Assembly (NCBI GenBank): GCA_903865895.1
Contig: CAIPLM010000277.1
Coordinates: 1-45,786, forward strand
Direction: 5' to 3'
DNA from: an uncultured Rhodospirillales bacterium
GTDB lineage: Bacteria > Pseudomonadota > Alphaproteobacteria > Acetobacterales > Acetobacteraceae
DNA: 45,786 nt
The notes beneath the pieces are model-generated. The model did no database searches. It was not told the origin of the DNA and saw only the letters and a list, made by a program, of their open reading frames with translations. Each line of letters opens with the position of its first letter. Position 1 is the stretch's first letter. Positions 1 through 45,786 of the stretch are shown here, one piece after another. A program made the translations under genes and the position numbers.

Positions 1-94
1 AAAAAACTTCTATCCGTTTGCTCCGAGCCCTCCGGGGAGAGCGCACAGCAAACGGTCAGAAAGTTTTTGCTTCTTTTTTCAAAAAGAAGCGCTT
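1..94. repeat. Intergenic T/A-tract inverted-repeat element, copy 1 (left end cut)
   Basis: The element begins inside the window edge. It contains an inverted pair CCGTTTGCT (14-22) / AGCAAACGG (47-55) around a GC-rich centre. A 10-bp hairpin follows, GCTTCTTTTT (69-78) against AAAAAGAAGC (81-90). It aligns by eye over about 95 bases with the element at 36272-36391. It lies just downstream of the minus-strand GST gene and could act as its terminator. No coding potential is visible. Confidence 0.75.
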
Positions 95-104
95 GCTACC
101 CTGC

Positions 105-716
105 TCAGGCGGCGCTGCTGGGGCGGGCCTTCACGCGATCAAACCAGGCGAGCAGGTTGGTGTTCTCCGGGTTCAAAGGCTGCCCGACCGCGGCGCCGAA
201 GGCCAAGAAGCAGTAGAGCAGCACGTCGGCCAGGGTGAAGCGGTTGCCGCAGATCCAGGTCTTGCCGGCCATCTGGCCATCGAGCCAGGTGAGGTTTTTC
301 TGCGCGGTCAGCTTCAGATCATCGGCAGCCTGGGGGATGACGTGGATGCGGTTCTGGAACAGCTTGATGCCCTGGCTGAAGCGGAACCCGTTGGCGAGCG
401 GCTCGAGAACATTAAGGTCAAGCCGGCGCACCCACATGCGGGTCTCGGCGCGCTCCTTGGCATTGGCGCCGATCAGCGACATGCCCGGCGTCGTCTCGTC
501 GAGATATTCGCAGATGGCGGTGATCTCGGCGAGGAAGCTGCCGTCATCCAACTCCAGGCAGGGCAGCTGGCCGAACGGGTTCTTGGCCATGTACTCGGCC
601 CGGCGGTTCTCGCCCCCGCGCAGATCGACCGTGGTCTGCGGAACCTCGATGCCGCGCTCGGCCATGAACATGCGCACGACCTGCGGGTTGGGGCCGACGG
701 AATTGTAGAAATGCAT
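105..716 (-). CDS. Glutathione S-transferase family protein
   Basis: This 203-residue protein has the usual length and two-domain plan of cytosolic glutathione S-transferases, which conjugate glutathione to electrophiles or reduce disulfides. Residues 1 to about 80 form the thioredoxin-like domain, with the cis-proline segment NPFGQLPCLE at 46-55 and an AEITAICEYL stretch at 63-72 where the family normally has E-S; here Ile replaces Ser, so glutathione binding may be modified. The helical C-terminal domain carries the N-capping motif TLAD at 161-164. The start ATG is preceded by GGGAGA. The gene follows the chromate-type transporter pair on the same strand after 36 bases, so it is probably the third gene of that operon. 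Substrate is unknown. Confidence 0.9.
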   Translation of the reverse strand: MHFYNSVGPNPQVVRMFMAERGIEVPQTTVDLRGGENRRAEYMAKNPFGQLPCLELDDGSFLAEITAICEYLDETTPGMSLIGANAKERAETRMWVRRLDLNVLEPLANGFRFSQGIKLFQNRIHVIPQAADDLKLTAQKNLTWLDGQMAGKTWICGNRFTLADVLLYCFLAFGAAVGQPLNPENTNLLAWFDRVKARPSSAA

Positions 717-752
717 GGTGTTTCTCCCTTGGACCGGAACGTCTTACCCGGT

Positions 753-1271
753 TCACACCGCGCCGATAACCCCTAAGCTCGCGCCGGCGGCGAGCAGCCA
801 GAGCGGGTGGATTTTGGTCGCGAAACTGACACCGGCGACCGCCACCGTCAGCAGCGCAAGCGGGATGGAGCGGTCGGCGGCTTGCGCGATCAGCAAAGCG
901 GCGGCGAGGAACAGCCCGGCGGTGACTGGCACGATGCCGGCCTGCACAATTTTGCGCCACGGTGCATCGCGGAAACGGTCCCAGGCGCTGAGGCAAATCA
1001 CCGTCAGCACGCTGGAGGGGGTGATCATCCCGAGCGTGGCGATAATGGCGCCCGGCAACCCGGCAACGCGCAATCCGACTAGGGTGGAGACCAGCATGTT
1101 CGGCCCCGGCGCCGCCTGGGCCAGCGCAAACAGGGCGGCGAACTCGGCTCCCGTCATCCAGCCATGCTCGACGATCTGGCGCTGCATCTCCGGCAGCACC
1201 GTCGGGCCGCCGCCGAAAGCCAGCAAGGAGAGGTGGCCGTAGAGCACGGCGAGGTCGATCAGGTCGTTCAT
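753..1271 (-). CDS. chrA: Chromate-type (ChrA) transporter, short-chain half 2
   Basis: A 172-residue integral membrane protein of the CHR family. It has the family segments FGGGPTVLPEMQ near the N terminus and QAAPGPNML after it, followed by several hydrophobic helices. Full-length ChrA proteins have two such domains; short-chain versions work as a pair made by adjacent genes. The chosen ATG (1269-1271) overlaps the stop of the upstream half in an ATGA, indicating translational coupling; a longer reading would run into the partner gene. The family is known for chromate efflux, but many members have no tested substrate, so chromate is an assumption. GST follows downstream. Confidence 0.87.
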   Translation of the reverse strand: MNDLIDLAVLYGHLSLLAFGGGPTVLPEMQRQIVEHGWMTGAEFAALFALAQAAPGPNMLVSTLVGLRVAGLPGAIIATLGMITPSSVLTVICLSAWDRFRDAPWRKIVQAGIVPVTAGLFLAAALLIAQAADRSIPLALLTVAVAGVSFATKIHPLWLLAAGASLGVIGAV

Positions 1272-1819
1272 CGTGCGCGCCTCCATGCCAGGGCGATGCC
1301 AAGCGGCGCCATCACCGCCATGGTCGCCAGCAACGGCAAACGCAGCCACACGATGGCCGCGAAGGTGACGAGCGCGACGAGCCCGCCCAGCAGGTCGGTC
1401 CGCAATGGCGCGGCGATTTTTAGGGCCATCGCAACGATCAGGCCCGACGCCGCGGCCGCCAGCCCGGCGAAGGCCCGGCGCACCAGCGGCTCATCCTGGA
1501 AATGGCCGTAGAACAGGCCGAGCGCGATCACGATCGCCATCGGCGCACACATCAGCCCGGCGAGCCCGGCCAGCGCCCCGGGGATGCCGCGGAAACGATG
1601 CCCCACCGCGGCGGCGAGGTTGATCACGTTGCCGCCCGGCAGGAACTGGCACAGGCCGAGGATGTCGGTGAATTCCTTGCCGTTCATCCATTGCCGCTGC
1701 TCGACGATCATGCGCCGAGTGATCGGCAGTACACCACCGAAACCGATGATGCCGACGGAGAAAAATCCGGCGAAAATCGCCGCGACTGACGGGGGCGGGG
1801 TGGGTTCGGATGCGGCCAT
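1268..1819 (-). CDS. chrA: Chromate-type (ChrA) transporter, short-chain half 1
   Basis: A 183-residue membrane protein of the CHR family and the upstream partner of the next gene. It shows FGGVLPITRRMIVEQ and a downstream LCQFLPGGNVINL segment, which matches the conserved Q-x-x-PG-N stretch of the family with P-G-G-N in place of P-G-P-N. The two halves differ clearly from one another, as expected for an antiparallel heterodimer. The start at 1819 was chosen over a longer reading because the longer N terminus would cross the divergent tag start and is rich in arginine and serine, unlike a membrane protein. It is separated from tag by a 35-base divergent promoter region. Confidence 0.87.
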   Translation of the reverse strand: MAASEPTPPPSVAAIFAGFFSVGIIGFGGVLPITRRMIVEQRQWMNGKEFTDILGLCQFLPGGNVINLAAAVGHRFRGIPGALAGLAGLMCAPMAIVIALGLFYGHFQDEPLVRRAFAGLAAAASGLIVAMALKIAAPLRTDLLGGLVALVTFAAIVWLRLPLLATMAVMAPLGIALAWRRAR

Positions 1820-1854
1820 GTGGCAATTGATAGGCAATTCAGGAGAACCTGCAA
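1820..1854. promoter_or_regulatory. Short divergent control region with a GGCAATT direct repeat
   Basis: Only 35 bases separate the start codons of the transporter half (minus) and tag (plus). The space holds two direct copies of GGCAATT (1822-1828 and 1833-1839), 11 bases apart or about one helical turn, and the tag ribosome-binding site AGGAGA at 1841-1846. At least one promoter must overlap coding sequence. No regulator is identified. Confidence 0.4.
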
Positions 1855-2397
1855 ATGAGCACCTATTGCCGCATCGCACCGGGCCATCCCGTCCATCATT
1901 CCTACCACGCCACCGAATACGGCTTCCCGCAGCGCGACGAGACAATTCTGTTCGAACGCCTGGTGCTTGAGATCATGCAGGCCGGCCTCTCCTGGGAGCT
2001 GGTGCTGAAGCGCCGGCTCGGCATGCGCGAGGCCTTCTCGGGTTTCGCCGTCGATGCGGTGGCGGCCTATGGCGAAGAAGACGTCGCCCGCCTGCTGGCC
2101 GACCCAGCGATCATCCGCAACCGCCTGAAAGTGGCGGCGATCATCCATAATGCCGGGGTGGTGCAGCAACTGCGCGCGGAGCACGGCAGCTTCGCCGCCT
2201 GGCTCGATACCCACCATCCCCGCGAGAGGAAGGACTGGGTGAAGCTGTTCGGCAAGACCTTCAAGTTCACCGGCGGCGAGATCGTCGGCGAGTTCCTGAT
2301 GAGCCTCGGCTATTTGCCCGGCTCCCACGCCGAGGACTGCCCGGTGCAGGCGGAGCTGCGCGAAATCGGCCCGCCCTGGATGCGCGCCACCGCATAG
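1855..2397 (+). CDS. tag: DNA-3-methyladenine glycosylase I
   Basis: A 180-residue base-excision repair enzyme that removes 3-methyladenine from alkylated DNA. It matches the Tag family over its whole length: the LEIMQAGLSWELVL segment places the conserved glutamate at E39. The four zinc ligands of the E. coli enzyme are recognisable as C5, H18, H158 and C162 (the HAEDC pair near the C terminus). The start is supported by AGGAGA nine bases upstream. It is divergent from the chromate-type transporter genes, and the next gene downstream has its own strong ribosome-binding site, so it may be monocistronic. No sign of truncation. Confidence 0.96.
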   Translation: MSTYCRIAPGHPVHHSYHATEYGFPQRDETILFERLVLEIMQAGLSWELVLKRRLGMREAFSGFAVDAVAAYGEEDVARLLADPAIIRNRLKVAAIIHNAGVVQQLRAEHGSFAAWLDTHHPRERKDWVKLFGKTFKFTGGEIVGEFLMSLGYLPGSHAEDCPVQAELREIGPPWMRATA

Positions 2398-2459
2398 CCA
2401 GCCCTGTTGCAACGAGGGGCGCCTCGGTGGACACTCCGCCCAGCACAGGAGGAAACGCC

Positions 2460-4034
2460 ATGACCTACCAACCGGGGCCCCATATTTCGCAGCATTGGCA
2501 GATCACCAAGCCGGCCGCCAACGGCAAGCGCGGCATTGTCGTCTCCCAGGCGAAGTGCGCCGCCGATGCCGGCGTTGCCGTGCTGGAGGCCGGCGGCAAC
2601 GCGATTGACGCCGCGGTGGCAACCGCTTTGGCGCTTGCCAGCCAGGAGCCGTGGAACTCCGGCATCGGCGGCATCGGCTTCTGCGTGGTGCATCGCGCCG
2701 GCGAGAAATCCGCGGAGGTGATGGATTTCGGCCCCGTCGCGCCGCGCCACACCCGCCCCGACCAGTTCAAGCTCACCGGCCGCATGACGACCGACCTGTT
2801 CGCCTGGGCCGAGGTGGAGAATGACGCCAATATCCATGGCCCGCTCTCGGTCGCCATCCCCTCCTCGGTGGCCGGCTATGAGAAGCTGCATTCCACCTGG
2901 GGCCGCCTGCCGATCAAGGAGGTGATGGAGCCCGCGGTGGCGCTCGCCAAGCGCGGCCTGCCGCAGGATTGGTACACCACGCTGAAGATCGCGCTCTCCG
3001 CCTCGGTGCTGGCGAAATACCCCGAGAGCAACCGCGTCTACCTGCGCAACGGCCTGCCGCCGGTGCCGCCCTACCAGGGCACGCCCGGCTTCTTCACCCA
3101 GGGCAACCTGCCCGCCACCCTCGAACGCCTCCAGCACGCCGGGCTGCGCGACTACTACGAGGGCGACATCGCCCGCTCCCTCGCGCAGGACTTCAAGGAC
3201 ACCGGCGTCATCATCGACGAGACCGATCTGGCCAATTGCCAGGCGCGCATCGTGCCCGCCACCGAGGTGCCATGGCGCAATGGCCGCACCCTCCAACTCG
3301 CCACCGGCCTCACCGCCGCGCCGACGTTGATGGACGTGCTGGCCGCCATGAAATCCGCCCCCTGGGGCGACACGCCCGATGAGGCCTGGTTCCGCGCCCT
3401 CGCCAAGACCATGAAGGATGCCTACGAGGTCCGTCTCTCCGGCCTCGGCGAGGCCGACCAGAATGCGGCCGAGACCTGCACGACGCACCTCACCGTCTGC
3501 GATCAGGAAGGCACCATGGTGGCGATGACCACCACGCTGATGTCCTCCATGGGCAGCCGCGTGCTGATGCCGCGCACCGGCGTGCTGCTCAACAACGGCA
3601 TGATGTGGTTCGATCCGCGGCCCGGCCAGGCCAACTCGGTCGCCCCCGGCAAGCGCCCGCTGTGCAACATGTGCCCGATCATCATGAAGGATGACACCGG
3701 CCCGATGCTCGCCATCGGCGCCTCGGGCGGCCGGCGCATCATGGCCTCGGTGTTCCAGGTGATGTCGTTCTTCTCGGACTTCGGCATGTCCGTCGAGGAC
3801 GCCGCGCATTTTCCGCGCATCGACGTCTCCAGCACCGACAACGTCACCGCCGATCGCCGGCTCGATGCCGCCACGCTGGCCGGCCTCGCGGCCGATGGAG
3901 CGCTGGAAGTGGTCGAGGCGACGGCGGTGCCGATCAACTTCGCCTGCCCCAACATCATCGTCCGCCATCCCGATGGCACCCGCACCGGCATCAGTGACGT
4001 CGCCTCGCCCTGGTCGGGCGCGGTGGCGCAGTAA
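2460..4034 (+). CDS. Gamma-glutamyltransferase-like Ntn hydrolase
   Basis: A 524-residue member of the gamma-glutamyltranspeptidase family, whose members self-cleave before a threonine that then serves as nucleophile. The predicted nucleophile is T341 in CTTHLTV, giving a 340-residue large and a 184-residue small subunit. The oxyanion region reads GASGGRRI instead of the usual G-S-P-G-G. The arginine that holds the alpha-carboxylate of glutamate in E. coli Ggt (motif D-F-R-E-M-A-P) is absent: here the segment is DFGPVAPR. No signal peptide is present, so it should be cytoplasmic. These points suggest an amide hydrolase with another substrate. AGGAGG sits about eight bases before the chosen ATG. 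A rhodanese and a FAD oxidoreductase follow at short distances. Confidence 0.88.
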   Translation: MTYQPGPHISQHWQITKPAANGKRGIVVSQAKCAADAGVAVLEAGGNAIDAAVATALALASQEPWNSGIGGIGFCVVHRAGEKSAEVMDFGPVAPRHTRPDQFKLTGRMTTDLFAWAEVENDANIHGPLSVAIPSSVAGYEKLHSTWGRLPIKEVMEPAVALAKRGLPQDWYTTLKIALSASVLAKYPESNRVYLRNGLPPVPPYQGTPGFFTQGNLPATLERLQHAGLRDYYEGDIARSLAQDFKDTGVIIDETDLANCQARIVPATEVPWRNGRTLQLATGLTAAPTLMDVLAAMKSAPWGDTPDEAWFRALAKTMKDAYEVRLSGLGEADQNAAETCTTHLTVCDQEGTMVAMTTTLMSSMGSRVLMPRTGVLLNNGMMWFDPRPGQANSVAPGKRPLCNMCPIIMKDDTGPMLAIGASGGRRIMASVFQVMSFFSDFGMSVEDAAHFPRIDVSSTDNVTADRRLDAATLAGLAADGALEVVEATAVPINFACPNIIVRHPDGTRTGISDVASPWSGAVAQ

Positions 4035-4046
4035 GGAGCAAAGCCG

Positions 4047-4424
4047 ATGAGCAAGACCGCCATGCAGATGGTCGCCGAGGCGCAAGCCTCGGTGACCGCC
4101 ATCTCCCCCGCCGACGCAAAGCCGCTGATCGCCGCCGGCGCGGTGGTGCTCGATATCCGGGACAGTTCGGAAATCGCCGCCTCCGGCAAGGTGAAGGGCG
4201 CGCTCGCCATTAACCGCGGGCTGCTGGAATTCAAGGCCGACAGCACGCTGCCGAGCCATGAGCCCGCCCTGCAGAAGGACCGCACAGTGATCCTCTACTG
4301 CGCCTCCGGTGGCCGCGCCTGGCTCGCCGGCAAGACGCTGAAGGACATGGGCTTCACCGACGTGCGCAACATGGGCGGCTTCAAAGGCTGGGTCGAGGCG
4401 GGCGGGGACGTCGAGAAGACCTGA
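4047..4424 (+). CDS. Rhodanese-like sulfurtransferase domain protein
   Basis: A single-domain rhodanese of 125 residues. The domain starts near residue 17 with ISPADAKPLIAAG, then VVLDIRD at 33-39, and ends with the MGGFKGWVEAGG segment that closes such domains. The active-site loop is C85-ASGG-R90, with the catalytic cysteine and arginine present, so persulfide transfer is plausible. AAGGAG lies directly after the stop of the upstream gene. It sits between the gamma-glutamyltransferase-like gene and a FAD oxidoreductase with gaps of 12 and 8 bases, which points to one transcript. The acceptor and donor of sulfur are unknown. Confidence 0.92.
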   Translation: MSKTAMQMVAEAQASVTAISPADAKPLIAAGAVVLDIRDSSEIAASGKVKGALAINRGLLEFKADSTLPSHEPALQKDRTVILYCASGGRAWLAGKTLKDMGFTDVRNMGGFKGWVEAGGDVEKT

Positions 4425-4432
4425 CGCCTGAA

Positions 4433-5554
4433 ATGGAGACGCGGGCCACCGGCTGCATCGTCATCGGCGGTGGCATCGCCGGGGCGACGGCGGCGGCGCA
4501 TCTCGCCGCCGATCGCCCGGTAGCGCTGATCGAGGCGGAAGAGGCGGCGGGCTACCACACCTCCGGCCGCTCGGCGGCGCTATGGGTGGCCAATGGTGGG
4601 CCGGAGTGGGAACGCGGGCTGGCGCGGGAGTCCTTCGGCTTCCTCAGCACCCCCCCGCCCGGCTTTGCCGCCACCACCATCCTCACCGAGCGCCCGGTGG
4701 CTTTCGCCGTTGCGCCGGACCAGGTGGCGGACCTGCACGATATCCTCGCCACCCGCAGCAATATCCGCGAAATCAGCGTCGCCGCGCTGCGAGACCTGAT
4801 CCCGGCGATCCGTCCGGGCTACGCTGTCGCGGCGGCGATCGAGACCGGCAATTACGACATCGACGTCGCCACTTTGCTGCAAGGCTACCTCCGCCTCGCC
4901 CGCAGCCGCGGCGCCACCGTCACCTTCCGCCGCCGCTCCCAGCGCATCGTGCGTGATGGTGGGCAATGGCGGGTGGAGACCACCGATGGCACGGTGATCA
5001 CCGCCCCCATCCTCGTCAACGCCGCCGGCGCATGGGGCGACGAGGTGGCGGCACAGGCCGGCATTCGCCCGCTCGGCCTCACGCCGAAGCGGCGCACCGC
5101 GGTGTTGATCGACCCCGGGCCGCATGACGTCGCGGCCTGGCCACGCCTCTATGATCCCATACGCAGCTGGTACTGCAAGCCCGAGGCGCGCACCCGCCTC
5201 ATGATCTCCCCGGCCGACGCCACGTCGAGCTTCCCGCATGACGTGCAGCCCGAAGAACTCGACATCGCCCTCACCATTGCCCGCATGCAGGAGGTGTTGG
5301 ATATCGACGTGCGTCGCGTCGAGCACGCCTGGGCCGGCCTGCGCACCTTCACCCCTGACGGCGCCTTCGCCTTCGGGCCGGCCGCGGAAGGCGATGGCTT
5401 CTTCTGGTTCGTCGGCCAGGGCGGTGACGGCATCCTGACCTCCGCCGCCGCCGGCCGCCTGCTCACCGATCTCGTCGCCGAGCGGGCGCCGGACTGGCTG
5501 CCCGGGGCTACACGCATTCTCCCGGCGATCGATCCTCGGCGGTTTGCCGCCTAG
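4433..5554 (+). CDS. FAD-dependent amine/D-amino-acid oxidoreductase (DAO family)
   Basis: A 373-residue flavoprotein of the DAO (DadA/glycine-oxidase-like) family. The N terminus has the dinucleotide-binding motif GGGIAG (12-17) with an acidic residue ending the second strand (E34), followed by HTSGRSAA, a FAD-contact segment typical of the family. The C terminus has GQGGDGILTS, the second FAD segment. Such enzymes oxidise secondary or D-amino acids to imines. It is the last gene of the gamma-glutamyltransferase-like/rhodanese operon, suggesting that it acts on the amine or amino acid released by the first enzyme; that link is inference. Its stop overlaps the stop of the convergent next gene within CTAG at 5551-5554. 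Confidence 0.88.
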   Translation: METRATGCIVIGGGIAGATAAAHLAADRPVALIEAEEAAGYHTSGRSAALWVANGGPEWERGLARESFGFLSTPPPGFAATTILTERPVAFAVAPDQVADLHDILATRSNIREISVAALRDLIPAIRPGYAVAAAIETGNYDIDVATLLQGYLRLARSRGATVTFRRRSQRIVRDGGQWRVETTDGTVITAPILVNAAGAWGDEVAAQAGIRPLGLTPKRRTAVLIDPGPHDVAAWPRLYDPIRSWYCKPEARTRLMISPADATSSFPHDVQPEELDIALTIARMQEVLDIDVRRVEHAWAGLRTFTPDGAFAFGPAAEGDGFFWFVGQGGDGILTSAAAGRLLTDLVAERAPDWLPGATRILPAIDPRRFAA

Positions 5555-6915
5555 CCGCCGATCGCCCGGCCGAAAATCCGCACCCGGCGCAAATGCAGCG
5601 TATCGCGCCCGAGCAGCCGGATGCGCACAAAGCGCGCCACGAAGGGGTCGGACAAATCGAGCCGCCAGGGCTGCGCGGGGTCCGCTGAGACCGGCTCCAG
5701 CGTCCACTTCGTCAGCCGCGTGTGCCAGCCCTGCCCATCGCGCGAGCTCTCGATGGTGAATTGCCGGAACTTGTCGGGAATGGCCGCGCGGTTCACGATC
5801 TCAACGGCATCGACGACGTATTCCTCGGTGAGATCGACAATCCACCACGGCCGATCCTCGAGATCAGTATGGAAAGCGAAATCATCGGGTAGCGTGGCCC
5901 CGTTGGCGACCCCGGCGTCGCGGGCGGGATCGGGGTGGCGGGACCAGGCGGAGACCGAGCTGCTGAGCGCCGGCTTGCCCAGCGCGATATCACTCGATGA
6001 CATGGGCGGCGCGCTCCGTTCGGGATGGGCCTGATCAAGCGCTGCTAGGCTCACACGGTCACCGGTCTTGATGAATTCCGCCCGCACCTGGGCGATCACC
6101 CGCTCCGGGGGCTCATACCGCAATTCCTGGTGAAGCTTTGTGCCCGGCTGCAGATACGTGGTGGCACCGAGATCCTCGATCGTTTCTGCAATAAATTTGT
6201 CGCTGCCGAGCACGGAGTGGACCAGGCTTCCCGGTGCGCTTGAGCGCGGATCGTTGATCGACACGCGCGGCCGATAGTTGAGGTTTTCGACATCGGCGAA
6301 CCGTGCCACGTCAGCCATCGTCACGCCTTGCATCTTCACCAGCACCGAGGGCACGAACATCTCGCAGAATGGCCAAATCGCGACCTGCCCCTCCAACCGG
6401 CGCCGTGCCAGCATCTGCCGCGCGGCCAGCAGCAGGGCGATGGCACGGGCCGAGAGCACCATGAAGAACAACAGGCTGCGCCAGGGGCTGACAAATACCT
6501 CGGCGCCACCGAATTGCGCGATCCACTCGGGATCGGCGGGCCGGCAATCGCGCGCGATGAAATCGATCGACTCGCGCCGCGCGGTCTCCACCATATCGGT
6601 CAGCGGCAGGTTGACCGCGAGGTCGGACTCCGAAACGACGTAGTAGTCGTAGCCCGGAAGGGCCTCCGCGAGGAAATACAGCCCGTAATCGACATTGTAC
6701 CACAGCGAGCGGCCCTGCGGATGGTTCGGCAGGCCGAAGCGGCTGGTGTCATCGGTGTGCGACACTTTCTCGAACGGCTGGTTCGGCAGCGGGCCGCGGG
6801 TCTCATCGGCCAGCACCACATGGCGGGCGCCGGGGCAGGCCGCGAAGAAGCGGTGCGCGAGCGCCTCGATGTCGGGGCTCCAGTCATAGGCGCGGAAAGC
6901 GGCGACGTAGGTCAC
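5551..6915 (-). CDS. Glycosyltransferase-like protein with C-terminal F5/8C (discoidin) domain
   Basis: A 454-residue protein read from a GTG start with AAAGG about six bases upstream. Residues 1 to about 290 resemble DUF3405-type glycosyltransferases: WYNVDYGLYFLAEALPGYDY followed by VVSESDLAV, an acidic motif in the position of a metal/nucleotide-sugar site. Residues about 310-454 look like a coagulation-factor 5/8 type C carbohydrate-binding domain: ALGKPALSSSVSAWSR, then WWIVDLTEEYVVDAVEIVNR, FTIESSRDG and a terminal RFVRIRLLG. No signal peptide or membrane helix is evident. It lies 38 bases downstream of the formamidase-like gene on the same strand. The binding domain is fairly certain; the transferase call is tentative. 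Confidence 0.65.
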   Translation of the reverse strand: MTYVAAFRAYDWSPDIEALAHRFFAACPGARHVVLADETRGPLPNQPFEKVSHTDDTSRFGLPNHPQGRSLWYNVDYGLYFLAEALPGYDYYVVSESDLAVNLPLTDMVETARRESIDFIARDCRPADPEWIAQFGGAEVFVSPWRSLLFFMVLSARAIALLLAARQMLARRRLEGQVAIWPFCEMFVPSVLVKMQGVTMADVARFADVENLNYRPRVSINDPRSSAPGSLVHSVLGSDKFIAETIEDLGATTYLQPGTKLHQELRYEPPERVIAQVRAEFIKTGDRVSLAALDQAHPERSAPPMSSSDIALGKPALSSSVSAWSRHPDPARDAGVANGATLPDDFAFHTDLEDRPWWIVDLTEEYVVDAVEIVNRAAIPDKFRQFTIESSRDGQGWHTRLTKWTLEPVSADPAQPWRLDLSDPFVARFVRIRLLGRDTLHLRRVRIFGRAIGG

Positions 6916-6953
6916 GAGATACCTTTGCGAGACGTATCGGCAAGATACCCGGT

Positions 6954-9116
6954 TCAGGCGTCCGGCACCGTAAATTTTGCGGGATCGGCAAACCGGCGCA
7001 CCACATTGGCGGTCAGCCGGCTCAACGCGCTATCGCCGCCATTCACCATAAGGCTCCCCACATAGGTCATCGAGCCGACCGAGAACACCGCGCCCCCCGC
7101 ATGGGTTTCAAAGAACGTCATATCCGCGCAGGACCAATCCTCCTGCGGCAGGGGATGGCGGTGCACCAGCATGTCCTCGTTCACCCAGGCATAGTCGGGG
7201 TGAATCACGATACCCTTGGCAACCACCAGCGCATGCGGAGGCGTGCCGTATTTCGGGTTCACGCTGTCAAGCTCGAAGCCCGCCGCGCCGCCACCCATAT
7301 AGCCGGCGGTGCCGAACTTGACCCCCGGCGTCACGTCCAACCCCTCGCGCATGAAGGCCACGCGGGGGTCCTGCATGCCGTCGATGAAATGATAGGGGAA
7401 GCCGAGATGGCGGCCCTGGGTGGAGAAGCTGATGCCCACCAGCTTGTGGCTGGAGCGCCCGATGCGCCGCCACAGCCCGCCGTAGCCGCCGCCGAACTGG
7501 TGATAGCTCTCGCCCGGCATCGCCTCCCACACGCGGATGCCGCCCTCGGCGCGGCGCACCTCCAGCGTCTCTGGTTGCTCTGGCGAGGGCTCGGCGCGCC
7601 AGTAGAATCCGTTGCCGCCGAGATACATCAACCGGCCGCCCATCCCGAGATGGTCCTCGAAGGCCTGCATCATCCGTTCGGAATGATATTCCGGGTGCTG
7701 CCCGGCGATCACCACGCGATAGGGCGCCAGTGCCGCCACACCCTCGTCATGGAGGTCATGATCGGTGATGACGTCATGCTCCATGCCGATGGTGTGCAAC
7801 CACTGGTCGATATAGCTCTCGGAGACCCAGCGCGCGGTGCCGGAGCCGCCCTCGATGGGGTCCATCAGCGCGAACTGGCGCGGCCTGGTGTCGAGCATCG
7901 GGCGGGCTTGCGTCATCAGCGCCACGCCGGAGCCGTCGGCATGGTGGTTGTAGCAGGAGAGGCCGAATTGCGGGTTCATGTCCGGCGTCTCGGGCAACGC
8001 ACCCCAGGCAGCGGCGCGGGCGGCGATCTCGGCGCCACGGCCGGGGCGCACGTAGCAGCCATAGACCTGGTAGGAGAAGGTCGGGATCAGCAACACCACG
8101 TCGGAGCGCGGCTTCGCCGGACGAACGACGAAGGGGATGTAGTCCTCGCCCGCGTCGTTCTTGATATGCGCGGCATAGAGCCCGCTCGGCCAGTCCGCCG
8201 GCACGGTGAGCGCGAAGCTCTCCCGCCAGCCCAGCGGCCCCTGGTCGTCGTCATGGAAATGGATGGCGCCGTACTGGGCGGGGGCGGATTTCCAGTCATG
8301 CACCGCGCCGGTCCAATTGGAGCCGGTCATCGCCCGGGTCGGCAGGTTGACGAGGCGGGCGTGGGCGGCGTGCGAGCCGATGTCGGTGGCGGTCTGGCTG
8401 CCCATGCCCAGGCTGAAATCCCACTCGGCATGGGCGGCGCCGCTGGGGCCGCGCAGGCTGGGGCGCTCGATCTTGCCGTTGAAATGCGCGCTGGCCGGGG
8501 CGTTGCCCTCGGGCGGCAGGGCGGCGAGGAACACTTCGGCGGCGCCCCTCGGCGGCGGCGCGGCTTGGCCGGCGGCCCGGCCGGCGTCGGCCAGCGGCGC
8601 GAGCGGCGCCTGGGTGATTTGCAGCCCGCCATCGCGACCGATCGCCGCGGTCAGCCGATACCAGCGGTGCGGATGCAGCTTCTGCCGCACCTCCGCCCGC
8701 TGCAGCGCCCCATCCGGCCCGCTCGCCTCCACCATGGCGCCGCCCTCCGGCCCGATGCCGAGCGCGCACTGCCAGGCGCCTATCTTGAGCGCGACGATCC
8801 CCTGGCGGCCCTTGCGCGGCGTGGTCGGCCAGATCGTCGCGGTCAGTACGACGCCACCATGCAGGTCCGCCTGCAAGGCGGGCACATGGCCGAAACTGCC
8901 GAGATGCGCTTCCTGCTCCAGCCCGTCCCGCGGCCCATCGATCGGGCTTGCCATCGCCACCTCGGCATAGCCCGGCCCGGCGGGATTGGGGTCGGCGCAG
9001 AGATGGCGCACGAAGCGGACGCTGAACGGGCGGCTGCCGGCGCTCGAAACCATGAAACGGATCGCGCCGCCCTGCTTGGCGCTCCAGCGATCAGTGTATC
9101 CGGTGAGGGCATGCAT
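6954..9116 (-). CDS. N,N-dimethylformamidase-like large subunit (amidohydrolase)
   Basis: A 720-residue protein resembling the large subunit of N,N-dimethylformamidase, which hydrolyses dimethylformamide to formate and dimethylamine using mononuclear iron. The N-terminal ~270 residues look like a LamG/concanavalin-type beta-sandwich. The C-terminal catalytic part includes VVLLIPTFSYQVYG, SCYNHHADGSG, ESYIDQWLH and AGQHPEYHSERMM. In the characterised enzyme iron is held by two tyrosines and a glutamate; plausible equivalents are Y349 or Y352, Y389 and E476, assigned by eye only. The start was chosen for GAGGAG upstream; a longer reading would cross the divergent gene. The small subunit found in classical operons is not present nearby. 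The true substrate may be another formamide or amide. Confidence 0.82.
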   Translation of the reverse strand: MHALTGYTDRWSAKQGGAIRFMVSSAGSRPFSVRFVRHLCADPNPAGPGYAEVAMASPIDGPRDGLEQEAHLGSFGHVPALQADLHGGVVLTATIWPTTPRKGRQGIVALKIGAWQCALGIGPEGGAMVEASGPDGALQRAEVRQKLHPHRWYRLTAAIGRDGGLQITQAPLAPLADAGRAAGQAAPPPRGAAEVFLAALPPEGNAPASAHFNGKIERPSLRGPSGAAHAEWDFSLGMGSQTATDIGSHAAHARLVNLPTRAMTGSNWTGAVHDWKSAPAQYGAIHFHDDDQGPLGWRESFALTVPADWPSGLYAAHIKNDAGEDYIPFVVRPAKPRSDVVLLIPTFSYQVYGCYVRPGRGAEIAARAAAWGALPETPDMNPQFGLSCYNHHADGSGVALMTQARPMLDTRPRQFALMDPIEGGSGTARWVSESYIDQWLHTIGMEHDVITDHDLHDEGVAALAPYRVVIAGQHPEYHSERMMQAFEDHLGMGGRLMYLGGNGFYWRAEPSPEQPETLEVRRAEGGIRVWEAMPGESYHQFGGGYGGLWRRIGRSSHKLVGISFSTQGRHLGFPYHFIDGMQDPRVAFMREGLDVTPGVKFGTAGYMGGGAAGFELDSVNPKYGTPPHALVVAKGIVIHPDYAWVNEDMLVHRHPLPQEDWSCADMTFFETHAGGAVFSVGSMTYVGSLMVNGGDSALSRLTANVVRRFADPAKFTVPDA

Positions 9117-9230
9117 CGGCGGTCTCCTCGCGCTTGAGGCGGCGATGGTAACGCCGTGAAGCGCACACGCAAGCCACTGGCCCCGGCGCGCGATCCCGCC
9201 AATACTCGCGGCCGAACGCGGGAGGCTCGC

Positions 9231-10265
9231 ATGGACAGGATGGGGATCGGCTTGATCGGCTGCGGCGGCATCGCCCGCTCCGCGCATCTGCCGGCGATAG
9301 CGGCGCTGCGCGAACACGTAGACCTGCGCGCCACCGCCGACGTCGACGCCCATGCCGCCGAGGCCGCCGCCGCGCCCTGGGGAGCGGCCCATTCCACCGA
9401 CTACCGGGCCGTGCTGGCGCGGCCCGATATCGCCGCGGTGATCGTCGCCAGCCCCGAATATCTCCACGCCGAGCAGGTCTCGGCCGCCGCCGCCGCCGGC
9501 AAGCACGTGCTGTGCGAAAAGCCGCTTGCGCGCACGCTCGCCGAGGCCGACCGCATGATCGATGCCTGCGCGGCCGCCGGCGTGCATCTGCTGATCGGCC
9601 ATAGCCGCCGCTTCACCCGCCGCTACATGGAAATCCGCGCCGCGATCGAGCGTGGCGAAATCGGCGCGGTGCGGCTGCTGCGCGAGAATGAGCGCCGCTC
9701 GCGCGGCCGCCCGCAAATCTGGTGGTCCCCGGCGCATTGGACCGGAAATCCGCAGATTTCCGGCGGTGCGCCGATGATCAACGCCATCCATGAGACCGAC
9801 CTGCTGCGCTGGTTCAGCGGCCAGGAGGCGGAGAGCGTGCAGGCGGAAATCAACGTCACCATCGCCGAAAACCCGGGGGTGATCGATTTCATCAGCCTCA
9901 CCGTGCGCTTCAAGGGCGGCGCCATCGGCTCGGCCGAGGTGCTCAACAACACGCCGCCCGGCTACCCCGCCTTCCACCAGCTCGACATCTACGGCACGTC
10001 AGGCGCCATTCGCGCGCGCGACCACGATCTCACCGGCCTCGCCCGCTTCACCGATGCCGGCACCGAGTATCCCGCGCAGTACGAAATGCTGCTGCACAAC
10101 CTGCCGGCCTATGCGCGCGAACTCGCCGAACTGGTTGACGCGATCCGCCAAGACCGGCCGCTGGTGATGCCGCCCAGCGAGGCGCGGGCGGCGCTGGCGA
10201 TTACGCTCGCCGCCATCCGCTCCGCCCATGAAGGCCGCGCGATCGCGATGGGAGAACTGGCATGA
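9231..10265 (+). CDS. Gfo/Idh/MocA-family NAD(P)-dependent oxidoreductase
   Basis: A 344-residue sugar or inositol-type dehydrogenase. The N-terminal Rossmann fold has GCGGIA at 10-15, and the family's catalytic EKP motif is at 96-98 (VLCEKPLART). The C-terminal alpha/beta domain has GGAPMINAIHETDLLRWFSG, carrying the conserved histidine-aspartate segment. Start chosen at 9231 because GGGAGG lies six bases before it. It is divergent from the formamidase-like gene (114 bases between starts) and overlaps the next gene by four bases. The substrate cannot be read from sequence; members oxidise or reduce sugars and cyclitols. Confidence 0.92.
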   Translation: MDRMGIGLIGCGGIARSAHLPAIAALREHVDLRATADVDAHAAEAAAAPWGAAHSTDYRAVLARPDIAAVIVASPEYLHAEQVSAAAAAGKHVLCEKPLARTLAEADRMIDACAAAGVHLLIGHSRRFTRRYMEIRAAIERGEIGAVRLLRENERRSRGRPQIWWSPAHWTGNPQISGGAPMINAIHETDLLRWFSGQEAESVQAEINVTIAENPGVIDFISLTVRFKGGAIGSAEVLNNTPPGYPAFHQLDIYGTSGAIRARDHDLTGLARFTDAGTEYPAQYEMLLHNLPAYARELAELVDAIRQDRPLVMPPSEARAALAITLAAIRSAHEGRAIAMGELA

Positions 10266-11131
10266 TCTCGCTCGGCATCATCGGCAACGGCCACCACGCC
10301 CAGGCCCTGCGCGGCCACGGCGCGCCGCTCGGCGGCATCCGTCTCGTCGATACGCCCGCCCGTTCCTGGCGGGACATTACCGAAGACCCCGCACTTGCCG
10401 CCGTGCTGGTTGATCTGCCGGGCGAGGAGGGATTGGCGGCGATCATCGCGGCGCTCAAGGCCGGCAAGACCGTCATCAGCGGTCCCGCGCCTGCGCGCAC
10501 GGAAGCTGACCTCGCCGCCCTTCGCGACGCGCTCGCCGGTGGCGGCACCCTGTTGCCCTGTGCCGACCTCACCCACGGCGAAGCCGCCCGCCGCGGCCTG
10601 GCCGCCATCGCCGACCCCGCTTTCGGCAAACTCACCTCACTCTACATCGCCATCCGCCAGCCCCGCGGCCCCGGCGACGTACTGGAAGACCTCGCGCCCG
10701 AAGCCGTCGCCTTCATCACGGCTGCCATCCCCGACGACTTCCCAACCGTGCGCGTCACCGCCGGTGCCCTGTTCGGCGCCGAACGCGACAGCGCGGTGAT
10801 CCTGCTGCGCAGCTCGAACGATGTCGTCGTCACAATTGAACTCGCCAAATGCCTCCCCGCCGGCCTCCCTGCGCCTGGGCTCGGCGAAGTGGAGATCGAT
10901 GCCATCGGCACCCAGCAGGCACTGCGCATCACGCCGCTCGACAGCGCCGTGCGCATCCACCGCGACGATGGCGCTGACGTGCGCCCCTGGCTTGACGCCG
11001 CGGTGCTGGCCATGCTGCGCGAGGTGGAGGCGCCTCCGGCCGGCGCGGCCGACCGCATTGTCCGCACCCATGCGGTGATGGCCGCGATCCGCGCGGATGC
11101 CGGTGAGGGGAATGGGGAGGCCCTGCCCTGA
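10262..11131 (+). CDS. Degenerate Gfo/Idh/MocA-like protein
   Basis: A 289-residue protein that begins with a Gfo/Idh-like nucleotide-binding strand (LGIIGNGHHAQAL, glycine motif at 8-10) and keeps the fold rhythm, but where active members have EKP it reads VISGPAPART (G74-P75-A76). The catalytic lysine is therefore missing. It is also about 55 residues shorter than its neighbour. Its ATG overlaps the stop of the upstream Gfo/Idh gene in an ATGA, so the two are made together. It may be a non-catalytic partner subunit or a substrate-binding paralogue. The reading frame is intact, which argues against a decaying pseudogene. Confidence 0.75.
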   Translation: MISLGIIGNGHHAQALRGHGAPLGGIRLVDTPARSWRDITEDPALAAVLVDLPGEEGLAAIIAALKAGKTVISGPAPARTEADLAALRDALAGGGTLLPCADLTHGEAARRGLAAIADPAFGKLTSLYIAIRQPRGPGDVLEDLAPEAVAFITAAIPDDFPTVRVTAGALFGAERDSAVILLRSSNDVVVTIELAKCLPAGLPAPGLGEVEIDAIGTQQALRITPLDSAVRIHRDDGADVRPWLDAAVLAMLREVEAPPAGAADRIVRTHAVMAAIRADAGEGNGEALP

Positions 11132-11209
11132 TCAACCAGGAAGCTGAGGGTCTGCCCGGCACTAAGTGCGGTTAGGCCATTCGCATCTGCGCGATACCCG
11201 GTTGGACAC

Positions 11210-12079
11210 TCAGGCCGCCGCCATCTCCAGCCGTTCGGCATCTTGGGCGCGGCGCATGGTGGCGGCTTTGCGCGCATCCTCGCGCCGCTTGATCAGCTCA
11301 TAGACGATCGTGCCCGCTACCGTGACGGCGATGATGGTCACCGCCAGCGCGCTGATCGCCGGCGTTGAGCCCTGACGCACCCGCCCAGCCAGCACGGTGG
11401 TCAGCGTCTTGTCGGCGAGGATGGCGAAGGTGGTGGTGTTGTAGTTCTCGAAGCTGGAGAGGAACGCCATCACCGAGGCCGAAAGGATCGCCGGGCGCAG
11501 ATAGGGGATCAGGATATGCCGGAACACCTGCGCATTGCTCGCCCCAAGATCGAGCCCCGCCTCCTCCAGCGCATGATCGAAGCGCTGCAGGCGGGAGAGG
11601 AAGATCAGCATGCAATAGGCTGAAATGAAGGAGGACTGGCCGAGGCTGGCCAGGATGAGCCCGTCATACAGGAAGGATGCACCAGTTGCGGCAGTGAAAT
11701 CCTTCCAGAAAATCACCGTTGAAATGCCGATGATCACCCCGGGTGTCAGCACCGGCGAGACCACGACGATGTAGTAGTAGTTGCGCAGCCGCGGCAGCAC
11801 CTGATGCATCAGGATGGCGCCGGCGAGCCCGCAGGGCACCGATATCAGCACCACGAGCACGCCGATGCGCAGACTGTTCTGCAGCCCGATCATCATGTCC
11901 TTGTCGGCGAACAGGATGCGGAACCACTCCAGCGTGAACCCCTCGAACGGCATCACCGCGGGATAGGGCGAGGTGTTGAACGCGGTGATGCTCATGATCA
12001 CCAGCGGCCCGAACAAATAGGCGAAGAACACCACGAGGTAGAAACCGACCATGATGCGGTTGATCATGCGGGAGTTCAT
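11210..12079 (-). CDS. ABC transporter permease, polyamine type (PotC-like)
   Basis: A 289-residue inner-membrane permease of the spermidine/putrescine importer type, with about six hydrophobic helices. The cytoplasmic EAA loop that contacts the ATPase is at about 172-195 (EEAGLDLGASNAQVFRHI and following PYLRP). It is the last gene of a four-gene operon in the order binding protein, ATPase, permease, permease. It starts 22 bases after the previous permease. It converges with the degenerate Gfo/Idh gene, leaving a 78-base gap in which I see no clear terminator. Substrate is predicted only at the level of polyamine or related cation. Confidence 0.93.
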   Translation of the reverse strand: MNSRMINRIMVGFYLVVFFAYLFGPLVIMSITAFNTSPYPAVMPFEGFTLEWFRILFADKDMMIGLQNSLRIGVLVVLISVPCGLAGAILMHQVLPRLRNYYYIVVVSPVLTPGVIIGISTVIFWKDFTAATGASFLYDGLILASLGQSSFISAYCMLIFLSRLQRFDHALEEAGLDLGASNAQVFRHILIPYLRPAILSASVMAFLSSFENYNTTTFAILADKTLTTVLAGRVRQGSTPAISALAVTIIAVTVAGTIVYELIKRREDARKAATMRRAQDAERLEMAAA

Positions 12080-12101
12080 CGCGGGACTCCGCGTGCGATC
12101 T

Positions 12102-13118
12102 TCATCGCGTGATCTCCACCAGGCTCAGCTTGCCGATCCGCATCACCGCCAGCACGAAGGCAATACAGGTCAGCAGCAAAATCAGCGCGTAGGCCGAGCC
12201 CTGCGGCCAGTGGAAGGCCTGGTAGAACCGGTCATACACAATCGGCGTGAACCACAGCGAACGCGGCCCGCCCAGCACCAGCGGCGCCGCCAGCGCCCCC
12301 GCCGTCAGCATGAACACCAGTGTGCAGCCCGAGGCGATGCCCGGCCGCGCAAACGGCATCACCACGAAGAGATGGATATGCCACCACGGTGCACCGAGGT
12401 CCCGCGCCGCCTCGATCTGCGCCTTCGGCATCGCCTCGATGGCGTTGTAGAGCGGGAACACCATCAGCAGCATGTAGGCGTAGCCGAGCCCGGCATACAT
12501 GCCGACGTCGAGACCGAGAAAATCGATCGGCTCCGCCACCAGCCCGCCGGCCAGCAGCAGCTTGTTGATCAACCCGGAACTCGCAAACATCACCCGAAAC
12601 GCGAAGGCGCGCAGGATCTCGTTCACCCAGTACGGCGTGATCAGCAGCAGCAGCAGAAACCGCACCCGTGCCGCCCCCGCCACCTGCGCCATATAGAAGG
12701 CGAGCGGGTAGCACAGCGCGAAATTGGCGAACGTCACCACGATGGAGGCGACGATGGTCTGCCAGAACGCCCGCAAATGCACGGTGTTCCAATTGGCCGA
12801 GCTGGTCGGGCTCCCGTAGAGGAAATAGTGGTAGTTCTGTAGCGAATAGACGTCCCGCGGGCCGAAGGTCTGCGAGGGCGGCAGTTTCGGGCGGAACGAC
12901 AGCTCGATCATGAACAGTTGCGGCAGCACGATCATGAACACCGCCCAGGCGAGCACGGCGATCAGCAGAAACAGCCCGATCGGCACGCCGTTGCGTTGGA
13001 AATAGCCGGGCCCCTGCACCAGGCCGAGCCGCCGCTCGCGCCGGGCGATCCACAGGAACATCGCCAGCACCACCACCGGCAATGCGAGCACGAAAGGATG
13101 GCCGACCGATGCCAGCAT
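12102..13118 (-). CDS. ABC transporter permease, polyamine type (PotB-like)
   Basis: A 338-residue permease and partner of the PotC-like protein. It has a longer N terminus than typical PotB: an extra hydrophobic segment at about 8-25 and an arginine-rich loop (ARRERR) before the usual first helix at about 46-68. The EAA loop is at 236-259 (IEAARDLGAPWWHIHL and following). The gene begins three bases after the ATPase stop, consistent with coupled translation. It forms the transmembrane channel with the next gene product. Confidence 0.93.
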   Translation of the reverse strand: MLASVGHPFVLALPVVVLAMFLWIARRERRLGLVQGPGYFQRNGVPIGLFLLIAVLAWAVFMIVLPQLFMIELSFRPKLPPSQTFGPRDVYSLQNYHYFLYGSPTSSANWNTVHLRAFWQTIVASIVVTFANFALCYPLAFYMAQVAGAARVRFLLLLLITPYWVNEILRAFAFRVMFASSGLINKLLLAGGLVAEPIDFLGLDVGMYAGLGYAYMLLMVFPLYNAIEAMPKAQIEAARDLGAPWWHIHLFVVMPFARPGIASGCTLVFMLTAGALAAPLVLGGPRSLWFTPIVYDRFYQAFHWPQGSAYALILLLTCIAFVLAVMRIGKLSLVEITR

Positions 13119-13121
13119 GGC

Positions 13122-14186
13122 TCAGCCCGGCGGCAGCACGATGGCGTCGGCGGCATCAAAGCCGAGCCCGACGCGCGCGCCGATCGGCGGCGCCGAGCGC
13201 GTCTCGCCGCCGCCGAGCAACACCAGCAAATGACTGCCGTCATCGGCCCGCAGACCGACATGGGTGAGATTTCCCTCGTAGGCCACCTCGGTCGTCGCGG
13301 CCGTGCAGGCATTCTCGGTGCTGCCGATATGCAGCGCCTCCGGCCGCACGAACAGCACCGCCGGTGCCCCCGCTGTGAGGCCAAGCGGATTGGTGCCGCG
13401 GAAGGCGCCGAGCGGGGTTTCCACCACCGCGAACCCCTCGCCCACTGACGCGACCTTGCCGCGCATCGCGTTGTTCTCGCCGACGAACCCGGCCACGAAG
13501 GCGGTGCGCGGCGCGGTATAGACGCTGCGCCCATCGCCGATCTGCTCGATCCGCCCTGCATTCATCACCGCGATGCGGTCGGACATGGTCAGGGCCTCGC
13601 CCTGGTCATGCGTGATGTAAATGAAGGTGATGCCGACGCGGCGCTGAATGGCGCGCAGCTCATTGCGCATGTGCTGGCGCAGCTTGAGATCGAGCGCCGA
13701 CAGCGGTTCATCGAGCAGCAACACCTGCGGCTCTACCGCGAGCGCACGGGCGATGGCGACGCGCTGGCGCTGGCCGCCGGACAACTCATCGACCTTCTTG
13801 CCCCCCTGGTCGCCGAGCGCGACGAGGTTCAGCAACTCCTCGGCCTTTTTCATGCGGGCGGATTTGCTGGCACCGCGCACCCGCAGCCCATAGGCCACAT
13901 TCTCCGCCACCGTCATCATCGGGAACAGCGCGAGCGACTGGAAAATCAGTGCCGTCGGCCGCTTATTGGCGCCGATGCCGCGCATATCCCGCCCACCGAT
14001 CCGCACCTGCCCAGATGAGGGCTCGATGAACCCGGATATGGTGCGCAGGATCGTGGTCTTGCCGCAGCCGGAAGGGCCGAGGAAGGAGAAGAATTCCCCT
14101 CCCTCGATCTTCAGCGAGGCATTCTCCACCGCGGTGAAGGTGCCGAACCGCACCGTCACCGCCTCGAGTTCGACGTCCGCCGTCAT
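13122..14186 (-). CDS. ABC transporter ATPase, polyamine type (PotA-like)
   Basis: A 354-residue ATP-binding subunit that powers the polyamine-type importer. Walker A is GPSGCGKT (37-44), the Q-loop segment is IFQSLALFPMM, the signature is LSGGQ (135-139), Walker B is LLLDE (156-160), and the H-loop is YITHDQGEAL. The C-terminal ~120 residues form the regulatory TOBE-type region found in PotA/MalK ATPases. The start at 14186 was chosen because the upstream extension is arginine-rich shadow sequence overlapping the binding-protein gene; no strong ribosome-binding site precedes it. Confidence 0.95.
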   Translation of the reverse strand: MTADVELEAVTVRFGTFTAVENASLKIEGGEFFSFLGPSGCGKTTILRTISGFIEPSSGQVRIGGRDMRGIGANKRPTALIFQSLALFPMMTVAENVAYGLRVRGASKSARMKKAEELLNLVALGDQGGKKVDELSGGQRQRVAIARALAVEPQVLLLDEPLSALDLKLRQHMRNELRAIQRRVGITFIYITHDQGEALTMSDRIAVMNAGRIEQIGDGRSVYTAPRTAFVAGFVGENNAMRGKVASVGEGFAVVETPLGAFRGTNPLGLTAGAPAVLFVRPEALHIGSTENACTAATTEVAYEGNLTHVGLRADDGSHLLVLLGGGETRSAPPIGARVGLGFDAADAIVLPPG

Positions 14187-14220
14187 GACCGCGGACGTCC
14201 GTTCGTGATGCCGGGCAACC

Positions 14221-15393
14221 TCACGCCGCCTTGAACTTCTCGGCGTACTGGTTGCGCAGTTCGACAAGCCACGACGACTCCGACGGGCGCGGCCAGATCT
14301 TCGAGAGCGCGTCGTCCGGATAGGCCTCGGAGAAGATCTTCTTCGCCGCCGGCGACAGCAGCGCGTCGGCGCCTTTGGCGACCGGGTTGTAGCCCGAGCC
14401 CTCGGCAACCAGCGCCGAGCCTTCGGCGGAATGCACGAACTTCAGCCACTCATAGGCCTGTTCGACGTTCTTGGCGGTCTTCGGCATCGACCAGCCGTCG
14501 AGCCAGGTGATGGCGCCTTCCTGCGGGGCCATGTAGCTGACCGGCTTGCCCTGCTTCTTCAGCGAGATCGGCGGGCCGTCCCAGGTCTGGCCGATGACGA
14601 CGCCGTTATCGAGCAGGCCCGACTTGGTGTTGTCCGCGCTGTCCCAGAACTGCTTGATCCAGGACTTGTGGGAGATCGCGAAGGGCAGGATCTGGTCGTA
14701 GATCTTCTTGAAGTTCTCTTCGCTCTTGAACGCGTCGAGCATGCGGTTGCTCGGCAGCTTGCCGGTCGCGTCCATCCACAGGCCGATGCCGAGCATCAGC
14801 GAATGCGGGCGGCCCTGCACCTTGCCCTTGTACTTGTCTTCCCACATCGTGCCGTAGGAGAGGGTCTTGTAGTCGAGCGTGGTGAGGTCGGTGCGCCAGG
14901 AAATTGCCTCGGAACCCCAGCAATGCGGCACGTGGTAGAGCTTGCCCTCCCAGGTCCACAAATCGGCCGAGGTCTTGAGGAAGGCCGGCAGAATGGTGTC
15001 GGGCGTCATCCGCTTCATATCGAGCGGCTGCAGCACTTCGAGGTCCTTATAGGCCGGCGCCAGATTGGCGGTGGGCTGGCACAGATCGAACCCGCCGCCG
15101 CCGGTGGCCTGCAGTTTGTTGATCTGCTCCTCGTTCTGGCTGAAAGGGGTGGTGTTGACCTTGATGCCCGTCTTCTTCTCGAAAGTCGGGATCACCGGGT
15201 TGGGCAGCTCGTCGTCCCAGTTCAGCACGTTGAGCACGCCGGAGGAGGACAGCGCGTCCTTCACCACCCAGGGGCCCATCGCGGCAACGGTGCCGATGGC
15301 GGCGCTGCGGCGCAGCAGGATGCGGCGGGTGAAGCCGCGCGCGGCGCGCATGGTCGCCTCGGCGGAGGTTTTGGAGTCAGTCGGCTTGGTCAT
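14221..15393 (-). CDS. Periplasmic binding protein, polyamine type (PotD/PotF-like)
   Basis: A 390-residue extracellular solute-binding protein, first gene of the importer operon. The N terminus has a basic stretch with two arginine pairs, TRRILLRRSAAIG, followed by a hydrophobic segment, so Tat-dependent export is possible. The mature protein opens with VLNVLNWDDELPNPVIPTFE, the strand seen in PotD/PotF-type proteins, and GGGGFDLCQPT. AGGAGA precedes the chosen ATG. It supplies the ligand to the PotB/PotC-like permeases encoded downstream. An inverted-repeat cluster lies 70-95 bases upstream. Confidence 0.9.
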   Translation of the reverse strand: MTKPTDSKTSAEATMRAARGFTRRILLRRSAAIGTVAAMGPWVVKDALSSSGVLNVLNWDDELPNPVIPTFEKKTGIKVNTTPFSQNEEQINKLQATGGGGFDLCQPTANLAPAYKDLEVLQPLDMKRMTPDTILPAFLKTSADLWTWEGKLYHVPHCWGSEAISWRTDLTTLDYKTLSYGTMWEDKYKGKVQGRPHSLMLGIGLWMDATGKLPSNRMLDAFKSEENFKKIYDQILPFAISHKSWIKQFWDSADNTKSGLLDNGVVIGQTWDGPPISLKKQGKPVSYMAPQEGAITWLDGWSMPKTAKNVEQAYEWLKFVHSAEGSALVAEGSGYNPVAKGADALLSPAAKKIFSEAYPDDALSKIWPRPSESSWLVELRNQYAEKFKAA

Positions 15394-15461
15394 CGGCCAG
15401 GTCTCCTGTTGTTGACGGTGGCCATGTCCTAGCAGGAATCGGGCCGCTCCTGCGTCATGAA

Positions 15462-15486
15462 GAAATCGTGACATGATTTCGAAATC
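15462..15486. promoter_or_regulatory. Candidate operator: three GAAATC half-sites
   Basis: GAAATC occurs at 15462-15467 and 15481-15486, with its reverse complement GATTTC at 15475-15480. The last two abut as a perfect 12-base palindrome, GATTTCGAAATC. The cluster lies 69-93 bases upstream of the binding-protein start, where a promoter for the importer operon is expected. A regulator is not identified in the window. Confidence 0.45.
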
Positions 15487-15505
15487 GGTCTAAATAAAGC
15501 CTGAA

Positions 15506-15527
15506 ATTTGGGCAGTTTATGCCAAAT
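15506..15527 (-). terminator. Weak hairpin downstream of the polysaccharide deacetylase
   Basis: ATTTGG-GCA (15506-15514) pairs with TGCCAAAT (15520-15527), leaving one bulged base and a five-base loop. It begins nine bases past the deacetylase stop. No run of T follows on the minus strand, so factor-independent termination is uncertain. Confidence 0.35.
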
Positions 15528-15535
15528 CCGCTCGA

Positions 15536-16285
15536 TTATTTAGCGCCGCGCGGCACGCCATTGAGCACCGCATCGAAGCGTGCCCCGAGATCGGCCTCAT
15601 ACACCTGATAACGCGGGATCGCGAAGCGCGGCGCCCCGGCGAGCGCGGCCCGTCCGCCAAGCGCGAAGGCCGCCCGGTAGCCGGCCGCCGCCGCCGCCGC
15701 CTCCAGCTCCGGATCATGGATGCCATAGGGCCAGGCCAGCAGGTCCTGCGCCCCGCCGAGCCGCGCCGCCAGCACCGCGCGCGGCGCGGTCAATTCCCGG
15801 GCGACGAATTGCGCGTAATCCTCCCGGGTGCGCCGCGCCTGCTCCGTGGGGAAATGCGGGTGGCTCACCGTGTGCGGCTCACAATCCACCAGCCCCGAGG
15901 CGATCATCTCGGCGAGTTCCTCCCACCGCAAATAGCTGCCCTGGCCGAGTCCGGGCGGGTTGAGGAACAGCGTGGCGTGAAAGCCGTGCCGCTTCAGGAT
16001 GGGGAACATCTCGGTATAAACCGAGCGATGCCCGTCATCCGCCGTGATCGCAACCGCGCGCGCCGGCAGCCCTTCGCCCGCGACCACCGCGCGCAGTGCC
16101 ACCACGGGAATGCCCCGCTCGGCGATGCGGGCCATCTGGGCGGCGAACACCGGCGTGCTCACCGTCGTCGCCCCCGGCGAACCATGCGGGTTGAACCGGT
16201 GATAGGTGAGGATCGACACGCTGGCCGTCTCCGCCCAAGCGGGCGGAGCGAGCAGCAGTGCCAGCACGAAAATGACGAGGCGCAT
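15536..16285 (-). CDS. Exported polysaccharide deacetylase (NodB-type)
   Basis: A 249-residue carbohydrate esterase of the NodB fold, which removes acetyl groups from amino sugars in polysaccharides. A cleavable signal peptide is likely (hydrophobic core 4-14, cleavage after P-A-W-A at residue 18). Motif 1 is TADDG, placing the catalytic base and metal aspartate at D83/D84, and motif 2 is HTVSH, with metal histidines H138 and H142. It is one of the short forms that also contain ILTYHRF at the start of the mature domain. AAGGGA precedes the ATG. Divergent from the PLP-enzyme gene with 49 bases between starts. Role in exopolysaccharide modification is inferred. Confidence 0.9.
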   Translation of the reverse strand: MRLVIFVLALLLAPPAWAETASVSILTYHRFNPHGSPGATTVSTPVFAAQMARIAERGIPVVALRAVVAGEGLPARAVAITADDGHRSVYTEMFPILKRHGFHATLFLNPPGLGQGSYLRWEELAEMIASGLVDCEPHTVSHPHFPTEQARRTREDYAQFVARELTAPRAVLAARLGGAQDLLAWPYGIHDPELEAAAAAAGYRAAFALGGRAALAGAPRFAIPRYQVYEADLGARFDAVLNGVPRGAK

Positions 16286-16334
16286 TGCAGCTCCCTTGCT
16301 GGTCGCGACGAGGTGGGGCGGCTACACCTAGCGC

Positions 16335-17501
16335 ATGACATCGCACCCCGACACCTCCACCTGGTCCCCCCGCACCCTCGCCGCCCAGGCGCTTGGCGCC
16401 ATCGACGAGCCGAGCCGCGCCCTGGTGCCGCCCATCCATGTCGCGACCACCTTCATCCGTGACCCCGATAACGCCTATAGCTCCGGCAATATCTACGGCC
16501 GGCCAGACAACCTCACCGTGCGCGAGGCCGAGGCCATCATCGCCACCCTCGAAGGTGCCGCCGCCGCGATGGTGCTGGGCTCCGGCATGTCAGCCGCCAC
16601 CGCCGTATTCCTCTCCCTGAAGCCGGGCGACCACGTCATCGCGCCCCAGGTGATGTACTGGGGCCTGCGCCACTGGCTGCTCCATGAAGCAACCGATTGG
16701 GGCCTGCGCATCGAGCTGATCGACACCACTGATCTCGATGCCCTAAAGGCCGCCGTGCGCCCGGGCGAGACTAAGCTGATCTGGCTCGAAACGCCGTCCA
16801 ACCCGATGTGGACCATCACCGACATCGCCGCGGTCGCCGCCATCGCCCATGCAGCCGGCGCCCGCGTCGCGGTCGATTCCACCTGCGCCACTCCGCTGCT
16901 CACCCGCCCGCTCGAACTCGGCGCCGATATCGTGATGCATTCGGCCACCAAATACCTCAACGGCCATTCCGACGTCATCGCCGGCGCCCTCGCCACCCGC
17001 GTGCAGGACGAATTCTGGACCCGCATCCGCCGCACCCGCTCCATCCTCGGCCAGATCCTCGGCCCGTTCGAGGCCTATATGCTGATCCGCGGCATGCGCA
17101 CCCTCCCGCTGCGGGTGAAGGCGGCTTGCGACAACGCGATGGAGCTGGCGCTGCGCCTGTCCAACCACGCCGGCGTCGCCGAAGTGCTCTACCCCGGCCT
17201 CCCCGGCCATGCCGGCCATGACGTCGCGCGCCGGCAGATGACGGGCGGTTTCGGCGGCATGCTCTCCATCCGCGTGCGCGGCGGCGAGGCCAAAGCGATC
17301 GCCACCGCCGCCCGGGTGACGCTGTGGAAGCGCGCCACCTCGCTCGGGGGCGTCGAAAGCCTGATCGAGCATCGCGCTTCCATCGAAGGCGCCGGCTCCC
17401 CCTGCCCGCCCGACCTGCTGCGCCTCTCGGCGGGGATCGAGGACCCCGAAGACCTCTATCGCGACATCGCCCAGGCACTCACCGCGGCCCAAGCGGGCTA
17501 A
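16335..17501 (+). CDS. Cys/Met-metabolism PLP enzyme (cystathionine beta-lyase-like)
   Basis: A 388-residue pyridoxal-phosphate enzyme of the cystathionine lyase/synthase family. Key segments: PPIHVATTF near residue 32, the family Y-(S)-R region as YGRPDNLTVREAE, GSGMSAATAVFLSL around the cofactor phosphate, DSTCATPLLTRPLELGAD, and the Schiff-base lysine K206 in HSATKYLNGHSDV. The best guess is cystathionine beta-lyase or a close relative acting in methionine metabolism; gamma-lyase or desulfhydrase activity cannot be excluded. No clear ribosome-binding site precedes the ATG. Its stop codon touches the stop of the convergent binding-protein gene with no base between them. Confidence 0.9.
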   Translation: MTSHPDTSTWSPRTLAAQALGAIDEPSRALVPPIHVATTFIRDPDNAYSSGNIYGRPDNLTVREAEAIIATLEGAAAAMVLGSGMSAATAVFLSLKPGDHVIAPQVMYWGLRHWLLHEATDWGLRIELIDTTDLDALKAAVRPGETKLIWLETPSNPMWTITDIAAVAAIAHAAGARVAVDSTCATPLLTRPLELGADIVMHSATKYLNGHSDVIAGALATRVQDEFWTRIRRTRSILGQILGPFEAYMLIRGMRTLPLRVKAACDNAMELALRLSNHAGVAEVLYPGLPGHAGHDVARRQMTGGFGGMLSIRVRGGEAKAIATAARVTLWKRATSLGGVESLIEHRASIEGAGSPCPPDLLRLSAGIEDPEDLYRDIAQALTAAQAG

Positions 17502-19058
17502 TCAGCCCCGCCAGTTCCGCGGCGAGAAATCAAGGAAGAACGAGGGCGCTGCCCGCCAGGGCAGCTCCTTGCGCTTGGCCACGAAGGCCGCGTTCTGGTG
17601 CAGCACGACGTAAGCGGGGTCCTCCCGCTCGCAGATCTGCAGCATGCGCGCGAAGATCTGCCGCCGCTCCGCCATGTCGGTGCCCGCCTCCAGCGCGCCT
17701 GACAGCCGGTTCATCTCGTCGTTCGACCACTCGCCATTTGCCCGCTGCGCCCCGTTCGGCCCGTGCTGGTTGACGATGGAGGACACCGGATCATCGAAGG
17801 TCGGCGAGTTCGACCAGTCGCGCACCCCGCGCGGCCCGGCCTTGTCGAGCACTTGCGGCCAGTTCTCCTTCACCTCCAGCACCAGGTTCAGCCCAACCGC
17901 GCGGCACAATTCGACGATGATCTGCGCGGTGGCGATCTCGGCGGTGTAGTAGTCGTTCCGCGCGCGATAGGCGATCGCCTCGCCCTTGTAACCGGCCGCC
18001 TTCAGCAACTCGCGGGCACGCGCGGGATCATAGGCCGGCACCGACCATCCCGGCACGAACATCTCCCCGTAGAACTCCCATTGCAGCCCCGGCGGCACCC
18101 GGGCCCGCCCGGCCCACAACGCATCGACGATCGCCTGCCCGTCGATCGCATGCGCGATGGCAAGCCGCACCCGCGGGTCAACCAGCGCGGGGTGCTGCTT
18201 ATCGAAGGCGAGAATACGATGATTGGGCACCAGCCCGCCCTGCACCTCAAGCCCGCGGGATTTTTCAATGCCGGCGATCTGGTCCGGCGGGATATCGCAG
18301 GCGAACTGCACCTCGCCCGATTGCAGCGCGGCCACGCGGGCGGCGGTCTCGGGGATTTCGAGCAAACGCAGCGATTTCACCGGCGGCCGCCCGCCCCAGT
18401 ATTCGTCATGCGCGTCGAGGATGAGTGCCGCATCAGGCTTGAACTCGCGCAATTTATAGGGGCCGCTGCCCACCGGCGCATTGCGGTTCGCTTGCCAGGT
18501 CCCGCGCTCCCGCCAGGCCCGCGCCGCGACAATCTGGCTGCCCCCGGCCGAAAGCCGCCCCTCCAATGTGAGATCGACCGTGCGGTTGACGAAGCGCACG
18601 GTGAGCGGATCGACAATCTCCACCCGCTCCAGCGCCGGAAAATAGCGCCGCGCCACCGCCCGCACATCGGCCGGCAGTGCCTCGTCGCGCGTCCGCTCGG
18701 CGCCAAAGGAAAAGGCGACGTCCTCGGCGCTCAGCGTATCGCCGTTATGCAGCTTCACCCCCGCCCGCAGCGTGAGCTCCACCGTCCGCCCATCGGTCCG
18801 CCGCCACGCGGTGGCCAGCCCCGGCACGCGCTCGAGCCCCGCCTGCTGGTTGCGCCCGATCAGCGTCTCCAGGATCGAACCCGTCCAGCGCTCCGAGGCG
18901 TTGGAGGATTGCTCGCGAAACACGTCGAGCACCCCGGAATTGGCGATCTTCGCCACCGCGACCGATATCGCCGGGCGGGTATCAGCCTGGGCGATGGCAA
19001 ATCGCGGCAACATCGCCGCCGAGGCGGTCAGCGCGGCGCGGCGGGGGAGGGCGGGCAT
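17502..19058 (-). CDS. Oligopeptide-type (family 5) periplasmic binding protein
   Basis: A 518-residue extracellular solute-binding protein of the DppA/OppA family, which captures peptides, nickel or related ligands. The N terminus MPALPRRAALTASAAMLPRF with IAQA is a signal peptide, possibly Tat-dependent. Family segments include WTGSILETLIGR, LRAGVKLHNGDTLSAEDVAFSF and NAPVGSGPYKLREF. It starts four bases after the aapM-like permease, so it is the last gene of an amino-acid permease operon, exactly where the ATPase gene aapP would be expected. Family-5 proteins normally work with Dpp/Opp permeases, none of which are in the window. The pairing is therefore unusual. Confidence 0.9.
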   Translation of the reverse strand: MPALPRRAALTASAAMLPRFAIAQADTRPAISVAVAKIANSGVLDVFREQSSNASERWTGSILETLIGRNQQAGLERVPGLATAWRRTDGRTVELTLRAGVKLHNGDTLSAEDVAFSFGAERTRDEALPADVRAVARRYFPALERVEIVDPLTVRFVNRTVDLTLEGRLSAGGSQIVAARAWRERGTWQANRNAPVGSGPYKLREFKPDAALILDAHDEYWGGRPPVKSLRLLEIPETAARVAALQSGEVQFACDIPPDQIAGIEKSRGLEVQGGLVPNHRILAFDKQHPALVDPRVRLAIAHAIDGQAIVDALWAGRARVPPGLQWEFYGEMFVPGWSVPAYDPARARELLKAAGYKGEAIAYRARNDYYTAEIATAQIIVELCRAVGLNLVLEVKENWPQVLDKAGPRGVRDWSNSPTFDDPVSSIVNQHGPNGAQRANGEWSNDEMNRLSGALEAGTDMAERRQIFARMLQICEREDPAYVVLHQNAAFVAKRKELPWRAAPSFFLDFSPRNWRG

Positions 19059-19062
19059 GGGC

Positions 19063-20112
19063 TCAGCGCTTCGCCGCGCCGGGCGCGGTGGAGAAGTGCT
19101 TCTCCAGCACCGATCCCCCAAGCGAAATCACCAGGCAGGAGAAAAAGAACACGAAGGCCGCGAACACGTAGCCCTCGGCGGCCAGCCCGGTCCAGGCGGT
19201 GTCCTTGAGCGATTGGCTGACCACGCCCATCAGGTCGAACAACCCGACGATGGAGACCAGCGTGGTGTCCTTGAACAGGTCCACCGCGATGTTGATGATC
19301 CCGGGGATCGAGAGCCGCAGCGCCTGCGGCAGCACGATCAGCAGGTTCACCTGCCCCTCATGCATGCCAAGCGCCCGCGCCGCCTCGGATTGCCCGGACT
19401 CCACTCCCTGCAACCCGCCACGGATGGTCTCGGCCATATAGGCGCCGGTGAAGATCGTCATCACGATCAGCGCGCGCACGAGGTTGTCGACGTTCACCCC
19501 ATTGGGCAGGAACAACGGCAGTAGCACCAGCCCCATGAACAGCACCGCCAGCAACGGCACCCCGCGCCAGAATTCGATCAGCACGGTCGAGAGGGTGCGG
19601 ATCACCGGCCATTGCGAACGCCGCCCGAAGGCCAGCGCGATGCCAATGGGGATGGAGCCACCGAGCGCGACGAAGGAGATCACCACGTTCAGCATCAGCC
19701 CACCCCAATCATTGGTGGGCACGGCGCGCAGGCCGAAAATACCGCCGATCAGCAGGATGGCGTCGGCGATCGGCACCAGCACCATCAGCCCGAGCAACCA
19801 CCAGCCGCGCCGCCGCTGCGAGAACAGCGCACCGACGCCGAACACAACCAGCAGAGCGAGGCCGAGATGCACGCGCCAGCGCTCGCCTTCGGGGTAGACG
19901 CCGTAGAAGAACAGCGCGAAGCGCGCCTTGATGAAGGCCCAGCAGGCGCCGGTATCGGCCGCACTACACGCGGCACGGTTCACCGCGTCCCACACCGCGT
20001 GGGTGAAGGCCCAGGAGAGGAAGGGCGGCACCACCCAGGCGAACAGCCCGATCATCAGCAGCGAGATGATCGCGTTGCCGCGGGAGCCGAACAGGGCGCG
20101 CAGGATTTTCAT
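19063..20112 (-). CDS. aapM: Amino-acid ABC transporter permease (AapM/BztC-like)
   Basis: A 349-residue permease of the general L-amino-acid (Aap/Bzt) type. It has the long N-terminal region of AapM proteins, with a periplasmic Cys-containing loop (NRAACSAADTGACWAFI), then the histidine/glutamate-permease core. The EAA loop is ARALGMHEGQVNLLIVLPQA. The start is the ATG at 20112, which overlaps the stop of aapQ as ATGA. It should pair with the preceding aapQ product and receive amino acids from the aapJ product. No ATPase gene follows; instead comes a family-5 binding protein. Confidence 0.92.
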   Translation of the reverse strand: MKILRALFGSRGNAIISLLMIGLFAWVVPPFLSWAFTHAVWDAVNRAACSAADTGACWAFIKARFALFFYGVYPEGERWRVHLGLALLVVFGVGALFSQRRRGWWLLGLMVLVPIADAILLIGGIFGLRAVPTNDWGGLMLNVVISFVALGGSIPIGIALAFGRRSQWPVIRTLSTVLIEFWRGVPLLAVLFMGLVLLPLFLPNGVNVDNLVRALIVMTIFTGAYMAETIRGGLQGVESGQSEAARALGMHEGQVNLLIVLPQALRLSIPGIINIAVDLFKDTTLVSIVGLFDLMGVVSQSLKDTAWTGLAAEGYVFAAFVFFFSCLVISLGGSVLEKHFSTAPGAAKR

Positions 20113-21212
20113 CGGCCTTGCAGCGCCATTTTGCGGTTCCAATGGTTCATCGCCAGCGAGGTGATGAGGTTCACCGCGAGGAATACCCCGAGCACGATGG
20201 TCATCACCTCGATGGCCCGGCCGGACTGGTTCAGCACGGTGCGCGCCATGATCTGCAAAATCTCGGGGTAGGCGATCGCGGCGCCCAGCGTGGTGGATTT
20301 GATGATGTTGAGATACTGGCTGGTCAGCGGCGGGATCAGGATACGCAGCGCCTGCGGCAGGATCACCAGCGCCATCGTCCGTCCGGCCGAGAGCCCAAGC
20401 GAGCGCGCCGCCTCGGTCTGCCCCTTATGGATGCCGAGAATGGCGGCGCGCACGTTCTCGGCGATGAAGGCGCTGGTGTAGATCGACACACCCAGCACGA
20501 TCGCCAGCACCTCCGGCGGGATGCGCACGCCGCCGGCGAAATTGAAGCCCTTCAGCGCCGGCGGGTCCCATGTCGCGGTGAAACCGGCGATGACCAGGCC
20601 GATGATCAGGATCGGCGGCAGCACCAGCAGCCGCGGCAACAGCACCCCAACCCGCCGCCACAGCACGGCGGCGAGGGCAACGCCAATAAGCGTGAGCCCG
20701 GTGATCCAATCCCACGCCGTGCCAGAGGCAGCGGGCACGTAGAGGCCGCGCACGTTGAGGAACAGCCCGGCGCCGAGATTATAGCTCTGCCGCAGCTGCG
20801 GCAGAGCCTGCAGCACGGCGAAATAGATGAACACGATTTGCAGCAGCTGCGGCGTGTTGCGGATGATCTCCACCAGCGTGCGCGCGGTGCCGGCGGCCAG
20901 CAAATTGCCGGAGAGCCGCATCAACGCCAGCGTTAGCCCCAGCGCCGAGGACACCACGATGGAAATCGCCGCCGCGAACAGCGTGTTGACGCCGGAGACC
21001 CACAGCGCACGGCCATAGGGGAAGTTCACGTCCCATTCGACGAGATGGAACGGGATATCGAAGCCGGCTTTGCGCCAGAGGAAATCGAACCCGAAGGACA
21101 GCCCGCGGATTGCGAGGTTGTCCGACACATTGCGGGCGAAGAAGAGCAGGATGGCGGCGGTGGCCACCGCCACCACCGCCTGCCAGGTCAGCGCCTTCTG
21201 TCGTGTCGTCAA
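20109..21212 (-). CDS. aapQ: Amino-acid ABC transporter permease (AapQ/BztB-like)
   Basis: A 367-residue permease of the Aap/Bzt type. The first ~70 residues contain NLAIRGLSFGFDFLWRKAGFD, the segment typical of AapQ, and the core follows with RNTPQLLQIVFIYFAVLQ and the EAA loop ARSLGLSAGRTMALVILPQA. It appears to use TTG as start: in this frame no ATG or GTG occurs between the upstream aapJ stop and this codon, and AGGGG lies about nine bases before it. The gene begins 30 bases after aapJ and overlaps aapM by four bases. It forms the membrane channel with AapM. Confidence 0.92.
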   Translation of the reverse strand: MTTRQKALTWQAVVAVATAAILLFFARNVSDNLAIRGLSFGFDFLWRKAGFDIPFHLVEWDVNFPYGRALWVSGVNTLFAAAISIVVSSALGLTLALMRLSGNLLAAGTARTLVEIIRNTPQLLQIVFIYFAVLQALPQLRQSYNLGAGLFLNVRGLYVPAASGTAWDWITGLTLIGVALAAVLWRRVGVLLPRLLVLPPILIIGLVIAGFTATWDPPALKGFNFAGGVRIPPEVLAIVLGVSIYTSAFIAENVRAAILGIHKGQTEAARSLGLSAGRTMALVILPQALRILIPPLTSQYLNIIKSTTLGAAIAYPEILQIMARTVLNQSGRAIEVMTIVLGVFLAVNLITSLAMNHWNRKMALQGR

Positions 21213-21242
21213 GGCGCTGACCCCTGTGTCATCAACAGCCGA

Positions 21243-22301
21243 TCAGCGGATCGGCAGCGGGTAGTGCAGGCCACCCTTGGTGTAGAGGTTGTTCTGGCCA
21301 CGCGGCAGGTTGAGCGCCTTGGGGCCGAAGTGACGCTCGTACATCTCGCCGTAGTTGCCCACGGTCTTGATGGCGCGGAACGCCCAGGCTTCCTCGAGGC
21401 CGAGGGCCTTGCCGGTCTCACCCTCGACGCCGAGCAGGCGCAGGATGAACGGGTCCTTGGAGGCCTTCATCTGGTCGGCATTGGCCTGCGTCACGCCGAA
21501 TTCCTCGGCGGACTTGAGCGCGTTGTCGAGCCAGAACAGGATCTTCTGCCAGCGCGGATCGCCCGAGCGGGTGTGGATGCCGAGCGGCTCCTTGGAGATC
21601 AGCTCGGGCATGACGAACCAGTCATCCGGCTTCTTCAGGGTCGAACGCATGCCGGCCAGCGAGCCGGTATCGTCGGTGTAGCCGTCGCAGCGGCCGGCTT
21701 CCATGGCGGCGATCGCCTCTTCCGGCTTCTCGAACAGCAGCGAGCCGATCTTGGCGCCGGTCGAGCGGGCGAAGTCGGCGATGTTGAGTTCGAGCGTCGC
21801 GCCGGTCACCATGCAGATGGTGGCGCCCTGGAGTTCGGCGGCCTTGGTGACGCCGATCGACTTGCGGACCAGGAAGCCCTGCCCGGCGTAGAAGTTCACC
21901 GCAACCTCTTCGAGGCCGAGCACGGTGGAGCGCGTGAAGGTCAGCGTCGAATCGCGGACCAGCATGTCGATCTCGCCGGACTGCAGCACGGTGAAGCGTG
22001 CGGCGGCGGTGGTGCCGGTGTACTTCACCTTGTCGGGGTCACCGAGCACGGCGGCGGCCACGGCGCGGCAGTAATCAATGTCGATGCCGTGCCAAACGCC
22101 CTTGTTGTCCTGGAAGGCGAAGCCGGGAACCCCGGTGTCGATGCCGCAATTCAGCATCCCGCGCTTCTTGATGGCGTCAACGGTCGGCCCCGGCGGGGGA
22201 GCCACCTGCGCCTGCGCGACAACGCTCGTGAAGAGCATCGCGGCGCCCGCGGCCAATGCGTAACGGCCGGCACGCATGATGCGCGCTGGAAGTGAGGTCA
22301 T
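21243..22301 (-). CDS. aapJ: Amino-acid periplasmic binding protein (AapJ/BztA-like)
   Basis: A 352-residue family-3 solute-binding protein of the general L-amino-acid transporter. A signal peptide covers about residues 1-31 (basic start, hydrophobic AAGAAMLFTSVVA, then Q-A-Q). The mature part has the AapJ-type strand LNCGIDTGVPGFAFQDNKG, the ligand-binding GIDIDYCRAVAAAVLGD, and VRDSTLTFTRST. It lies first in an operon with aapQ and aapM. AGGGAGA precedes the ATG. It is divergent from the aldehyde dehydrogenase gene. It is the only AapJ-type protein in the window and might also serve the second Aap locus at 43076-45786. Confidence 0.93.
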   Translation of the reverse strand: MTSLPARIMRAGRYALAAGAAMLFTSVVAQAQVAPPPGPTVDAIKKRGMLNCGIDTGVPGFAFQDNKGVWHGIDIDYCRAVAAAVLGDPDKVKYTGTTAAARFTVLQSGEIDMLVRDSTLTFTRSTVLGLEEVAVNFYAGQGFLVRKSIGVTKAAELQGATICMVTGATLELNIADFARSTGAKIGSLLFEKPEEAIAAMEAGRCDGYTDDTGSLAGMRSTLKKPDDWFVMPELISKEPLGIHTRSGDPRWQKILFWLDNALKSAEEFGVTQANADQMKASKDPFILRLLGVEGETGKALGLEEAWAFRAIKTVGNYGEMYERHFGPKALNLPRGQNNLYTKGGLHYPLPIR

Positions 22302-22385
22302 GCCAGTCTCCCTGTTCTTTGGTTTTACCCGCGGTCACGCTGACTCAATACCGGGCGCGATGCAACCATGCGTAACCGGCAATGC

Positions 22386-22400
22386 TGCAAAGTTTTTGCA
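22386..22400. promoter_or_regulatory. Candidate operator: TGCAAA-N3-TTTGCA
   Basis: A perfect inverted repeat with three-base spacer lies in the 219-base divergent region between aapJ (minus) and the aldehyde dehydrogenase (plus). It is 85 bases from aapJ and 121 bases from the dehydrogenase start, so one regulator could act on both. The rest of the gap shows no gene. Confidence 0.4.
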
Positions 22401-22520
22401 CTGCACCACGCAGATGTCCCGGGCACGCACCGGCCTCGACCCGGCGGCGGCAAAAGTCTATGGTGCGCCGTGTTGAATTGGCTATAGCGCCTACTCGCCC
22501 GACCAGTTGAGGATTCCCCG

Positions 22521-23954
22521 ATGTATCAAAATGTCTCCCTCCATATCGATGGTGCCTGGGCCCCGGCCGCCGCCGGCCGCACGCTCACCGTGCTCAACCC
22601 CGCGACCTCCGAGCCGCTCGGCACCGTCGCCCACGCCGAACGCGCCGACCTCGACCGTGCGCTGGAAGCCGCCGAGCGCGGTTTCGCGGTGTGGAAGAAG
22701 GTCTCGGCCTATGAGCGCAGCAAGGTGATGCGCAAGGCCGCCGGCCTTATCCGTGAACGCACGGAGGCGATCGCCCGGCTGATGACGATGGAGCAGGGTA
22801 AGCCGGTCGCCGAGGCCAAGGGCGAGCTTGGCGTCGCCGCCGATGTGATCGAGTGGTTCGCCGAGGAGGGCCGCCGCGCCTATGGCCGCGTCATCCCCGC
22901 CCGCGCCGAGGGCGTCTATCAGCTCGTCATCAAGGAGCCGGTCGGCGTGGTCGCCGCCTTCACGCCGTGGAACTTCCCGATCAACCAGGCCGTGCGCAAG
23001 ATTTCCGCGGCACTCGCCGCCGGCTGCGCGGTGATCCTCAAAGGCCCGGAGGAAACCCCGGCCTCCTGCGCCGAATTGGTGCGCGCCTATGTCGATGCCG
23101 GGCTGCCGGCCGGCGTGGTGCAGCTGGTCTACGGCATTCCCGCGGAAATCAGCGAGTATCTGATCCCGCACCCCACCATCAAGAAGATCAGCTTCACCGG
23201 CTCCACCGCCGTCGGCAAGCAGCTCTCGGCGCTTGCCGGGCTGCACATGAAGCGGGTGACGATGGAGCTCGGCGGGCATGCCCCGGCGATCGTGTTCGAT
23301 GACGCCGATGTCGATACCGCCTCGAAAATCCTCGCCGCCAACAAGTTCCGCAATGCCGGCCAGGTCTGCGTCTCGCCGACGCGCTTCCTGGTACAGGAGA
23401 AGGTCTACGAGGAATTCGTCGCCAAGTTCACCGCCATCGCCGCAGCGCTGAAGGTGGGCGACGGGCTTGACCCGACCTCCACCATGGGCCCGCTCGCCAA
23501 CCCCCGCCGCGTCTCCGCCATGGAAGGCTTCGTGGCCGATGCGGTGCAGAAAGGCGCCACGGTGAAGACCGGCGGCAAGCGTATCGGCAACAAGGGCAAT
23601 TTCTTCGAACCGACCGTGCTGACCGAGCTCAACCTCTCCATGCGCGTCATGAACGAGGAGCCCTTCGGCCCGCTGGCGCTGATGGTGCCGTTCAAGGGCT
23701 TCGAGGACGTGGTGGCGGAAGCCAACCGCCTGCCTTACGGCCTCGCCTCCTACGCCTACACCCGCTCGGCCAAGACGGCGAATGCCATCGCGGCGCAGGT
23801 GGAAGCCGGCATGATGTCGATCAACCACCACGGGCTCGCGTTGCCGGAAGTGCCGTTCGGCGGCATCAAGGACAGCGGCTACGGCTCCGAGGGCGGGCTT
23901 GAGGCGATGGAAGCCTACCTCAACACCAAGTTCGTCACCCAGGCCGGTCTGTAA
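22521..23954 (+). CDS. gabD: NAD(P)-dependent succinate-semialdehyde dehydrogenase-like
   Basis: A 477-residue aldehyde dehydrogenase, closest in pattern to GabD-type succinate-semialdehyde dehydrogenases, which finish GABA breakdown. Visible motifs: [14 protein letters not shown] (cofactor pocket), [13 protein letters not shown] (glycine motif), the general-base glutamate E249 in TMELGGHAP, the nucleophile C283 in [12 protein letters not shown], and [14 protein letters not shown] lies before the ATG. It is divergent from the aapJ-Q-M genes, which fits a joint role in taking up and degrading amino acids, though the exact aldehyde is not provable here. It converges with nagA. Confidence 0.9.
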
Positions 23955-23969
23955 TCCAGCGGCGGCCGG

Positions 23970-25091
23970 TCAGCGGATCCGCTGGCCGGCCTGCCACACC
24001 CCAATCACCGACAAATCCCGATCGAGCGCCACGAAATCGGCTGCCGCCCCGCGGGCGATGCGGCCGAGATCGCTGCGCCCCAGCACGTCCGCCGGCGTGC
24101 GCGTCGCCATGGTCAGCGCGTCGGCCAGTGAAATGCCGATATCGCGCACTGCGATCTGCACGGCTTCCGCCATGGTGAGATGCGCCCCCGCCAGCGTGCC
24201 CCCCTCATTGGTCAGCCGCCCGTCGGTCAGGGTGATTTTCTGCCCGTAGAGCTCGAATGCGGTGACGTCGGAGGCCGCGGTCGCCATCGCGTCCGACACC
24301 AGGAACAACCGCTCTGGCCCCATGCAGCGCAGCGCGACGCGGATGGCGGCGGGATGGACGTGCAGCCGATCGGCGATGATACCGGCGCGCGCAGTCGGGT
24401 GGTCGAGCGCCGCGCCCACCGCACCGGGCTCCCGCACCGTGAAGGGGGACATCGCATTATATAAGTGCGTGAAACCGCTGATCCCCGCGGCCAGCCCGGC
24501 CTCGATCTGCGCGAAGCTGCCATCGGTATGCCCAGCGAAGACGATCACGCCGGCCGCCACCAGGCGCGCCACCACCGCCGGCGGCACCATGTCGGGCGCC
24601 AGGGTCACGAGCAGCCGGCCGGGGAAGGGGGCGCAGAGGGCGGCGATGTCCTCCTCGGTCGGCAGGGTCATCGCCTCGGCCGGGTGCACGCCACGCCGGG
24701 TGGGTGCCAGGAAGGGGCCTTCGAGATGAATGCCTGCCACCCCCGCCGCACCTTCGCCGATCGCTTCCCGCCCCGCCGCCAGCGTGGCAGCCAGCAAAGG
24801 CCGCGTGCCACTGATCAGCGTCGGCAGAATGGTCGTGCTGCCGGCCTTGGCGTGGGCGCGGGCGATCCGCCGGAGGCGGCCGGGCGCGGGATTGTCATTC
24901 AGCATCACCCCATCGCCGCCATTGACCTGGAGATCGATGAAGCCAGGCATCAGCATGGCGCCATCGGGCAACTCCGTTGCTTCAGCGCTGCCGGCCGGGC
25001 GAAGCGCGGTGACGCGGCCTGCCTCAATCACCACGTCCCGCGCATCATCAAAGCGAATGCCGTCGAACAGCCGGGGCGCGCGGATGATCAT
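23970..25091 (-). CDS. nagA: N-acetylglucosamine-6-phosphate deacetylase
   Basis: A 373-residue amidohydrolase that converts GlcNAc-6-phosphate to glucosamine-6-phosphate and acetate. Motifs: MPGFIDLQVNGGDGV, the metal-binding E124 in HLEGPFLAPTRRGVH, H188 in FAGHTDGSF, H209 in THLYNAMSPF, and the catalytic D267 in VSDAMATA. The length is normal. Its ATG overlaps the murQ stop as ATGA, so MurQ product flows straight to NagA: the pair turns MurNAc-6-phosphate into GlcN-6-phosphate. No kinase or glucosaminidase of the recycling pathway is in the window. Confidence 0.96.
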   Translation of the reverse strand: MIIRAPRLFDGIRFDDARDVVIEAGRVTALRPAGSAEATELPDGAMLMPGFIDLQVNGGDGVMLNDNPAPGRLRRIARAHAKAGSTTILPTLISGTRPLLAATLAAGREAIGEGAAGVAGIHLEGPFLAPTRRGVHPAEAMTLPTEEDIAALCAPFPGRLLVTLAPDMVPPAVVARLVAAGVIVFAGHTDGSFAQIEAGLAAGISGFTHLYNAMSPFTVREPGAVGAALDHPTARAGIIADRLHVHPAAIRVALRCMGPERLFLVSDAMATAASDVTAFELYGQKITLTDGRLTNEGGTLAGAHLTMAEAVQIAVRDIGISLADALTMATRTPADVLGRSDLGRIARGAAADFVALDRDLSVIGVWQAGQRIR

Positions 25092-25999
25092 TGGCCGAGC
25101 CCCGCCAGCGCCGCGCGCAAATGCCCGCCATGGGCGGCCAGCCGCGCCTCCGCGGCCGCCCGATCGAGCCCTTGCAACACCAGCACCGCCGTTTTCACAT
25201 TGCCCCCGGCGGTGGCGAGCGCCGCCTCCAACGCGTCTTCGGCCGCGCCGGTGAGCGTGCGCAGCATGCGGATGGCGCGCAGGCGCAGCTTGGCGTTCTT
25301 GGCCTGCATGTCGACCATCAACCCCTGATGCACCCGGCCGAGGGCGATCATCACCTCGGTGGAGAACAGATTCAGCACCACTTTCTGCGCCGTGCCCGCC
25401 TTCATCCGTGTGGACCCGGCCACCACCTCGGCCCCGGTCTCAACGAGGATACCATGCTCCGCCGCGGTGAGCAGCGCGCCGCCGGCACTGTTGCTGATGC
25501 CGATGGTCAGCGCGCCGCGCGCCCGGGCGGCGCGAATTGCCGCCGTGGTAAACGGCGTGCTGCCGCTGGCGGCCACCCCGAGCACCACGTCATTGCCGCC
25601 GATCGCGTGCTCCACCACTGCCGCCTCGGCTGCCGCGCGATCATCCTCGGCGTTCTCGATCGAGCGGGTAAAGGCCACCTCGCCGCCGGCCATCAACATG
25701 ACGATGCGCGCCTGTGGCCAATCGAAGGTCGGCGGGAGCTCGGCGCCATCCTGTACCCCAATGCGCCCGGAGGTGCCGGCGCCGGCATAGACCAGTCGCC
25801 CACCGGTGCCGAGGCGCCGCGCCGCGGCCTCGGCGGCGGCGGCGATGCCGGGCAGGGCCGGGCGCACCGCGGCAATCGCGGCCATCTGCCCCTCCCACAT
25901 CGCCTCGAGCCGGAAGAGCGGCGGCCAGGTGTCGAGCGCGGTGTAGCGGGGGTCCACCGTCTCGGTGGCGGGGAGGGAGGGGGGAGCGGGTTGGGTCAT
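25088..25999 (-). CDS. murQ: N-acetylmuramic acid 6-phosphate etherase
   Basis: A 303-residue SIS-domain enzyme that cleaves the lactyl ether of MurNAc-6-phosphate, giving GlcNAc-6-phosphate and D-lactate in peptidoglycan recycling. The SIS motif is YAGAGTSGRIGVQDGAE, with the two catalytic glutamates at E87 (AELPPTF) and E118 (NAEDD), spaced 31 residues apart as in E. coli MurQ. EVVAGSTRMKAGTAQK is the conserved sugar-phosphate loop. The start at 25999 gives the normal family length; a longer open reading exists but would overlap the HU gene on the other strand. First gene of the murQ-nagA operon. Confidence 0.96.
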   Translation of the reverse strand: MTQPAPPSLPATETVDPRYTALDTWPPLFRLEAMWEGQMAAIAAVRPALPGIAAAAEAAARRLGTGGRLVYAGAGTSGRIGVQDGAELPPTFDWPQARIVMLMAGGEVAFTRSIENAEDDRAAAEAAVVEHAIGGNDVVLGVAASGSTPFTTAAIRAARARGALTIGISNSAGGALLTAAEHGILVETGAEVVAGSTRMKAGTAQKVVLNLFSTEVMIALGRVHQGLMVDMQAKNAKLRLRAIRMLRTLTGAAEDALEAALATAGGNVKTAVLVLQGLDRAAAEARLAAHGGHLRAALAGLGQ

Positions 26000-26129
26000 G
26001 TCCCTATCTCGCACGATGGCGCCGGATCGCCAAAACCCCTGACGTGGGCTCGGCGGTGGGCAAAGTCGTAGCATGGATGACGAATTCTTTTGCGTCCCTG
26101 GAATCTCGACGTTACCAGATGTTGCTATT

Positions 26130-26171
26130 CGGAAACTCCCGCGAGTCGCACTGCGGCTCGGCCGGTTTCCG
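26130..26171 (+). promoter_or_regulatory. Inverted repeat upstream of the HU gene
   Basis: CGGAAAC (26130-26136) pairs with GTTTCCG (26165-26171), and inside it CGAG pairs with CTCG. The structure ends 62 bases before the HU start in the 234-base space shared with the divergent murQ. It may be a leader hairpin or an operator. I see nothing else definite in the gap. Confidence 0.35.
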
Positions 26172-26233
26172 ACGATAAAAATTTGGCAGTCACACAGCCC
26201 TCGGGACCAACCCGATCCATCAAGGAACATACC

Positions 26234-26503
26234 ATGTCGAAAGCCTTCATCGCCAAAGTCATCCAGGAGTCCGCTGCCCTGACCGGCACTGCCGCCAATC
26301 GCGCCGCGACCGACCTCATTGCCGCGATCGTCAAGGAGATGAAAAAGTCCGGCAAATTCACCCTGCCGTCGTTCGGCACCTTCACGGTGCGCAAGACCAA
26401 GGCGCGCAAGGGGCTGAACCCGCGCACCGGCGAGGCGATAAAGGTGAAGGCCGGCAAGACCGTGCGATTCAAGGCCTCGCCGACCCTCAAGAAGGCGGTC
26501 TGA
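26234..26503 (+). CDS. HU-family DNA-binding protein
   Basis: An 89-residue histone-like protein, full length for HU. It begins with a helical dimerisation part (SKAFIAKVIQESAALTG), then the signature SFGTFTVRKTKARKGLNPRT of the beta-arm, and ends KTVRFKASPTLKKAV. HU bends and compacts DNA. The sequence is lysine-rich and more typical of HU than IHF. The start at 26234 follows AAGGAA and gives the standard N terminus; the longer frame upstream is not conserved-looking. A strong terminator hairpin follows 44 bases after the stop. Confidence 0.95.
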   Translation: MSKAFIAKVIQESAALTGTAANRAATDLIAAIVKEMKKSGKFTLPSFGTFTVRKTKARKGLNPRTGEAIKVKAGKTVRFKASPTLKKAV

Positions 26504-26547
26504 GCTTCCCGTTTCCGCGGCTTTGGCCGTCCTTCTACTCCCGCATC

Positions 26548-26577
26548 CTGCCCGCCCCGCCAAGGGGCGGGCAGTTT
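26548..26577 (+). terminator. Rho-independent terminator after HU
   Basis: An 11-base perfect stem, CTGCCCGCCCC (26548-26558) and GGGGCGGGCAG (26564-26574), closes a five-base loop and is followed by TTTCGTT. It ends the HU transcript and separates it from the PEP-CTERM gene. Confidence 0.88.
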
Positions 26578-26698
26578 CGTTCCAGCCAAGGGTTGTCTTC
26601 GTGTGTCGAAATGTGACGTTACTGCTAAGTTTGTCGGATTCCTTTACAGGGATAGCCGGCGCGACATTTAGGGTGCTGAATCTGCTTGCTTAAATCCG

Positions 26699-26714
26699 TG
26701 GCATGCACTTTGCT
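26699..26714 (+). promoter_or_regulatory. Sigma-54 (RpoN) type -24/-12 promoter
   Basis: TGGCATGCACTTTGCT fits the sigma-54 consensus TGGCACG-N4-TTGCW at every defined position except one (T for C at position 6). The GG and GC pairs have the required ten-base gap. It lies 86 bases upstream of the PEP-CTERM gene start, and transcription would begin near 26725. PEP-CTERM genes under RpoN and the PrsK/PrsR two-component pair are known in other bacteria. Confidence 0.7.
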
Positions 26715-26800
26715 TTACTGGAGGCAGGGATAGCGCAGCAATGTGCCGATCCAATGATGGACGAGTGTCGTGCTCCGGTGCGGCGATTTTGGAGGTTGGT

Positions 26801-27589
26801 ATGACGGGTTTAACCAAGGCACTTTCCTTCCTCGCTGGTGCTGCGGCGTTGGTCGCCGTCTCTGCGGGCGATGCGCAGGCGGCCCTTCAGAGCTATATCG
26901 GCCAAGGGTCCAGCACGACGGCCGGTAGCGGTACCGCCATTTCGTCCTGGTTCCAGAACTCCTGGGCAACCCGCACGACACTTGCGCCCGCCGGAGTGAC
27001 CGGAGCCGGCACGGCCACCGTCACCGTCCCTCTCGGGACGTCACCTGGTGTGAGCCTCGCGTCCAGCCAAACGGGCGGCGCGACGACGATTTCTCTCGGC
27101 ACGCCTGGCGCGCTGAAGAACGTGCCAACAGGGTCGGTGTTCGTCGACAGCAGCGGCAACACTGCGATCACGATCGGCAACTTCTCTCCGCTGGTGAGTT
27201 CCTTCGGATTTTTCCTTGAGAATGCAAAGGCTAACTCGGCGCAGACCGGGAACGTGACGATCACTCTGACTGACTCGACTGGCGCGACCTCGCAGATCCA
27301 GGTTACGTCCGCCGGTGTCGTGACCGCCAATACCCAGTCGACCGCGCTTGCTGGCGGTGTCACACTTTTCAGCGGCCCGGCCGCGCTGGCCGATCCTTCG
27401 CAGAACGCGCAGTTTGTCGGCTTCACGGGCTCGAACCCGATCAGCTCGATCACTATCGCCGCGACACCGGGCGTGGCGTGGGAACTAGGTAATTTTTATG
27501 AGGGCCGGGTGCCTGAGCCCGCGACGATGGCGCTGCTCGGGGCCGGTCTGGCCGGGCTCGGTCTGGTCCGTCGCCGCCGCAAGGCTTGA
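26801..27589 (+). CDS. PEP-CTERM sorting domain protein
   Basis: A 262-residue secreted protein. It has a signal peptide (SFLAGAAALVAVSA then GDAQA), a Ser/Thr/Gly-rich beta-type body with SSFGFFLENAKANSAQTGNV, and the C-terminal sorting tail: VPEPATM at 237-243, a hydrophobic helix and RRRRKA. Exosortase recognises this tail and the protein is linked to exopolysaccharide or the surface; no exosortase is in the window. GGAGG lies six bases before the ATG. Regulation by sigma-54 is suggested by the upstream -24/-12 element. A strong terminator follows. The function of the body is unknown. Confidence 0.92.
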   Translation: MTGLTKALSFLAGAAALVAVSAGDAQAALQSYIGQGSSTTAGSGTAISSWFQNSWATRTTLAPAGVTGAGTATVTVPLGTSPGVSLASSQTGGATTISLGTPGALKNVPTGSVFVDSSGNTAITIGNFSPLVSSFGFFLENAKANSAQTGNVTITLTDSTGATSQIQVTSAGVVTANTQSTALAGGVTLFSGPAALADPSQNAQFVGFTGSNPISSITIAATPGVAWELGNFYEGRVPEPATMALLGAGLAGLGLVRRRRKA

Positions 27590-27625
27590 TCAGCGCCTCT
27601 CGGCAACGAGTCGGGAAAATTTACA

Positions 27626-27654
27626 GGGCGGCCCGCCACGCGGGCCGCCCTTTT
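27626..27654 (+). terminator. Rho-independent terminator after the PEP-CTERM gene
   Basis: An 11-base perfect stem, GGGCGGCCCGC (27626-27636) and GCGGGCCGCCC (27640-27650), with a three-base loop is followed by TTTT. It isolates the PEP-CTERM gene from tcuA. Confidence 0.9.
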
Positions 27655-27719
27655 CACGTCCCGGACTTGTCAGCTTCGGCCCATGCGGGCAGAGAGGGCC
27701 GAGGAGAGTCGAGAGAAGC

Positions 27720-29117
27720 ATGGCCGACCTGACCCGTATCTACGACGTTCTTGTCATCGGCGGCGGCAACGCCGCCCTGTGTGCCGCGGTGACGGCCCGG
27801 GAGGCCGGCGCGAGCGTGCTGCTGCTCGAATCCGCGCCAAAACCCTTCCGCGGCGGCAATTCGCGCCACACCCGCAATTTCCGTGGCATGCACCAGGCCC
27901 CCACCAAGGTGCTGACCGGCTCCTATCTCGAGGACGAGTACTGGGACGATCTCCGCCGCGTCACCGGCGGCATCACCGATGAGCCCCTGGCCCGCATGAC
28001 CATCCGCGTCTCCGCCGAGATGACGCCCTGGATGGAAGCCTGCGGCGTGCGCTTCCAGCCCGCGCTCTCCGGCACGCTCAGCCTCTCGCGCACCAACGCC
28101 TTCTTCCTCGGCGGCGGCAAGGCGCTCCTCAACGCCTATTACGCCACCGCCGAGCGCCTGGGCGTCGATATTCTCTATGATGCCGAGGTGACCAACCTCC
28201 ATGTCGATGACGGTTTCGTCCGCTCGGCCGAGTTCAACCATCGTGGCTTCCCCGCCAGCGTCACCGCCCGCTGTGTCGTGGCAGCCGCCGGCGGCTTCCA
28301 GGCCAATCTCGACTGGATGCGGCAGTACTGGGGCGACGCGGTAGATAATTTCGTGATCCGCGGCACGCCCTATGCGAAGGGTCGCGTGCTCAAGACCTTG
28401 CTGGATCAGGGCGTCGCCCCAATCGGCGACCCCACCCAGTTCCACGCCGTGGCGCTCGATGCCCGCAGCCCGCAATTCGATGGCGGCATCTCCACAAGGC
28501 TCGACAGCGTGCCCTTCTCCGTGGTGCTGAACCGCGACGGCGTGCGCTTCTATGACGAAGGCGAGGATGTCTGGCCCAAGCGCTACGCCATCTGGGGCCG
28601 CCTGATCGCCCAGCAGCCCGGCCAGATCGCCTATTCTATCTGCGACGCCAAGGCCTATTCCCTTTTCATGCCCTCGGTCTATCCCGCCATCAAGGCCGAC
28701 AGCCTGGCGGAACTCGCCCATAAACTCGGCCTTGATGTCGGCACGGTGGAGCGGACGGTGGCGGAGTACAACGCGGCCGTGCAACCCGGCCGCTTCGACA
28801 GCACCGGCCTCGATGAGTGCCGCACCGAGGGGCTCACCCCCCCCAAGACGCACTGGGCGCGCCGCATCGAGGAGGCGCCGTTCTACGGCTATCCGCTGCG
28901 CCCCGGCATCACCTTCACCTATCTTGGTGTGAAGGTGAACGAGAATGCCCGCATGCTGATGGCCGATGGTCGGCCCTCCGCCAATCTCTTCGCCTCCGGG
29001 GAAATCATGGCCGGCAATATTCTCGGCCGCGGCTATCTCGCGGGTTTTGGCATGACCATTGGCACCGTATTCGGCCGCATTGCCGGGCGCGAAGCCGCGC
29101 GCGCGGCGAGGAACTGA
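27720..29117 (+). CDS. tcuA: FAD-dependent tricarballylate dehydrogenase
   Basis: A 465-residue flavoprotein of the fumarate-reductase/succinate-dehydrogenase flavoprotein superfamily matching TcuA, which oxidises tricarballylate to cis-aconitate. The FAD motif is GGGNAALCAAVTARE (14-28), followed by FRGGNSRHTRNFRG and, at the C terminus, GEIMAGNILGRGYLAGFGMT. Start chosen at 27720 in front of a standard N terminus; the longer frame reads back into the PEP-CTERM gene and its terminator. tcuB follows after three bases and supplies the electron outlet. The transporter gene tcuC of Salmonella is not adjacent here. Confidence 0.93.
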   Translation: MADLTRIYDVLVIGGGNAALCAAVTAREAGASVLLLESAPKPFRGGNSRHTRNFRGMHQAPTKVLTGSYLEDEYWDDLRRVTGGITDEPLARMTIRVSAEMTPWMEACGVRFQPALSGTLSLSRTNAFFLGGGKALLNAYYATAERLGVDILYDAEVTNLHVDDGFVRSAEFNHRGFPASVTARCVVAAAGGFQANLDWMRQYWGDAVDNFVIRGTPYAKGRVLKTLLDQGVAPIGDPTQFHAVALDARSPQFDGGISTRLDSVPFSVVLNRDGVRFYDEGEDVWPKRYAIWGRLIAQQPGQIAYSICDAKAYSLFMPSVYPAIKADSLAELAHKLGLDVGTVERTVAEYNAAVQPGRFDSTGLDECRTEGLTPPKTHWARRIEEAPFYGYPLRPGITFTYLGVKVNENARMLMADGRPSANLFASGEIMAGNILGRGYLAGFGMTIGTVFGRIAGREAARAARN

Positions 29118-29120
29118 GCG

Positions 29121-30212
29121 ATGGCCGACCTGCCCCTGCCGAGCGAGGCGATGGCGGATGCCCGCCACAACATGGAAATCTGCAACGCCTGCCGCTATTG
29201 CGAGGGCTTCTGCGCGGTTTTCCCTGCGATGCAGCTGAAGCGCGAGTTCAGCGACGGCGACCTTAACTACCTCGCCAATCTCTGCCATGGCTGCCAGGGT
29301 TGCTTCTACGCCTGCCAATACGCACCGCCGCATCCCTGGGGCATCAACGTGCCGCAGGCCTTCGCCGCGCTGCGGGTGGAGAGCTACGCCGAGCACGCCT
29401 GGCCGCGGCCGATGGCGAAGCTGTTCGAGCGCAACGGCACCGCCGTATCGCTGCTGACTGCGCTGGCTGTGGCGCTGGTGCTGCTCCTGGCCGGATCTCT
29501 GCAATCGCCGGACGTCATGCTGCGCGCCCATTCCGGTCCGGGCGCCTTCTTCGCGGTGATCTCCTACCAGGCGATGGTCTGGAGCGCCTCGGCGGTATTC
29601 CTCTTCGCGCTGCTGGCGATGGCGATGTCGACGACCGCGTTCTGGCGGGCATCAGGTGGAGGGACGATCACCGCCAAAGCGCTCGCCCACGCCCTGCATG
29701 ATTCAATGACGCTCCGCAATCTCGGTGGAGGCGGTGACGGTTGCAACTATCCGGGCGAGGGGTTCTCCCACCAGCGGCGCTGGCTGCACCACGCGATGGC
29801 CTATGGATTCCTGCTGTGTTTCGCCGCCACCTCAGTCGCCACGCTGTATCACCATGGTCTTGGCCTGGTGGCGCCCTACGACCTGCTGAGCCTGCCGGTG
29901 CTGCTCGGCACGGTCGGAGGCATTCTGATGTTGATCGGCACCGCCGGCCTGCTATGGCTGAAGGTGCTGGCGGACCCTGCACCCGCGGCCCGCGCGGTGC
30001 TCGGTGGTGAATACGCCATGCTGATCCTTCTCGCAGGGGTAGCCAAGACCGGTCTGCTGCTGCTCGCCTTCCGCGCGACTCCCGCCATGGGCTGGCTGCT
30101 GGCGCTGCATCTGGGCTTCGTGCTCGCGCTGTTTCTGGCACTCCCCTACAGCAAATTCATCCACGGCCTGTTTCGCACCGCGGCGCTTGTTCGCAGCCAT
30201 CAGGAGCGCTGA
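29121..30212 (+). CDS. tcuB: Tricarballylate utilisation electron-transfer protein
   Basis: A 363-residue membrane Fe-S protein that reoxidises TcuA. The N terminus has two CX2CX2CX3C clusters, C21/C24/C27/C31 and C55/C58/C61/C65, each suited to a [4Fe-4S] centre. The C-terminal part has about six hydrophobic helices from residue 108 onward with histidines (HHAMAYGF, YHHGLGL) that could bind haem. It follows tcuA by three bases, so the two form an operon passing electrons from tricarballylate towards the quinone pool. The downstream gap holds two hairpins but no T-tract. Confidence 0.93.
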   Translation: MADLPLPSEAMADARHNMEICNACRYCEGFCAVFPAMQLKREFSDGDLNYLANLCHGCQGCFYACQYAPPHPWGINVPQAFAALRVESYAEHAWPRPMAKLFERNGTAVSLLTALAVALVLLLAGSLQSPDVMLRAHSGPGAFFAVISYQAMVWSASAVFLFALLAMAMSTTAFWRASGGGTITAKALAHALHDSMTLRNLGGGGDGCNYPGEGFSHQRRWLHHAMAYGFLLCFAATSVATLYHHGLGLVAPYDLLSLPVLLGTVGGILMLIGTAGLLWLKVLADPAPAARAVLGGEYAMLILLAGVAKTGLLLLAFRATPAMGWLLALHLGFVLALFLALPYSKFIHGLFRTAALVRSHQER

Positions 30213-30270
30213 GGCAACAGGTGATCAAACGACGAGGGGCTCCGGCTGAAGTTGCTCTATGAAACAATCA

Positions 30271-30316
30271 GCTAGCGCGATAGCCGCGCTTCCAGCAGCT
30301 CAGCTATCGCTTTAGC
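30271..30316. other. Imperfect inverted repeat after tcuB
   Basis: GCTAGCGCGATAGC (30271-30284) and GCTATCGCTTTAGC (30303-30316) pair at 12 of 14 positions across an 18-base loop. No T-run follows, so it is not a standard terminator, though it may end or protect the tcuAB message. Confidence 0.4.
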
Positions 30317-30319
30317 CTC

Positions 30320-30347
30320 CATCCGCGTCGTCGTCCTCACGCGGATG
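30320..30347. other. Perfect 9-base hairpin in the tcuB-downstream gap
   Basis: CATCCGCGT (30320-30328) pairs with ACGCGGATG (30339-30347) over a ten-base loop. It lies directly after the previous inverted repeat. Role unknown: terminator aid, RNA leader structure or operator. Confidence 0.4.
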
Positions 30348-30407
30348 CTACTGGCTTTATGAACGCAGTTTCAGGAATGGTTCAGGTTGGAGGGGGTATA
30401 AGCCCTC

Positions 30408-30479
30408 ATGCGTCGGGTAACCGATGAACTCGAATCGAAAAGCGATGATCATAATGTTGACGGTAACCCCATCGGTTAA
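30408..30479 (+). CDS. Possible 23-codon leader ORF
   Basis: An ATG at 30408 follows the purine-rich GGAGGGGG near 30389-30396, the only good ribosome-binding site in this gap. The frame encodes a 23-residue peptide rich in charged residues (MRRVTDELESKSDD at its start) and stops at 30479 inside the next gene. It overlaps the start of the secreted-protein gene in another frame. It may be a leader that controls translation, or just a chance frame. Confidence 0.3.
   Translation: MRRVTDELESKSDDHNVDGNPIG
30418..30478 (+). promoter_or_regulatory. Long-range hairpin covering the start codon
   Basis: TAACCGATG (30418-30426) is the exact reverse complement of CATCGGTTA (30470-30478). The left arm includes the ATG at 30424. 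If the RNA folds this way, initiation at that codon would be blocked, and translating the 23-codon frame would open the stem. Confidence 0.35.
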
Positions 30480-31656
30480 GCTGATACGCGGCGCTGCCCT
30501 ACTGTTGGGGCTCGTGGCACTCGCCTCCTACTCATATGCCGCTCCACCGCCGCCGCCGGCCTTGACATCGTCGTTCACTGGCCCGGCAGTCCCGGTCTTT
30601 GACACGACGTCGCAGGCGTGTGATGCGACCGACACGCCAGATGCCCCGGCCCGCGCCTATCGAGACAGCAATGGCATTGTTCATCTGCACGCGAGCGGGT
30701 CGACCAATCGCGCGATGACCGGCAACTCGCTGCTGACGGTCGCTCGGAACTGCGCCATCGTGATGAACTCGGCGCAAGACCCCAATCCCGCGCACTTCGC
30801 CCAAAGCCAATGGCTCGCCGGTTTCTACACCAACGACGGCAAGACTATCGCGGCACTGGTTCATACTGAGTACCACGGCCAGCAGGTGCCTGGGCAGTGC
30901 CTTGCCCCGGCGGCCAATGCAAATTTCTACTGCTGGTACAACGTCATAGGCTACGCGCAGTCGACGAATGGCGGCCAAACCTTCACTGAAAGCGCCGCGC
31001 CGCGCAACTACGTCGCCGGGCTGCCATATCAGTTCAACAAAGGATTGGATGGTGGGCCGGCGGGCTACAACAGCCCCACCGGAATTGTCACGAACGGTCG
31101 CTTCTACTATGCGATGATCAATAATTGGCCGTACCGTGCCGCGCCCTATGGCCCATGTCTGATCCGTACGAACAACGTCTTTGACCCGGCGTCCTGGCAG
31201 GGCTTTGATGGCCGGGGCTTCAACGTGAGCTTCGCCAACCCCTACGTCCAAACCAAGATTAGCAACCCGGCCAACTACATCTGCTCGCCAGTTGGCAACG
31301 GCGCACTCGGCGAAGTGCAGAGCCTTGTCTATCATCCGGCCAGCGGCGCGTACCTCACCACGCAGTTCACACCCGACTCCCGTTGGGGGCTTCCCGGTCT
31401 TTACCTCAGTGCCTCGTGGGACCTGATCAGCTGGTCCAAGCCGCTCCTGGTCATGAGCACCGCGGACATCCAGGCTGCCGACCCTGCGGGCAATTGGCTC
31501 TATGAGTATTTCTCACTGCTCGATCCCGCTGCGAGCGATCGCAGTTTCTCGACCATCACCAACAATCCGATGATCTATTATGTTCGCCTGGATATGAATC
31601 ATTCGCCCTACAAACGTGTTCTCTTTCGGCGCCCACTGACCCTCACGGCGAAGTAG
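30424..31656 (+). CDS. Secreted protein of unknown function, possible beta-propeller
   Basis: A 410-residue protein I do not recognise. It has a signal peptide (VKLIRGAALLLGLVALASYS, cleavage near A39) followed by a proline run. The mature part has six cysteines that could form disulfides and repeated short segments with aromatic and glycine residues, such as WLAGFYTNDGKTIAALVH, GYAQSTNGGQTF and GLYLSASWDLISW. The last two resemble the Asp-box and strand patterns of sialidase-like or GH43-like propellers, but catalytic residues cannot be named. The start could instead be the internal ATG at 30445 or 30454, since no strong ribosome-binding site precedes 30424. It converges with uvrC (ten bases between stops). 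Confidence 0.75.
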   Translation: MNSNRKAMIIMLTVTPSVKLIRGAALLLGLVALASYSYAAPPPPPALTSSFTGPAVPVFDTTSQACDATDTPDAPARAYRDSNGIVHLHASGSTNRAMTGNSLLTVARNCAIVMNSAQDPNPAHFAQSQWLAGFYTNDGKTIAALVHTEYHGQQVPGQCLAPAANANFYCWYNVIGYAQSTNGGQTFTESAAPRNYVAGLPYQFNKGLDGGPAGYNSPTGIVTNGRFYYAMINNWPYRAAPYGPCLIRTNNVFDPASWQGFDGRGFNVSFANPYVQTKISNPANYICSPVGNGALGEVQSLVYHPASGAYLTTQFTPDSRWGLPGLYLSASWDLISWSKPLLVMSTADIQAADPAGNWLYEYFSLLDPAASDRSFSTITNNPMIYYVRLDMNHSPYKRVLFRRPLTLTAK

Positions 31657-31666
31657 GTCATCACCG

Positions 31667-33577
31667 CTACGCATTCCCGGCGACATGCGCGCCGGGATGG
31701 AAATGCGCATAAACCCGCCGGGCGATCTCGCGAGAGACGCCCGGTGCCGATTCCAGGTCCTGCAATCCCGCCTGCTTCACCCCACGCGCCGAGCCGAAAT
31801 GGTTCAGTAAGGCCCGCTTGCGTGACGGACCGATGCCGGCAATCTCGTCGAGCTCGCTGGTCACCAACGTCTTGGAGCGGCCGGCGCGGTGGGTGGTGAT
31901 AGCGAAGCGATGCGCCTCGTCGCGCAGCCGCTGCAAATAATAGAGTGTCGGGTCGCGCGGCGGCAGCTGGAAGGGCGGGCGGCCTTCCATGTGGAACCAT
32001 TCGCGCCCGGCATCGCGGTCCGGCCCCTTGGCGATGCCGACGAGTTGCACGTCATCCACCCCAAGCTCTTCCAACACCCCACGCACCGCCGAAAGCTGCC
32101 CGGCGCCGCCGTCGATCAGCACCACGTCCGGCCATGACGGCGTGCCAGGCCCCTCTTTCTCCTCCCTGAGGGCGCGGCCGAAGCGGCGCTCCAGCACCTC
32201 GCGCATCATCGCGAAATCGTCGCCGGGGGTGATCGCGCCGCGGATGGAGAATTTCCGATAGGCGGATTTGATGAACCCCTCGGCGCCGCCGACGATCATC
32301 ACGCCATAGGCGTTGGTGCCCATGATGTGGCTGTTGTCGTAGACCTCGATGCGCGCAGGAGGGGCAGCGAGACCGAACACCTCCGACACCCCGTCCAGCA
32401 GCTTCGCCTGCCCCGCACTCTCCGCGAGCTTGCGCTCCAGCGCCTCGCGCGCGTTAAGCTCGGCATGCGCCACCACAGCGTGTTTCTCGCCACGCTGGGG
32501 GATCGCGATCTCCACCCGCTTACCGCCACCGAAGCTGTTGGCCTTGATGGTGAGCGCCTCGGCGATGAGATCCTGTTCGGGCATGGGGTGGTTGAGCAGC
32601 ACGAGGGGCGGCGGCGGCTTATCGTCATAGAACTGGGCGATGAAGGCGGCCAGTACCTCCGGTGCCTCCTCCCCCTTGGCATGGGCCGGGAAAAAGGCGC
32701 GATTGCCGTTGTTGCGCCCGCCGCGGAAGAAGAACACCTGCACGCAGCTTTGCCCGGCGATTTGCCAGGCGGCGATCACGTCGGCGTCCGTCAGGCTGGC
32801 GGGGTTGATGATGTCGGTGCCTTGAACGGTGGTGAGTGCGCGAATACGGTCGCGAATCGCCGCCGCCCGCTCGAATTCCAGCGTCTCGGCCGCCGCCTCC
32901 ATCTCGGTGGCCAGTGCGGCCTGCACCGCGCCGCCCTTGCCGGAGAGGAAGGTCTTGGCCTGGTCCACCAACCCCGCGTAGTCCTCCCGCGAAATCCGCT
33001 CGACGCAGGGGGCGGAGCAGCGGCGGATTTGGTGCAGCAGGCAGGGGCGGTTGCGCGTGTTGAACACCGTGTCGGTGCAGGAGCGCAGCAGGAACACCCG
33101 CTGCATCGCCGTCACCGTCTGGTTCACCGCCCAGGCCGAGGCGAAAGGCCCGTAATAGCTGCCCTTGCGCACCCGCGCGCCGCGATGCTTGGCGATCTGC
33201 GGGTAGTCGTGGTCCTCGGTCAGCACCAGCCAGGGGTAGGATTTGTCGTCCCTGAGCACGATGTTGTAGCGCGGCTTGAGCCGCTTGATGAGATTGGCCT
33301 CGAGCAGCAGCGCCTCGGCCTCGGTATGGGTGGTGACGATCTCCATCGACACCGTTTCCGACACCATCCGCCGCAGCCGTTCCGGTAGCCGGGCGATCTG
33401 CGTGTAGGAGACCACGCGCTTTTTCAGCGCGCGCGCCTTGCCGACGTAGAGCGCCTCGCCCTTGGCATCGAGCATGCGATAGACGCCGGGCGAGAGCGGC
33501 ATCGTCTCCAATGCCGTCTCGATTACGCCGACGCCCCGCATCACCGGCGGGGCGGACTCGTCAGGGGTATCGCTCAT
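31667..33577 (-). CDS. uvrC: Excinuclease ABC subunit C
   Basis: A 636-residue nucleotide-excision repair nuclease that makes both incisions around a lesion marked by UvrAB. The N-terminal GIY-YIG domain reads [20 protein letters not shown] at about 29-48. A cysteine cluster follows ([13 protein letters not shown]), then the UVR motif, the RNase-H-like nuclease with [10 protein letters not shown], and a C-terminal double helix-hairpin-helix ([20 protein letters not shown]). Length and domain order are complete. It sits in a standard housekeeping stretch next to an oxygenase gene on the same strand, 32 bases apart. Confidence 0.97.
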
Positions 33578-33609
33578 GGCGGCGGCTTATAGCAGAGGCC
33601 GCGCGCGGT

Positions 33610-34659
33610 TCACCCCGCCGAAAGCTTCACCCCGTCGCTACCCTTGGCGCCGCCGTCGTTCTGGGCGCCGTAGTTGAGGTTGCGGTACCACACCATGTAC
33701 TCGGGATAGGCCATCGGCTCGTATTTCGGCGGATTTCCCGGCCCGGTGCAGGTGGGCAGGCATTCCATCACCGCGCGGTAATTGCAGTCGAAAAAGAACG
33801 GGATGGCGTAGCGCTCCTGCCCGGAGCGGTTGATCACCCGATGGGGCGTGGCGAGGAAGCGCTCATTGGTCCAGCGCCGCAGCATGTCGCCGCCGTTGAC
33901 GAGGAACGAGCCCTCCAGCGCCGGCGCATCCACCCATTTGCCGTTGGGCAGGCGGATGGAGAGGCCGGGCACCTTGTTCTGTGCCAGCAGGGTCATGAAC
34001 GAGGTGTCGGTATGCGGCGCGAGGCCGAACTCGTTTTCCTCCACCACCTCCACCTTGGGGTAGTGCGACATGCGCAGCGTGTACATCGGGTCACGGAACT
34101 TGTCGTCGAGCCCGTCGGCCGGCAGATCGAGCGCGAGAGCGTAGAGCGGCACCATTGAGAGCGCGAGTTTCTCCAGCGCCGCCTGGTATTGCAGCACCGT
34201 CTCGCGGAAGCCTGGCAGGTTCTCTGGCCACTGGTTGGCCCCGCGGAAAGGCAGGCCGGCGACGACGTCCGGATGGTCGGCCGGGATGTCGCGCTTGGCG
34301 AAGAAGGCCTCGTTGAGGTTGGGCTTGTTGCCCTCGTTGATCTTGGAGTGCCGCGTCACCGAGCCGCGCACCGGCAAATAGCCGATATTGTGGCTGTTGA
34401 TCTTGAGCTTCAGCTTCTCCTCCAGCGGCTGCGCGTGGAAGCCCGCGGCGGCGGCGAAGGCGGCATCGACCAGGGACTGCGGCACCCCGTGGTTGACGAT
34501 GAAGTAGAAGCCGACATCCTCGAAGGCATGGCGGAGCTCGGCCGCCGCCTTTTCCCGCGCGCCGGGGACGCCCGCGAGATAGGGGCCGAGGTCAATCACC
34601 GGGATTTCTTCGCGCGCATCGGGGCGGATCGGGTTGAGGCTGGGGGCGAGATCGTTCAT
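33610..34659 (-). CDS. Isopenicillin-N-synthase-like 2-oxoglutarate/Fe(II) oxygenase
   Basis: A 349-residue non-haem iron oxygenase. The N-terminal DIOX_N part includes IPVIDLGPYLAG and NHGVPQSLVDAAF. The catalytic jelly roll has the iron ligands H216 and D218 (LAPHTDTSFMTL) and H273 (ATPHRVINRSG), with R283 nearby for the co-substrate carboxylate. Bacterial members of this group act on small acids or aromatic compounds; the substrate is unknown. A strong AGGAGGG precedes the ATG. It is divergent from pepA with 132 bases between starts. Confidence 0.9.
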   Translation of the reverse strand: MNDLAPSLNPIRPDAREEIPVIDLGPYLAGVPGAREKAAAELRHAFEDVGFYFIVNHGVPQSLVDAAFAAAAGFHAQPLEEKLKLKINSHNIGYLPVRGSVTRHSKINEGNKPNLNEAFFAKRDIPADHPDVVAGLPFRGANQWPENLPGFRETVLQYQAALEKLALSMVPLYALALDLPADGLDDKFRDPMYTLRMSHYPKVEVVEENEFGLAPHTDTSFMTLLAQNKVPGLSIRLPNGKWVDAPALEGSFLVNGGDMLRRWTNERFLATPHRVINRSGQERYAIPFFFDCNYRAVMECLPTCTGPGNPPKYEPMAYPEYMVWYRNLNYGAQNDGGAKGSDGVKLSAG

Positions 34660-34791
34660 GGCAGTCCCTCCTGATCCCGCATGGTTTGGCCGTCACTCGC
34701 CCGCCGTCAAGGCCATCGCGTGGCTGCACTGGCCAACGCGCCGCGCGCTGCTACTATCGCGGGTCAGATCAATCCCCCGCAGGAGCCCGCA

Positions 34792-36264
34792 ATGCTCGAT
34801 ATCACCGTCGCCAAATCCGCGCTGCCCAAGTCGGGCGCGCTCGTGCTGCTGCTGGAGGAAGGGGCCGTGCTCGATACTGGGCTGGCCCAGGCCGCGGATG
34901 AGGCGACCGGTGGCGCCATCGGGCGTGCCCTCGCGGTCGCGGAGTTCAAGGGCCGCAAGGGGCAGAGCACGATGGTGCTGGCCCCCGGCGCTGGGCTGAC
35001 GCGCGTGCTCGCAGTCGGCCTCGGCAAGCTCGCCGACGCGGCGGACCGGGATCTCGAGGCCGCCGGCGGTGCCATCACCGCCGCCCTCGCCAAAGAGGCC
35101 TCCGCCGCCGTTGCCGCCGCCGGGCTGAGCCCCGCCCAGGCCGCCTCCGTCGCGCTCGGCGCCGTGCTGCGCGCCTATCGCTTCGATCGCTACCGCACCA
35201 AGGAAAAGGCCGAGGACAAGCCGAAGCTCGCCAAGCTGACCCTGCTGGCCGACAGCGCCGCCAAGGTGAAGAGCGCCTGGGAGCCGCTGAAGGGCGTGGC
35301 CGAGGGCGTCTACTTCGCGCGGGACCTGGTCTCCGAGCCGCCCAATGTGCTGAACCCCGCGGAGATGGCGCGGCGCATCGAGGGGCTGAACAAGATCGGC
35401 CTCAAGATCGAGACCTTCGGGCCCAAGGAAATGAAGAAGCTCGGCTTCGGCGCGCTGATGGGCGTGGCGCAAGGCAGCTCCAATGAGCCGCGCATGGTGG
35501 TGATGCACTGGAACGGCGCGCCGGCCGACAAGACGGCGCCGCTCTGCTTCGTCGGCAAGGGCGTCACCTTCGACACCGGGGGCATTTCGCTGAAGCCCGC
35601 CGGCGGCATGGAAGACATGAAGTGGGACATGGGTGGCTCCGGCACCGTCGTCGGCCTCATGGCCGCGCTCGCTGGGCGCAAGGCGAAGGTCAACGCGATT
35701 GGGCTGGTCGGCCTGGTCGAGAACATGCCGGACGGCAACGCCCAGCGCCCCGGTGACGTGGTGACCACCTATTCCGGCCAGACTGTCGAGGTGATCAACA
35801 CCGACGCCGAGGGCCGCCTCGTGCTGGCCGACGTGTTGTGGTACGCGCAGGAGAAGTACAAGCCGCGCTTCATGATCGATCTCGCCACCCTCACTGGCGC
35901 CATGATGGTCGCCCTCGGCCACGAGACGGCCGGCTATTTCGCCAATGACGACGCGCTGTCCGACCAGCTCTTCGCCGCCGGCAAGACCACTGGCGAGGCG
36001 GTGTGGCGCATGCCGCTCGGCGATGCCTATGACAAGCTCATCAAGTCCGACATCGCCGACATGAAGAACATCGGCGGCCGTCCGGGCGGGGCCATCACGG
36101 CGGCGCAGTTCATCCAGCGTTTCGTCAATGATGTGCCGTGGATCCATATCGACATCGCCGGCGTCGCTTGGTCCGGCAAGGACGCGCCGACCATTCCGAA
36201 GGGGGCGACGGCGTTCGGTGTTCGGTTGCTGGATCGCATGGTAGCCGATAATTACGAGAAGTAA
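34792..36264 (+). CDS. pepA: Leucyl aminopeptidase (M17)
   Basis: A 490-residue cytosolic metallopeptidase that removes N-terminal residues and in some bacteria also binds DNA. Active-site segments are GKGVTFDTGGISLKP (K256 in the zinc site), the M17 signature NTDAEGRLVL from N336, and MIDLATLTGAMMVALG. The N-terminal domain (to about 160) is typical. CAGGAG lies before the chosen ATG at 34792; a longer frame upstream has no such site. pepA followed by holC is a conserved gene pair in proteobacteria. A repeat element fills the 145 bases between them here. Confidence 0.97.
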   Translation: MLDITVAKSALPKSGALVLLLEEGAVLDTGLAQAADEATGGAIGRALAVAEFKGRKGQSTMVLAPGAGLTRVLAVGLGKLADAADRDLEAAGGAITAALAKEASAAVAAAGLSPAQAASVALGAVLRAYRFDRYRTKEKAEDKPKLAKLTLLADSAAKVKSAWEPLKGVAEGVYFARDLVSEPPNVLNPAEMARRIEGLNKIGLKIETFGPKEMKKLGFGALMGVAQGSSNEPRMVVMHWNGAPADKTAPLCFVGKGVTFDTGGISLKPAGGMEDMKWDMGGSGTVVGLMAALAGRKAKVNAIGLVGLVENMPDGNAQRPGDVVTTYSGQTVEVINTDAEGRLVLADVLWYAQEKYKPRFMIDLATLTGAMMVALGHETAGYFANDDALSDQLFAAGKTTGEAVWRMPLGDAYDKLIKSDIADMKNIGGRPGGAITAAQFIQRFVNDVPWIHIDIAGVAWSGKDAPTIPKGATAFGVRLLDRMVADNYEK

Positions 36265-36271
36265 GGAAGGT

Positions 36272-36391
36272 CTTCTTTTTGAAAAACGAAGCAAAAACTT
36301 TCTATCCGTTCGCTTCGCACCCTCCCGGGAGAGCGCGGAGCACAATGGACAAAAGTTTTTTGGTTCTTTTTTTCAAAAAAGAACCGCTTCC
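36272..36391. repeat. Intergenic T/A-tract inverted-repeat element, copy 2
   Basis: A near-complete element. Left hairpin: CTTCTTTTT (36272-36280) against AAAAA-c-GAAG (36282-36291). The centre holds a 10-base palindrome CTCCCGGGAG. Right hairpin: GGTTCTTTTTT (36362-36372) against AAAAAAGAACC (36375-36385). It aligns with the element at 1-94, which lacks only its left end. It lies between pepA and holC and could terminate in both directions. Confidence 0.8.
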
Positions 36392-36409
36392 TTTTCCCCG
36401 GTAAGCACC

Positions 36410-36856
36410 ATGGCGGATATTGGCTTCTATCACCTGCTGCGCACCGGCCCCGACCAAGCCCTGCCGCAGCTGCTCGGCCGCACGCTCGCCGCCGGGCAGC
36501 GGGCGGTGATCCGCTGCGGCAGCCCGGAGCGGGTCTCCGCACTCGATACCGCCTTGTGGCTGTGCCATGAGCCGGACTGGCTGCCGCATGGCAGCACGGC
36601 CGCCGGCAATGCCGATTTGCAGCCGATCTGGCTGACCACGGAGGATGAGGCGCCGAATGGCGCGCGCTTCCTCTTCCTCATCGACAATTGCGAGGCAGCC
36701 GATCTCACGCCCTATGAGAGGGTGTTTGATCTGTTCGACGGCAATGACGAGGAGGCAGTCGCGGCGGCGCGGCGGCGCTGGGCGGCGGCCAAAGCCGCCG
36801 GGCACGCGCTCACCTACTGGCAGCAGGGTGAGCGCGGCTGGCAGAAAAAGGCCTGA
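36410..36856 (+). CDS. holC: DNA polymerase III subunit chi
   Basis: A 148-residue protein matching HolC, which links the clamp loader to single-strand binding protein at the fork. It begins IGFYHLLRTGPDQALPQLLG and has the VIRCGSPERVSALDTALW segment and FLFLIDNCEAADLTPYERVFDLFDG, all typical, ending with a basic tail. It follows pepA as in many proteobacteria, but the repeat element between them may uncouple its expression. It converges with the PhyH-like gene (stops three bases apart). Confidence 0.93.
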   Translation: MADIGFYHLLRTGPDQALPQLLGRTLAAGQRAVIRCGSPERVSALDTALWLCHEPDWLPHGSTAAGNADLQPIWLTTEDEAPNGARFLFLIDNCEAADLTPYERVFDLFDGNDEEAVAAARRRWAAAKAAGHALTYWQQGERGWQKKA

Positions 36857-36859
36857 GGC

Positions 36860-37765
36860 TTACTTCGCGGGCTCGGCCTGCTTCGGCTTGAGCGCCTCGG
36901 GGATGGCGAAGTAGCGATTCGCCAGCGCCTTCTGGTTCTCGTAGATCGAGCCCTGCTTGTCCGCGGGCGGCAGCGGCACGCGCACCGGCACGTTGGTTAC
37001 CCGCGGCTCCAGCGTCGGCTGGCCGGCGACCATCAGGCTGTCGAAATCCTCCATCGACTTCGGCGTGAGGATCAGCGGCCAGGCATCGGCGGCGCGATAT
37101 TGGAACAGCAGCAGGCGGCGGTCTTTGTTGGAGGTGTTCACCGCCGAGCCATGCACGGCGCGAACGTGGTGCACGGTGATGGAGCCGGCCTTGCCGACCA
37201 GCGGCACCGCGGAGGTGTAGTCGACCTCTTTCTTGCCCGGGTCCATCGCACCGCAGAACTTGCCGTCCGCATGGTGGTCATAGACTTTCGGCACCTTGTG
37301 GGTGCCGGGGAGGATCATGAGCGGGCCGTTGGCGAGCTCCATGTCGTCCATCATGACGCCTACGGCGGCGAGGTCATCATTGGTGTGCGGGTAGAACGCC
37401 CAATCCTGGTGCCATTCAACGGCGGCGCCGTAGCCGGCCGATTTCAGGTTCAGCTTGGCGGTATCGAAGCGGACGTTCGGGCCCCACAGGTCGGTCAGCA
37501 CCTCGACGATGCGGGGATGGCGCACCAGCGCGGCGTAGGAGGGGTGGTTCTTGTGCGGCTCCTTGATGCGCCGCACCCGCGGCTGCGCCGGGGAGTGGGT
37601 GTCCTCCAGGTCATACACCGCGTTGTGGGCAGTGACGGCACGGGACTTCTCGACGAATTCGTCGGTCACGCGGCGCAGTTCCTGCACCTCGGCGAGACTG
37701 AGCACGTCAGGTACGACGATGGCGCCGACCTCGTTGTATTCTTCGATCTGGGCCTTGGTGAGCAT
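36860..37765 (-). CDS. Phytanoyl-CoA dioxygenase (PhyH) family protein
   Basis: A 301-residue Fe(II)/2-oxoglutarate oxygenase. The facial triad is H119 and D121 (VEWHQDWAFYPHTNDD) with H205 (VRAVHGSAVNTS), and K/R residues follow in NKDRRLLL for the co-substrate. The N terminus has EYNEVGAIVVPDVLSLAEVQ, typical of PhyH. Related bacterial enzymes hydroxylate small organic acids, amino acids or ectoine; the substrate cannot be inferred from the neighbours. GGAGG lies before the chosen ATG; a longer frame lacks a start signal. Confidence 0.9.
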   Translation of the reverse strand: MLTKAQIEEYNEVGAIVVPDVLSLAEVQELRRVTDEFVEKSRAVTAHNAVYDLEDTHSPAQPRVRRIKEPHKNHPSYAALVRHPRIVEVLTDLWGPNVRFDTAKLNLKSAGYGAAVEWHQDWAFYPHTNDDLAAVGVMMDDMELANGPLMILPGTHKVPKVYDHHADGKFCGAMDPGKKEVDYTSAVPLVGKAGSITVHHVRAVHGSAVNTSNKDRRLLLFQYRAADAWPLILTPKSMEDFDSLMVAGQPTLEPRVTNVPVRVPLPPADKQGSIYENQKALANRYFAIPEALKPKQAEPAK

Positions 37766-37876
37766 GGTTTCCTCCGGCTCCGAGGCCCTGGCGCGCGGCA
37801 GGCCGCGTGGGGCCGTGGTTTCAGAAATTCTAGCAGCAGGCGACCTCAAACAGCAACTGCTGAGGTTTGTCAGGCG

Positions 37877-37904
37877 TTGTGTAAAATATCAGAAATTGAA
37901 TAAT
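37877..37904 (+). promoter_or_regulatory. Tentative housekeeping-type promoter before the choice-of-anchor A gene
   Basis: TTGTGT, a 16-base spacer and AATAAT form a weak -35/-10 pair in the only AT-rich part of the 246-base gap. A 7-base inverted repeat CTGGTGT (37937-37943) / ACACCAG (37963-37969) lies in the resulting leader. Nothing else is seen in this gap. Confidence 0.25.
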
Positions 37905-38011
37905 TATTGAGGTGTTTTCTTGAGTTCTCCCACAACCTGGTGTAGATAAATGCTGCGGCGCAACACCAGCCTCGCCTCCAGTTTTCGCAGTCCCCGATAG
38001 GCCCTGGCCAA

Positions 38012-39016
38012 ATGAACGCTCTCAGCACGTCGAACCTCCCTCGCGGCCCCGTTTCTGCGCGATCGCCGATCGGGCGCGTCGCGATCGCCGCGGCCGGGCT
38101 TGTTATGCTGGGGCACGCCGCTCTGGCCGCGTCGCCGAGCAATGGCGACCTACTGACCGGCTTCAACGCGATGACGCTGCATGACTTCAGGTCTACTGCT
38201 GATTCTGAGGGGCCGATCCTGGTCGGCGGCGACCTGACCGGCTCGGCGACGGTGATGAATTACGCTGCCGTGCTGCCATCCAGCCTGGGCGGATTCGGCT
38301 CGATCAACGTGCTGGGCAACACTGCCGGTGCCACCTACAACGCGAACAACCTCTCGGTGAAGGTCGGCACGGCCAGCCAGGGCGCCACCTTCTCCGGGGC
38401 CGGGTCCGTCACCTACAACGCGGCCTTCCCGACCCCTTTCAACACGATGTGGCAGCAGATCGCCACCTTGTCGGCCACGCTTTCGCTACTGAAGAACACC
38501 AGCGGCTCCTCGCTGTCCGGCAGCGGCTTTACCGCCGGCGCCGGTACCGTGAGTGGGGTCTCGAACGTCGCGGTGCTGAACCTGACCTCGGCCCAGCTTG
38601 AGGCGATCGGCAACCCAACGATGAATTTGGGCAGCGCGAGCCTGTTCATCATCAACGTCGACACGTCCGGCACCGGCGGCAATTACACGCCCGCCGGCGG
38701 CACGAATTTCAACGGGCAAGCATATGCCGGCAACGTGCTGTGGAATTTCTACAACGCGACTAGCATTGCTATCACCACAGAATTCGCCGGAACGATCATC
38801 GCCCCGAATGCCACAGTGACCAATTCCGGCCCGATCGATGGCGGCCTGGTCGCCAGCAATTTCGTCGGAAATGGCGAATTGCACTACAAGCCGCTTTCGA
38901 CCGCCGGGATCAATCTCGTGAATGCCGCGAGCAACACGGTTCCCGAACCTTCCAGTGTTTTTCTACTTCTTGGCGGAATCGGCGGACTAGCGCGCGCGCG
39001 GCGCCGCGCGCGCTGA
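38012..39016 (+). CDS. Choice-of-anchor A domain protein with PEP-CTERM tail
   Basis: A 334-residue exported protein. The signal peptide has a long basic start and hydrophobic VAIAAAGLVMLGHAALA (cleavage near residue 39). The body matches the choice-of-anchor A domain: LTGFNAMTLHDFRSTADSEG, ILVGGDLTGSAT, FIINVDTSG, LWNFYNATSI and FAGTIIAPNATV. The tail is VPEPSSVFLLLGG from residue 310, a hydrophobic helix and an arginine-rich end. Such proteins carry either LPXTG or PEP-CTERM anchors. It should be processed by an exosortase encoded elsewhere. No strong ribosome-binding site precedes the ATG. The stop overlaps a GC palindrome. Confidence 0.93.
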   Translation: MNALSTSNLPRGPVSARSPIGRVAIAAAGLVMLGHAALAASPSNGDLLTGFNAMTLHDFRSTADSEGPILVGGDLTGSATVMNYAAVLPSSLGGFGSINVLGNTAGATYNANNLSVKVGTASQGATFSGAGSVTYNAAFPTPFNTMWQQIATLSATLSLLKNTSGSSLSGSGFTAGAGTVSGVSNVAVLNLTSAQLEAIGNPTMNLGSASLFIINVDTSGTGGNYTPAGGTNFNGQAYAGNVLWNFYNATSIAITTEFAGTIIAPNATVTNSGPIDGGLVASNFVGNGELHYKPLSTAGINLVNAASNTVPEPSSVFLLLGGIGGLARARRRAR

Positions 39017-39022
39017 TTATTT
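38992..39022 (+). terminator. GC palindrome overlapping the gene end, possible terminator
   Basis: Positions 38992-39013 form a perfect 22-base palindrome of GC repeats centred on GGCGCC (39000-39005), directly followed by the stop codon and TGATTATTTC. It encodes the arginine-rich tail of the preceding protein as well. The T content after it is modest, so termination is likely but not certain. Confidence 0.5.
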
Positions 39023-39180
39023 CAATCGCATTATCCGCGGCCGGTTGCGAAAAAAATACTTGCGGTAAACCTAATTGCGCAGTTGTTTCATCACAACTGA
39101 CATGGTCGGCGATTCGCCCAATACCGTATGTGAATGCCGAAATTGTCTGTGCCATCGTAAACCGGCCGTGACTGGCCGAG

Positions 39181-39960
39181 ATGAATCGGGCTATAAACAT
39201 TGTGACAGACGATCAAATGGCGCCTGACCAACCGGCATCGCCGCAGGCAGACCAGACGGAAGCCAATATGCGCCGCGCGCTGGAGCGTATCGGCAGCCGG
39301 GCACCACGCGAACCGCGCGCCCAGCAGGCCAATTTCTCGGCTACCCCCACCGGGCGCGGCAGCCAGGACGGCCAGAAGCGTCGCTTCGTCAGGGATGGCG
39401 AGGTACCGGTGATGGTGGTTTCCGGGACAAGGTCAGCCGAGGCGCCGACACCGCGCCGGGCAGCCCCCGGCCCTGCCACCGAGCAGCTTGAGGCGGCACA
39501 GGCTGCTTTGCGGCTCGAGCGCAATGCCCATGAGGCGGCCGAGCGGGCGCTGCGCGAAGCCCACGCCACGATCCAGGACCTACGCACCAAGCTCGGCCAT
39601 ATCTCAATGGCGCGCGACGAGGCGATGGAGACGGCACGCCGCGCCGAGGCCCGCGCCGCCGCGACAGCAACCGAGCTCGACGCGCTGAAATTCCGCCTCG
39701 CCAATGAGGTCTCCGGCCGCGCCAGGGCCGAGCGGGCAGCGCAAACCCTGGGCGTGGTGGTCCCGGCTGATCCCGCGGCACAAGTGGCCCAACCCACCGA
39801 CACGCCGGCGCCCCGCCGGCGCGGACGTCCGCCCAAGATTGCGGCGGCGCCGGCCGAAGATGCCGCACCCAAGCGCAAGCCCGGCCGCCCGCGCATCGAG
39901 CGCGAGCCCGAGCCGGTCAAGTGGTGGCTGCCCAAGCGGGGCCGGCCGAAGACGAAGTAG
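39181..39960 (+). CDS. Protein with coiled coil and three C-terminal AT-hooks
   Basis: A 259-residue basic protein not belonging to a family I can name. Residues 1 to about 90 are low in structure and rich in Ala, Pro and Arg. Residues about 95-190 have a heptad-like Ala/Glu/Arg/Leu pattern (EAAERALREAHATIQDLR) expected for a coiled coil. The last 50 residues carry three AT-hook cores, G-R-P at 215-217 (RRRGRPPK), 235-237 (KPGRPRIE) and 254-256 (KRGRPKTK). AT-hooks bind the minor groove of AT-rich DNA. It could be a nucleoid-associated or silencing factor. No strong ribosome-binding site is visible; the ATG at 39217 is an alternative start. Confidence 0.75.
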   Translation: MNRAINIVTDDQMAPDQPASPQADQTEANMRRALERIGSRAPREPRAQQANFSATPTGRGSQDGQKRRFVRDGEVPVMVVSGTRSAEAPTPRRAAPGPATEQLEAAQAALRLERNAHEAAERALREAHATIQDLRTKLGHISMARDEAMETARRAEARAAATATELDALKFRLANEVSGRARAERAAQTLGVVVPADPAAQVAQPTDTPAPRRRGRPPKIAAAPAEDAAPKRKPGRPRIEREPEPVKWWLPKRGRPKTK

Positions 39961-40086
39961 TCGGACGGCCGCGCAACGGCAGCGGTGGTGATTTCACTTC
40001 CGCCCGGGATGCTCTAAGAGACCGGTAGAAGACCGGCCCGGGCGTCGCGCCCGTGCGCCGAAGTCTGCCCAGGGAGTCGTCCAGGA

Positions 40087-40407
40087 ATGCCGAAAGTCAC
40101 GTTCATCGAACACAACGGAACCGCCCACACCGTCGAGGCGGCCAACGGCGAATCACTGATGCGCGCCGCGGTGGATAACAACGTCCCCGGCATCGACGGC
40201 GACTGTGGCGGCGAGTGCGCTTGCGCCACCTGCCACGTCTATGTCGAGGCGGATTGGTGGGAGAAGGTCGGCGGCCGCACCGAGACCGAGGAGACCATGC
40301 TCTCCTTCGCCGCCGCCACCAAGGACAACTCCCGCCTGTGCTGCCAGATCATGATGAGCGACGCGCTCGACGGGATCGTGGTGCACACGCCGGATGGCCA
40401 ACACTGA
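40087..40407 (+). CDS. [2Fe-2S] ferredoxin (adrenodoxin/putidaredoxin type)
   Basis: A 106-residue electron carrier. The cluster ligands are C40, C46, C49 and C86 in DCGGECACATCHVYV and SRLCCQI, the spacing of putidaredoxin; C44 and C85 are extra cysteines. It should pass electrons from the ferredoxin reductase to the P450 encoded next. An AGGGAG lies upstream of the ATG. It is the first gene of the three-gene CYP153 operon. Confidence 0.96.
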   Translation: MPKVTFIEHNGTAHTVEAANGESLMRAAVDNNVPGIDGDCGGECACATCHVYVEADWWEKVGGRTETEETMLSFAAATKDNSRLCCQIMMSDALDGIVVHTPDGQH

Positions 40408-40420
40408 TTTCGTCGCGATC

Positions 40421-40476
40421 GCGCGCCGGTTCTGCTAGAAAGGCGCCAGCGTCTTTTTGAGATCAACCGGGCGCGC
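40421..40476 (+). other. Intercistronic hairpin between ferredoxin and P450 genes
   Basis: GCGCGCCGGTT (40421-40431) pairs with AACCGGGCGCGC (40465-40476) with one bulged base and a 33-base loop that contains a T5 run. The stem ends just before the P450 ribosome-binding site GGGAGAA. It may set the ratio of ferredoxin to P450 message. Confidence 0.45.
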
Positions 40477-40496
40477 GCGCCCGAGGGAGAACTGCA

Positions 40497-41756
40497 ATGA
40501 ACCATATTTCGATGGACGCGGTGCGGGCTGCCGAGGCGCGCGCCTGGTCGACTCCGCTGGCCGATCTCGCGCCGGCCGATCCGCAGCTGTTCAAGGACAA
40601 TGCGCACTGGGCCTATTTCGAGCGTCTCCGCAAGGAAGACCCGATCCATTTCACCCGTGACAGCGAGTTCGGGCCATACTGGTCAATCACCAAGTACAAG
40701 GACATCATGGCGGTGGACACCAACCACAAGGTGTTCTCCTCCCTCTCCACCCTTGGCGGCATTGCCATTCGCGATCAGCGCGCCGATTTCCCGTTGCCGA
40801 TGTTCATCGCAATGGACCCGCCGATCCATGATGCGCAGCGCAAGGTGGTGAGCCCCATCGTGGCGCCCGGCAACCTCGCCATCCTCGAACACACGATCCG
40901 CGAGCGTGCCCAGACCATCCTCGACGGCCTGCCGCGCGGCGAAGCGTTCGACTGGGTGGATCGCGTGTCGATCGAACTCACGACGCAGATGCTGGCGACA
41001 TTGTTTGACTTCCCCTTCCATGACCGCCGCAAGCTCACCCGCTGGTCGGACGTGGCGACCAGTGTTGCCGGTCCGGGCGGCGTTGTTGAAACCGAGGAGC
41101 AGCGCCAGGCTGAACTGCGTGAGTGCGCCGGCTACTTCATGACGCTGTGGAACCAGCGGGTGAACGCGCCGCCCACCACCGACTTGATCTCCATGCTGGC
41201 GCACGGCGAAAGCACGCGGAACATGACGCCGCAGGAATTCCTCGGCAATCTTATCCTGCTCATCGTTGGCGGCAATGACACCACCCGCAACTCACTGACC
41301 GGCGGGCTCTACGCTTTCAGCAAATTCCCGGCGCAGTACCAGAAGCTGCGGGCCAATCATGACCTGCTGGACAGCACTGTCCCTGAGATCATCCGCTGGC
41401 AGACCCCGCTGGCGCATATGCGCCGCACCGCGGTGTCGGACATTGAGCTCGGCGGCAAGCACATCAAGGCCGGCGACAAGGTGATCATGTGGTACGTCTC
41501 GGGCAACCGCGACGAAGAGGTCATCGAGAATCCCAACGAACTCGTTGTTGACCGCGCCCGCCCGCGCCAACACCTCTCCTTCGGCTTCGGGGTGCATCGC
41601 TGCGTCGGCAACCGCCTCGCCGAGATGCAGCTGCGCATCGTGTGGGAGGAGATCCTCAAGCGGGACCTCGATATCGAGGTGCTGGAGGAGCCGGAGCGGG
41701 TGATGTCCACCTTCGTGAGGGGGTATACTTCGATGCCTGTCCGCATCCGGAACTGA
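40497..41756 (+). CDS. Cytochrome P450, CYP153-type alkane/fatty-acid omega-hydroxylase
   Basis: A 419-residue soluble P450. The haem-binding cysteine is C369 in FGFGVHRCVGNRLAEMQLR, the I-helix oxygen-activation motif is GGNDTTRNS, and the K-helix E-x-x-R is in VPEIIRWQTPLAHMRRTA. The helix I motif and the region after the haem cysteine resemble CYP153 enzymes, which hydroxylate the terminal carbon of medium-chain alkanes or fatty acids. GGGAGAA precedes the ATG. Ferredoxin (upstream) and reductase (seven bases downstream) make a complete class I system. No alkane transporter or AlkB gene is nearby. Confidence 0.92.
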   Translation: MNHISMDAVRAAEARAWSTPLADLAPADPQLFKDNAHWAYFERLRKEDPIHFTRDSEFGPYWSITKYKDIMAVDTNHKVFSSLSTLGGIAIRDQRADFPLPMFIAMDPPIHDAQRKVVSPIVAPGNLAILEHTIRERAQTILDGLPRGEAFDWVDRVSIELTTQMLATLFDFPFHDRRKLTRWSDVATSVAGPGGVVETEEQRQAELRECAGYFMTLWNQRVNAPPTTDLISMLAHGESTRNMTPQEFLGNLILLIVGGNDTTRNSLTGGLYAFSKFPAQYQKLRANHDLLDSTVPEIIRWQTPLAHMRRTAVSDIELGGKHIKAGDKVIMWYVSGNRDEEVIENPNELVVDRARPRQHLSFGFGVHRCVGNRLAEMQLRIVWEEILKRDLDIEVLEEPERVMSTFVRGYTSMPVRIRN

Positions 41757-41763
41757 TAGCCGG

Positions 41764-42972
41764 ATGACGTCAGTTGTCGTGGTGGGTGCCGGTCACGCGG
41801 CGATCCAGCTGGCGGCCTCATTGCGACAGGGCCGCTTCGACGGGCCGATTACCCTGATCGCCGACGAGGCTGGCCTGCCCTACCAGCGGCCGCCTTTGTC
41901 GAAGGCGTTTCTCGCCGGCCACATGGATGAGCCCGCGCTCGCCCTGCGGCCGGCGAATTTCTACGCGGCGCAGAATGTGACGGTGGTGGAGAACGACCCT
42001 GCCTCCGCCATCGATCGTGCTGGGCATGCGGTGGTCACCGCTTCAGGCGCGCGGATTGGCTACGGCCATCTGGTGCTCGCCACCGGCGCGGCCAACCGGG
42101 CGCTGCCGGTGCCCGGTGCCGATCTGCCGGGGGTGGTTGGCCTGCGCAGCCTCGCCGAGGCGCGGGGGATGAAGGCCATCCTTGGCGATCTCAAGCGCGT
42201 GGTGGTGATCGGCGCCGGCTTCATCGGCCTCGAATTCGCCGCCGTCGCCGCCGAGCGCGGCATCGCCGTCACCCTGATCGAGGCGGCGCCGCGCCCGCTG
42301 ATGCGTGGCGTCTCGGCCGTGATGTCGGACTATCTCGCCGCCGCCCATCGTGGCTGGGGCACGCGGCTGCTCACCGGCACGGGCGTTAGCGCCATCATCG
42401 GAACCACGCGCGCCGAGGGAGTCGAACTCTCCACCGGTGAGATTGTGCCGGCCGATCTCGTGCTGGTTGCTATCGGCGTGGTGCCCAATACCGGCCTCGC
42501 CGCGGCGGCGGGGCTGGAGGTCGGCAATGGCATCGTGGTCGATTCGCTGCTGGCGACCGCGGACCCGGCGATTTCCGCCATGGGCGATTGCGCGGCCTTT
42601 CCGATGGAAGGGCAGGGGCGCATCCGGCTCGAATCGGTGCAGAACGCCTCCGACCAGGCGCGCTGCCTTGCCGATCGCCTGCTCGGCAAGCCGGCGGCTT
42701 ATGCCAAGCTGCCGTGGTTCTGGTCGGACCAGGGGGCGCTGAAGCTGCAGATCGCCGGGCTTTCCGGCGGGCATGACCGCACAATTCTGCGCGGCGACCC
42801 GGCATCCGGCGCCTTCTCGGTGTTCTGCTACCAGGGAGAGCGGCTGCTGGCGGTGGAATCGCTGAACCGGGCGCCCGACCATATGGCTGCACGGCGTTTC
42901 CTTGCCGGCGCTGCCGCGGTGACGCCGGAGCAGGCGGCCGACCCGATGTTCGACTTGCGAACAGCGAATTAA
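41764..42972 (+). CDS. Ferredoxin reductase (FAD/NADH, putidaredoxin-reductase type)
   Basis: A 402-residue flavoprotein that transfers electrons from NADH to the ferredoxin. The FAD motif is VVVVGAGHAAIQLA with GAGHAA at 8-13, the NAD motif is VVVIGAGFIGLEFAA, and the second FAD segment is ISAMGDCAAFP. The C-terminal third matches the reductase C-terminal domain. It starts seven bases after the P450 stop and is the last gene of the operon. The order ferredoxin-P450-reductase keeps all redox partners in one unit. Confidence 0.95.
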   Translation: MTSVVVVGAGHAAIQLAASLRQGRFDGPITLIADEAGLPYQRPPLSKAFLAGHMDEPALALRPANFYAAQNVTVVENDPASAIDRAGHAVVTASGARIGYGHLVLATGAANRALPVPGADLPGVVGLRSLAEARGMKAILGDLKRVVVIGAGFIGLEFAAVAAERGIAVTLIEAAPRPLMRGVSAVMSDYLAAAHRGWGTRLLTGTGVSAIIGTTRAEGVELSTGEIVPADLVLVAIGVVPNTGLAAAAGLEVGNGIVVDSLLATADPAISAMGDCAAFPMEGQGRIRLESVQNASDQARCLADRLLGKPAAYAKLPWFWSDQGALKLQIAGLSGGHDRTILRGDPASGAFSVFCYQGERLLAVESLNRAPDHMAARRFLAGAAAVTPEQAADPMFDLRTAN

Positions 42973-43012
42973 TTCGTCACACGGAGTCGACAGCGGCTTG
43001 CTTCGCATGGCA

Positions 43013-43028
43013 GCATCGCTGACGATGC
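43013..43028. other. Short hairpin before the second Aap locus
   Basis: GCATCG (43013-43018) and CGATGC (43023-43028) flank a four-base loop in the 103-base gap after the reductase gene. No T-run follows. The gap holds no room for a binding-protein gene. Confidence 0.3.
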
Positions 43029-43075
43029 ATGCGCGCTGATCGGCCGCACACAGAACCAAGGGAACTCGCCTGCCA

Positions 43076-44284
43076 ATGTCCGGCGCAACCACCGACCCAC
43101 GCATGAACTCCCGTCGGCCGCCGTCGCGCGGGTTCGAACTGAGCTGGTCCGACCCGCGACTGCGCGCGTTGGTGTGGCAGGTCGTCATCATCGGCGGGGT
43201 CGCCGGGCTGATTTGGTACCTCGTCTCCAACACGATGACGAACCTCCAGGTGCGCCGCATCGCCACCGGCTTCGGCTTCCTCGATCGCGTTGCCGGCATC
43301 CCGATCGGCGAGCATTCCATCGACTACGATCCGGCGGTGCACTCCTATGGCCGTGCGATCTGGATCGGCGTGCTCAACACGCTGCGCGTCTCGGTGGTCG
43401 GCATCATTCTCTCCACCATTCTCGGAACGCTGGTGGGCATCGCCCGGCTATCGAAGAATTGGCTGCTGTCGCGGCTGGCGGCCGTCTATGTCGAGACGAT
43501 CCGCGACATTCCGCTGCTGTTGCAGCTGTTCTTTTGGTACGCGGTGGTGCAGGGCCTGCCGGCGCCACGCGCGTCGCTGCACCCGGTGGAGGGCGTGTTC
43601 CTCTCCAATCGCGGGATCAAGGTGCCGCTGCTGGAATGGCAGGATGCCCATAGCTGGGCGCTCGCCGCCTTCGTGCTCGGCTGGATCGGCACCGCCTCCT
43701 GGGCGCGCATGGCCACCCGCAAGCAGGAGGCCACCGGCATCCGTCCGCGCGTCTGGCCGGCGGGGCTCGCGCTGATGATCGGCTTTCCCGTGCTGGTGTG
43801 GGCCGCGCTTGGCGCGCCGTTCACGCTGGAAATGCCGGTGCTGCGCGGCTTCAACTTCGTCGGCGGCCTCACCATCAGCCCGGAATATGGCGCTCTCACT
43901 CTCGGCCTTGTCCTCTACACCGCCTCCTACACGGCGGAGATCGTGCGTTCCGGCATTCTCTCGGTGGCGACCGGCCAGTGGGAGGCGGCCGGCGCGCTTG
44001 GCCTGCGGCCGGGCTCGGTGATGCGGCTGATCGTGCTGCCCCAGGCGCTGCGGGTGATCATCCCGCCGATGACCAGCACCTATCTGAGCCTCGCCAAGAA
44101 CAGCTCGCTGGCGGTGGCGATCGGCTACCAGGACGTGGTGTCCATCATCAACACCATCCTCAACCAGACCGGCCAGGCGGTGGAGGGCATCGCGATGATC
44201 ATGCTGGTGTATCTCACCATCAGCGTGTCGATCAGTCTGTTCATGAACTGGTACAACGCGCGCATCGCGCTGGTGGAGCGCTGA
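43076..44284 (+). CDS. aapQ: Amino-acid ABC transporter permease (AapQ/BztB-like), locus 2
   Basis: A 402-residue permease of the general L-amino-acid transporter. The N-terminal helix is followed by RRIATGFGFLDRVAGIPIGE, the segment before the AapQ core; then RDIPLLLQLFFWYAVVQGLP, NFVGGLTISPEYGALTLGL and the EAA loop AAGALGLRPGSVMRLIVLPQA. It is closer to textbook AapQ than the copy at 20109-21212. Weak ribosome-binding site (AAGGGA) 12 bases before the ATG. It opens an operon with aapM and aapP, but no aapJ gene precedes it: the upstream gene is the ferredoxin reductase. Confidence 0.93.
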   Translation: MSGATTDPRMNSRRPPSRGFELSWSDPRLRALVWQVVIIGGVAGLIWYLVSNTMTNLQVRRIATGFGFLDRVAGIPIGEHSIDYDPAVHSYGRAIWIGVLNTLRVSVVGIILSTILGTLVGIARLSKNWLLSRLAAVYVETIRDIPLLLQLFFWYAVVQGLPAPRASLHPVEGVFLSNRGIKVPLLEWQDAHSWALAAFVLGWIGTASWARMATRKQEATGIRPRVWPAGLALMIGFPVLVWAALGAPFTLEMPVLRGFNFVGGLTISPEYGALTLGLVLYTASYTAEIVRSGILSVATGQWEAAGALGLRPGSVMRLIVLPQALRVIIPPMTSTYLSLAKNSSLAVAIGYQDVVSIINTILNQTGQAVEGIAMIMLVYLTISVSISLFMNWYNARIALVER

Positions 44285-44288
44285 GACG

Positions 44289-45425
44289 ATGAGCAGCACG
44301 ACGATCGGCGCATCCTCCGCCACGCGCACCCAGCCGCCGTTGCTGGTGGCCGGCCCCGTCGCCTGGATGCGGGCCAACCTGTTCAACTCATGGCTCTCGA
44401 CCGCCGTCACGCTGGCGCTGATCTACATCATCGCCCGCTCCCTGATCGGTTTCGTCGACTGGGCGTTCATCAACGCGGTCTGGACGGTGCCGAAATCGCC
44501 GCAGGGGGTGATCGACCCCTCGGACTGCCGCAACATCAAGGGCGTTGGTGCCTGCTGGGCGGTGATCGGCGATAAGTGGCGCTTCATCCTGTTCGGCCGC
44601 TATCCCTTCGACGAGCAGTGGCGGGCGGGCATCTGCATCGCGTTGTTCATCGGCCTGTTCGTGGTCTCCGCCATGCGCCGCTTCTGGCGCAAGGAGCTGG
44701 CGCTGATCTGGATCGCCACGCTGTTCGTCATCGGCGTGCTGATGTGGGGCGGCGTGCTCGGCCTCGCCTTCGTGCCGCAGGACAGCTGGGGCGGATTGCC
44801 GATGACGCTGATCCTGGCGACATTCGGCCTCGCGCTGGCCTTCCCGCTGGCGATTTTCGTCGCCCTTGGCCGACGCGCCACGACCCTGCCGGCGGTGCGC
44901 TGGCTGTGCATCGTCTATATCGAGCTGGTGCGCGGCGTACCGCTGATCTCCGTGCTGTTCATGGCCAGCGTGATGTTCCCGCTGTTCATGCCGGTGGGGC
45001 TGAACCCGGACAAACTGCTGCGCGCCCAGCTCGGCATCATCCTGTTCGGCGCCGCCTATCTCGCCGAGGTGATCCGCGGCGGGTTGCAGGCGCTACCCAA
45101 GGGCCAGTACGAGGCGGCCGACGCGCTCGGCCTCACCTATTGGCAGAAGATGCGGCTGATCATTCTGCCGCAGGCGCTGCGGATGGTGATCCCGCCGATG
45201 GTCAACAACTTCATCGGCTCCTTCAAGGATACCTCCCTGGTTCTCATCATCGGCATTTTTGACCTGCTGACCGCCGCCAAGGTGGCCCTCGCCGAGCCGG
45301 TGTGGCAGGGCTACAGCACCGAGGTCTACCTCGTGCTGGCGGTGATCTACTTCGTGTTTTGCTACTCCATGTCCCGCTACAGCCGCGGACTCGAGGCCGA
45401 ATTCGGCCGCTCCGTTCGGCGCTGA
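44289..45425 (+). CDS. aapM: Amino-acid ABC transporter permease (AapM/BztC-like), locus 2
   Basis: A 378-residue permease and partner of the AapQ-like protein. It has the AapM-type N-terminal part with FVDWAFINAVWTV and a Cys-containing loop (PSDCRNIKGVGACWAVI), then GVPLISVLFMASVMFPLFMP and the EAA loop ADALGLTYWQKMRLIILPQA. It starts four bases after aapQ, indicating coupled translation. The ATPase gene follows after 12 bases. Confidence 0.94.
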   Translation: MSSTTIGASSATRTQPPLLVAGPVAWMRANLFNSWLSTAVTLALIYIIARSLIGFVDWAFINAVWTVPKSPQGVIDPSDCRNIKGVGACWAVIGDKWRFILFGRYPFDEQWRAGICIALFIGLFVVSAMRRFWRKELALIWIATLFVIGVLMWGGVLGLAFVPQDSWGGLPMTLILATFGLALAFPLAIFVALGRRATTLPAVRWLCIVYIELVRGVPLISVLFMASVMFPLFMPVGLNPDKLLRAQLGIILFGAAYLAEVIRGGLQALPKGQYEAADALGLTYWQKMRLIILPQALRMVIPPMVNNFIGSFKDTSLVLIIGIFDLLTAAKVALAEPVWQGYSTEVYLVLAVIYFVFCYSMSRYSRGLEAEFGRSVRR

Positions 45426-45437
45426 AGGAACCCCATC

Positions 45438-45786
45438 ATGAGCCAAGCCGTCGCCACCGATACCCAGCCCGCCATCGTTCTCGACAAGGTGAACAAGTGG
45501 TTCGGCGCCCTGCACGTGCTGCGGGACGTCACGATTTCCGTCGGTCAGGGTGAGCGCGTGGTGGTCTGCGGCCCCTCGGGCTCCGGCAAGTCCACCATGA
45601 TCCGCTGCATCAACCGGCTGGAATCACATCAGGAAGGCCGCATCGTCGTCGACGGCACCGAGCTGACCGACGATCTCCGCGCGCTCGATACCATCCGGCG
45701 CGAGGTTGGCATGGTGTTCCAGTCCTTCAACCTGTTCCCGCACCTCACCATCCTTGAGAACTGCACGCTGGCGCCGATTTGGGTGC
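45438..45786 (+). CDS. aapP: Amino-acid ABC transporter ATPase (AapP-like), partial
   Basis: The first 116 residues of an amino-acid ABC transporter ATPase, cut by the window end. The Walker A motif is GPSGSGKST, preceded by LDKVNKWFGALHVLRDV, and the Q-loop is GMVFQSFNLFPHLTI. AAGGA lies before the ATG. It should power the AapQ/AapM permease of this locus and is the only AapP-type ATPase in the window, so it is the best candidate to power the ATPase-less aapJ-Q-M genes at 19063-22301 as well. That sharing is inference. Confidence 0.95.
   Translation, partial: MSQAVATDTQPAIVLDKVNKWFGALHVLRDVTISVGQGERVVVCGPSGSGKSTMIRCINRLESHQEGRIVVDGTELTDDLRALDTIRREVGMVFQSFNLFPHLTILENCTLAPIWV

Follow-up and report, generated by a model that had tools for sequence, protein, structure and literature searches.

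A motor-less aapJQM cassette is followed by an AccA-like binding protein that looks like a detached part of a Dpp-type importer

AapJQMP is the general amino-acid permease of Rhizobium leguminosarum. The window (the whole stretch of 45,786 nucleotides analysed here, from an uncultured Rhodospirillales bacterium) contains an operon that resembles it in its J-Q-M gene order, its family-3 binding protein and its two HEQRo-type permeases. Unlike AapJQMP, this operon lacks aapP and carries in that place a gene for a family-5 binding protein, SBP5c. Which transporter does SBP5c serve, and what powers AapQ and AapM? The relevant features are:

16335-17501, plus strand: Cys/Met-metabolism PLP enzyme (Cys_Met_Meta_PP, 346 bits)
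17502-19058, minus strand: SBP5c, AccA-like family-5 binding protein, 518 aa (SBP_bac_5, 217.6 bits)
19063-20112, minus strand: aapM-like permease, 349 aa, EAA coupling loop intact (BPD_transp_1, 73.5 bits, scored on the longer ORF 19063-20142)
20109-21212, minus strand: aapQ-like permease, 367 aa, EAA coupling loop intact (BPD_transp_1, 39.9 bits)
21243-22301, minus strand: aapJ-like family-3 binding protein of the motor-less cassette, 352 aa (SBP_bac_3, 50.9 bits)
22521-23954, plus strand: gabD-like aldehyde dehydrogenase, divergent from aapJ (Aldedh, 535 bits)
43076-44284, plus strand: aapQ2, permease of a second aap set (BPD_transp_1, 50.5 bits)
44289-45425, plus strand: aapM2, permease of the second aap set (BPD_transp_1, 76.4 bits)
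45438-45786, plus strand: aapP ATPase, first 116 aa, proposed shared motor (ABC_tran, 72.5 bits)

A sequence-only reading had described aapJ, aapQ and aapM followed, four bases on, by a gene for a 518-residue family-5 protein, and we confirmed this arrangement, all on the minus strand. aapQ and aapM share an ATGA overlap, and four bases (GCCC) separate the aapM stop codon from the SBP5c start codon (ATG at 19058). Both permeases score above the TIGR01726 cut-off. The AapJ-like protein matches TIGR01096 at 163 bits, under that model's cut-off, and its closest solved chain is 4z9n (348 bits). The ATPase slot is indeed occupied, as had been claimed: no ATPase gene follows, and the next gene after SBP5c, convergent and abutting, encodes the Cys/Met PLP enzyme, which is not part of the transport system. 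The gabD-like gene (SSADH subfamily 496 bits, under cut-off) adjoins aapJ or the dpp operon described below in many relatives. With 105 SBP_bac_5 matches in a genome of 5.69 Mb, a single adjacency of that kind is by itself unremarkable.

No ATPase gene lies within 3 kb of aapJQM in the window. We identified 21 checkable aapJQM loci (those with at least 1.8 kb of downstream sequence), 20 of which lack an ATPase ORF over the next 3 kb or as far as the contig end. The exception, G194, encodes an ATPase 1.1 kb behind aapM, found by profile search after a Bmp-type binding protein; it looks like a component of another, Bmp-type importer. Like the window's locus, the other 20 checkable loci have no AapP-type ATPase behind aapM. 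The lack of an operon motor is a lineage trait. The EAA motif, taken here as the mark of ATPase coupling, is present in 14 of 14 AapQ/AapM rows of the cassette clade (7 genomes) and in 18 of 18 permease rows (up to 7 genomes). That an ATPase had merely been overlooked in the window's aapJQM operon was ruled out by motif and profile searches.

At the right end of the window (43076-45786) stands a second AapQ-AapM pair with an AapP-type ATPase, a set that the sequence-only reading overlooked. Its permeases differ from those of the cassette: AapQ2 is only about 40% identical to AapQ, and AapM2 is 40% identical to AapM. The aapP gene starts 23 kb from the cassette, and the earlier statement that the permeases have no motor thus holds for the operon and fails for the cell. 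Its GlnQ score (121.6 bits) is under the cut-off because the gene is cut by the contig end; the encoded part and the AapP of G067 share 89% identity over 111 aa. AapP is present at full length with at least 82% identity in 26 of 29 genomes and partially in 2, while G167, a draft genome of 1080 contigs that is 88% complete, has no AapP above 50%.

AapP is likely to be shared with AapQM in trans. Multitask ATPases include MsmX/MsmK, which serve CUT1 sugar importers, and FhuC, and two papers describe ATPase sharing for importers of sugars and of iron compounds only (PMC7658222, PMC10147376). Like the users of those ATPases, the aapJQM permeases have no motor gene and presumably use an ATPase encoded elsewhere. 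Unlike them, AapJQM is a polar amino-acid importer, its presumed motor comes from a paralogous set, and the sharing is predicted. Literature searches on amino-acid ATPases that are orphan or shared, on orphan binding proteins and on the gene context of PehA returned nothing direct.

The aapJQM-SBP5c order is not unique to the window's assembly. Counting the own genome (G000), 5 of the cassette's 15 close relatives show it; the four further genomes are G111, G020 (short downstream sequence), G208 (where a contig break interrupts SBP5c) and G004. These represent the window's genus and one species of another genus. The nearest species, G165, keeps aapJQM at 95-97% identity (aapQ 96-97%), yet both SBP5c and gabD are gone from the site; the best match to SBP5c elsewhere in that genome is 62% identical and of the SBP5a type. 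In G212, aapJ is broken and aapM was not found. None of the eight more distant aapJQM loci whose downstream sequence is readable has a same-direction SBP5 gene behind aapM, the one in G050 being convergent and 25% identical. SBP5 genes of differing kinds stand behind aapM in g1/G004, G067 and G033, an arrangement that may point to some functional connection.

SBP5c is the ortholog of a protein that relatives encode inside another importer's operon, between DppF and DppB. This placement is seen in 16 of the 21 named SBP5c loci, and the operon takes the form (PehA)-SBP5(s)-DppD-DppF-SBP5c-DppB-DppC. The SBP5c clade (15 rows) has support of 100/99, and within the tree the G004 copy groups with two in-operon copies (95/98). 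The window's own genome encodes DppD-F-B-C orthologs at another site without SBP5c: DppF and DppB are adjacent there, with nothing of SBP5c between them, and DppB is 83% identical to the G109 ortholog. Given this usual DppF-DppB site and the separate DppDFBC genes of the own genome, SBP5c resembles a component that has become detached from another importer.

Among 15 close-clade loci, 8 have the dpp operon contiguous with aapJQM. In G067, it includes SBP5c and lies directly behind a motor-less aapJQM in the same direction. In the cultured relative Limobrevibacterium gyesilva RN2-1 (L171), aapJQM precedes a dpp operon that contains SBP5c. Of the 8 contiguous operons, only that of G067 includes SBP5c, which is missing altogether from the other 7 genomes; a joint ancestral locus thus rests on G067 together with the in-operon copies of genomes without a neighbouring aapJQM. 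The home operon resembles DppABCDF in encoding a family-5 binding protein, DppB/C-type permeases and two DppD/F-type ATPases. It differs in that SBP5c is nearer to AccA than to DppA, several binding proteins often accompany one transporter, and a hydrolase gene is often included.

The family assignment of SBP5c is clear (Pfam accession PF00496, 217.6 bits against a gathering cut-off of 32.4), and no NCBIfam family-5 equivalog cut-off is reached (DppA_dipep 82.4 bits against 1005; OppA 26.2 against 947). An earlier label of DppA/OppA-like is apt at family level only: the nearest solved relative by both sequence and fold, at about 28-29% identity, is AccA, which is not a peptide binder. AccA leads the profile comparison with 290 bits (DppA 132 bits). 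It also leads the comparison of model folds (Z 44.6, 1.9 A over 483 residues; DppA 1dpp, Z 37.0), made with a model built from a 47-row alignment (pLDDT 91.5); a 10-row model (pLDDT 60.7) was set aside.

AccA binds agrocinopine, a sugar phosphodiester, and agrocin 84 (PDB 4RA1, 4ZE8 and others), and its description assigns contacts with the phosphate and/or sugar OH1 to N54, N284, Y375, Y376 and S419, the OH1 anchor to Glu510, and a gate at the pyranose site to Trp178/Trp423 (PMC4526662). SBP5c keeps the first five as N53, N279, Y370, Y371 and S416, invariant in the 47-row alignment; the genome's other SBP5 ORFs, 31 distinct ones, each have at most 2 of the 5. Unlike AccA, it lacks Glu510, Met372 and both gate tryptophans (Glu510, Met372, Trp178 and Trp423 are replaced by Phe507, Arg367, Gly172 and Thr420); Thr430 and Glu434 correspond to Ser427 and Gln431. 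The sugar-side residues are largely replaced, and the ligand is thus not simply an agrocinopine. It is probably a phosphate ester or phosphodiester, not a peptide. We rejected SBP5c as a peptide binder, since AccA is closer by sequence, pocket and fold. Like acc with AccF, the home operon pairs binding proteins and a transporter with a phosphoester hydrolase. In contrast to acc, the hydrolase in relatives is PehA, of the alkaline-phosphatase superfamily, and no Ti plasmid setting was seen. PehA is nearby in 43 of 80 loci of the AccA-like-SBP operon, whose hosts are alpha- and betaproteobacterial and whose parts match Dpp/Opp-type models best.

The sequence-only reading had offered two roles for SBP5c: a new pairing with the Aap permeases, or service to distant Dpp/Opp permeases with mere co-transcription. 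Docking on AapQM, so that one permease pair would take binding proteins from two structural classes, could account for the four-base spacing in the same orientation, an order kept in 5 genomes and the other SBP5s behind aapM in G067 and G033. We regard it as very unlikely, given the usual DppF-DppB site, the G165 cassette that persists without SBP5c and the eight distant loci. Cluster C and family-3 binding proteins also go with different permease types. The second alternative is better supported because of that same site in relatives, the separate DppD-F-B-C of the own genome and the state of G165. A clear Dpp partner thus exists elsewhere; a promoter between aapM and SBP5c, which the reading had envisaged alongside it, did not appear in a scan of 17300-22700 (0 found against 0.6 expected) that has little power in high-GC alphaproteobacteria.

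It is also quite unlikely that SBP5c, and perhaps aapJQM, is a functionless relic being lost: the joint absence of SBP5c and gabD from the G165 site and the damaged G212 cassette fit such decay, but frames are intact, NG86 dN/dS spans 0.13-0.25 in 5 SBP5c comparisons and 0.07-0.41 in 18 comparisons of aapJ/Q/M, and the pocket residues are invariant. The contiguity of the dpp operon with aapJQM might suggest DppD/DppF as the AapQM motor in place of AapP. This is very improbable, as none of the 8 more distant readable loci has dpp genes downstream, DppD/F carry a Dpp-type oligo_HPY C-terminal region, and AapP is nearly always encoded elsewhere. That the adjacency is an artefact of misassembly in the window, whose draft genome has 392 contigs, is practically out of the question, since the identical order in four other species' genomes refutes this for the order as such.

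We consider it quite probable, taken jointly, that SBP5c is a detached part of a DppBC/DppDF importer, co-transcribed with aapJQM and binding a phosphoester, and that AapQM is powered by AapP. The evidence comprises gene order, homology, the tree, conserved motifs and dN/dS below 1. The Dpp genes are today located away from the cassette in the window's genus and in a single species of another genus, where SBP5c would have stayed (or landed) behind aapM, a rearrangement whose direction we infer. SBP5c is probably transcribed with aapJQM and probably still docks on the DppBC/DppDF importer alongside that importer's other binding proteins, and AapQM, with its EAA loops kept, would draw on AapP of the second aap set.

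A wider scheme, in which the composite locus of relatives joins both importers in one pathway, is conceivable but unlikely. AccA-like binding proteins and DppBCDF would import small amines or amino acids in the form of phosphodiesters (or related esters), PehA would hydrolyse these esters, a dedicated motor-less AapJQM would import the free amino compound, and GabD would oxidise its semialdehyde, with one AapP for two AapQM pairs. If true, the scheme would give the polar amino-acid family a multitask ATPase in this single AapP.

Reading SBP5c as a displaced Dpp-type component removes the supposed new binding-protein/permease pairing and cautions against assigning binding proteins to adjoining permeases. 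AccA-like binding proteins with PehA nearby in a Dpp/Opp-type operon suggest uptake of phosphoesters, not peptides. Motor-less aapJQM cassettes recur in the family and predict sharing of AapP.

The window spans the entire contig C277 (CAIPLM010000277.1) in a 5.69-Mb draft genome of 392 contigs (G000; G handles denote sampled Acetobacteraceae-family genomes, C handles contigs and L handles single loci from relatives). The sequence-only reading had reported an aapJ-aapQ-aapM operon followed by a family-5 binding protein, here called SBP5c, where an ATPase gene would be expected. This order is real, and the gene content of the window shows no ATPase gene in the slot behind aapM:

22301-21243, minus strand, aapJ
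21212-20109, minus strand, aapQ
20112-19063, minus strand, aapM, overlapping the aapQ stop as ATGA
19058-17502, minus strand, SBP5c, family-5 binding protein of 518 residues, beginning four bases past aapM
next gene past SBP5c, convergent and abutting it, Cys/Met PLP enzyme

In many close-clade loci, a gabD-like gene (window 22521-23954) faces away from aapJ, and it adjoins the dpp operon in several genomes without aapJQM. This neighbour suggests that one Aap substrate may be a C4 amino acid, for example GABA. The window also contains a polyamine-type ABC cluster (11210-15474; PotD-like binding protein, ATPase and two BPD_transp_1 permeases), which adjoins a polysaccharide deacetylase gene (15536-16285). 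An ORF at 26741-27589 carries a C-terminal VPEPATMALLGAGLAGLGLVRRRR, which we take to resemble a PEP-CTERM sorting signal.

Two roles had been proposed for SBP5c: a new pairing with the Aap permeases, or service to distant Dpp/Opp permeases. Its position in relatives favours distant Dpp permeases. In G109, SBP5c lies within a dpp operon that encodes a phosphoester hydrolase (PehA), two other family-5 proteins (SBP5a and SBP5b), ATPases (DppD and DppF) and permeases (DppB and DppC), in the order PehA-SBP5a-SBP5b-DppD-DppF-SBP5c-DppB-DppC. We scanned the best 80 of 101 relatives' loci in named genomes, some of which are the same genomes as our G handles. SBP5c was the best label in 21 of these 80 loci. 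It lies between DppF and DppB in 16 of the 21 and behind aapM without dpp genes in three; of the remaining two, one has DppB after it on a short contig and the other is alone on a 7-kb contig. Among the best 80, DppD is downstream in 57 of the 59 loci without an SBP5c label, and PehA (at least 50%) is present in 43.

We identified 15 close aapJQM loci (AapQ at least 67%, plus the damaged G212 locus). The dpp operon is contiguous with aapJQM in eight, aapM is followed by SBP5c in five, the window's own included (G000, G111, G020, G208 and G004), and neither lies behind aapM in two (G165 and G052). G208's contig ends within SBP5c, the remainder being on another contig, and G020 has ~240 bases past SBP5c. 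Only G067 among the eight genomes with an aapJQM-linked dpp operon has SBP5c, in the order aapJ-aapQ-aapM-SBP5a-SBP5b-DppD-DppF-SBP5c-DppB-DppC, all in one direction; genome searches found none in the other seven. In the window's own genome, C340 begins with SBP5a and a portion of SBP5b, and C385 begins with part of DppD followed by DppF-DppB-DppC. There, DppF and DppB are adjacent, with no SBP5c between them, and DppB shares 83% identity with its G109 counterpart. G020, G111 and G004 likewise have a dpp operon that lacks SBP5c. SBP5c thus most likely belongs to the DppBCDF importer as a detached binding protein and, judged by position, is predicted to be co-transcribed with aapJQM.

The proposed pairing with Aap permeases is not shown by gene order, and the nearest species, G165, keeps aapJQM (95-97% identical) without SBP5c. 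All three aap genes remain conserved there (AapM dN 0.029, dS 0.343), which argues against an obligate SBP5c-AapQM pairing. The G165 site has a palindromic repeat after aapM, with the PLP enzyme beyond it, and lacks both SBP5c and gabD; the best SBP5 match in that genome (62%) is of the SBP5a type. One copy of the ~131 bp repeat (window 36264-36394; G165:C369:37094-37224) fills SBP5c's site. Five genomes belonging to the genus have 79-108 matches each, a high copy number rather than an exact one, as the palindrome matches both strands and 40 candidates were scored per genome.

A tree of 56 SBP5 rows from 31 loci (pieces below 300 residues or 40% identity dropped) places SBP5c and two basal rows (G010 and G105) in a clade of 15 (support 100/99). 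The 13 inner rows comprise eight from dpp operons and five from behind aapM. The window's genus contributes four rows, which cluster together (100/100), and G004 SBP5c clusters with the copies that G089 and G052 carry inside dpp operons (95/98); resolution is lacking at several deeper forks. This separate grouping of G004 raises the possibility that the aapM-SBP5c order had two origins, though it could instead be a retained older order. The basal genes (G010 at L102 9310-10842; G105 at L073 1468-2988) have no dpp or aap genes nearby in the available stretch, which for L073 is a 4.2-kb contig.

SBP5c resembles AccA, the agrocinopine/agrocin 84 binding protein, more closely than DppA. Against all PDB chains, a ten-ortholog profile scores 290 bits for AccA and 132 for DppA (220 and 94 with SBP5c alone). 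A structure model (mean pLDDT 91.5) retrieves AccA chains at ranks 1-11 (best Z 44.6, 1.9 A, 483 residues), ahead of the first non-AccA chain (Z 38.1) and DppA 1dpp (Z 37.0). We mapped by hand, along the alignment with AccA, the pocket residues named in PMC4526662; the offset agrees with the published residue letters at twelve of the sites named, and Glu504 falls on a Trp. AccA N54, N284, Y375, Y376 and S419 correspond to SBP5c N53, N279, Y370, Y371 and S416. These five are invariant in 47 aligned rows (the window, 41 of the best 80 named loci and five other SBP5 pieces) and also occur in SBP5a and SBP5b. Of 31 further, distinct SBP5 ORFs encoded by the window's own genome (drawn from the best 30 among 105 matched loci), 11 keep none of the five residues, 17 keep one and three keep two. 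AccA Tyr145 corresponds to Tyr139 (His in some orthologs), Thr430 and Glu434 to Ser427 and Gln431, and Glu510, Trp178, Trp423 and Met372 are replaced by Phe507, Gly172, Thr420 and Arg367. The predicted phosphate-contacting part of the pocket is thus conserved and the sugar end largely is not.

PehA matches a phosphoric/sulfuric ester hydrolase model (G109 protein 903.8 bits, cut-off 900; own PehA just under it at 897.4). The acc genes, in the available source text, join AccA with the phosphodiesterase AccF, and the home operon of SBP5c similarly combines binding protein and ester hydrolase. Because the phosphate-contacting residues are kept and PehA is in the home operon, our best guess is that the predicted ligand is a phosphoester or phosphodiester.

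The claim that the system has no motor holds for the aapJQM operon but not for the window, which encodes an AapP-type ATPase at its right end:

43076-44284, AapQ2 permease
44289-45425, AapM2 permease
45438-45786, AapP ATPase, running off the contig end (ABC_tran 72.5 bits, GlnQ model 121.6 bits)

This AapP is 89% identical to that of G067 across 111 matched residues. The gene ahead of this set is a ferredoxin reductase, adjoined by a cytochrome P450 gene (the two together at 40497-42972), and no aapJ precedes the set in the window; an AapJ2 is encoded at C389:2085-3092 (49%). The second set (window 41764-45786) comprises Q, M and P with no adjoining aapJ in G000 and G165 and is J-Q-M-P in G067 and G004.

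Searching 299 sampled family genomes, we identified 29, the window's own included, with AapQ at 48-100% identity; other listed matches are at 40-48%, the groups being divided by rank and not by tree. We checked 28 loci for an ATPase behind aapM, leaving out G212, a decaying copy (L152, G212:C5, 7689-9510) with aapJ in pieces with a stop, a short aapQ and no aapM found. Seven have less than 1 kb of contig past aapM. In 20 of the 21 checkable loci, an ATPase gene is absent from the first 3 kb past aapM; these include G020 and G108, whose contigs stop 1.8 and 2.7 kb past aapM. The sole exception is G194, where another importer's binding protein also lies behind aapM:

L156 (G194:C176) 3745-6305, Bmp/PnrA-type binding protein and its double-domain ATPase

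This 505-aa ATPase, 1.1 kb behind aapM, directly follows the binding protein and is therefore probably part of another importer. Beyond 3 kb, DppD/F ATPases occur in six loci, and an ATPase lies 4.6 kb away in the window (polyamine-type) and 3.4 kb away in G165. A second group of aapJQM-type loci nearer AapQ2/AapM2, in other genera of the family, was covered by five regions (L261-L263, L265 and L266), and in all five the 6 kb behind aapM hold no ATPase gene; a sixth region, G384, belongs to the window's AapQ group and likewise has none. The absence of a motor gene is a lineage trait.

Of the 29 AapQ-bearing genomes, 26 encode a full-length AapP (at least 82%) and two, G000 and G148, a partial one; the remaining genome, G167, a draft assembly in 1080 contigs, gave no match above 50%. 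All 18 AapQ, AapM, AapQ2 and AapM2 rows examined carry the EAA coupling motif. According to PMC7658222, multitask ATPases had until then been described only for CUT1 sugar importers, to which PMC10147376 adds FhuC of iron-compound importers; our literature search, of limited coverage, found no report for amino-acid importers. Most likely AapQM are powered in trans by AapP, and the simplest reading of these sequences is that AapP would serve more than one permease pair.
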